36,063 nucleotides of DNA from a virus, in IMG/VR virus record IMGVR_UViG_3300048930_001359, positions 1 to 36,063 of that record. One strand, given 5' to 3'. The first letter of the stretch is position 1. Each line of letters opens with the position of its first letter. Position numbers and translations under genes: made by a program. The notes beneath the pieces are model-generated. The model ran no database searches. It saw only the letters and a list, made by a program, of their open reading frames with translations, and had not been told where the DNA came from. Below are positions 1-36,063 of this stretch, piece after piece.

Positions 1-1542
1 ATGGCCAAGGCGAAGAAGACAGACACTCAACCCGCGACCACCGCCCAGCAGCTCGGCAGCCTAATCAAGTCCGCGCGCGACATCATGCGGAAGGACAAGG
101 GACTCAACGGCGATCTCGACCGCCTGCCGATGCTCACCTGGGTGATGTTCCTGAATTTCCTCGACGACATGGAGTCCGTCCGCGAGGTGAATGCGCAGTT
201 ACGCGGTGAGAAGTTCAAGCCCGCCATCGAGCCGCCGTATCGCTGGCGCGACTGGGCCGCGAAAGAAGACGGCATCACCGGCGACGAGCTCATTCGCTTT
301 GTCAACCAAGAAGAAGCGACGCTCCCGACCGGCAAGAAGGGCGCAGGCCTGTTCGCCTACTTGCGCAGCCTGCAAGGCAGCAACGGCGGCGATCGCCGGG
401 ATGTCATCGCGACCGTGTTCAAGGGCACGGTCAACCGGATGATCAACGGCTACCTGCTCCGCGACGTCATCAACAAGATCAACGGCATTCACTTCTCCAG
501 CAGTGAGGAAATCCACACGCTCGGCCGGCTCTACGAGTCGATGTTGAAGGAAATGCGCGATGCCGCCGGCGATTCCGGTGAGTTCTACACGCCGCGCGCT
601 GTCGTGCGCCTGATGGTCGAAGTTACCAACCCGCAGCTCGGCGAGGTCGTCCTCGACCCTGCCTGCGGCACGGGCGGGTTCCTCACCGAGGCTTACGCCC
701 ACCTCGAAAAGCAGTGCAAGACCGTCAAGGATCGCGAAACGCTGCAAACCAAGTCCGTCCTCGGCGGCGAAGCCAAGCCGCTGCCGTACCTTCTGGCGCA
801 GATGAACCTGCTCCTGCACGGCATGGAGTACCCGCGCATCAGCACCGGCAACAGCCTCGACGTCAAACTCTCCGAACTCGGCGACAAAGATCGCGTCGAC
901 GTCATCCTCACCAACCCACCCTTCGGCGGCGAAGAAGAGCGCGGCATCCAGAACAACTTCCCCGCCGACAAGCAGACCAGCGAAACCGCGCTGCTCTTCC
1001 TCCAGCTCATCATGCGCAAGCTGCGCCGCGTGCCCAAGCCCGGCCGCGCCGCCGTCGTCGTGCCCAACGGCACGCTCTTCGGCGACGGCGTCTGCGGCCG
1101 CATCAAGCAGGAACTGCTCACCGAGTTCAACCTCCACACCATCGTCCGCCTGCCCAACGGCGTCTTCGCCCCGTACACCGCCATCCCCACCAACCTCCTT
1201 TTCTTCGACCGCACCGGCCCGACGACCGACGTCTGGTACTACGAACAGCCGCTCCCGGAGGGCAAGAAGAACTACACGAAGACCTCGCCGATTCAGTTCG
1301 AGGAGTTCGCCGGCCTCGTCGCCTGGTGGAACGACCGCACCGAGAACGACCGCGCCTGGAAGGTCAGCGCCAAGACGATCCTCGACAACAACTGCAACCT
1401 CGACATCAAGAACCCCAGCGCCAAGGAAGACCTCGAACACCTTCCGCCGGAGAAGCTGGTTGAAAGCATCGTCGAGAAGGAAAAGCGGATCCTCGCCATC
1501 ATGGGCGAGATCAAGTCGCTGCTCGCGGAGGGAGTAAATTGA
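1..1542 (+). CDS. hsdM: Type I restriction-modification N6-adenine methyltransferase subunit (HsdM)
   Basis: HsdM supplies the methylation activity of a type I restriction-modification complex, transferring methyl from S-adenosylmethionine to adenine at the site chosen by HsdS. The 513-aa length is normal for the family. An N-terminal helical domain (about residues 15-165) is followed by the catalytic domain. The SAM-binding motif DPACGTGGFL begins at residue 219, and the catalytic NPPF motif is at residues 305-308. The ATG is the first base of the window, so its ribosome site and any upstream partner are out of view. The stop overlaps the start of hsdS by 4 nt, indicating translational coupling. 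The family call is secure; the target sequence cannot be read from the gene. Confidence 0.96.
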   Translation: MAKAKKTDTQPATTAQQLGSLIKSARDIMRKDKGLNGDLDRLPMLTWVMFLNFLDDMESVREVNAQLRGEKFKPAIEPPYRWRDWAAKEDGITGDELIRFVNQEEATLPTGKKGAGLFAYLRSLQGSNGGDRRDVIATVFKGTVNRMINGYLLRDVINKINGIHFSSSEEIHTLGRLYESMLKEMRDAAGDSGEFYTPRAVVRLMVEVTNPQLGEVVLDPACGTGGFLTEAYAHLEKQCKTVKDRETLQTKSVLGGEAKPLPYLLAQMNLLLHGMEYPRISTGNSLDVKLSELGDKDRVDVILTNPPFGGEEERGIQNNFPADKQTSETALLFLQLIMRKLRRVPKPGRAAVVVPNGTLFGDGVCGRIKQELLTEFNLHTIVRLPNGVFAPYTAIPTNLLFFDRTGPTTDVWYYEQPLPEGKKNYTKTSPIQFEEFAGLVAWWNDRTENDRAWKVSAKTILDNNCNLDIKNPSAKEDLEHLPPEKLVESIVEKEKRILAIMGEIKSLLAEGVN

Positions 1543-2690
1543 GCAACGGTCGGCCGATGGTTCCGTTGGGCGACGTGCTCACCCGCTCAAGCGAGTGGAT
1601 TCCGATCCATGCGGATCAGTCGTATCGCGAAGTCACCGTGCGACTTTGGGGCAAGGGCGTCACGCTGCGGCGGGAATGCACCGGATCGGAAATCAAATCT
1701 GATCGCCGACTTCGAGTTCGCCCGAACCAGTTCATCGCGTCCCGCATCGACGCACGAAACGGCGCTTTTGGACTGATTCCCGCCGAACTTGATGGCGCTG
1801 TCGTCACCAACGACTTCCCGGTTTTCACTCCACACGACCAGCAGCTACTCCCGCAGTATCTCGGCTGGATGAGTCGCACTCGTTCGTTCGTCGAGATGTG
1901 CATCGCCGCCAGTGAGGGCACAACCAACCGCGTGCGGCTAAAGGAGGATCGCTTCTTGGCCATGGCCGTGCCGCTGCCACCCCTGAGCGAGCAGCGGCGG
2001 ATCGTGGCCCGAATCGAAGCACTCGCCGACAAGATCGACGAGGCGCGGGCGACTGCCCTCGGCGTTGAGGGCGACTGCGCTGCGATGCTCAGCAGCCTGT
2101 TCCGACAACTCGCCAACGACGCGCCTCGTCGTCCGCTCGGTGAAGTCGCGCGACTAACGCGCCGGCCAGCGGTGGTCGACCCCGCTGCCACTTACCCGCA
2201 AGTTTCCGTGCGATCGTTCGGGCGCGGCAGTTTCCACAGCGGCGTTCTCGAAGGATCGGCTATCACTTGGGAGAAGCCGCACCTCGTCTTGGCAGGCGAC
2301 ATCCTCGTAAGCAACATCAAGGCTTGGGAAGGCGCGATCGCTGTCGCATCGCCTGACGACCACGGTCGCTACGGCTCGCACCGCTACCTCACGTTTCAGC
2401 CTGTCAAAGGCATCGCGCTCGCCGAGTGGGTATGCCACTACCTGCTGTCGCCCGAGGGCCTTCACTACGTGGGGGAAGCCTCTCCCGGCAGTGCCGATCG
2501 CAACCGGACGACCAGCGCGAGGGCGATGTGCGCTATCGAAGTGCCGTTGCCGAGTGCGGAGAAGCAAGCGGTGTTCGCTGCGGCGAAGGCCAAGACCGCC
2601 GCGTTGAAGCGATTGCAGGCGGAGTCCACCGCCGAGCTTGACGCGCTACTCCCGTCAATCCTCGACCGGGCGTTTCGGGGGGAACTCTGA
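1539..2690 (+). CDS. hsdS: Type I restriction-modification specificity subunit (HsdS)
   Basis: HsdS reads the split target sequence and positions HsdM (and HsdR, if present). The start is a TTG embedded in the end of hsdM (ATTGA overlap). The 383-aa product has the usual two-fold arrangement: a first target-recognition domain (about 1-145), a conserved helical spacer containing LPPLSEQRRIVARIEAL, a second recognition domain (about 195-345), and a second helical spacer containing PSAEKQAVFAAAKAK. Repetition of the PLP-x-EQ/EKQ helix starts is typical of HsdS. No hsdR follows: the next gene is the opposite-strand end of the phage structural operon. The restriction subunit is therefore either to the left of the window, lost, or displaced by integration. 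Confidence 0.93.
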   Translation: MSNGRPMVPLGDVLTRSSEWIPIHADQSYREVTVRLWGKGVTLRRECTGSEIKSDRRLRVRPNQFIASRIDARNGAFGLIPAELDGAVVTNDFPVFTPHDQQLLPQYLGWMSRTRSFVEMCIAASEGTTNRVRLKEDRFLAMAVPLPPLSEQRRIVARIEALADKIDEARATALGVEGDCAAMLSSLFRQLANDAPRRPLGEVARLTRRPAVVDPAATYPQVSVRSFGRGSFHSGVLEGSAITWEKPHLVLAGDILVSNIKAWEGAIAVASPDDHGRYGSHRYLTFQPVKGIALAEWVCHYLLSPEGLHYVGEASPGSADRNRTTSARAMCAIEVPLPSAEKQAVFAAAKAKTAALKRLQAESTAELDALLPSILDRAFRGEL

Positions 2691-2805
2691 ATCGTTCACG
2701 CGGCCTGTGACGTGAGGTTCCAGTAAGCAGCACGATAGTCACATCTGGCGACCCGACGATCTCGCGCATGGGTGCCTGCGGACCTATAGCTGCTGCGCGG
2801 GGCGA
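2691..2805. other. Junction between hsdS and the phage-like operon
   Basis: This 115-bp gap separates two convergently ending units, hsdS (+) and the long structural operon (-). I see no convincing hairpin with a T-run and no gene. It is the natural place for one end of the inserted element, but the other junction is not in view beyond 36063, so no attachment-site core can be defined from this window. Confidence 0.4.
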
Positions 2806-5800
2806 TCAGTCGATAAACCGCATCCCACCGGCAACGTCCCAGCGGCAGATGGTGAGCTCGGACGTGACCGCGTAGCCGCGCACGGAGGTGGTGCCGCTGA
2901 ACTCGCCGCCAGAGTTGCTGAACGGCGCGGGCGAGAGGTACTGCGCCTGCGTGGGAAGCGCGACGCTGCCGAGTACGGTGTCGGCCCAGTATTCGCCGGG
3001 GGTGTCGGTCTCGACGCCGCCCGCGAATCGTGACCAGCGCCGGTAGCGCAGGTTGTCATCGCCGTTGCTGTCGAAGACGGCCTTGCGACCGCCGTGGTAG
3101 CCGTCGTAGGGTTCGGCGTGGGTCCAGACGGTGCCTTGCGGTGTGTCGGCAAGGTTGATGGTGGCGTAGGCAAAGAAGTCGACGGCGACGTTCATGAACT
3201 GTGGGATGCCGCCGGTCTTGGCCCAGCCGAACCGGGCACTGCTGATCCACTCCTGCATGCTGCCCCAGAACCGCGTGCCGTCCTCGAAGTTGGCGATACC
3301 GGCGTTGCCGGAGATCTTCCACGGGCGGGCGGCGTTATCCTTGAACCAGTAGGCGAGCGGGACGTACCCGCCCGGTTCGACGTTGTTCCAGCCGTAGTTG
3401 TGCGTGGCGATCGACCCGGCGATTGCGTCGGAATCCGACGGGAAGACACAGCCGATCTCGCAGTAGGTGTTGGAGAGATTCGGAGCCTCGACGCCCGAGG
3501 CGGTCTTGGCGTTGAACTCGTCGTAGCGGTTGTGCCAGCTCGCCCCGGCCTTGGTCCAGCGGAGCAGGTTGATCGCGCGGTAGAGCTCGTCGAAGAGGTG
3601 GATGCCGATGTAGTCACCCTTCATGAGTCGGCCGTAGCGCTTCACCTTGTGCGGCAGGTTCTCGGTGCCGTTCTCGTGCCAGGGCGCGCCGCGCGGGTCG
3701 TTGCCGGTGGGCGCGATCCACTTGCTGCCGTCCCACTTCCACACGCCGCCGGTGTCGTGCTCGAGGATCTGGTAGGCCCAGTCCGCGCCGACCGTGAACG
3801 ACTGCGGCGCGTAGAAAAGCGTGGTGTCGTCGGTGTGGGTGATGACAACGTCGTGTGGCGCGCTGGTGGCCGGGTCAAGGAGTCGCAGGGTCTTACCCTT
3901 GTAGCGGTTGAGGTTGTACTTGGGCTCGCGGATGCGATACGCGTCGCCGGCGCTGACGCTGAACCCCGGGACGGCCGCGAACGACACGTTCCGCCCGCTC
4001 ACGCCCGTGATCGGCAGCTTCGTGGTCACGGTCTGTCCGTCGACGACCTTGTCCACCTCGAGGATGAACTCGACGTACGGCCCGGCGTACCCGACGAACC
4101 GCTCGCTCTGCCAGAAGCAGTGCCGTTCGTCGTCGGGATCGACCTTGAACGCTTCGATCTGCAGGTGTGTTGAACTGCCGCCGGTCGCGGTGCCGGATTC
4201 GGTGCGCAGCACGCCGCCGCTGTACCAGTGCGGGTTCCACCAGTTCTTGTTCGTGTCGGTCAGGGACCGGTTCGTGCCGCCGGTGGCCACGCCGACGCGG
4301 TCGGCCTCGATCAGCTTCTGCGTGTTGCCGTACGGCGGCTTGGGGTGCTGGCCCTCGTAGAACCGATCCCAGTACGGCAGATCGGGCGTCTGGCCACTCG
4401 GGCGTGACAGGGACAACTCGACCGGATCGAGAATACCCGTGCCGGTGTCGTGCCAGTCATCGCCGGCGTAGCGGGCGCAGACACCGCTCTGAAACGCCTC
4501 GCCGTCGCCCGCAAATCCGTACTCGTTGTAGAACTTGTAGCCGCTGCTCGGCCCGCGCTTGACCCACATGCCGACGCCGAAGCAGCCGTCTTCCTCGAAG
4601 TCGGTCACGCGCGGCGGGTCGATCACGCCTTCGCCGTCGAGTCCGGAGTCCACGTCGGGGATGAAGGCGCTTCGCTCGTACATGTATGAGAACTCGCGCG
4701 GGTGGTATCGCGTCCAGCCCGCGGAGTAGACGACGGACTTGCTGTCGAGGTTCTCATCCGTGCCGACGATCACCTGGCCGCTGGCGACCGTGCCGATCCC
4801 GGTCGCGAACACGTCGCCGCTCTCCTTCAGGATCGTCCAGTAGAGCGAGACGCCCTCGTAGCTGCTGGAGGCCGTGAAGTAATAGTTGTCGTCGCCGTCC
4901 GGTCCGCTGACGGTGCTGCTGCCCGCGTTGATGCCGGCCGCGTGGAACCACGTCGCGATCGTGAAGTTCGGGATCGCGGTCGCGCCGTCGTAGTTCTTCG
5001 CCTCGATGAAGTTGCCGCAGGCCCCCTCAAGCCAGACCTGGATGCCGCGCAGCGTCTTGAAGAACTTCGGGCTGTAGCACTTGTCGGCCTCTGAGCATTC
5101 CTCCTGAATCTCGCTCCAGAGGTCCACGTCCAGCGCCGCGTGGCTGACATCCTCACAGTAGCCGACCGCACCGCTCGACCACGTGACGTAGGTGGCCGGC
5201 GCGAGGGTCGCGCCGAGTTCGTCATTCGGGTGGTGCGCCCAGTACGCCTTGGGCGCGCCGCCGTACCACCAGAACGGCGTCGGCGCGGGCTTGCCCGGGA
5301 TCGCCTTGCCGCCGGATGCGACGATGACGTACTCACCGCCCAGCGGGGTCGGCATCGCGCCGAAGGTGAGCGTGTCGGCGGTGTTGCTGCTGATCGATCG
5401 CCGCACGAGTTTGCCGCCGGCGTAGACGAGCAGGTCCTTCCCGGTCCACTCGTTGACCGCCCATCGCTTCTTCGGGTCGTTGATCGTCAACGTCGTGGTT
5501 GTGCTCGATGCGACCGATCCCTTGTCGAGTTCCTGATCGTTGGACCAGTCGAGCCAACGGCCGAGGTCGCCATTCCGGTCCGCCCACCACTGGCCGTTGC
5601 GCTTGATGATCCTGTAAGTCCTGCCGATCAGCGCCGAGACAGACGGGATCAAACCCGCCGTCGCGTAGTCGGTCATGTCCGTGAGCCGCAGCGTGGTGTT
5701 CGTGTTGGCGGTGATCTGCGCCCGCACGCAGGCGCGGGGGTCGCCGGGGTCGAAGTCGATCACCACGTCGTAGTTGCTGGGGATGTACGGCAGGTCCGGG

Positions 5801-6066
5801 CAGGAATAGTTTGTCCAGCGATCGCCGGAGCAATACGGGAGGTATGGCTGCCAGTCCTTGGACGAATCGGTCAGCGTCCAGGTGCCGTCGCCGCTTTGCG
5901 TGAGGGATTCGATCGTGCCCGATTCCCAAACGAGGTTGGTGCGCGGGAAGAACTCGCTCCCCATCGCCCAGGCCCGCTCGCGGCAGGCTTTCCAGAGCTG
6001 GATGAGGAAGTCATATGCCTGAATGTCGGTGAGGCCGGGTTGCGGCGGCCAGTTGGTCCATCCCAT
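2806..6066 (-). CDS. Large distal tail / adhesion-type structural protein, 1086 aa
   Basis: This is the last and largest gene of the structural operon. The start is the ATG at 6066, preceded by GGGAGG at a 6-nt spacing; the reading frame stays open upstream, but that part is antisense-like and has no ribosome site. The product is rich in Trp, Tyr, Gly, Thr and Asp and shows recurring beta-type blocks, for example TLTDSSKDW, TINDPKKRW and SLTDTNKNWW, and SNTADTLTF alongside ANTNTTLRL. These resemble the repeated beta modules of phage fibres and baseplate proteins. There are no membrane segments and no obvious catalytic motif. Position after the tape measure, size and composition suggest a tail tip, fibre or receptor-binding role. 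This is inference; no named family was recognised. Confidence 0.72.
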   Translation of the reverse strand: MGWTNWPPQPGLTDIQAYDFLIQLWKACRERAWAMGSEFFPRTNLVWESGTIESLTQSGDGTWTLTDSSKDWQPYLPYCSGDRWTNYSCPDLPYIPSNYDVVIDFDPGDPRACVRAQITANTNTTLRLTDMTDYATAGLIPSVSALIGRTYRIIKRNGQWWADRNGDLGRWLDWSNDQELDKGSVASSTTTTLTINDPKKRWAVNEWTGKDLLVYAGGKLVRRSISSNTADTLTFGAMPTPLGGEYVIVASGGKAIPGKPAPTPFWWYGGAPKAYWAHHPNDELGATLAPATYVTWSSGAVGYCEDVSHAALDVDLWSEIQEECSEADKCYSPKFFKTLRGIQVWLEGACGNFIEAKNYDGATAIPNFTIATWFHAAGINAGSSTVSGPDGDDNYYFTASSSYEGVSLYWTILKESGDVFATGIGTVASGQVIVGTDENLDSKSVVYSAGWTRYHPREFSYMYERSAFIPDVDSGLDGEGVIDPPRVTDFEEDGCFGVGMWVKRGPSSGYKFYNEYGFAGDGEAFQSGVCARYAGDDWHDTGTGILDPVELSLSRPSGQTPDLPYWDRFYEGQHPKPPYGNTQKLIEADRVGVATGGTNRSLTDTNKNWWNPHWYSGGVLRTESGTATGGSSTHLQIEAFKVDPDDERHCFWQSERFVGYAGPYVEFILEVDKVVDGQTVTTKLPITGVSGRNVSFAAVPGFSVSAGDAYRIREPKYNLNRYKGKTLRLLDPATSAPHDVVITHTDDTTLFYAPQSFTVGADWAYQILEHDTGGVWKWDGSKWIAPTGNDPRGAPWHENGTENLPHKVKRYGRLMKGDYIGIHLFDELYRAINLLRWTKAGASWHNRYDEFNAKTASGVEAPNLSNTYCEIGCVFPSDSDAIAGSIATHNYGWNNVEPGGYVPLAYWFKDNAARPWKISGNAGIANFEDGTRFWGSMQEWISSARFGWAKTGGIPQFMNVAVDFFAYATINLADTPQGTVWTHAEPYDGYHGGRKAVFDSNGDDNLRYRRWSRFAGGVETDTPGEYWADTVLGSVALPTQAQYLSPAPFSNSGGEFSGTTSVRGYAVTSELTICRWDVAGGMRFID

Positions 6067-6077
6067 CGCGTGCCTCC

Positions 6078-6713
6078 CTAGACGAGCGGATGCGCCCGGA
6101 TGAAGTCCCAGCCCGCCTGGTTCTGTGCGACCATCTGATAGACCATGAACTGATACTGACCCTCCGAGAGCGCGCCGCCGCCCGCGCCGATCCGCACGAC
6201 CGCCCACTTCACGCCGGTGCCGCTCTCCTTCCAGAAAATCGCCGCCGCGCCGGAGTCGGTGCTCTTGAGCTGACCCGCATCGTTGTCCGAGACATCGGCG
6301 AACTTGTGGTCGGCGTCGGTGATGTTCACGCGCGCGACGCTCACGCCCGCCGCGACGGCGCGCCCGATCTTCCCGGTCACGATCGGTTCGAGCAGGACGA
6401 CGAAGCAGCCCTTGTGATCCGCCTCCGTCGGCTTCACCCCGGCGAGCACCACCTTGGCCTTGAATGCATCGAGATTGTCGGTGGGCGTAACGACTGTGTT
6501 GCTGATCCCGAGCACGTCGAAGCGGGCGCGGTCTTCGCCGCTGTCGTTGCGGACGAGGATGATGCCGGTCTGACGCTGCTCGGGCGTCGCGCCTTGTTCC
6601 TGACTCTGCTGGCGACGACGCAGGTCCATCGCGGTGTCGACGAACGCGTTGTACGCCGCCGCTGGCATGCGGAGCTTGTCGCCGGACTGAACTTTCTTCA
6701 GGGTGTCGGCCAT
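6078..6713 (-). CDS. Probable phage structural protein, 211 aa
   Basis: An unrecognised protein in the distal tail region, 11 nt upstream of the 1086-aa protein gene. The N-terminus (MADTLKKVQSGDKLRMPAAA) is followed by a charged, Gln-rich helical stretch to about residue 48, then a beta-rich domain containing GIILVRNDSGEDRARFDVLG and VVLLEPIVTGKIGRAVAAGV. The C-terminus has the aromatic segment YQFMVYQMVAQNQAGWDF. There is no signal peptide or membrane helix. A helical start followed by a beta domain fits a baseplate or decoration component. The assignment rests on operon position only. Confidence 0.68.
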   Translation of the reverse strand: MADTLKKVQSGDKLRMPAAAYNAFVDTAMDLRRRQQSQEQGATPEQRQTGIILVRNDSGEDRARFDVLGISNTVVTPTDNLDAFKAKVVLAGVKPTEADHKGCFVVLLEPIVTGKIGRAVAAGVSVARVNITDADHKFADVSDNDAGQLKSTDSGAAAIFWKESGTGVKWAVVRIGAGGGALSEGQYQFMVYQMVAQNQAGWDFIRAHPLV

Positions 6714-6714
6714 A

Positions 6715-7527
6715 TCATAGGCTCAGATTCCCAAACGAGCCGGTCTCGTAGACCTTCTCGATGTAGACCGCGATCGGCTTCTTCACGACCGCCTTCGCCG
6801 CCGCGTCTTCCGTGTCGGCGTAGCGGACCCACATGTACTCCCATCCCTTCTTGTTGATGCCGGTGATCGTGCCGACCGTGAGATTGCTCGCGTTGGGCGA
6901 GCCCGCGAACCGGAACGTCAGTTCCCAGTCGTCCTCGCCGCGCTTGCCGCCGGTAGCGCCGAGGAACAAACACTCGCCTGCGGCGAACGTGAGCGTCACG
7001 CCATCGACGTTCACCGTGAACGAGGCGTCATTCACTCGGCCCGTGTTGGCGTACAGGTGCCCGATGTAGGTGCCGGTCATCGCCGAGTTGGGGATGTACT
7101 TGGTCACCGCGAACGAGAAGACGGGCACCTGAATATCCACGCCTTCGACGTTGTCGTGCGTGACGCCGATCGCGCCGCCGAAGTCGGGTGCGGTCTGACC
7201 CGAGGGTGCGTACTTCTGGATCGTCTGCCGGGATTGTGTGATGTGCTGGCTGCCGCCGGTGGTGTCGAAGCTGAACGACGACTCGCCTGTCTGCGGCTGC
7301 GTGAACTCCGGCTTAATGTACTTGGCCTTGCCTTCCCACAGATTCGGCCCGACCGGTTCGATCGTGGGCGTCTGGCGAACGAGCGAGCCGTAGGTGCCCG
7401 GAGCCTGTGCGGCCAATGCGGCGCGGGCAGCGCCATCGTCGTCGGTGCCTTCAACCACGAAGACGAGTTCGATCTCGTCGTCGCTGCCGGCGCGGCTCTC
7501 GAACTTTTCCGTGACGGTAACGGGCAT
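6715..7527 (-). CDS. Probable phage tail protein, 270 aa
   Basis: The gene begins immediately after the tape measure stop (TAA at 7530-7528, ATG at 7527). The product is acidic and beta-rich. The first 35 residues contain EIELVFVVEGTDDD, the middle contains GSQHITQSRQTIQKYAP, and the C-terminal half contains FRFAGSPNASNL and GWEYMWVRYADT. No membrane segment or enzyme motif is seen. The first gene after the tape measure often encodes a distal tail or tail-tip scaffold protein, so that role is plausible but is inferred from position. I do not recognise a named family. Confidence 0.7.
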   Translation of the reverse strand: MPVTVTEKFESRAGSDDEIELVFVVEGTDDDGAARAALAAQAPGTYGSLVRQTPTIEPVGPNLWEGKAKYIKPEFTQPQTGESSFSFDTTGGSQHITQSRQTIQKYAPSGQTAPDFGGAIGVTHDNVEGVDIQVPVFSFAVTKYIPNSAMTGTYIGHLYANTGRVNDASFTVNVDGVTLTFAAGECLFLGATGGKRGEDDWELTFRFAGSPNASNLTVGTITGINKKGWEYMWVRYADTEDAAAKAVVKKPIAVYIEKVYETGSFGNLSL

Positions 7528-9528
7528 TTAGTCGAACTCCGATCCGTCGAGGTTCTGCATCTCGTCCAGCAGCTTCTTGGTGTTCTTGGCGGTTTCCTCC
7601 GAGGCCTTGGCGATGCGATCCGCCACGCCGCCCGAGCCCAGCCCACGCGCCTCGAACGCGTTGAAGGTGCCAGCGACACCGATGGTGCGTTCACGCGCCG
7701 CCGCGAGTTGGCCGCTTAGACCGGCCAGTGCATCTGGCGCATCCTTCGGGCGATCGGGACGCTTCGGAGCATTGGCGTCCTTGGCGTCGCGCTTCTGCCG
7801 GGCCTCGGCGATCGCGTCCTGCAGTTCCTGCTTCGCCTTAGCCAGCTCATCCTCGGCCGCCTTCACCTTGGCGGCGTTGCTTTCCTCCAGCGACTTCTGC
7901 TTGTCGATCGATTCCTGGCCGATGCGGGCGAGTTCTCCTTGATGGTCCTTCTGGGCCTGCTGGCGCTCGGCGGCACGCTGCTGCTCGCGTTCGCCCAGCG
8001 CCGTCTGCTTCTGACGTTCGATCTCGGCGTTGGCGCTGGCGAGGTCCTGATCGGCCAGCCTCTTGGCTGCATCGACGTCGAGGCTGGAATCGAATAGGCC
8101 CTGCAACTCGAGCAGTCGCTTGCTCGTCCAGTTGATCGCCTCGTTCCACGCCTGCGTGAACCCGCCGGTGAAGTTGGTCCAGGTCTTGGAGAGGAATGCG
8201 GTGGTCTCGATCCACGCGACGGTCAGCCCGTTCTGGATGATCTCCCACGCGGCCAGCGCGCCGTAGAAGGCGTCGTAGGCGGTCTGGATGAAGAAAGAGC
8301 GGAAGGTCAGCCAGATGCCCTGAATCCAGCCGACGCCTTTCTCGAAGGCGACGCGCAGCGTGAGCCAGAGGATCTTCCCGGCCAGCGCGATGTCGCCAGC
8401 GGCGAGGGCATCGGCGATCCCGCCGAACGCGGCGACGGCGAAGTCTTTGAGTTCGGTGAAGCGGTCTCCCAACCACGCCAGTGCGTCCGCGCCGACGCCG
8501 GATACATAGAGAAGGTATGCGCCGAGCCCCACGACGGCGGCGATGACCAGCCCGATGGGTGAAAGGATCGCTGCGAGGATGCTGCCGATCGTGCCGATCG
8601 CCGCGCCCACCGCGCCAGCGATCGTGGCCAGCGTGCCCAGGACGCCGCCCAGCGCCGTGATGGCGAGGCCCAAGCCGACCAGCGTCGCGCCGACGCCCAG
8701 CACGATCCCGGCGATCTTGAAGACGCTGACGATCAATTCCTTGTTGGCCTGCACCCAGTTGTTCACGCCCACCACGGCATTGGTCAGCCACGCTGCCAGC
8801 TTGCCCACCGCAGGTGCCAGTGCCGAGCCGATGACGAAGGTGGTGCGTTTGATCACCTTCCACAGCCGGTCCATCGTGTCGTTGAGCACTTCCGCCGCCT
8901 TGGCGTCCTCCGTGCTCATAGTCAGGCCGAGATCGCGGGCCTCCTTCTGCAGCGCCTCGATGCCCGCAGCGCCGTCCTGCATGAGCGGTAACAACTGCGC
9001 GCCGCTCTTGCCAAAGAGCTTCATGGCCAATGCCGCCCGCAGTGCCGGGGACTGCACCTGCGACAGACGATCGGCGATGAGCTTGAACTGCTCGTCCGGC
9101 GACTTGCCCTCAAGATCGGCGACCGTGAGGTTTAGTTGCCCGAGCGCCTCGGTGGCGCTGCTTGATCCCTTGGCGGCTTCGACGAGGGTCTTCTGCATCC
9201 GCCGAACGGAGTTCTCGAGCGTGGTGACGTCGGTGCCGGAGAGTTCCGCCGCGTAAGCAAGTTCTGACAGCGTTTCGACGGTGATGCCCGTCCGGCCCGA
9301 CATCTTCGCCAGCGCATCGCCCATCTCGCTAAAGACGGCGGTGGTGCCGGTGAGGGCCGACAGGATCGTCCCCGCGCCGGCGGCGATGCGTGTGCCGATG
9401 CCCGTGACACTGCTACCAAAGGCACGGAGACGCGCCGCCGCCTTGTCCAAACCCTTGATGAACTTGGAGTCGGACAGGAGCAGCTCGACGTACGCGCTGC
9501 CGGCCTTGATGGACGAAGACGATGCCAT
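7528..9528 (-). CDS. Phage tail tape measure protein
   Basis: The tape measure protein sets tail length and is ejected during DNA entry. The 666-aa product has the standard layout. An N-terminal helical region (about 1-235) contains the family-type stretch MGDALAKMSGRTGITVETL. A long Gly/Ala-rich hydrophobic segment (about 268-344) could form several membrane helices. A strongly charged coiled coil rich in Glu, Lys, Gln and Ala covers about 490-590. It lies directly downstream of the tail chaperone genes, as expected. By the usual relation of about 1.5 angstrom per residue, it would match a short-to-medium siphovirus tail of roughly 100 nm (inference). The start ATG has a weak AGGTGA ribosome site 9 nt away, lying at the end of the preceding 30-aa frame. 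Confidence 0.9.
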   Translation of the reverse strand: MASSSSIKAGSAYVELLLSDSKFIKGLDKAAARLRAFGSSVTGIGTRIAAGAGTILSALTGTTAVFSEMGDALAKMSGRTGITVETLSELAYAAELSGTDVTTLENSVRRMQKTLVEAAKGSSSATEALGQLNLTVADLEGKSPDEQFKLIADRLSQVQSPALRAALAMKLFGKSGAQLLPLMQDGAAGIEALQKEARDLGLTMSTEDAKAAEVLNDTMDRLWKVIKRTTFVIGSALAPAVGKLAAWLTNAVVGVNNWVQANKELIVSVFKIAGIVLGVGATLVGLGLAITALGGVLGTLATIAGAVGAAIGTIGSILAAILSPIGLVIAAVVGLGAYLLYVSGVGADALAWLGDRFTELKDFAVAAFGGIADALAAGDIALAGKILWLTLRVAFEKGVGWIQGIWLTFRSFFIQTAYDAFYGALAAWEIIQNGLTVAWIETTAFLSKTWTNFTGGFTQAWNEAINWTSKRLLELQGLFDSSLDVDAAKRLADQDLASANAEIERQKQTALGEREQQRAAERQQAQKDHQGELARIGQESIDKQKSLEESNAAKVKAAEDELAKAKQELQDAIAEARQKRDAKDANAPKRPDRPKDAPDALAGLSGQLAAARERTIGVAGTFNAFEARGLGSGGVADRIAKASEETAKNTKKLLDEMQNLDGSEFD

Positions 9529-9537
9529 GGGTCGCGA

Positions 9538-9630
9538 TCACCTTTGCGTGAGTGCCATACCGGCGCACACCGCGAGGAGCGTGAGCAGGGTTAGCAGGTC
9601 CAGATACGGGTAGAGTCGATGCAGCCTCAT
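9538..9630 (-). CDS. 30-residue hydrophobic peptide between chaperone T and tape measure
   Basis: A very short reading frame whose ATG (9630-9628) overlaps the stop of the upstream chaperone frame as ATGA. It ends 9 nt before the tape measure ATG. GGAGG lies about 6 nt upstream of its start. The translation begins MRLHRLYPYLDLLTLLTLLA and ends MALTQR, which is one basic N-terminal turn plus a single hydrophobic helix. The stop-start overlap, strong ribosome site and position argue that it is translated. It may be a small membrane protein or a leader that couples translation to the tape measure. No family was recognised. Confidence 0.55.
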   Translation of the reverse strand: MRLHRLYPYLDLLTLLTLLAVCAGMALTQR

Positions 9631-9851
9631 GCGTGACCTCCGGGTCGGTTTTCGACGAACACGGTCTTCAGGATGCTCAAGTCGGCCTTGATGGGCGTTG
9701 TCTCGCTTGGGGTCGCGCGGGTGCTAGCGAGCGGGTGGAAGTCCTGGGGCTTGAGCGCGCGTCCCTTCTTTGGGTCGCGCTGAAGGTTGGCCAGCAGCGC
9801 CATCACGCTGCTCGCGTAGTTCCACAGGTCGTGTTGCCGCGCCTCGGCCAT
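9627..9851 (-). CDS. Tail assembly chaperone, downstream (T-like) reading frame
   Basis: In lambda-like phages the G and GT chaperones bind the tape measure during tail assembly, and GT is made by a -1 frameshift at the end of G. This frame sits in the T position, directly after the G-like gene. It contains the segment LWNYASSVMALLANLQRDPKKGRALKP. As a separate gene it would start at ATG 9851 (74 aa) with a GGGAG-type site 9 nt upstream. The same frame stays open upstream of that ATG and reads the protein-like sequence DPGRFTLRELLT across the end of the G gene. That upstream reading supports production as a G-T fusion through the CCCGGGC site at 9884-9878. Confidence 0.68.
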   Translation of the reverse strand: MAEARQHDLWNYASSVMALLANLQRDPKKGRALKPQDFHPLASTRATPSETTPIKADLSILKTVFVENRPGGHA

Positions 9852-9865
9852 TGTGAGGAGCTCCC

Positions 9866-10354
9866 TCAGTGTGAATCGCCCGGGGTCGATGCCGACGATG
9901 CCGGCGCATCGCCAGACCAGGTCCCAAGCCGCTGCAGCTCCGCTTCCATCCGGCGCTCGAGTTCGGGTGAGTCCAGCCGGGCGTCCACCGCCTTCAGCGC
10001 CGCCGTCTCCAGCGCCCGCAGCTTGGTCAGCGCCTTGGCCAGCACCGCCCGCCGGCCCTGCGGGAAAAAATCGACGAGTTCCTCCAGCAGCGCCGTCGTC
10101 GCGGCGTCGATCGCATCGCCCGCCATCGCGCGGCCGAAGTCGACGTCGCTGACGCTCTTGGCATCCGCTTCCGGCTTGCAGAGCGCATAGATCACGTCGC
10201 AGAGCAGGATGGGATCCGAGACGAGGCGTTCGAGCAGCTTGCCGTCAACGACTTCGAGCAGGTTCACTTGCGCGAGGTCGCGGACGCGCTTGATCGCGTC
10301 GACGTTCACTTGCACGGTCCACGTTCGGCCGGCGTTGTCGGAGAAGGTCTTCAT
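9866..10354 (-). CDS. Tail assembly chaperone, upstream (G-like) reading frame
   Basis: A mostly helical, acidic 162-aa protein located between tail tube and tape measure, the conserved position of the G chaperone. It begins KTFSDNAGRTWTVQVNVDAI, typical of this class in GC-rich phages. Two adjacent ATGs are available (10357 and 10354); the second has the better spacing from GGAG. Near the 3' end the zero-frame codons read ACC CCG GGC GAT, which contains the slippery heptamer C CCG GGC, and the stop follows 9 nt later. A -1 slip would yield a fusion of about 242 aa with the downstream frame. Family assignment is by position and architecture. Confidence 0.75.
   Translation of the reverse strand: MKTFSDNAGRTWTVQVNVDAIKRVRDLAQVNLLEVVDGKLLERLVSDPILLCDVIYALCKPEADAKSVSDVDFGRAMAGDAIDAATTALLEELVDFFPQGRRAVLAKALTKLRALETAALKAVDARLDSPELERRMEAELQRLGTWSGDAPASSASTPGDSH
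9878..9884 (-). promoter_or_regulatory. Candidate -1 programmed ribosomal frameshift site CCCGGGC
   Basis: The heptamer fits the X XXY YYZ rule in the zero frame of the G-like gene and lies 9 nt before its stop. After slipping, translation would continue CGA TTC ACA CTG into the T-like frame. Location and frame direction match the lambda G/GT arrangement. The overlap between heptamer and stop is too short to hold a stimulatory hairpin, so efficiency is unknown. Confidence 0.5.
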
Positions 10355-10408
10355 CATGAACTCCAGTTTGTTTTTCGTTGGCGACGCGGGTCTGCGTACA
10401 CTGCCAGT

Positions 10409-10465
10409 GGCTCGCGGTAGTCCCCGGTGTTGGCCCCCCCTCCATCACCAACCGCGAGCCTTTTT
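10409..10465 (+). terminator. Strong hairpin with T-run, oriented on the + strand
   Basis: A perfect 10-bp inverted repeat (GGCTCGCGGT at 10409-10418, ACCGCGAGCC at 10451-10460) is followed directly by TTTTT on the + strand. An inner 8-bp stem with one mismatch (GGTGTTGG with CCATCACC) extends the structure. It lies between the tail tube and chaperone genes, which are both on the - strand. It would therefore terminate an antisense transcript, or act as an RNA structure within the sense message. Confidence 0.5.
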
Positions 10466-10495
10466 CATGCGCGGAGGGAGGCGAGGCCGTCACGA

Positions 10496-10948
10496 TCACG
10501 TTCCGCCCGGCACGACCTTCCAGATCGGGGCGTTGGCGCTATACGTGGGCTTGGCCGTCACCTTCACGCTGATCGCGTCCTCCAGCGGCTCGTCCCGCGT
10601 GAAGTCGGTGATCGCGCAGTCGGCCCAGAGTCCTTGGCTGCCCGTGGTCGCCACAGCGCCGTCCATCGCGGCCATGCCGATGAGCGTGTTGTTGAAGTAG
10701 GCGTCCTTGATGGCGGTGAAGCCTGTGTCGGCCGGGTCCCAGACCATCTCGAACTCGATCGAGCCTTCCTTCAGCGTGGCGGCTGTCGCCTTCCAACCGT
10801 TGTTCGCGCGGGTGGTGACGTCCGCTTCGCCTTTCTGAAGGTTCAGCGTGACGTTCTTGACGTTGCCGAGCAGCGTCCAGGTGGGCGTGCCGCCGATGCC
10901 GGCGACGCAGTAGTAGAGCTTGGCATCGAGTCCGAGTTTGACACTCAT
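10496..10948 (-). CDS. Probable major tail tube protein
   Basis: The 150-aa beta-rich product contains segments typical of siphovirus tail tube proteins: an N-terminal AKLYYCVAGIGG, the central KGEADVTTRANNGWKATAATL, and IEFEMVWDPADTGFTAIKDA. The motif of a strand, then E-A-D-V-T-T-R, then 'SIEFEM' is common in tube subunits, which stack as hexamers to build the tail channel. GGAG precedes the ATG by 6 nt. It lies after the gp10-like gene and before the chaperones, the expected position. Confidence 0.82.
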   Translation of the reverse strand: MSVKLGLDAKLYYCVAGIGGTPTWTLLGNVKNVTLNLQKGEADVTTRANNGWKATAATLKEGSIEFEMVWDPADTGFTAIKDAYFNNTLIGMAAMDGAVATTGSQGLWADCAITDFTRDEPLEDAISVKVTAKPTYSANAPIWKVVPGGT

Positions 10949-10985
10949 GGTGATCTCCGTTGGTTCACTTCGTGACGCATGGCGT

Positions 10986-11378
10986 TCACTTCTTCACGCT
11001 GCCGGCCCACATCGCGGGCAGACGGCTCTTGCTCTTCTCCAGCGCCGGCCCCATGAACGGACGCTTGTCGTACTGCTCGCGCTTGTAGCGCCCGCCGAAC
11101 TCGTGGGCCTTGGCACTCGTCCCGGCGATCCCGACATCCGGTCCAATGACGACGCTCTGCTTGTCTCCCGCCACCGCGTACTTGATGGCGTTCTTGATCC
11201 GCCCGCGCCGCGTGTTCGGCGGCGAGCCGGGCGTGCTGGGCTGCTTCGACTTCTTGATCGAGCGCCGGGCCGCGATGCGGATTGCCGCACCCGCGTGGCC
11301 GAGGCTCTTGATTGAGCCTACCTTCGCCGCACGCTTGAGCTTGCCGGCGTCGAACTTGGTCTTGGCCCTTGCGCTCAC
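10986..11378 (-). CDS. HK97 gp10-like head-tail connector / neck protein
   Basis: A basic 130-aa protein with features of the HK97 gp10 family: a Lys/Arg/Ala-rich N-terminal helix, PGSPPNTRRGRIKNAIKYAV, then AHEFGGRYKREQYDKRPFMG close to the C-terminus. In this family the 'EFGG...RPFM.PA' signature precedes the final helix. These proteins act at the junction of head and tail. The start is GTG, overlapping the preceding gene's stop as GTGA. Next downstream is the tail tube gene. Confidence 0.8.
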   Translation of the reverse strand: MSARAKTKFDAGKLKRAAKVGSIKSLGHAGAAIRIAARRSIKKSKQPSTPGSPPNTRRGRIKNAIKYAVAGDKQSVVIGPDVGIAGTSAKAHEFGGRYKREQYDKRPFMGPALEKSKSRLPAMWAGSVKK

Positions 11379-11680
11379 GTGATCACCTTCCTCGCCTTCG
11401 CAAGCGCCCCGAGCGTGTTCACGAGCGTGTCGATGAGCTGACCGACCGCTTGATCGCTCCCGGCGAGCGCGAACAGATCGTCGATGCGCATCGTGCGCGG
11501 GCCTGCCGGGAAGCGGTGCCCGACGCCGTTCTCATCCCGCCCGTACAAGACGAACTCGGCGACTGCACTGACCTTGCCATTCAGGTCCGGCGCGTCGATC
11601 CGCAGGCTCTGCACCCACCAGCTGTCGTAGGTGCGTGGCTGGGGAACGGTGGTGATGACGTTGTCGGTGGTGATGGCCAT
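11375..11680 (-). CDS. Small phage protein, 101 aa
   Basis: The start at 11680 (MAITTDNVITTVPQPRTYDS) is preferred over an in-frame upstream codon because AGGA lies at good spacing and the gene then follows the stop at 11691 neatly. A beta-type N-terminal half (WVQSLRIDAPDLNGKVSAVA) is followed by a helical C-terminus (QAVGQLIDTLVNTLGALAKA). No domain was recognised. Position in the operon suggests a structural or assembly role. Confidence 0.65.
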   Translation of the reverse strand: MAITTDNVITTVPQPRTYDSWWVQSLRIDAPDLNGKVSAVAEFVLYGRDENGVGHRFPAGPRTMRIDDLFALAGSDQAVGQLIDTLVNTLGALAKARKVIT

Positions 11681-11690
11681 GTCGTGTTCC

Positions 11691-12539
11691 TCACGGGGTC
11701 CAGTTGGAAAGCGATGCACGCCGCCAGGTGTTGGCCGCGACGCAGACGTAGAGGTAGTTCCCGGCCCAGCGGATCTCGCCGACGGTGCCGGTGCCGGTGG
11801 GCGCGGGAGCAGTGCCGGCGCTGACCACCAGGGCGTTCGTCTCGACCTTGCCGCTATTGCGGAGTTCGCCTCCGCCCATCTCGAGTGCGGGTACGGTCGC
11901 GTTCACGTAACCGCCGACGGTCCACCCGTACGGCATGACGTTCCAGTTGGAGCCTGTCCACGACACCGGGGTGATGATCCAGTCTGAGCCGTTCCACACC
12001 GATGGCGTGCAGTCGTTGACGTTGGTGAAGACGGGGCTGCCGGTGGGCTCCTCGGCGACGAACTCCGTTTGCACGGTGAATGTGTTCGTCAAGCCAACAC
12101 GCTGGAACACGACCCTGCGGTAGTTGCGCCACGGCTGCTCATCTGGCGGATCGCCGTAGAACCCATCGGTGACATTGATCCACTCGTATCGCGAGAGCGT
12201 GGCGTTCCAAGTGAGCACCATCGGACAGAACTCGGAACCGATCCATGCGTCGCTGATCTCGGTCAGCTCGAACCAGAGCGGGCAGCCCGCCGGAAGATTG
12301 GCCGGCACAGTGCTTGGTGGCGTAAGGTCAATGCTGCGTCCCCGCGTGAAGATGCCAGTTTCGGCCAGCACCATCGGATCGGTGTCGCCAATCTGCAGGT
12401 TCGAGAACGCCGGGTTGGAATTGCGCCATTGGCCATACAGATAGCGCAGCAGCTGTCCGTGGCTTGCTCCGCTGATGGTGACGCCCTGGAGGCCCGACAA
12501 TGCCGGGGGCGAGGATGATCCGCCGCGATAGCCCATCAC
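11691..12539 (-). CDS. Phage structural protein with Gly/Trp-rich C-terminus, 282 aa
   Basis: An unrecognised protein rich in Gly, Trp, Asn and Thr. The N-terminus contains GASHGQLLRYLYGQWRNSNP. The centre has beta-like repeats such as WNGSDWIITPVSWTGSNWNV, with alternating Trp and Gly. The end contains GTVGEIRWAGNYLYVCVAAN and ASLSNW, a short C-terminal module often seen on phage fibre-like proteins. GTG (12539) or ATG (12536) could start it; the former has GGAGG 6 nt upstream. A fibre, spike or decoration role is plausible. Its position before the tail tube is unusual for a fibre, so this stays uncertain. Confidence 0.68.
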   Translation of the reverse strand: MMGYRGGSSSPPALSGLQGVTISGASHGQLLRYLYGQWRNSNPAFSNLQIGDTDPMVLAETGIFTRGRSIDLTPPSTVPANLPAGCPLWFELTEISDAWIGSEFCPMVLTWNATLSRYEWINVTDGFYGDPPDEQPWRNYRRVVFQRVGLTNTFTVQTEFVAEEPTGSPVFTNVNDCTPSVWNGSDWIITPVSWTGSNWNVMPYGWTVGGYVNATVPALEMGGGELRNSGKVETNALVVSAGTAPAPTGTGTVGEIRWAGNYLYVCVAANTWRRASLSNWTP

Positions 12540-12790
12540 CAGGTCCCTCCGACGATGGTCACGACGTCACCCGCCGTGCCTTTGACTTGGATCTCGTTCA
12601 GGTTGATGCCGACGAAGTCGTGCCACTCGCCGCTGGCCCACGGCACGTCCGTGCCGTCGTCGCCACGGAAGAGCACGGCCGCAGTGTTTCCCGGCGGGCA
12701 GGAGATCGTCACCGATCCGACCAGCTTCACGCTCGAAAGCGGCTGATAGGTCGTGGTGACCGTGACCTTGCGCAGGATGACGTTGTTCAT
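12536..12790 (-). CDS. Small beta-rich phage protein, 84 aa
   Basis: A compact all-beta protein (TTTYQPLSSVKLVGSVTISC, then GEWHDFVGINLNEIQVKGTA). GAGG precedes the ATG by 7 nt, and the stop overlaps the start of the next gene. The pattern resembles a small capsid, neck or fibre accessory domain. No named family was recognised. Its pairing with the 282-aa gene by stop-start overlap suggests the two products work together. Confidence 0.65.
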   Translation of the reverse strand: MNNVILRKVTVTTTYQPLSSVKLVGSVTISCPPGNTAAVLFRGDDGTDVPWASGEWHDFVGINLNEIQVKGTAGDVVTIVGGTW

Positions 12791-12794
12791 GGTG

Positions 12795-13238
12795 CTACCT
12801 CATCACCCGGTACGTGACCGTCAGCAGGCCCGTGAAGACCCGCTGGTTATCCAGATGCTCCAGCGCGTACAGCGGGCTGTTCTCGGTCTTCACCCACAGC
12901 GCCGTCGGCATCGACGGCAACCGCGTGAGTCGCAGCAGGTCGGAGAGCTCTTGCGTCAGCAGCATCAAGGGGTCGATCTCGGAGGCATCTGCTGCCGAGA
13001 GCTTCTTCTGGACTGCGATGTCCACCGAGCAGTCGTGCTGATTCGAAGAACGGGCCAGACCCGTGATAACGATCGCTTTCGGCACGACCGTCATCCGCGT
13101 CGACTTCAACTCCGACAGTTCGAACTGCGGGCGGTAGTGGCGCTGGGCTGGAGACACGCTCCCGCCCGTCACCAGCGGCGACGCGTTGATCGCGGCGACC
13201 ACCGCATCCGCGACTTCGATGACCAGATGTTGGCTCAT
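12795..13238 (-). CDS. Probable tail terminator / tail completion-type protein
   Basis: The start at 13238 (MSQHLVIEVADAVVAAINAS) is chosen because GAGGA lies 8 nt upstream; a codon 24 nt further up is in frame but has no such site. The product begins with a helix, followed by a beta region (STRMTVVPKAIVITGLARSS, then CSVDIAVQKK) and ends FTGLLTVTYRVMR. This alpha-beta arrangement and length (147 aa) match tail terminator or tail completion proteins, which cap the tail at the neck. The call is by architecture and position. Confidence 0.6.
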   Translation of the reverse strand: MSQHLVIEVADAVVAAINASPLVTGGSVSPAQRHYRPQFELSELKSTRMTVVPKAIVITGLARSSNQHDCSVDIAVQKKLSAADASEIDPLMLLTQELSDLLRLTRLPSMPTALWVKTENSPLYALEHLDNQRVFTGLLTVTYRVMR

Positions 13239-13273
13239 GACTTGATTCCTCGGGAATGTCATGCTCCGACGAT

Positions 13274-13537
13274 TCAGCGTTGCGACTCGGACACGTTGCG
13301 GGTCACCGACAGATCAGCCGACTGCTGGCGGACCTTCTCTTCGATGGCCGTGAGACGCTTCTCGTGCTCGCGCGTGAGGCGCTCGCTTCGATCGATCGAC
13401 ACGAGTGTGTTGACCGCGCCGGTGAAGAGCAGGAACACAAACACGCCGACGGTGAGGCTGAAGATCACCGCCAGAGCGATCTCTCCGGCGGCGGCGAGCT
13501 TGGAACGAACGGACGAGGTCTTTGTAGCGCTAGTCAT
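13274..13537 (-). CDS. Small single-pass membrane protein with coiled coil, 87 aa
   Basis: The product has a basic N-terminus (about 1-15), one long hydrophobic segment (about 17-43, IALAVIFSLTVGVFVFLLFT) and a charged coiled coil (about 50-75, EHEKRLTAIEEKVRQQ). AGGAG precedes the ATG, which overlaps the stop of the 128-aa protein gene as ATGA. A membrane protein within a head-tail gene block is unexpected. It could be a holin-like, spanin-like or superinfection protein, but nothing specific identifies it and no endolysin is adjacent. Confidence 0.68.
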   Translation of the reverse strand: MTSATKTSSVRSKLAAAGEIALAVIFSLTVGVFVFLLFTGAVNTLVSIDRSERLTREHEKRLTAIEEKVRQQSADLSVTRNVSESQR

Positions 13538-13920
13538 GGGTTGTTCTCCTGATCGATCTGTTTCGTGTGGACCCGCAGCGTCTTGCGGTACGGGTCACTG
13601 AACCGGAAGTGAGGCTCGTCACCGGGAGCCATCACCTCGTAGACGTACACCACCGTGCCGACCATCTCGTGGACTTGATCCCCGCGACGCGGCAGCGTGG
13701 GTACGCCGCCGAGCACGAGGTGCGCCGTGCGGATGAGGTAGTCGCGCGACTCAGTCCGCAGCACGCCGCCCGCGCCGTCGTCGAGCGCGAAGACGGTGCG
13801 ACCGATGGTCGCCGGCACCTGCACGGTGTAATTGCCACGCTGGTAGATGACCGAGCGCGACATGCACTGTTCGCGCTTGTCTTCCAGCCAGGCCGAGGAT
13901 GTTTCGAGCAGGTCGGGCAC
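13534..13920 (-). CDS. Head-tail connector candidate, 128 aa
   Basis: The start is GTG at 13920 with GGAG 7 nt upstream. The protein begins with a helix (DLLETSSAWLEDKREQCMSR) followed by a beta-rich body containing ALDDGAGGVLRTESRDYLI, PRRGDQVHEMVGTVVYVYEV and HFRFSDPYRKTLRVHTKQ. A short helix plus small beta barrel after the capsid genes is the usual make-up of head-closure proteins. No specific family was recognised, so the role is inferred. Confidence 0.62.
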   Translation of the reverse strand: MPDLLETSSAWLEDKREQCMSRSVIYQRGNYTVQVPATIGRTVFALDDGAGGVLRTESRDYLIRTAHLVLGGVPTLPRRGDQVHEMVGTVVYVYEVMAPGDEPHFRFSDPYRKTLRVHTKQIDQENNP

Positions 13921-13931
13921 GGGCGTCTCCG

Positions 13932-14264
13932 TTACTGACTGAGGCGCGCCCGCACCGTCGCATCCGCATCAGCGGCAGCCTTCACGGTCTTGCCGATGAG
14001 CTTGTTGCCCGATGCCGTCGCGGTGGCGACCTGCGATCCGGCGTTCCAGTACACCTGCACGCCCGCTGCAATCGCGGTGCTCGCGCCGGTGGCCTTGGGG
14101 AAGTCGAAGACGCCTTCGACGTCGATCGACCCCAGCGTGTTGGCGGGAATCGCGCGTTTGGTCACGCCGACGAGGTCGTTCTGCACGACGACCGCGCCGG
14201 CGGCGACGTCGCTGCCAGGGGTGTAGTCGAGTGAATCACCGTCTTGGACATAGTTGATTGGCAT
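13932..14264 (-). CDS. DUF2190 family capsid-associated protein
   Basis: The 110-aa product has the DUF2190 pattern: an N-terminal QDGDSLDYTPGSDVAAGAVV, then LVGVTKRAIPANTLGSIDVE, EGVFDFPKATG and QVYWNAGSQ near the end. Members form small beta structures and are usually encoded beside the major capsid gene, where they probably serve as decoration or stabilising proteins. GGAG lies 8 nt before the ATG. Confidence 0.85.
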   Translation of the reverse strand: MPINYVQDGDSLDYTPGSDVAAGAVVVQNDLVGVTKRAIPANTLGSIDVEGVFDFPKATGASTAIAAGVQVYWNAGSQVATATASGNKLIGKTVKAAADADATVRARLSQ

Positions 14265-14331
14265 GATTGGATCTCCGTTGCGTGTTCAAGATGAGCCGAG
14301 GATCACGTTGACCTCAGCCTCTGCGGTCTGA

Positions 14332-16386
14332 TCAGACTTCGCCCTTGGCCTTCACGCCGCCACGCGCGTCTTGCAGCGCGACGCCGAAGTCGTGGTAGCC
14401 GCGCATCGAGACGCCGAGCTTGTTGAAGTCCGCGTCGGCCGACTCGATCGTCGGGCTCTCGTTGCCGTTAAGGAACGCGACCTCGACCGTCGGCAGATCG
14501 TTCGGATCGGCCAGTAGGTACCACGCCTTGGCGGAGTTGCCCGAGTACTTACTGTTGGCCAAGTAGCGGCTGACCTCGGCGCGGAACTTGCCTTGGTGCG
14601 GGTTGGCGATCGGGTACTTGGTGCTGCTGGTGGTGTCGCGGATCTCCAGCGACTTCTGCAGCTGCGTCGACATCGCCGAGAGCGCGGTCGGCACCAGCAG
14701 GACAGCGGGCATCACGCCGATGGGCTTGCCGTCGGAGTCCACCTGGTCCATGAACGCGACTTCGGCCTTGGTCAGGCCGTCGATTGTGAGCGCCGTGTCC
14801 GCACCGGTGAGGTAGTTCTTGTTCCCAACACTGAAGAACGCACTGTTGTTCAGGAAGATGGTCCAGAACACGTCATTGATCTTCAGGCCCGAGCCGCGAC
14901 CGAGCTTGCGCGGCACGGTGGTGATCGCGCCCAGGTCGTCGTTAATGATGTCGCGGCGATCGATGGTCAGCGTCAGGCCATAGGTGTCGGCCTTGTTGCT
15001 GTACGTCTCGTTGCCGAGCGTCCCGTGCTTGAGCTCGCCGCCCGGGGCGACCTGCTCGTACTGATCGGTTCCGATCAGTCGGTAGCTGGTGACGGTCTTG
15101 AAATCGCTGACGTTGCGGACGGCGCAGATGTTCCGCCACGTCCGCTCGACCGAGAAGAACCCGTCGAGCAGGAAGTTGTTGGCGACGTTGGAGAGGATGC
15201 CGCCGATGTCGATCGTCGACAGCGCGGCCTGAATCTGGTCCTTCGCCGGGAAGGCCATCCGCATGATGTTGTGCGGGTCGGCGCGGAACGTCCGGCCTGC
15301 GTACCCGTTGGCGATCGCGGCCTCGAGCAGCAGTTCCTGAAGGCCGATGCCGTGACGGAATCGCTTGGCGGCAACATCCAGCGCCTGCTCGCTGGCGACC
15401 TCCTCGGGTTTGCCGATCCCGGCCGCCAGGAAGCACGCGGCTTCCAGCACTGGGGCATCGACGGTTGGTGCCGACACGCCGAAGCCCATCGGGGCACGCG
15501 GGCGCGCGGCGCGGAGCACTTCCAGTTCCGTCTTGGTGGTGTCCCACCCCTCGCCGATCGCCTTAGCTTCGATCTCATCGAAACGGCCGGCGCACAGGCG
15601 ACGGATGGCGGCGATGCGATTGGTCTCGGCGATGGCGTCGGCGCGAAGCTGCGCCAGCGACGGTTCGGCGGACGAGGTCGCGACGACGGCAGCCGCCTGC
15701 ACGGGCGGCGTCGGCGTGGTGACGATCGGCTCAGTCGTGAGAGTGGACTCGGTACTCGGGGTCGGGACGGGCATGACGTTCTCCTTGTTGTCAGGTTGGA
15801 TTGCGGTTGCGGCGGGCGCTGCGTTGGCCACGAGTGCGGAGGTGTTGCCGTCCGCGCCGAGGTCGACGAAGCTGATCTCGCCGAGCGTGGCTTTGCGAAC
15901 GACGTTCACCGGGCCGTCAAACGTGCGGCCGTTGACGATGGCCTTCTGGGTCTCTTTGACGAACTCGAACTCCTCGACGCTCGCGCCGATCGAGGCCTGC
16001 CAGGGGAATCCGTTCTTGCTGGAGACGACGATCTCCTTGGCGGCGGACGTGTCGCGCGAGACCACGCCGGTGGCGATGATCTGCCCGCCCTCGACGCGGA
16101 TGGCATCGCTATGACCCACGCCGCTGCCGGCATCGTGACCGAACCGAATGGGACGGTTCTGGGTCGGGATCGCCAGTCCCGCGAGGTCGACGATGACGGG
16201 GTAGCGCCATCCGGCGATCCGCATCGGACCGCCGGTGTAGGCGACCATCTTGAAGCGCGGCAGCGGAGGCTTGCCTTCGCCGCTGACGGACGAAGCCTCG
16301 GCTTCGATCTCGCACTCGCCCGCGAGTTCGAGGCGCTGCGGCGTGTCGAGCGGGTCAGTCTTCTGCGTTTTGAGCGGCTTGCTCAT
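14332..16386 (-). CDS. Fused prohead protease and major capsid protein
   Basis: One 684-aa frame carries both functions. The start at 16386 has AGGAG upstream and overlaps the portal gene by 32 bp. The N-terminal domain (about 1-190) has the layout of HK97-type prohead proteases: candidate catalytic H84 in RFGHDAGSGVGH, S132 in WQASIGAS, and E170 in LGEISFVDLGADGNT. A Thr/Pro/Ala-rich linker (about 190-250) follows, then a helical delta-like segment and the capsid fold, including IGTDQYEQVAPGGELKHG and LLADPNDLPTVEVAFLNG. The protease matures the procapsid by cutting the scaffold portion. A strong internal ribosome site precedes Met205, so a separate capsid precursor of 480 aa may also be made. 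Confidence 0.88.
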   Translation of the reverse strand: MSKPLKTQKTDPLDTPQRLELAGECEIEAEASSVSGEGKPPLPRFKMVAYTGGPMRIAGWRYPVIVDLAGLAIPTQNRPIRFGHDAGSGVGHSDAIRVEGGQIIATGVVSRDTSAAKEIVVSSKNGFPWQASIGASVEEFEFVKETQKAIVNGRTFDGPVNVVRKATLGEISFVDLGADGNTSALVANAAPAATAIQPDNKENVMPVPTPSTESTLTTEPIVTTPTPPVQAAAVVATSSAEPSLAQLRADAIAETNRIAAIRRLCAGRFDEIEAKAIGEGWDTTKTELEVLRAARPRAPMGFGVSAPTVDAPVLEAACFLAAGIGKPEEVASEQALDVAAKRFRHGIGLQELLLEAAIANGYAGRTFRADPHNIMRMAFPAKDQIQAALSTIDIGGILSNVANNFLLDGFFSVERTWRNICAVRNVSDFKTVTSYRLIGTDQYEQVAPGGELKHGTLGNETYSNKADTYGLTLTIDRRDIINDDLGAITTVPRKLGRGSGLKINDVFWTIFLNNSAFFSVGNKNYLTGADTALTIDGLTKAEVAFMDQVDSDGKPIGVMPAVLLVPTALSAMSTQLQKSLEIRDTTSSTKYPIANPHQGKFRAEVSRYLANSKYSGNSAKAWYLLADPNDLPTVEVAFLNGNESPTIESADADFNKLGVSMRGYHDFGVALQDARGGVKAKGEV
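15772..15786 (-). promoter_or_regulatory. Internal ribosome binding site and ATG for a capsid-only product
   Basis: Within the fusion gene, AAGGAG (15786-15781) lies 6 nt before an in-frame ATG (15774-15772), which opens MPVPTPSTES at residue 205. It falls exactly at the linker between protease and capsid domains. This is a near-ideal Shine-Dalgarno, stronger than many true starts here, and would produce a 480-aa capsid precursor independently of the protease. Confidence 0.6.
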
Positions 16387-17833
16387 CGTCGTTCTCCTGT
16401 GTGGGGGCAGCGGACGGCCACGAACCATGTGGCGTCGCCGTCGTGGGTAGCCCCAGTTCATTCATGAGGGCCAGTTCCTTGGCGCGCTGGCGAAGTTCCG
16501 ATTCCCAGTCGCGCCCCTGGCGGGCGTACTCGTAGGCGAGCGTTGTGGTGTGGCTGCCCAGGCGAGTCGCCTGAGCGTTGGCTTCCTTCGCAGGGTCGAC
16601 GTGTTCCATCCCGTCCCAGAACCACTGGTGTTCGGGAAGCGTGCCCTTTGTGCGAAGCGATTGCGGCAGGAGGCCCTCGACCAGCGTGGCTTCGTCGAGC
16701 CACGCGCGAAAGATCGGGTCGAGCACGACCCGTCCCATGTGGGCCTGGTCCACACGGATCGACTTGTAGTAGGTCTGGTGGTCGAGACGACCGGAGGCGT
16801 AGTTGTAGCCCGACGAGTTACCAGCGGCGACGTTGAACGGCATGTTCAGGCAGCGGGCGATCTCGTTGAGAATCTCGTGTTTGAACTCGCCATAGGTGGT
16901 GGCCGGCTGCTCTGCCGTCACCTGTCCGAGCTTCCACCCACCGGGCAGTACGGTCGCCATGCGACGCTCAAGGTCGACGAGGTCCATCGGCTCGACCGGA
17001 TCGGCCTCGCCGTTGGCAGGCGCATCGGTGTAGAGGACGGCGGCGAAGTCTGCGGCGGTCTCTGCCGCTGCAATGACCGCCAGCGTGTAGCGGCGCAGCT
17101 GCGCGAACAGCGGCAGTGCCGGCGTGATCTCGGGGATGCCGCGCGTTTGCCCCGGTCGATCAGCTCGAAAGTAGTGAACGATCGCCTCGGCGGACACTCG
17201 CTCGAACCCGGTGAGCGATGAGCCGATCCCAGCGGCATCGCCGGGATGACTCCGCAGCAGGTGGTACTCGATCGGATTGCCGAATGAGTCGAAAACGATG
17301 CCGTCAACACCACCGGCGAGACTCACCGTCGGCGTTGCGATCTGATCGGCCTCGATCAGGCGAAGGTCGAGCTTGACGGGTGAGTCGATGGACGGATTGG
17401 CTGTGAGCAGCGCGAAGACCTCGCCGCTCTCGGCGCGGGCGCTGCGGATCGTCCGGAGTTTTTCCGCAAGGCGGATCGAATGTGCCCAGCGTGCGAATGC
17501 GATTTCGGCGGTTCGATTCGCCGCATCATCGCCCGTGAGCAACTGCAGTCGCGGCCCGGTGCCGACACAGTCGTTGGCGAGCGTAAGAACAATGCCGCGG
17601 GCATAAGAGTTGTTGGCCACCTCGTAACGGGAGCGGGCGCGCAGCGTCCTGCGTACAGTCGGGTTGTTGGCGGCGTTGGCGGACAGGTGATCGGCGTTGG
17701 CCCAATGGCGGCGGTTCTCCTCCGTGGTGCTCGCCGCGTCATAGCGACCGCGCACGCGCATCGGCACATGCGTGGTCCGTGCGTCGCGGTGCGACGCCCG
17801 ATCAGCGAAGAGGTTGCGGAGGAATCCGATCAT
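16355..17833 (-). CDS. Phage portal protein (lambda gpB type)
   Basis: The portal forms the dodecameric ring through which DNA enters and leaves the capsid. The 492-aa protein has the lambda-family signatures: an Arg-rich start, then ANNPTVRRTLRARSRYEVAN and YARGIVLTLANDCVGTGPRL in the first 120 residues, HYFRADRPGQTRGIPEITPA mid-protein, and LNMPFNVAAGNSSGYNYASG near residue 360. The ATG at 17833 shares one base with the stop of the preceding gene (TGATG). It sits between the 65-aa protein and the protease-capsid fusion, matching the lambda order. Confidence 0.93.
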   Translation of the reverse strand: MIGFLRNLFADRASHRDARTTHVPMRVRGRYDAASTTEENRRHWANADHLSANAANNPTVRRTLRARSRYEVANNSYARGIVLTLANDCVGTGPRLQLLTGDDAANRTAEIAFARWAHSIRLAEKLRTIRSARAESGEVFALLTANPSIDSPVKLDLRLIEADQIATPTVSLAGGVDGIVFDSFGNPIEYHLLRSHPGDAAGIGSSLTGFERVSAEAIVHYFRADRPGQTRGIPEITPALPLFAQLRRYTLAVIAAAETAADFAAVLYTDAPANGEADPVEPMDLVDLERRMATVLPGGWKLGQVTAEQPATTYGEFKHEILNEIARCLNMPFNVAAGNSSGYNYASGRLDHQTYYKSIRVDQAHMGRVVLDPIFRAWLDEATLVEGLLPQSLRTKGTLPEHQWFWDGMEHVDPAKEANAQATRLGSHTTTLAYEYARQGRDWESELRQRAKELALMNELGLPTTATPHGSWPSAAPTQENDDEQAAQNAED

Positions 17834-18030
17834 CAATTCGTTCCTGGCGGCACGAGCTTCTTGAGCGCGATCCCGAGGCCCTTGGTCTTGATGGCCTTCT
17901 TGCTCTGGAGGTAGCGGTCGGCAGCGATCTGGTCCGGCAGCGCGTGCTGCTCCATCTCGGCGCTGTCGCCCTTGGCCCGCTTGGGGCCGGCTGCGTTGTC
18001 CTTAATGGTCTGGTCCAGTTCTTCAGCCAT
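17833..18030 (-). CDS. Small head protein in the gpW position, 65 aa
   Basis: A small, charged protein between large terminase and portal, where lambda carries gpW. It begins with MAEELDQTIKDNAAGPKRAK and ends KGLGIALKKLVPPGTN. GGAG is 7 nt upstream of its ATG. It lacks an obvious gpW fold signature, so the positional match does not prove homology. The 18069-18087 motif lies about 40 bp upstream. Confidence 0.72.
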   Translation of the reverse strand: MAEELDQTIKDNAAGPKRAKGDSAEMEQHALPDQIAADRYLQSKKAIKTKGLGIALKKLVPPGTN

Positions 18031-18068
18031 GCGAGGTCTCCAAAGCGGAACCGCTCATGCGGTCCGCC

Positions 18069-18087
18069 CATAGATGACCTATGCCGG
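18069..18087 (-). promoter_or_regulatory. Copy of recurring motif, upstream of the portal block
   Basis: The + strand reads CATAGATGACCTATGCCGG. Sixteen bases are identical to 29021-29036, and 18 of 19 match the reverse complement at 20532-20550. It sits in the gap between terminase and the 65-aa protein. CATAG and CTATG form an inverted repeat with a 5-nt centre, consistent with a protein-binding site or an unusual promoter. Confidence 0.45.
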
Positions 18088-18118
18088 GGAGTGGCGAAGT
18101 GTTCGAGGCGGGATTGGC

Positions 18119-20392
18119 TCAGCGTCGTTGCCGCTGGATGGACGAGAGCTTCAACTTCGGACGGGTGAGTTCACGACGATGGTCGGTCCCAAACAGCACC
18201 GCACCGAGCATCGACGCGCCCACCGCACAGCCGACGACGCAGTCGAGCCAGTGGTTGTCGGTGCCGGGCGTGCGCAGCTTCCACTCGTCCACCTGCCGCC
18301 CGCGTCCTTCGGTCTTCACGCGGAACTCGCTGGTGAGGTGCTCGGCGAGCAGGCGGTGGTCGTGCCCGTCGAACATGGAAAGGCACCCGGGATCGCCCAT
18401 CGGCACGGCCAGGCGGGCATGGACGAAACTCTTCCAGTAATTGGTGTCGATCAGGCCGTAGCGGACGGCGCGCTTGCCGTGCAGGCCGGGGATGCGCCAG
18501 TGCAGGCCGACTCGGTCGCCGCGCTTGGGCTTGTACTCGGCGAACGGCGTGCTGGCCGCGCCGACGTACTTGCCGTGGCTGGGCATGACGATCGCGCTGC
18601 TCGGGGACTGCCGGCAGAACTGATAGATCACGTCCGTCGAGTTGCCCCAGTTGGCGTCAATGAGGCAGCGGCCGACCTTCATCGCCGCGCCGTCGTCGCG
18701 GCGGTACTCGCGGGCCAGCCGCTCGTTGGTGAGCGCCTCGAGCCCCGCGTAGATCACGCCTTCCTGCCCCGTGCCGGTGTGAATGCTGCCGAGCGTGCGT
18801 TTGGCGTCTCGGAGCGTGAAGTAGTCGCGGCGCTGGTCGGGGTAGGTGCCGTAGTCCAGCACGTAGCCGGTGAAGTCTTCTTCCCAGCCGCAGATCGTCC
18901 AGAACAACAGCGTCCCCTGGACGTCGATGAACATGGTGAGGTGGTTCACGCCCACCGGCACCTCGCCGCGCTTCATGCCGTTAGTCTTGGCGGCGATCTG
19001 ATCCGGCGTCAGCAGCGTGTCGTCATCCGAAGACTCGGGCTTCGGCTCGTTCTGGTACTCGGCCCAGAAGGCGGCCTCGCCGTGATCGAGCTTCAGGTTC
19101 ATCGCGTGCTGGATGGCCGAGAGTTCATCGGGGTTGTGGCGCTGCGGCCACGCGACAATCGTACCGACGTCCATCTCAACCTGGTTGGCCTGATAGAACT
19201 CGGTGGCCTCAGAGACACCCCGGTCGTTCCGCTGCCCGTCCGCACGGATCTGCGCGTAATGCTGCCACAGCTTTTCATTGGCTGGGAAGGCGTACACCAT
19301 CTTGGTCCGCTCGCCTTGCCACTGCGGGTGCTTCTCGCGGTCGAGGATGCGGTCGGCCATGTCGTCGGGACGCACGACCGTGAGCGTCATCAGCCCGGCG
19401 ATCTTCCGCCCGGGACCGGCCAAGCCGAGGATCGCGCCGGCGAGAATCTGCTCGCGGGTGTGACACTGACTAGGTGAGCGCGCTGATTCATCGGTCTGCG
19501 GGTCGTCCAGCAGCACCAGTGACGGACGCACAGACTTCCCATCCGCGCGCTTGTGCTTCATCCCGCGGATGCGCCCGGTGATGCCGGCCACCTTGATGAT
19601 CGCGCCGGACGCCACGCTGGCGTCGATGCTGGGCAGCACGATCTCCTTGGCCGTCCAGCCGATGTGAGTGCGAGCGCCGCGATAGAGCTGACCGGCGGCG
19701 CGCTGGTGGATGCCTTCAAGCGCCCGGATCGGCCCGCAGACCTCGCTGAAATCTTCCTCGAGCAGGTCGTTGTTCTCCAACTCGCTCTTAATGCTGTCGA
19801 GCATGTCGGCGGCGTGTTCTTCGTCACTACCGATGAGCGCGATGAACTCGCGGTGGCCGAACAGCAGCGCCCACAGGCACGCTGTCTCGCACAGAGTCGT
19901 CTTGCCGCTGCCGCGCGGCATTGCCATCGCGAAGAGCCCACCGTTGAGCACCGCCTCCTCGATCTTCGCGATGACCTTCAGGTGATCAGGCGACCACGCC
20001 AGGTGAAACGTCTGCGGGAAGTAGGCGTCGCAGAAGACGCGGAAGCTCTCACTCGCCCGGCGACGACGATCGACATCGCGCGGCTCATGCACCCAGCCAT
20101 CCGCCGCGATGTCGCGGGATGATTCACTCTGCGCCCGGCTGCGCGCGTTGACGGCGTCCTTGTGCTTCTCGTAGTCGGCCTCGGTCCAGCCCGGTGGGAA
20201 CGACTCGTGGCGCGCGTGGAAGAGCCAGGCCGCGTACTTCACCAGGTCGATGCGCTTGCCGTCGCCGATCTTGTACGCGGCGCGGTTCTGGTGTCGGTAG
20301 ACGACGTGCGGCTGCGCCACCTCGCCCAGCGGCGTGGCGTTGAGAAGTCGAACGGCCTCGGCAGCCTTGAGCTTGCGCGGGTCAATCGCCAC
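18119..20392 (-). CDS. Phage terminase large subunit
   Basis: The ATP-driven packaging motor and nuclease. The 757-aa product carries Walker A PRGSGKTT at 159-166, Walker B SLVLLDDP at 291-298, and acidic nuclease-type segments further on, including FIDVQGTLLFWTICGW and CLIDANWGNSTDVIYQF. The start is GTG, overlapping the preceding small gene by 11 bp, with GGGAGG upstream. An N-terminal extension of about 110 residues before the motor holds GKRIDLVKYAAWLF, echoed in the upstream 75-aa protein. The family call is secure; the packaging mode (cos or headful) cannot be read. Confidence 0.92.
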   Translation of the reverse strand: MAIDPRKLKAAEAVRLLNATPLGEVAQPHVVYRHQNRAAYKIGDGKRIDLVKYAAWLFHARHESFPPGWTEADYEKHKDAVNARSRAQSESSRDIAADGWVHEPRDVDRRRRASESFRVFCDAYFPQTFHLAWSPDHLKVIAKIEEAVLNGGLFAMAMPRGSGKTTLCETACLWALLFGHREFIALIGSDEEHAADMLDSIKSELENNDLLEEDFSEVCGPIRALEGIHQRAAGQLYRGARTHIGWTAKEIVLPSIDASVASGAIIKVAGITGRIRGMKHKRADGKSVRPSLVLLDDPQTDESARSPSQCHTREQILAGAILGLAGPGRKIAGLMTLTVVRPDDMADRILDREKHPQWQGERTKMVYAFPANEKLWQHYAQIRADGQRNDRGVSEATEFYQANQVEMDVGTIVAWPQRHNPDELSAIQHAMNLKLDHGEAAFWAEYQNEPKPESSDDDTLLTPDQIAAKTNGMKRGEVPVGVNHLTMFIDVQGTLLFWTICGWEEDFTGYVLDYGTYPDQRRDYFTLRDAKRTLGSIHTGTGQEGVIYAGLEALTNERLAREYRRDDGAAMKVGRCLIDANWGNSTDVIYQFCRQSPSSAIVMPSHGKYVGAASTPFAEYKPKRGDRVGLHWRIPGLHGKRAVRYGLIDTNYWKSFVHARLAVPMGDPGCLSMFDGHDHRLLAEHLTSEFRVKTEGRGRQVDEWKLRTPGTDNHWLDCVVGCAVGASMLGAVLFGTDHRRELTRPKLKLSSIQRQRR

Positions 20393-20609
20393 CGCTCTGC
20401 ACCTCCCTCAGCAGCCATGCCGTGTAGTGGACGAGGTTGATCGTGCCGTTGGCGTTCGCGGGCGCGCCGGCGTCGAGGTCGGCCTGCACCTGCTCACGGG
20501 TCACCTTTCGCGCACCCGCGGCGGACAACATCCGGCATATGTCATCTATGGACAGCGCGGCGGGATTGACCGTCGCCGGGCCGGGTTGATGGAGCTGCGA
20601 GTTCGACAC
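20382..20609 (-). CDS. Small terminase-linked protein, candidate small subunit
   Basis: A 75-aa frame directly upstream of, and overlapping, the large terminase. The GTG at 20609 is preferred because AGGA lies upstream and codons before it look non-coding. The product contains LSIDDICRMLSAAGARKVTR, an HTH-like helix pair, and ends GTINLVHYTAWLLREV. That last motif resembles GKRIDLVKYAAWLF in the large subunit. Position fits a small terminase subunit, which recognises the packaging site, but 75 aa is short for that family. Confidence 0.6.
   Translation of the reverse strand: MSNSQLHQPGPATVNPAALSIDDICRMLSAAGARKVTREQVQADLDAGAPANANGTINLVHYTAWLLREVQSGGD
20532..20550 (+). promoter_or_regulatory. 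Copy of recurring motif, inside the 75-aa gene
   Basis: The + strand reads CCGGCATATGTCATCTATG, the reverse complement of the 18069-18087 motif with one difference. Relative to the other two copies it is inverted, so it would point to the + cassette that begins 169 nt away. It also encodes SIDDICR on the - strand, so part of the match could reflect coding constraint. Confidence 0.35.
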
Positions 20610-20718
20610 GTTTCGCCATCCTAACACGTTTAACAACATGGGTTTACGAGCTGATTCCGCTTGATGTGTCCCGCGAAACGAGCAACTGTGCGTCCATCCA
20701 GAACAGAAGGGAAACGCG

Positions 20719-20931
20719 ATGAAGAACGCCAACGAGAAGAACGCCAACCGACGCCTGCAACCCGGAACCAAGGTGGTTTCCACCGCCGACGGCGAGCCCG
20801 GGACGGTGGTGCGGGTGAGCACCTACCGCCGCAACGCGATCGACGCCTGGACGTACCTGGTCGACACCGCCGACGGCCGCGAGGTCTGGGACGCCAGCGA
20901 GTTGTTCGTACCCGCGACCGAGCAGGCCTGA
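20719..20931 (+). CDS. Small KOW/SH3-like protein, 70 aa
   Basis: First gene of the + strand cassette, with AGAAGGGAAA upstream. After a basic, Asn-rich start the sequence LQPGTKVVSTADGEPGTVVR then YLVDTADGREVWDASELF reads like a small five-strand SH3/KOW barrel. Such barrels bind nucleic acid or protein partners. I do not recognise a named family. Two other proteins in this cassette show a similar module. Confidence 0.72.
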   Translation: MKNANEKNANRRLQPGTKVVSTADGEPGTVVRVSTYRRNAIDAWTYLVDTADGREVWDASELFVPATEQA

Positions 20932-20956
20932 ACCCCGAACCACAAAGGAGAACGCC

Positions 20957-21196
20957 ATGAAGAACAACGCCACCAACGACGCCCAAACCGAATACGCCAA
21001 GCGCAGCAGCGACGTCGCCCGGCTGATGGATGTCCTGCAGATGGAGCTCGACAAGCACGCCGACGCGGCGAAGTCCGACCCGAAGAACTGGGGCCGGGTT
21101 GGCGACCTCGGGAAGGTCCGCAACGACCTGATCGAGGTGATCTCCTTCATGAGCGGCTTCGAACGCAAACAACTCGAAGAGTTCCTCGCCGAGTAA
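20957..21196 (+). CDS. Small helical protein, 79 aa
   Basis: AAAGGAGAACGCC precedes the ATG. The product is helical and acidic: SSDVARLMDVLQMELDKHAD, then a loop with KSDPKNWGRVGDLGKVRNDL and a final helix FMSGFERKQLEEFLAE. No membrane segment or known motif. Its tight spacing and shared ribosome-site style with its neighbours support it being a real gene of unknown function. Confidence 0.72.
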   Translation: MKNNATNDAQTEYAKRSSDVARLMDVLQMELDKHADAAKSDPKNWGRVGDLGKVRNDLIEVISFMSGFERKQLEEFLAE

Positions 21197-21222
21197 CCAC
21201 CAACCCGAACCGGAGCACGACC

Positions 21223-21486
21223 ATGCGAATCAAAGTGATCGAGATCGAAGGCAACGGCGGGCACCTCGCAATCGAGCGCCAAGTCGATCGCGGCCTGATC
21301 CAGATCAGATCCACCATCAAGCAGAACGGCCAGCACTCCACGAAGCGGTGGGACATCGAACCGCGAATCGACGACGAGGCGTTGTTCGCGATCGCCACCG
21401 AGGTGCAGCAGCGCACCGACGGGCAGCGCGGCACCAACAGCATGATCCACGACTACTACCGCGAGTTGCAGCGCTTCCAGGCTTGA
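21223..21486 (+). CDS. Small protein, 87 aa, unknown function
   Basis: CGGAG precedes the ATG. The first half is beta-rich (MRIKVIEIEGNGGHLAIERQ, then LIQIRSTIKQNGQH) and the second half helical (DEALFAIATEVQQRTDGQRG, HDYYRELQRFQ). It lies 12 nt before the next gene. No family was recognised. Confidence 0.72.
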   Translation: MRIKVIEIEGNGGHLAIERQVDRGLIQIRSTIKQNGQHSTKRWDIEPRIDDEALFAIATEVQQRTDGQRGTNSMIHDYYRELQRFQA

Positions 21487-21498
21487 ACGGAGACGACC

Positions 21499-21858
21499 AT
21501 GACCAAGAAGCAAACCATCCAGCACATTGCCCGCGAGATCCTCGACCTCGACACGCTCGAGACGCGCCGAATGGACGGCCTCGACTTCAAAGAGCAGGCG
21601 GTCTGGTCGATCGCCAAGGCGCTCGACGCCGCCTACGAGGCCGGACGCGCCGCGGGCCAGAAGCGGAGCCGCAGCACCAAGCGCGAGCCCGGTCTCCGGA
21701 TCGGACAACGAGTTCAGGTCACGCCGCTCGGCGACGCCGGACGCATCACCGGCACGGAGGACGACGGGCACATCCTGATCGTCGACCTCGACTCCGGCGG
21801 CACGGTGCATGTGCCCACCGCTGACTTCCAACCGATCGCACGACGCCCGAGGCCCTGA
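21499..21858 (+). CDS. Two-domain small protein: DUF6900-like helices plus KOW-like barrel, 119 aa
   Basis: CGGAG precedes the ATG. The N-terminal half (about 1-55, TIQHIAREILDLDTLETRRM and VWSIAKALDAAYEAGRAAG) resembles the DUF6900 helical domain, recognised from memory and not checked. A basic linker (GQKRSRSTKRE) leads to a C-terminal barrel (LRIGQRVQVTPLGDAGRITG, ILIVDLDSGGTVHVPTADF). The barrel resembles that in the 70-aa protein at the start of the cassette. Function unknown. Confidence 0.72.
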   Translation: MTKKQTIQHIAREILDLDTLETRRMDGLDFKEQAVWSIAKALDAAYEAGRAAGQKRSRSTKREPGLRIGQRVQVTPLGDAGRITGTEDDGHILIVDLDSGGTVHVPTADFQPIARRPRP

Positions 21859-21878
21859 ACAAGGGCCCCTGGTGTTTA

Positions 21879-21923
21879 CGGGGCACGTCGCCCCGACGGC
21901 CTGGCCAGCCCCAACACGGCCAG
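21879..21923 (+). promoter_or_regulatory. Two tandem hairpins in the leader of the HARE-HTH gene
   Basis: Perfect stems CGGGGC/GCCCCG (21879-21884 and 21890-21895) and CTGGCC/GGCCAG (21901-21906 and 21918-21923). The second ends right against the ribosome site AAGGAAA. Neither is followed by a T-run. This 78-nt gap is the longest between the first six genes of the cassette. Confidence 0.4.
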
Positions 21924-21936
21924 AAGGAAATCTGTC

Positions 21937-22488
21937 ATGAAGAAGGACGACATCAAGCTCGGCGGCACCTACATGGCGAAGGTCACGGATCGCGTGGTCC
22001 CGGTGCGGCTCGACCGCGAGAACCCGCGTGGCGGTTGGGACGCGACCAACCTGGTCACCAACAAGCAGATCCGCATCAAGAGCGCCCAGCGCCTCCGCGG
22101 GCCGGCGCGGGACGACACCAAGACGAAGACGGCCGAGGGCACAAATGCCGATCTCGATCGCGTGCCGCTCACCGAGGTGATGAAGAAGCCCGCCAAGGGA
22201 ACCAAGGCCCCGAAGGCCGAGAAGCCCGCCAAGACGCCGAAGCCCGAGAAGCCGGCGCGCAAGCCCAGCGGGCTCGACGCGGCGGCGAAGGTGCTCGCCG
22301 ACAAGGGCGAACCGATGCGCTGCGGCGACATCGTCGAGACGATGATCAACACCGGTCTGTGGGAGACCAACGGCAAGACGCCCGCCGCCACGATCTACGC
22401 CGCGATCCTCCGCGAGATCCAGACCAAGGGTGCCGAGGCCCGGTTCAAGAAGACCGATCGCGGGCTCTTCACCGTCAAGGGGAAGTGA
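21937..22488 (+). CDS. HARE-HTH domain protein, 183 aa
   Basis: The C-terminal domain (about 110-183) matches the HARE-HTH winged-helix module: GLDAAAKVLADKGEPMRCGD, TPAATIYAAILREIQTKG, and FKKTDRGLFTVKGK. This fold links DNA-modification enzymes and RNA polymerase delta subunits to DNA or chromatin. The N-terminal 55 residues (KLGGTYMAKVTDRVVPVRL) look like an SH3/KOW-type barrel. A Lys/Pro/Ala-rich tail-like linker (about 82-110) joins the two. AGAAGGAAA precedes the ATG. A DNA- or RNA polymerase-binding regulator is plausible; the exact role is unknown. Confidence 0.82.
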   Translation: MKKDDIKLGGTYMAKVTDRVVPVRLDRENPRGGWDATNLVTNKQIRIKSAQRLRGPARDDTKTKTAEGTNADLDRVPLTEVMKKPAKGTKAPKAEKPAKTPKPEKPARKPSGLDAAAKVLADKGEPMRCGDIVETMINTGLWETNGKTPAATIYAAILREIQTKGAEARFKKTDRGLFTVKGK

Positions 22489-22497
22489 GGTGACGCC

Positions 22498-22854
22498 ATG
22501 AAGACCAGCATCCGCAACCGCAACGTCACCTTCCGCCACGAGGACGGCTGCCTGGTGCGCACCGTCACCGGGGGCGACGGTCGTAGCTACAGCCACCGCT
22601 GCTCGCTCGCGGCGTTCGAAACGACCGCCCACGCGATGGACGAGACGCCGGCGGAAGGAACGGGCGCGACGATGGCGGCAATCGCGGGAGCCGAGAGCCT
22701 GCCTTTCACGCAGGTGGACGTGGCGCTCGCCTTTCTGCACGAGCGCGGGATCATCGACCGCCGGCACCGGCGGAACTACCCGGCGAGTAGCGCCGTCCAC
22801 CTCGACGCGTTGATCGAGTGGCACGCGCTGCGGGAGGAGCCGACGACGACCTGA
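22498..22854 (+). CDS. Small protein, 118 aa, unknown function
   Basis: GAGGTGACGCC precedes the ATG, 9 nt after the HARE-HTH stop, so the two are probably cotranslated. The N-terminal part is beta-rich (NVTFRHEDGCLVRTVTGGDG). The C-terminal part is helical and could be a small winged helix (FTQVDVALAFLHERGIIDRR). No family recognised. Confidence 0.7.
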   Translation: MKTSIRNRNVTFRHEDGCLVRTVTGGDGRSYSHRCSLAAFETTAHAMDETPAEGTGATMAAIAGAESLPFTQVDVALAFLHERGIIDRRHRRNYPASSAVHLDALIEWHALREEPTTT

Positions 22855-22882
22855 CATCACGCGCCCTCCGCAACAGAGCCAG

Positions 22883-22900
22883 CCCCGGCGGTCGTCGGGG
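22883..22900 (+). terminator. Weak hairpin after the small-gene cassette
   Basis: CCCCG (22883-22887) and CGGGG (22896-22900) can pair across an 8-nt loop, followed by TTGTCT. Located 28 nt after the stop of the 118-aa gene. The stem is short and the T-run poor, so this is tentative. Confidence 0.3.
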
Positions 22901-22950
22901 TTGTCTCCGTTCATGTGCAGCAAGCTCCGTTCGCCGATACCCTGTGACGA

Positions 22951-23589
22951 ATGTGGGAAGACGACGCGCACAAAGTAGCCATCGCGATGAAACGCGACCT
23001 CAAAGATCGTCCTGAGCCCGACTGGTCGATTGCTTCGGAGTCGCCGCCGGTCCGGGTGATCGACTGCGTGTTGTCGTTGCGGAAACCTTACAAGACCGTC
23101 GTCCTTCCACGTGTGACAGGTTTTCGCGCGGCACATCCGAATGTGACGACGCTCCAATCTCTCCTGGACCTGATCAACACGGTTGGTGGACCAATCCCGC
23201 TCATCAAGACAGAGTTGCGCATGGACTCGCCCTCGAAAGGCGAGGCGATCGTTGCAGTCGCTCAGTACCTTCATGACATGCAGAAGCGTTTCCCCGGCGA
23301 CGACGAGTCGACGCGCCTGCAGGCGTGGGCTGAATGGGCAAGGCCTGGAGATTACCTCGCGATTGAAGTTCGGGGCGTTGCGCTCGCCGGCTTCCAGTAT
23401 CCGCGCATGTTGTTCGGCGCGGACACGGCGAAGCCCGACGTGCATATCACGCGATACGTCTCCGAAGCGATTGGGCGTGAGGTGAAGGAGGTTCATGCGC
23501 TCTACATCCTTGAACGGGCGGCCGAGATCGCGGGCCAATCACTTCGTCGTCTCGACAACCTCATCTGGGAGTTGCGAGCCGGAGCTTGA
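22951..23589 (+). CDS. Conserved-looking protein, 212 aa, possible DNA-glycosylase-like fold
   Basis: The last gene of the + cassette, ending within the convergent methyltransferase gene (51-bp overlap). The protein is largely helical. VIDCVLSLRKPYKTVVLPRV near residue 36 and LYILERAAEIAGQSLRRLDN at the end resemble the helical layout of HhH-GPD-type base-excision proteins, but I cannot see a clear helix-hairpin-helix or catalytic Asp motif. No strong ribosome site precedes ATG 22951, so the true start could differ. A role in protecting or processing modified DNA beside a methyltransferase is speculative. Confidence 0.68.
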   Translation: MWEDDAHKVAIAMKRDLKDRPEPDWSIASESPPVRVIDCVLSLRKPYKTVVLPRVTGFRAAHPNVTTLQSLLDLINTVGGPIPLIKTELRMDSPSKGEAIVAVAQYLHDMQKRFPGDDESTRLQAWAEWARPGDYLAIEVRGVALAGFQYPRMLFGADTAKPDVHITRYVSEAIGREVKEVHALYILERAAEIAGQSLRRLDNLIWELRAGA

Positions 23590-24903
23590 CTCTGTGTCGC
23601 TGATCCTCACCGCCTTCTTGCCCGTGAACTTCTCGTATCGTTGCACGATGACATCGCAATACGGCATGTCGAGTTCCATCAGGAACGCGTTGCGTCCCGT
23701 CTGCTCGGCCGCAATCAGTGTCGAGCCGCTCCCGCCGAAGAGGTCCAGCACGTTCTCGCCTGCGAGGGACGAGTACTGCATCGCCCGCACCGCGAGCTCC
23801 ACCGGCTTCTCCGTGAGGTGGACCATGCTCTGCGGGTTCACCTTTTTCACGTGCCAGAGGTCGGTCGCGTTGTTCGGCCCGTAGAACTTGTGGGCAGCGC
23901 CTTCCTTCCACCCGTAGAAGCAGATCTCGAACGCGCCCATGAAGTCCTTGCGCGTCAGCACCGGGTGTTGCTTGTCCCACACGATGCCCTGGCTGAAGTA
24001 GAGCTCGTGCTTCTTCAGGAACGGCGGGTAGTTGCCGAGGTTCGCGTAGCCGCCCCAGACGTAGAACCCTCGGCCGGGCTCGAGCACGCGGGCGATGTTG
24101 CCGAACCACGCATCCAGCAGCTTGTCGAACGCATCGTCGGTCACGAAGTCGTTGGCGAGCGGACGGTCCTTGGCGCGCATCTTCTTCTGCGTCGGCTTGG
24201 CCTTGCCGGGGTGACGGGCGAGGTCCATCGACTGGTGATGCGTCGCGGGCTTGCCGGTCGCTTCGAACGACGACAGCCCGGCGGCGATGGCGTTGTTGCT
24301 GCGCGGCTCGACCTTCACGTTGTACGGCGGGTCGGTGTTCACGAGGTGAATCACCGCGCCGTCGAGCAGGCGATCCAGGTGCTCGGGATTGCTGCTGTCG
24401 CCGCACATGAGGCGATGATTGCCGAGCACCCAGATGTCGCCGGGCTGCGTCGTCGCTTCATCAGGCGGTAGCGGCACGTCGTCCGGATCGGTAAGACCCT
24501 GCTCGACATCGCCCGACATGATGCGCTTCAACTCTTCGTCGTCGAAGCCGAGCGTGCCAATATCGAAGTCCATCTCCTGCAGCGCCGACAGTTCGATCGG
24601 CAGCATCTCGTAGTTCCACTCGGCGATCTCGTTGGTCGCGTTGTCGGCGATGCGGTACGCCTTCACCTGCGCCTCGGAGAGATCGGTGGCGACGTGGACC
24701 GGCACCTTCGCGAGTCCCAGCTTCTTCGCGGCCTTGAATCGCGTGTGCCCGACGATGATCACGCCGGCGGCGTCCACCACGATCGGCTGGCGGAAGCCGA
24801 ATTCCTTCAGTGACGCGGCAACCGCATCGACGGCGTCGTCGTTGTTGCGCGGGTTGTTCGCGTACGGCTGGACCTGCTCGATGGGACGTAGTTCAATGTT
24901 CAT
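23539..24903 (-). CDS. ParB-domain DNA methyltransferase (class beta N4/N6)
   Basis: A fusion common in phages. Residues 1-100 form a ParB-like domain (GVIIVGHTRFKAAKKLG at 47-63). Residues about 155-430 form a methyltransferase with DPPY at 191-194 preceding FGGSGS at 389-394. That order (catalytic motif before SAM-binding motif) marks the beta class, which methylates adenine N6 or cytosine N4. HLTEKPVEL at 362-370 is also typical. AGGAG precedes the ATG by 6 nt. It probably protects phage DNA from host restriction or marks replicated DNA. The target sequence cannot be inferred. Confidence 0.93.
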   Translation of the reverse strand: MNIELRPIEQVQPYANNPRNNDDAVDAVAASLKEFGFRQPIVVDAAGVIIVGHTRFKAAKKLGLAKVPVHVATDLSEAQVKAYRIADNATNEIAEWNYEMLPIELSALQEMDFDIGTLGFDDEELKRIMSGDVEQGLTDPDDVPLPPDEATTQPGDIWVLGNHRLMCGDSSNPEHLDRLLDGAVIHLVNTDPPYNVKVEPRSNNAIAAGLSSFEATGKPATHHQSMDLARHPGKAKPTQKKMRAKDRPLANDFVTDDAFDKLLDAWFGNIARVLEPGRGFYVWGGYANLGNYPPFLKKHELYFSQGIVWDKQHPVLTRKDFMGAFEICFYGWKEGAAHKFYGPNNATDLWHVKKVNPQSMVHLTEKPVELAVRAMQYSSLAGENVLDLFGGSGSTLIAAEQTGRNAFLMELDMPYCDVIVQRYEKFTGKKAVRISDTESSSGSQLPDEVVETTK

Positions 24904-24983
24904 TGGCTTCTCCTGTTGTGTTCAGCGTGAGTGCCCACGACGCCGGCGTGGCGTTGGGTGTGGTTCTTTTCTTCGGAGCACCG

Positions 24984-25223
24984 ATGCCGATTCGACGTGA
25001 CCGCCGTGGACGCGGTGGCGGGAAGCCTCCACCCAAGCCGCCGACTCCCAGGGAGTGGTCGGATGCGGCTCTGTCGCTCGTGAAGCACCGCCACGTGAAT
25101 GACGCCGACGCGACAATGTTCGAATTCGCGAAGTCGATCACCCGAGGCGGCAAGACCTGGACGCAGAAGCTGTGGCTCAACATCCACCAGCTGCACGGCA
25201 TCGCGCGCGACCATGCCGACTGA
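24984..25223 (+). CDS. Small basic protein, 79 aa
   Basis: The ATG at 24984 has CGGAG five bases upstream. A Arg/Gly/Pro-rich start (MPIRRDRRGRGGGKPPPKPP) leads into a helical body (SDAALSLVKHRHVNDADATM, FAKSITRGGKTWTQKLWLN). The body looks protein-like and is not easily explained as antisense of another gene. It is divergent from the methyltransferase, 80 bp away. Function unknown; possibly a small DNA-binding protein. Confidence 0.6.
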   Translation: MPIRRDRRGRGGGKPPPKPPTPREWSDAALSLVKHRHVNDADATMFEFAKSITRGGKTWTQKLWLNIHQLHGIARDHAD

Positions 25224-25483
25224 GTCCGGGCGGATTTCTCGCGAAAGAAAGTCAGTCGGAAATGGTTGGCGTTCCCACGGCCATCTCTTTCGAGCCTGCG
25301 CCGGGAAGTACCTAAGCCGGGGGAGGGGGCGGTCCGCTTTGTCTCTGCCACTCTGGCACCCCGCGCCAGTCGCACCGTGGGCCACGCGGCCGCAAGGCGG
25401 GACGACGATCGCCACGCCGCCAACGGACGCGACGTGGGCCAACCCGTGGCGAACGGGTTGGAACGAGCGTGCGGGGTTGTCGG

Positions 25484-25675
25484 TCACGTGGCCGGACTGG
25501 ACGGTTCCGGAGACGGTCGGGCACGCAGCCAACGCGTCACGCACTTGGCGCAGCGAGGCAACACCTGCTGGTCGTAAGATGGATCGACGCCGTGCTTCCG
25601 AAAGCGTCCGAACTGCACCCGTTGGTCGGCCCACCGCATTGCTCTTCCACACGCTCGGCAACGCCCATTGATCAT
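25484..25675 (-). CDS. Small zinc-ribbon protein, 63 aa
   Basis: The start at 25675 (MINGRCRACGRAMRWADQRV) has GGAG 6 nt upstream. Two Cys pairs, CRAC at residues 6-9 and CAKC near residue 46, are about 37 residues apart and would chelate one zinc. A basic C-terminal tail follows. It lies just beside the iteron-like array, so a DNA-binding role in replication is possible but unproven. Upstream in-frame sequence is low-complexity and unlikely to be coding. Confidence 0.55.
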   Translation of the reverse strand: MINGRCRACGRAMRWADQRVQFGRFRKHGVDPSYDQQVLPRCAKCVTRWLRARPSPEPSSPAT

Positions 25676-25693
25676 GGTTGGCTCCGTCAGTCC

Positions 25694-25915
25694 TGTGCCG
25701 CGTGTGCCGCGATGTACCGCGACCCTCCCCTGCGCTTGTAACTTTTCTCCTGCGTGCGCACGTGTGCGCGCCCGCGTGCGTGCGTAAGTGGGGAACATCG
25801 CGGTACACCGCGGTACAGACGCATTTCGACTCGGTGAATACGAGGGATTCCTGTACCGCAGTCCGCATTTCGATCGCGGCACAACGCGGTACAAACACCC
25901 CCTCATCGCGGCACA
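25694..25915. repeat. Iteron-like array, nine copies of CGCGG(T/C)ACA; candidate replication origin
   Basis: Copies on the - strand lie at 25694-25702, 25703-25711, 25713-25721 and (one mismatch) 25852-25860. Copies on the + strand lie at 25799-25807, 25809-25817, 25875-25883, 25885-25893 and 25907-25915. Adjacent copies are spaced 9-10 bp apart, about one helical turn. The centre holds a relatively AT-rich patch (25737-25749) and an alternating purine-pyrimidine tract (about 25751-25786). The array sits between the primase-helicase stop and the zinc-ribbon gene, as expected of an origin or a cooperative operator. Confidence 0.65.
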
Positions 25916-25963
25916 AGACCGCCTGCGGCGTGGCCGACAGGGCTGGGAAACGGTGCGCGCGGC

Positions 25964-28408
25964 TCATGGCACACCTCCTGCGCGCAGCCCGATACCTTGG
26001 TAGAAGCGGCCCTGGATGCTGTGCTTGCGACAGACCACGCCCGGGACGGCGGCGGCCAGGTCGCGACCGAACGTCTGCTTGTTCGTGACGACCATTCGGC
26101 CGTCGGCCTCGCACCACGACTTCCAGGCGTTGTAGAGATCGTCGACCCAGGCGCGGTGGGTCGGAGCCACCTCGCAGCGATCGCGCACGAACGCCATCAC
26201 CGGCGACGCCAGGTCCTCAAGGTCCTGCACCGCGTCGGCGACCGACTGCGGCTGAACGAAGTGCCCGCGTTGGCGAAGGCGCTTCAGCCCCTCGATGGCC
26301 CAGAGAAGGATGCCCGGCAACTCTTCCATCAGCTGATGGGTCAGCGTCACATCCTCGTTGCCGTAGAAGCTGCGGGTGAGACGCAGGATGACGAACCGGC
26401 CCGCGAGCGCGCCGCTGGCGTCGTTCATGCGTGGCAGCTCGTTGGTCAGGAACACGAATCGGGTCGGCAGCTTCATGGTCACGCTGCCCAGGAACTTGCG
26501 GTCGACCGTAAGCGTGTCCTCACCGCTGATGCACAGCAGGCGCTCGACGACCACGCCGATGTTCTCGCCGCTGAAGCGGGCGTCCGAGACAATCGCCAGC
26601 GACTTGCCGATGAGCGACTGCAGGCCGAACGTGCCCGCGAGGCTCGAGGTGGTCGGTCCGACCACGTTGCCGCTGCCGACGAGGCGCGACATCACCCGGC
26701 CGATCGTGCCCTTGCCCGAGCGCTTTGGCCCGACCATCAGCAGCATCTTCTGCTGGCTGGTGTCGGCGACGAGCGAGTAGCCCATCCACTCCTGCAACAA
26801 CTGGACGGACTCAAGATCGTCGCCCCAAAGCTGTTCGAGGAAGCGAATCCACCGGTCCGGCGGCTCCGGGTTCGGTTCGTAGGCGAAGTCGATCGAGTTG
26901 ATGTTGAACAGCGCCGGCGTGGGGACGTAGATCGTTCCGCTCGCCAAGTCGAGCGTTCCAGACGGGTACGGCAGCAGCCAACGCGGGTCTGGCCCGTTGG
27001 TACGACCGTTGAGCCAACTAGGTGGCGTCACGCTCACCGGAAGATGCGCATGTGCGCGGAGCGATTCGACCGCAGACTTGATGGTTCCCGGGTTGGACTC
27101 GAAGTCGACGAGCTCCATCTGGCCCGACTGCTTGTTGAACTGATACCGCAGTGCGTCATGTAGCCACGGCTGGATCTTCTGCCGGAGCGTCTCTTCTTCA
27201 ATCTCGACGTAGCGGTTGCCGCGCCACGCCATCAACGTGCCGGCGTAGCTGTGCAGCGTCCGCCCTTGGGGGTGCTGATGGAATTCTTGGACGAAGGCCT
27301 GCGCTGTCGGCAGCGTTCGCTTGGGCGAGAGCACGAGACGACCCGTCTCCGGGTCCTTCTCTCCCAGCGCGATCATGCCGGCGGCGTCACGAAGGACGTC
27401 GTCAGCGTCCTCCTCCGTCACCACGGCACTCTTCTGGCTGGGCCGGCGCGGGCGGTACTGCGCGGTCACCGTCGCCAGGGCTTTGTCGATCGTCATCTCG
27501 CCGTAGGTCTTGGCTCCGTGCTTCTCGTCCCACTTTTCGCGCATGAGGCCCGAGCGTCGGAACAGCGTGTCGAGCTGGCGTGCGTCCTTAGTGTAGAAGG
27601 CGAGCGAGAAGACCAATGACGAATCGGCCTCGCTTTGAGAGCGGAAGTGCCCGTTCCAGTTACCCGCCCAGAGATCGCGGAATTTCGCGCCGCTACGGCT
27701 TCGCGAGGCTTTCTCGATGATCTCGTCGTCCGTGAGGGCGTAGCGGTCATGCGGGTAGTCGCCGGCGTGCGGCGGCGGGTCTGGCGGCTTCGGAGGTGGG
27801 GTCGGCTTCGGTTTCCCGAAGACCTCGCCGTAGATCGCGTCCACCGCAGCCTGCGCTGTCCGAACGTCGGTGGGCGATGAGCCGAGGTGGTTGCCGGTGA
27901 TAGTGAAGAACCGGTCGTGGTCGTACATCTCGACCTCGCCATCCTCGAACGCGGTCTTGCAGCGCGGGCCGGGCTTGGACGCCTCGACGATCACCTTCAC
28001 GCCGGTTCCCGAGGGACTGATCTCGGCGTAGCTGGCGAGCAGATCGATGAAGCGGACGCCCCAAGTCTTGATCTCGCCGGTCTCGGTATCGATGCAGTCG
28101 TCCAGATCGATGCCGCAATACCGATCGTCCGCCGCGAAGACGTAGCCGATGCCTTCGAAAACGTCGGACCGCTGATAGGCGGCGAGCGCCTCGTCGAAGG
28201 TCGACCATGTCTCGGGCTTCGTTGAATCCGCCATCGTGCCGCTACGGGCGTTGAACGGCACCTTCGTGGGCTTGCCGCCGCGCGTGACGTAGCGCCAGAC
28301 CACCCACTGCGGGCGGGCGCGGAGACGTTCATCAACACGACCAACCGCAACGACGTACTCGTCACGGTTGGTCGAAGGGGGCTCGGATTGGATCGAAGTT
28401 GGGTCCAT
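25964..28408 (-). CDS. Phage primase-polymerase / SF3 helicase fusion
   Basis: A replication protein of about 814 aa. The start at 28408 (MDPTSIQSEPPSTNRDEY) is chosen because family similarity begins just after it (PQWVVWRYVTRGGKPTKVPF); upstream in-frame sequence is not protein-like. No strong ribosome site is visible. The N-terminal primase-polymerase domain (about 30-200) has the acidic motif GIDLDDC at 99-105 and SPSGTGVKV at 131-139. A helical bridge follows. The C-terminal helicase has Walker A GPKRSGKGT at 560-568 and a B-type strand SLAIVSDARF at about 603. It makes primers and unwinds DNA at the phage origin, which probably lies directly downstream at 25694-25915. Confidence 0.9.
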   Translation of the reverse strand: MDPTSIQSEPPSTNRDEYVVAVGRVDERLRARPQWVVWRYVTRGGKPTKVPFNARSGTMADSTKPETWSTFDEALAAYQRSDVFEGIGYVFAADDRYCGIDLDDCIDTETGEIKTWGVRFIDLLASYAEISPSGTGVKVIVEASKPGPRCKTAFEDGEVEMYDHDRFFTITGNHLGSSPTDVRTAQAAVDAIYGEVFGKPKPTPPPKPPDPPPHAGDYPHDRYALTDDEIIEKASRSRSGAKFRDLWAGNWNGHFRSQSEADSSLVFSLAFYTKDARQLDTLFRRSGLMREKWDEKHGAKTYGEMTIDKALATVTAQYRPRRPSQKSAVVTEEDADDVLRDAAGMIALGEKDPETGRLVLSPKRTLPTAQAFVQEFHQHPQGRTLHSYAGTLMAWRGNRYVEIEEETLRQKIQPWLHDALRYQFNKQSGQMELVDFESNPGTIKSAVESLRAHAHLPVSVTPPSWLNGRTNGPDPRWLLPYPSGTLDLASGTIYVPTPALFNINSIDFAYEPNPEPPDRWIRFLEQLWGDDLESVQLLQEWMGYSLVADTSQQKMLLMVGPKRSGKGTIGRVMSRLVGSGNVVGPTTSSLAGTFGLQSLIGKSLAIVSDARFSGENIGVVVERLLCISGEDTLTVDRKFLGSVTMKLPTRFVFLTNELPRMNDASGALAGRFVILRLTRSFYGNEDVTLTHQLMEELPGILLWAIEGLKRLRQRGHFVQPQSVADAVQDLEDLASPVMAFVRDRCEVAPTHRAWVDDLYNAWKSWCEADGRMVVTNKQTFGRDLAAAVPGVVCRKHSIQGRFYQGIGLRAGGVP

Positions 28409-28447
28409 CGCGGTCCGGTGAAGTTGGACCACACGCGCACACGGCGT

Positions 28448-28580
28448 GCGGGATGTCGGCCGGGCGTTCCACGCCACCTCGACCGGGTTCCGCCGTAAGC
28501 CGGCGAAAGTCTGCCGACGGCACCTGGCCCCGGAGCACACGCTCAAGGGAAGTGACCGACGCTCCCGACCGACATCCCGC
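28448..28580. repeat. 12-bp perfect inverted repeat upstream of the primase gene
   Basis: GCGGGATGTCGG at 28448-28459 and CCGACATCCCGC at 28569-28580, separated by 109 bp, in the non-coding gap between the primase start and the preceding gene. They could be paired operator sites, or the ends of a small mobile fragment. No gene is visible between them. Confidence 0.45.
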
Positions 28581-28596
28581 TCCACCGCACACGATT

Positions 28597-28956
28597 TCAT
28601 GCGACGGCAGCAACGGCCTCGCGCGATGCGCCGAAGCGATCGCCGACCGAGGAAGCCGCTTCGGCTGGCGAAGCGGCGTCGCTGCGACGCTGGCCCCGGG
28701 TCACCGCGAATGCTTCGTTGCCGAACTCGCGAAGCAGGAAGCCGCCGTAGATGCTCACAACGCTCTGACCCACAGGGGTCGCGGCATCGACGCTGATCGT
28801 GCGCCGCGGCTCATCGACGAAGTAACCGCCGTCCACGCGGACGCGGGCTTCACCGAACAGGCCTTCGGCGGCGACGAGCGCCAGTTGCAGGGTCATCTCG
28901 GCCTCTTCCAGGGGCACCGTCGGATCGAACTTAAATCGATAGATTTCGACGGACAT
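28597..28956 (-). CDS. Small protein, 119 aa, unknown function
   Basis: Two in-frame ATGs exist; the second (28956) has the better distance from TGGAG. The first 85 residues are well structured in appearance: VEIYRFKFDPTVPLEEAEMT, then ALVAAEGLFGEARVRVDGGY, SVDAATPVGQSVVSIYGGFL. The rest is Ala-rich. It is the first gene after the recurring motif at 29021-29036 and precedes the primase. No family recognised. Confidence 0.72.
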   Translation of the reverse strand: MSVEIYRFKFDPTVPLEEAEMTLQLALVAAEGLFGEARVRVDGGYFVDEPRRTISVDAATPVGQSVVSIYGGFLLREFGNEAFAVTRGQRRSDAASPAEAASSVGDRFGASREAVAAVA

Positions 28957-29020
28957 GGTCATGCTCCAAACTCGCCGGTCGCCGCACCGGGCGCGTGAAC
29001 GCCTCGACGCGGACTCTCCG

Positions 29021-29036
29021 TAGATGACCTATGCCG
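29021..29036 (-). promoter_or_regulatory. Copy of recurring motif upstream of the replication block
   Basis: The + strand reads TAGATGACCTATGCCG, identical over 16 bp to 18071-18086 and 15/16 to the copy at 20532-20550. It lies 65 bp upstream of the 119-aa gene's preferred start, in the same orientation relative to the gene as at the portal block. Candidate promoter or operator. Confidence 0.45.
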
Positions 29037-29062
29037 TGAGAGACGCATCTGTCCGCCAAAGG

Positions 29063-29097
29063 CACCGGCCGCGTCGTGGTGATCGACGCGGCCGGTG
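29063..29097 (-). terminator. 13-bp perfect hairpin after the sigma factor gene
   Basis: CACCGGCCGCGTC (29063-29075) pairs with GACGCGGCCGGTG (29085-29097) around a 9-nt loop, 13 bp past the sigma factor stop. In the transcript direction it is followed by CCTTTGG, a poor T-run. A terminator or transcript-stabilising hairpin fits best. Confidence 0.5.
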
Positions 29098-29110
29098 TTG
29101 GCGCTGAGCG

Positions 29111-29692
29111 CTATTCGCCGCCCAGACCGGCGTCCTCGAAGCGCTGGCGAAGCTGCTTCATCCGCGCGTAGAGCGTCGAACGCGCCACGCCCGCGGCATC
29201 AGCGGCTTCGGACAAGTCCTCGGTCGCCATGATGGCTTCCGCGATCTTGCGCAGACCGTCGGGCAGGCCGGCGAGCACCGTCCGCACGTCGTCGGAAGTC
29301 TGCTCGTCGTGCGGCTCACGCAGAGTGCGTCGCGCGCGATCCGCATCCGACAACAGCTCGCGCAGCGGAACCGGCGCGCCGTCGATGATCACCGTGGTGG
29401 TGTCGATCGAGCTGGTCGGTCCGCCGCCCGAGCGGCACTTTCGCCGGCGCTCACGGAGGATCATCCGCACGGCGTTGTTCACGACGCGGTCGGCAAACGT
29501 CTCGATGGACGCCCGCGCCGGATCGAACTTGTGCGCCTTGCGGAGGAGGTGAAGGGACAGATCGTGTTCAAGGTCGTCCCGGTCTGACCGGGAGAAGCCC
29601 ACCTTGCGGACGAGCTGGCTTGCCTTGTACTTGATCAACGAAACGGCGTAGGCGGTGAAGACCGCGTGCCGAGGGTCGGGCGTGTTGCCCAT
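29111..29692 (-). CDS. Phage-borne RNA polymerase sigma factor (ECF-like)
   Basis: The 193-aa protein has the two domains of a small sigma-70 family factor. Region 2 (about 15-85) contains VGFSRSDRDDLEHDLSLHLL and FADRVVNNAVRMILRERRRK, typical of core binding and -10 recognition. Region 4 (about 135-190) has a helix-turn-helix, DLSEAADAAGVARSTLYARM. No anti-sigma gene is adjacent. It probably redirects host RNA polymerase to phage promoters. It lies alone between two hairpins, so it may be transcribed on its own. The sequence GACCTAT, shared with the recurring motif, occurs just upstream at 29717-29723, but seven bases alone are weak evidence. Confidence 0.88.
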   Translation of the reverse strand: MGNTPDPRHAVFTAYAVSLIKYKASQLVRKVGFSRSDRDDLEHDLSLHLLRKAHKFDPARASIETFADRVVNNAVRMILRERRRKCRSGGGPTSSIDTTTVIIDGAPVPLRELLSDADRARRTLREPHDEQTSDDVRTVLAGLPDGLRKIAEAIMATEDLSEAADAAGVARSTLYARMKQLRQRFEDAGLGGE

Positions 29693-29845
29693 GTGGCCTC
29701 GGCGGCCCGAGCACTCGACCTATCGGTGCGGGATCTGGCTGCTGTGCCGCGACGAACATCGCGGACTCGAACGACAGCGGGCTGATCGCCGACCAGGTGC
29801 TTGGCTCCGTGGCCGCCGGAGGGCCCGGCCGCTGTCGCATCACCA

Positions 29846-29873
29846 GAAATAAGAAACGCCCCTTTCGGGGCGT
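29846..29873 (-). terminator. Rho-independent terminator of the 392/323-aa operon
   Basis: Stem ACGCCCC/GGGGCGT with a 4-nt loop (29856-29873), followed on the - strand by TTCTTATTTC. It starts 6 nt after the stop of the 323-aa protein gene and closes the operon that begins at the XRE regulator. Confidence 0.8.
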
Positions 29874-29878
29874 CTAAG

Positions 29879-30850
29879 TCATTCTTCTTCCTCGGGTTGC
29901 GCGTCCGGACGAGGTCTTCCTCGGTTGTCGCGTGGTTGCGACGAAGCATGCCTAACAACAGATCTGCTGCTTGGTACGGAACTTTTGCCGCCGGTGTCCT
30001 TTGCGCGCCGGATGACTCGCGCAATGGTGGCGTGGTCCTTTGGAAGTCCTCGTTTCTTCAGATCCGCTTCGATCTCCCGAGTGCTCTTGCCTTCGCGCAC
30101 ACCGTCGGCGATCAGCCCCAGCGTCGGGCCTTGCTGAACGACACGTTCAACTTCGCTGGCAATGAACCGTCGCAATTCGTCGCGATTGCCGCCACAATCC
30201 TTGACCATCTCCTCCCACTCATGGACAAGCTGCGCGAATCTCGCGCCGTCGAGAGCAATTCCATCGCTCGTGACGGTGGTAACCGCAGGGAGCGGAATGA
30301 TCGCGGGAATGGAATGGGAAAGGTGCTCGATCGCGGGAGGAGTGCGGCCGATCAGTACGATCCGTTTGCCCGTTGGTGGGATTTCGGCAAACACGTTTTT
30401 TGAACGAGCGTCGTCCGGGAGGCGGGCGACAAACACTTCGTACTTCTTCCTGCCGAGTGGGCACTCGCCAATGCGCCAGAGCCGATCAGCGATACGATCA
30501 CGAACCCGGCCCTCGATCCCGAGCGCGCATTTCAACTGCCTCGCCAGAACAGCGAAGTCGGGCTGGTAGCGCACGAGTATCGAGTCTGTCACCCAGGCGC
30601 GCATGACCTCCGGGCAGGTCACATAGAAGCGTCGAGTGCCGTCAGGCATCACCACGCTTTGCACTTCTTCCACGTGCCGGTCGTGGCATCCAGGGCAGAC
30701 GACGTGCGTGGCATTGGCGGCGCGCCCGACGAGCTTCACTTTCAGAAGCCAGTCGAGCGCGCCATCGGGCCACGCGGCGACGTAGTCCGAATCAAATACA
30801 GGAGCGTCGGCGTCGAATGCAGCCCAAAGCGGTTCGAGGAACTCGTTCAC
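29879..30850 (-). CDS. Uncharacterised protein with Cys/His cluster and C-terminal HTH, 323 aa
   Basis: GTG start overlapping the 392-aa gene's stop (GTGA), so the two are translationally coupled. The first 100 residues hold a candidate zinc site (C52, C55, H56, H59, C79). A middle domain contains GKRIVLIGRTPP and DGARFAQLVHEWEEMVKDCG. Residues about 244-283 look like a helix-turn-helix (LIADGVREGKSTREIEADL, HATIARVIRRAK) as in resolvases and regulators. The C-terminus is Arg/Pro/Glu-rich. There are no membrane segments. It may bind DNA or sense a ligand. No named family recognised. Confidence 0.8.
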   Translation of the reverse strand: MNEFLEPLWAAFDADAPVFDSDYVAAWPDGALDWLLKVKLVGRAANATHVVCPGCHDRHVEEVQSVVMPDGTRRFYVTCPEVMRAWVTDSILVRYQPDFAVLARQLKCALGIEGRVRDRIADRLWRIGECPLGRKKYEVFVARLPDDARSKNVFAEIPPTGKRIVLIGRTPPAIEHLSHSIPAIIPLPAVTTVTSDGIALDGARFAQLVHEWEEMVKDCGGNRDELRRFIASEVERVVQQGPTLGLIADGVREGKSTREIEADLKKRGLPKDHATIARVIRRAKDTGGKSSVPSSRSVVRHASSQPRDNRGRPRPDAQPEEEE

Positions 30851-32025
30851 GGCGTGATCCCCCAGCGCTTGAGCAGGCGTTCGGCGATCTCGCGGACGTC
30901 GTCGGGCTTGCTCTTGAGGTTGCTCGACCCAGGCAGGCTGATGTCGAAGCTCAGCGTCTTGGGCTTGTTGTTGCCGACCGGGACAAAGGTGATCTGGAAT
31001 GTCACCATCGTCACGCGGAAACTGCTGCGCGGAAGCTGCTGCGAGTTGAGATACGCGTCAATGCACTGGTGGATGTCCCGGGCGTTGCCCTTCGGGTCCG
31101 CGCGAAGCGTGATCGACCGCGCTGGCGCATTCACCGGCTCGATCCGCATGGCGCGAATGCGGGTGTCCTGCACGCCGTCCTGCGGGTCGGTCGTGAACGC
31201 GAAGGACGGGTTCTTCAGCATCTGAATCTCGAACGCCGGCTTCTGCGGCGCGGCGGGCTCGACGTCGAGGTCCAACACGGCCTTGCAGAACCGCTGCTGA
31301 AGGGGATCGCGAACCTTCCGACCGCCTTGAGCAAACATCTCCAGCGTGCCGTCGCTCGGATTGAACACAAACACGAGATCGAACGCGCCGCGCTCGGGGC
31401 GACGGCGGAACTGGCCGGCGTCGTCGAAGGACACGCGCTGGTCGGGGTAATCGTCCAGGTACGCGAAGAAGTAGTGCTGCCCGGTGGCGCGAAGGTAGTG
31501 CTCGACATGGCAGTAATGCCCGCGGGCCTGCTCGGGACCGAAGAATCCAGTCAGCTCTTCGGCGAGCCGCTCCTTGATCTCATCGTCAACGACAGGATTG
31601 ACGTGCGGAAGTCCGTTCCGCTTCTCCCAGTAGCGGCCGGTAGAGAGAGCGATCGCCCGCGCGAACATGGCCGCGTCAGTGAAAGCGGTCGGCACGTTCA
31701 GCCAGACCCACAGCGCCTTGTCGGCGTGACCCTCGATGGCGTCGAACTCCGCTACGCGGGGCGGTTCGCGCCACGCGATCTCTTCGGCAAGCAGCGCCAG
31801 CCCGCGGGAGTCGGCGAGTTCGTGGATGTCCTCAAGGACAACATGGACTTCGCGGCGTTTGGCATCCGGAAGCGCCTGCCAGGCGTCGTAGATCGGGCCG
31901 ACATGGTGTTCCTCCAGCCCGTCCCACGCGACGTCAGTCAACTCATCGCGATGCGAGAAGAAATCGCGGAGCCGGGTATTGGTCACCTGCCGAAGAACCT
32001 TGCGGGGATCGAAAAGCTTGGACAT
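30847..32025 (-). CDS. Uncharacterised 392-aa protein, first gene of a two-gene cassette
   Basis: No family with a known role was recognised. The N-terminal half is helical and includes LADSRGLALLAEEIAWREPP and WVWLNVPTAFTDAAMFARAI. The middle has aromatic, acidic stretches (YFFAYLDDYPDQRVSFDDAG, FDLVFVFNPSDGTLEMFAQG). The C-terminal part is beta-rich and ends with SDISL-type strands and KSKPDDVREIAERLLKRWGI. There are no membrane helices and no evident nucleotide-binding motif. It follows ImmA in the same direction, and its 78-bp leader carries the putative XRE operator. From memory, similar pairs occur beside regulators in other genomes; a search is needed to confirm that. Confidence 0.8.
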   Translation of the reverse strand: MSKLFDPRKVLRQVTNTRLRDFFSHRDELTDVAWDGLEEHHVGPIYDAWQALPDAKRREVHVVLEDIHELADSRGLALLAEEIAWREPPRVAEFDAIEGHADKALWVWLNVPTAFTDAAMFARAIALSTGRYWEKRNGLPHVNPVVDDEIKERLAEELTGFFGPEQARGHYCHVEHYLRATGQHYFFAYLDDYPDQRVSFDDAGQFRRRPERGAFDLVFVFNPSDGTLEMFAQGGRKVRDPLQQRFCKAVLDLDVEPAAPQKPAFEIQMLKNPSFAFTTDPQDGVQDTRIRAMRIEPVNAPARSITLRADPKGNARDIHQCIDAYLNSQQLPRSSFRVTMVTFQITFVPVGNNKPKTLSFDISLPGSSNLKSKPDDVREIAERLLKRWGITP

Positions 32026-32046
32026 AACTCACGTCGCCTTTCTGCA

Positions 32047-32082
32047 GACGCTGTAGCGTCCGCGTACCGTAAACAGTAAACA
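32047..32082 (-). promoter_or_regulatory. Putative operator region upstream of the 392-aa gene
   Basis: ACAGTAAACA at 32073-32082 is the reverse complement of TGTTTACTGT at 33259-33268 in the XRE promoter. A palindrome GACGCTGTAGCGTC lies at 32047-32060. The leader is 78 bp and unusually AT-rich for this region. Both suggest regulator binding before the 392-aa gene. Confidence 0.5.
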
Positions 32083-32103
32083 CTCGGACCAAATAAAAAC
32101 GCC

Positions 32104-32859
32104 TCACGAGAACAACGACAGCTCCCGCTTACGCAGGAGCCAACCAGAACTTTCCAGTGCGATACGCATCGACTGGGGCGACACCTGAAACCTGTCGGCC
32201 ATCGGCTTCGCGAATAGCTCAAGAATCGCGGAATCGATCTGATCGGATTGTGACGGGTCACCGAAAGCTTCGACGCGCCGGCGAGCTTCTTCTTCGTGAT
32301 CGCCACGGATGTCGTCGAGCACGACGGGATCAAGACTGCCACGCCAGCCGCTCCACGCAGACTTCACCAGCGCCGCCGGCATCAGCAGGTTGGCCGCGAA
32401 CTGATCCGCCTGCCATTCGACCGGCTTCTTCGCCTCGGCCTTGCGACAGACATAAGCGGGCGCGCCCGGCGCACCGAAGAGCTTTCCCTGCGCCGCATTC
32501 TCAAGGTAGAGCGATCGATGCAGCCGCCAGTGGCCGATTTCGTGCGCGAGCGTGAAGCGATAGCGGCCAAGCTTCTTCGGGTTGGAAGTCGGCTCGAGGC
32601 TTTGATCGACGCGGACGGTTTGCTCGTTGATCCAGATCGCACCAAGCACGTCGGCGAATCCGAACTGGGCGCGTAGGTCAGCGATCTCGAAGAGCAGCTG
32701 GAGGTGGATTTCGAGAATGTCCTCGACCGGCACGGGCGGCGCGACGACGGGTTGGTGCCGCTGACCGTATTCGGCAAGAAGCAAATCGGCCTCCTCCTTG
32801 ATCCGCTTCTCGTGGAGGAAGGGCACGCCGCCAGAGGTTGAACCCGATCGACCGGACAT
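32104..32859 (-). CDS. ImmA/IrrE-type zinc metallopeptidase
   Basis: The 251-aa protein has the gluzincin motif HEIGH at residues 106-110 within FTLAHEIGHWRLHRS, and a second metal-side helix EWQADQFAANLLMP at 148-161. This is the signature of ImmA/IrrE peptidases, which cleave or inactivate a partner XRE repressor to induce mobile elements or stress genes. The partner, an XRE regulator, is encoded 3 nt upstream on the same strand. The C-terminal 80 residues hold a helical extension probably used for sensing or partner binding. Confidence 0.9.
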   Translation of the reverse strand: MSGRSGSTSGGVPFLHEKRIKEEADLLLAEYGQRHQPVVAPPVPVEDILEIHLQLLFEIADLRAQFGFADVLGAIWINEQTVRVDQSLEPTSNPKKLGRYRFTLAHEIGHWRLHRSLYLENAAQGKLFGAPGAPAYVCRKAEAKKPVEWQADQFAANLLMPAALVKSAWSGWRGSLDPVVLDDIRGDHEEEARRRVEAFGDPSQSDQIDSAILELFAKPMADRFQVSPQSMRIALESSGWLLRKRELSLFS

Positions 32860-32862
32860 GGC

Positions 32863-33225
32863 TTAGTCGTTCTTCCCCTTCAACTTTCGCGCCTGATCCA
32901 CGAGCTCTCGAAGTTGCTCGCCCGTCAGACCGCTTGCTTCACGAAGCAGTTCAGGCATGGTGGTCGGCTGCCGCTGGATGATCCCAGGCAAATCCTCGGG
33001 GCACCGTCCAGCCAAGGCAATCATCTCGTCCGGATTCTCACCGAGCACTTCAGCCATACGTTGAACGCGCTCCGCGGTGGGCGGTGCGACGTTGTTCTGT
33101 TCCACCTGGGACAGGTAGGTCGGGCTCACCTCGACAAGTTCAGCGAACTTCCTCAAGCTGATTCCTTTTGCCAACCGCTTCTCGCGAAGCACTGTCCCAA
33201 ACGGCCTCTCCTTGCCGTCTGCCAT
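32863..33225 (-). CDS. XRE-family transcriptional regulator
   Basis: The 120-aa protein has a lambda-repressor-like HTH (about 9-63, LREKRLAKGISLRKFAELVE and SPTYLSQVEQNNVAPP) followed by a short helical tail (about 75-120). GGAGG precedes the ATG. Its promoter and a shared operator-like motif lie upstream. With the adjacent ImmA peptidase it forms a repressor/antirepressor pair that could control lysogeny, as in ICEBs1 ImmR/ImmA. Confidence 0.9.
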   Translation of the reverse strand: MADGKERPFGTVLREKRLAKGISLRKFAELVEVSPTYLSQVEQNNVAPPTAERVQRMAEVLGENPDEMIALAGRCPEDLPGIIQRQPTTMPELLREASGLTGEQLRELVDQARKLKGKND

Positions 33226-33258
33226 ATCGCCTCCGAGCCGTCGCCGGACGGCTGTTCA

Positions 33259-33293
33259 TGTTTACTGTACGGGTACACCCGTGGTGTTGTCAA
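33259..33293 (-). promoter_or_regulatory. Sigma70-like promoter and operator of the XRE gene
   Basis: On the - strand, TTGACA (33293-33288) and TACAGT (33269-33264) are spaced 18 bp apart. The -10 overlaps the motif ACAGTAAACA (33268-33259), also found upstream of the 392-aa gene. This fits autorepression. The -35 overlaps the stop codon of the upstream HTH gene. Confidence 0.6.
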
Positions 33294-33766
33294 TCGCGCT
33301 GCACCACTACATCTAGGGGGTGCGTGGGTCCAGCGCACGTTTCGGACACTTGAACGAGCGAGTCTACCCGGTCGGGTAAGCCGAGACCAACCCACGAGGT
33401 ACGCTGGCGTTCCCAGCGGGTTTCCGCGGTGAGCGACTGCAGCTCTCGCAGCGTCACCGGCGCTCGCCCGCGCACGTATCGCGGCAGGAAGAGCAGCGTC
33501 TCCTGAAGGTCGGGTGCGAGGTTCAAGAGGTTCATGATCTGCGTCACGCGCGGCTGCGTCACCATCGCCAGTTCGGCAAGGTCGGCGTAGTCGCGAACAA
33601 CGCCGTCGCGGAGGAGGCCGTCGAACCGATGGGCCAGTGCCATCATCCGCGAGATGCGCGGGATGCGTCCCTCCGGCACCGTCGATGCGGCCGACGCCGT
33701 CGTGCTGATCCGCGTGCGGCGCTCGCGCCGCTGGATGAAGATCTTAGTCGTCAACGTCACGCTCAT
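33290..33766 (-). CDS. HTH protein linked to the serine recombinase, 158 aa
   Basis: The start at 33766 (MSVTLTTKIFIQRRERRTRI) has GGAGG upstream and overlaps the recombinase stop as ATGA. Residues 58-80 form a helix-turn-helix (DYADLAELAMVTQPRVTQIM) like the KorB/ParB type. A region of PRYVRGRAPVTLRELQSLTA follows. Upstream in-frame sequence lacks a ribosome site. It is probably an accessory DNA-binding or directionality protein for the recombinase, inferred from the coupling. Confidence 0.8.
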   Translation of the reverse strand: MSVTLTTKIFIQRRERRTRISTTASAASTVPEGRIPRISRMMALAHRFDGLLRDGVVRDYADLAELAMVTQPRVTQIMNLLNLAPDLQETLLFLPRYVRGRAPVTLRELQSLTAETRWERQRTSWVGLGLPDRVDSLVQVSETCAGPTHPLDVVVQRD

Positions 33767-35343
33767 GCTGCCACCTCCGTCGTCTGCTCGGCGAAAATGC
33801 GGAACCCGCCGGGTCGAAACGTCACCGACACTGATCCTTCGTGGGCGTCGTACTCCACGCGCTCGATCAGCAGCGTGAAGAGCCGCGCCCGCTCGCGGGG
33901 GCTGAGTCGGTTCCACAGGCTGTCGAAGTCGGTCAACGCAGAGGCCACCTCGGCCTCGCTCGTGCAGTCGCGTTCTAATTCCTCGGTCTTCGCGTTCAGT
34001 TCCTGCAGGCGTCTCTCGGCCTTCTGCACCCGGTCCTGGATCTCGGCGGCGCGAGCGAGATGGTTGGCGTCGTGGACCGCCGCCTGCGAGAGACGCCGCA
34101 CCTCGGCCCGGTCACGACCGAGTTCGCGGTTGAGCATCGCCCGCTCGGACTGGATTTCGGCCAGCGCGTCGGACACGCCGCGCGACGCTTCCTCTGCGAC
34201 CGACGCCAGCAGTTTGGGATCGGCGGCGATCCCGCGCACCTGGTCGAGCACAACCTTCTCAATCTCGAGTGCCGACAGTGAACCCGACGGGCACATGTGT
34301 GCGCCGCTCTTGATCGAGTTTGTGCAGACGTAATACCGGTAGAGGTGGGCGCTGCTCTTGCGCCCGCGCGAGAACGAGTGGACCATCGCCCGGTTGCAGG
34401 CTTTGCACCGAAGCAGCCGACGCAGCAGCGCGCCGTAGCGGTTCCGCACCTCGTGACTGCCGTTACGGCCATTGTATTGGAGCATCTGCTGGACGCGGGC
34501 GAAGACCTCCGGCGAGACGATCGCCTCGTGCTCGCCCTCGAAGACATCCTTCTTGTGGCGAATCTTCCCGATCAGCACCGGGTTGGTCAGGAACGTGTAG
34601 AGCGTCCCCTTGTCGAAGCGCCGGCCGCCGCGAAGCACGCCGCGGCGCGAATTCAGTTCCTTGGTCCGCCAGCCGCGCCGGTTCAACTCCGTGACCGTCG
34701 GCAGGAGCGATCCCTTCTCGAGGTACATATCGAAGATCGCGCGGGTGCGGGCCGCTTCCTCGGCGTTCACCACGAGCTTGGGGCTCGGACCGGAGCGATC
34801 AACGTCGTACCCGAGCACGGGCATCCCGCCGGACCACTTTCCCTTGCGGCGCTGGGCCGCGATCTTGTCCCGGATGCGCTCGCCGATGATCTCGCGCTCG
34901 AACTGGGCGAAGCTCAGCAGGATGTTGAGCGTCAGTCGGCCCATCGAGTTGGTGGTGTTGAAGTGCTGCGTCACCGAGACGAACGACACCTTGTACTTCT
35001 CGAAGACCTCGACGATCCGGCAGAAGTCGGTGAGCGAGCGGCTGAGGCGGTCCACCTTGTAGACGATCACGCAGTCGATCTTGCCCGCCTCAATGTCGCC
35101 GAGCAGTTGCTTCAGCGCCGGTCGCTCGGCGTTCCCGCCGGAGTAGCCGCCGTCGTCGTACTTCGCGGGCACGCAAACCCACCCGGAGCTCTTCTGGCTG
35201 GCGATGTACGCCTCGGCGCTTTCGCGCTGGGCGTCCAGCGAATTGAACTCCTGGTCGAGGCCGTCTTCAGTGCTCTTGCGGGTGTAGATCGCGCAACGCA
35301 CCTGTGCCGGGCTGGAGGCTGGTTGATTGGTGTTCCTACTCAC
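33763..35343 (-). CDS. Large serine recombinase (resolvase/integrase family)
   Basis: A site-specific DNA recombinase that could integrate and excise the element. A GTG at 35343 has GGAGG 6 nt upstream; an ATG 24 nt earlier lacks such a site. Numbered from the GTG, the nucleophile is S24 in CAIYTRKSTEDG, with YKVDRLSRS at about 95-103 and FEREIIGERIRDKIAAQRR around 147-165. The recombinase domain follows, then a zinc ribbon (Cys 313, 316, 340, 351) and a C-terminal coiled coil. It overlaps the DUF2924 gene by 8 nt. Confidence 0.94.
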   Translation of the reverse strand: MSRNTNQPASSPAQVRCAIYTRKSTEDGLDQEFNSLDAQRESAEAYIASQKSSGWVCVPAKYDDGGYSGGNAERPALKQLLGDIEAGKIDCVIVYKVDRLSRSLTDFCRIVEVFEKYKVSFVSVTQHFNTTNSMGRLTLNILLSFAQFEREIIGERIRDKIAAQRRKGKWSGGMPVLGYDVDRSGPSPKLVVNAEEAARTRAIFDMYLEKGSLLPTVTELNRRGWRTKELNSRRGVLRGGRRFDKGTLYTFLTNPVLIGKIRHKKDVFEGEHEAIVSPEVFARVQQMLQYNGRNGSHEVRNRYGALLRRLLRCKACNRAMVHSFSRGRKSSAHLYRYYVCTNSIKSGAHMCPSGSLSALEIEKVVLDQVRGIAADPKLLASVAEEASRGVSDALAEIQSERAMLNRELGRDRAEVRRLSQAAVHDANHLARAAEIQDRVQKAERRLQELNAKTEELERDCTSEAEVASALTDFDSLWNRLSPRERARLFTLLIERVEYDAHEGSVSVTFRPGGFRIFAEQTTEVAA

Positions 35344-35833
35344 GCAGTCCCTCCGTGGTCTTGGCATCCAGCCGGAAGAACCGGAAGCCGTTGATGTGGC
35401 TGCCCGTCACCGCGCGGGCGACCGATGTCAGCGTGCGATGGAACTGGCCGTTGACCTCAAAGCCGTCGGCCAGCACCACCACGCGGATCGGCTGCCCGCG
35501 GTACTCCCGCCGGATGGCCGTGCCTACCGGCGGCACCCGGGCGTCGTGCGGCATCGGGGTGATCGTGGTGATGCCGGGCGAGCCTGGGTTCTTGTGCGCG
35601 CGGGGTGGGGCAACACGGACGTCTGCGTCCTTCGCCAACTCTGCCGCCCGTTTCCGGGCACGCTCGGTCAGGTCGCCATACGCAAGTGCCTGAACGCGCC
35701 ACGCGATCTTCCGCACCAGGTGCGTGCGGTTGCGGCTCGGCGTCCGCTCGCCGTAAAGCTCCGCGTACTTGTCGAGCAGCGACGCCATCGCCATCCGCTC
35801 GATCTCCTGAAGTTGTTGGGTCACATCAGTCAT
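35336..35833 (-). CDS. DUF2924 family protein
   Basis: The 165-aa protein has the DUF2924 layout: a helical start (IERMAMASLLDKYAELYGER and LVRKIAWRVQALAYGDLT) followed by a basic beta region (GTAIRREYRGQPIRVVVLAD, GFEVNGQFHRTLTSVARAVT). The family is often encoded next to large serine recombinases, as here. The 'RREYRGQ...V..DGFE..G..Y.SLS..A..ITG' region resembles a DNA-binding domain used by mobile elements. Its ribosome site is weak, and it overlaps the recombinase gene by 8 nt. Confidence 0.9.
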   Translation of the reverse strand: MTDVTQQLQEIERMAMASLLDKYAELYGERTPSRNRTHLVRKIAWRVQALAYGDLTERARKRAAELAKDADVRVAPPRAHKNPGSPGITTITPMPHDARVPPVGTAIRREYRGQPIRVVVLADGFEVNGQFHRTLTSVARAVTGSHINGFRFFRLDAKTTEGLRE

Positions 35834-35856
35834 GGTCGTCTCTCGTTCTCAGCGGC

Positions 35857-36063
35857 CTAACCCGCCGTGCTGGCGTCACTGAGCGGCATCTCGGCGACGT
35901 GATCAAGTTCATTCCGCGAGGAATCTGCGGGCACCGGACACGCGGTCGGCAGGCCCAGGCGAGTCATGCGGCGGGCGCGCACCACGGCCCGCGCGAGCAG
36001 TGCGGCCACCTCGCGACGGCGGTCGTCGTCGGTCATCAAATCGGGTTCTCGTGCTGATACCAT
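35857..36063 (-). CDS. Small basic protein at window edge, 68 aa
   Basis: The ORF reaches the last base of the window, where an ATG is present, so the start may be 36063 or the internal ATG at 36036 (MTDDDRRREVAALLARAVVR). The helical N-terminal part is rich in Arg and Ala; the remainder is Pro/Ser-rich. It precedes the DUF2924 gene by 23 nt on the same strand. Function unknown. Confidence 0.62.
   Translation of the reverse strand: MVSAREPDLMTDDDRRREVAALLARAVVRARRMTRLGLPTACPVPADSSRNELDHVAEMPLSDASTAG

Follow-up and report, generated by a model that had tools for sequence, protein, structure and literature searches.

An array of nine short repeats (iterons) that begins 48 bp past the stop codon of an 878-amino acid (aa) primase-helicase gene is very probably a phage replication origin, bound by the C-terminal winged helix of the primase-helicase itself. 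This assignment starts from the array, its conserved position and geometry, the covariation of its iterons with the wing of the winged helix, and the predicted fold of that domain, all of which were observed here. The sequence analysed is a complete IMG/VR virus record of 36,063 bp (the window); related loci are labelled with L-numbers, and the phage group is known here from metagenomic and MAG contigs only. Among the genes of the record are those for a large serine recombinase, a GpA-type terminase, a lambda-type portal and a Mu-like capsid, a set that fits a temperate tailed phage. The recombinase (33763-35367, minus strand) has Resolvase, Recombinase and zinc-ribbon domains and is probably the integrase. 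Type I restriction-modification genes (an HsdM-like N6_Mtase and an HsdS-like specificity protein) are located at the left end (1-2690, plus strand), on the strand opposite the phage genes, and may be either phage cargo or flanking host DNA.

The first-pass annotation of this region described nine copies of CGCGG(T/C)ACA between 25694 and 25915, and these were confirmed: eight are exact and one, on the minus strand at 25852, has a single mismatch. The distal set consists of three copies on the minus strand (25694-25721; CGCGGCACA at 25694 and 25703, CGCGGTACA at 25713) with 9-10 bp spacing. On the other side are a plus-strand pair (25799-25817; copies at 25799 and 25809, 10 bp spacing), the lone inverted mismatch copy TGCGGTACA (25852-25860, minus strand) and a proximal plus-strand triple (25875-25915; copies at 25875, 25885 and 25907, spacing 10 and 22 bp). 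The strands at these coordinates agree with the annotated arrangement of an inverted trio facing mostly direct copies, and the 9-10 bp steps within clusters with the annotated spacing of about one helical turn. The expected number of 9-mers is 1.3 in 36 kb and 0.008 in 222 bp, and the probability of finding eight or more in the array is approximately 3e-22. A scan of the whole record, as the annotation had proposed, recovered only two additional exact copies (at 23127 and 29743), both isolated and about at chance level, and no second cluster of the 9-mer exists anywhere in the 36,063 bp. The small AT-rich patch that had been noted is a modestly AT-richer stretch (25823-25852) in the 43-bp gap from the pair to the inverted iteron; it is the least stable 30-mer of the origin and a candidate melting site, with 1.2% of such windows elsewhere being less stable. 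GC skew shows no informative switch at the array, a point against the origin assignment, and tRNA and Rfam scans gave no matches.

The iteron sets are separated by an 86-bp GC-rich gap, which contains the alternating purine-pyrimidine tract (25751-25786) also reported in the annotation. In this tract, 33 of 35 steps alternate, making it the most alternating 36-mer of the record, a level reached by 0 of 35,572 other windows. A hairpin origin was considered and is not favoured, on mixed folding results: the gap and its tract fold no better than shuffled sequences in the window (z -0.6), L154 or L157, and the gaps of L153 and L172 do fold better than their shuffles. The motif CACTTACG / ACTTAC occurs at 25780-25790 and is found beside or inside the array gaps of many relatives (L076, L082, L083, L087 and L093). 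This motif could be a priming start site of the NrS-1-type PrimPol, and the ACTTACG beside the tract, seen in several relatives, is a candidate for the 8-nt template recognition site used in de novo synthesis.

The array is conserved in related elements. Along the coding direction of the primase gene, the window iterons form a triple (22 and 10 bp), then, after 23 bp, an inverted copy, after 43 bp a pair (10 bp) and after 86 bp an inverted triple (10 and 9 bp). Two relatives have the same iteron as the window and very similar spacing: L153 (the same phage as L047) with 21-11-23-43-10-84-10-9, and L152 (the same phage as L070) with 22-11-23-43-10-84-10. The distal iteron set is conserved in both L153/L047 and L152/L070. 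Among the other relatives examined, most have an array of another iteron unit right after the primase (ACCGTCGCG, ACTGTCGCG, ACCTGCGCG, AGTACCGCG, TGGCACGCG, TGACACGCG, AGTCCCTAG, TGCTACCCC and others). When exact 8-mers were scored, no more than 2 of 200 shuffles were equally repetitive in 18 of 28 D5-type loci; the arrays of L158, L169, L163, L164, L160 and L176 do not reach significance by this measure alone. Iteron cores were picked by the analyst from computed clusters, and the L158/L169 core was assigned by analogy. Arrays are also present in relatives with another helicase half (L087, L088, L093, L094, L107 and L017), so the layout is not confined to a single helicase type. No exact-8-mer array was found downstream of the primase of Klebsiella phage Carvaje (30% identical). 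Three of the related loci have unusual features: in L017, a Phycisphaerae contig, the array TACGGGCGCA (8704-8882) falls within the 3' end of the primase-helicase ORF rather than after it; in L076 (G001; approximately 9716-11970) the primase occupies more than one frame, with a break near window aa 383 that is a frameshift, a sequencing error or a real split; and in L088 (1129-2964) an AAA_24 ATPase is split by an intein that bears a LAGLIDADG endonuclease domain.

The alternating tract recurs along with the array: the array region holds the most alternating 36-mer of the locus in 20 of 34 loci (the window included, and several being near-duplicates). The best 36-mer of L155 is beside the central gap, not inside it, and by this 36-mer measure there is no such tract in L161, L168, L170, L214, L219 or L107. 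Tract composition shifts while alternation is kept, with 67-89% GC in nearly all loci and 36% GC in L213, which has GTATGTATATGCACACACACACAC. What many relatives have conserved is the alternation rather than the sequence itself. This is a new detail; in the literature searched, nothing close was found on alternating tracts or Z-DNA in iteron origins. We infer a structural role for the tract, for which a B-to-Z transition or easy unwinding are candidates.

The primase-helicase (25964-28600, minus strand) is the proposed initiator and consists of an NrS-1-type PrimPol core with HBD, a D5/SF3-type helicase and a C-terminal winged helix. The PrimPol core plus HBD matches PF22763 (5e-26), and Foldseek matches it to the NrS-1 structures 7rr4 and 6jon (E about 1e-18). 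The nearest solved full-length relative is the SaPI5 primase-helicase (PriRep) 7ola (profile E 7e-49). In the full-length model the helicase core is poor, with pLDDT below 50 over much of aa 647-747; the AlphaFold model of the isolated C-terminal domain has a mean pLDDT of 79. The winged helix (aa 816-872; coding region 25985-26155, minus strand) is delimited by AlphaFold models, fold match and covariation. P4 and RFX1 domains are grouped together as winged helices (PMC10516667). The best structural match of the window domain is RFX1 bound to DNA (1dp7; Z 11.1, rmsd 1.7, 73 residues), followed by RFX5 (Z 10.7) and the P4 origin-binding domain (1ka8; Z 10.1, rmsd 2.3, 79 residues), all well above a cullin-type background with Z about 6. 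In a profile search, RFX5 was matched at 9e-6 and 1ka8 only at 0.5. By its modelled fold, this is an origin-binding-type domain, and it is predicted to bind DNA. The first-pass annotation had stated that no initiator gene is obvious; this statement is best withdrawn, since an origin-binding-type domain is part of the primase-helicase itself. An iteron plasmid origin of the RepA/RepE type would have a separate Rep initiator and DnaA boxes; no Rep family match was found among the window proteins scanned, which represent part of the ORFs. Genes for a sigma-70 region 2-like protein (29111-29692, minus strand) and a 121-aa protein (28597-28962, minus strand) precede the primase, and both proteins recur in L070, L081, L082, L083 and L093.

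Iteron type follows mainly the wing of the winged helix (aa 854-872; 25985-26041, minus strand), not the neighbouring methyltransferase. The difference in identity between same-iteron and different-iteron proteins is 0.18-0.28 at aa 838-877, versus -0.05 to 0.11 elsewhere in the protein. Wing-iteron correlations were assessed with Mantel permutation tests on distances, which are not phylogenetic tests: for 24 loci, the wing correlates with iteron distance with r 0.77 (partial 0.67), and for 15 loci with r 0.81 (partial 0.83). In the same 15 loci, the body of the protein gives 0.09 and the two halves of the methyltransferase give 0.27 and 0.13. In the strictest set (13 loci), the partial correlation is 0.46 for the wing (p 0.001) and 0.00 for aa 760-815. 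Across the sets the signal falls off within 40-100 codons upstream of the wing (aa 760-815, partial 0.00-0.14), and segment 400-600 of the protein shows a weaker correlation with the iteron (partial 0.28-0.42). Individual loci follow the same pattern. The L152 primase-helicase is 79% identical to those of L155/L160, which have another iteron, and 62% identical over the alignment to that of the window; it has the window's wing, HSIQGRFY, plus the window's iteron. L168 and L172, whose proteins are just 43% identical to that of the window over the full length, have the iteron AGTACCGCG and wings with an RN..GR-type turn, a recurrence of similar wing and iteron. Taken with the RFX-like fold, the covariation suggests that the wing is the reader of the iteron. 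RFX1 puts its wing into the major groove, a contact reportedly described by Gajiwala in 2000 (a paper cited in PMC10516667), and this agrees with the wing being the part that varies with the iteron.

Covariation of this kind could also arise if wing and array were merely linked and moved as one recombination block, the iterons being read elsewhere on the primase-helicase or by a different protein; we consider this unlikely, and the assignment of the array as an origin would not be affected. No coding sequence lies closer to the array than the wing codons, which are approximately 70-125 bp from the first iteron and could therefore travel with it without any contact between protein and repeat. 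The spacer inside the L152 array also moves with the wing and iterons: it is 82/79% identical to that of the window/L153 and 69-70% to that of L154/L155, and only its last 26 nt resemble the L154/L155 group. An argument against linkage from an independently inherited spacer was dropped when this was found. The collapse of the correlation within so short a distance upstream and the recurrence of similar wings and iterons in L168 and L172 do not prove recognition, but on sequence grounds they argue for it over co-transfer; in addition, the fold of the domain is that of a known origin-binding domain.

The first-pass annotation had offered three candidate binders, namely the primase-helicase, the 63-aa zinc-ribbon protein and a host protein, and only the first has gained support. 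The primase-helicase and the ParB_N/methyltransferase are the sole genes common to nearly all of the array-bearing loci compared, and the primase-helicase is favoured as the binder because its wing tracks iteron type and because array and gene stay together even where no methyltransferase was found nearby. Iteron plasmids do use a separate Rep for iteron binding, and a zinc-ribbon, sigma-like or host protein might likewise bind the origin here and recruit the primase-helicase secondarily. We regard such an arrangement as very improbable, given that it is the primase-helicase wing that tracks the iteron unit. A homologue of the zinc-ribbon protein was found only in L005, whose iteron is different. 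L152/L153, with the same iteron as the window, yielded none; since these relatives lack it, it cannot be a binder of general use. The sigma-like and 121-aa proteins were not found in every array-bearing locus, and the units differ from phage to phage, unlike the boxes of host proteins. The methyltransferase (ParB_N/N6-N4, phrog_498) was likewise tried as a binder and rejected. It is the next conserved gene downstream in most close relatives, and the array could in principle be a partition or methylation site that it reads; this is highly improbable, as iteron type does not covary with the methyltransferase and arrays occur where the fetched flank shows no methyltransferase (L168, L170, L172, L214 and L215; the L087 sequence ends before one could be seen).

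The annotation also left the choice between origin and cooperative operator, and of these the origin is the better supported. As an operator, the repeats would be bound cooperatively by a regulator or by the primase-helicase itself, which would control the genes downstream. Helically phased repeats are typical of operators too, and the zinc-ribbon and methyltransferase genes are downstream on the same strand. The array sits between co-directional genes, however, and neither promoter-like nor terminator-like sites were found in 24850-26100 (promoters being scored against the sigma-70 consensus only). No regulator gene is common to all loci, the array persists where the downstream genes differ or are absent, and its geometry equals that of P4 ori1. 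Transcriptional control by the array thus seems a slim prospect.

By analogy with P4, PICI and A2, we infer binding, melting, loading and origin activity as follows. The primase-helicase, encoded by the adjacent upstream gene, would use its C-terminal winged helix to bind the nine iterons. The one-turn spacing of the copies and the two opposed sets would allow the protein to form helicase rings, probably two that face each other. It would then melt the origin DNA, at the AT-richer 43-bp gap, the alternating purine-pyrimidine gap or both, and load itself, after which the PrimPol domain would prime. We also advance, as a conjecture that may well prove wrong, a broader possibility for this large group of PrimPol-helicase phages: the opening element might be strict alternation rather than AT-richness, acting by a transition, B-to-Z or similar, that supercoiling drives between facing helicase rings, with wing and origin exchanged between phages as one cassette that resets specificity. 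In that case the alternating pattern would be kept while its sequence drifts, being (CG/CA)n in phages of high GC content and (TA/CA)n in AT-richer ones.

With this assignment, an anonymous repeat array becomes an origin with a named initiator and domain. The initiator and origin are adjacent and covary, so many such pairs could be read from sequence data. These pairs could teach a wing-to-iteron code, predict the incompatibility of co-infecting phages and serve in the construction of orthogonal replicons. With the conserved alternating tract, the old question of whether Z-prone DNA plays a part at replication origins becomes directly testable in a small system.

The closest parallel in geometry is P4 (NC_001609), whose alpha protein is likewise a primase-helicase fusion initiator with a C-terminal winged-helix origin-binding domain (1ka8). 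P4 alpha has a different primase half. The type-1 iterons of P4 ori1 are spaced 10-44(inverted)-21-11-10, matching the arrangement of the first six window iterons: both have steps of approximately 10 bp and an inverted copy at 43-44 and 21-23 bp. The 44-bp gap of ori1 is AT-rich, and the 43-bp gap of the window likewise holds its modestly AT-richer stretch. P4 crr is directly 3' of the alpha gene, as the window array is 3' of the primase-helicase; P4, however, has two separate clusters (ori1 and crr) of CTGTTCACC, whereas the window has one cluster plus an inverted set beyond the alternating tract. Lactobacillus phage A2 (AJ251789) encodes a homologous PrimPol-helicase (27% identity, full length), and its annotated rep_origin (32208-32717) overlaps the 3' end of the primase; direct iterons, inverted iterons and an alternating tract are all present in it. 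The A2 iteron is ACGGGAGGA and its alternating centre, TATATATA, is AT-rich, in contrast to the GC-rich centre of the window. pRN1 ORF904 combines a PrimPol, an SF3 helicase and a winged helix, with an essential site just 3' of the gene (PMC4234260); that site is a 100-nt stem-loop without iterons rather than an iteron array.

In PICI origins, which directly follow the 3' end of rep, two sets of iterons are described on either side of an AT-rich region (PMC6092414). The C-terminal domain of SaPI Rep recognises iterons directly downstream of rep, and that of Cch2 binds repeats downstream of its gene (PMC7581432). As in these islands, which encode a Rep or a fused Pri-Rep, the iterons of the window and its relatives are immediately 3' of the initiator gene, and two opposed sets flank a centre. 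The window is a phage rather than an island, and its centre is not the AT-rich region of the PICI plan but the GC-rich, alternating 86-bp gap; it is therefore a variant and not a plain member of that plan. The origin probably works like the P4/PICI type, with the primase-helicase as its own initiator. Origins of this kind are already known; the joint change of repeat sequence and protein tip and the conserved alternating tract are the new details.
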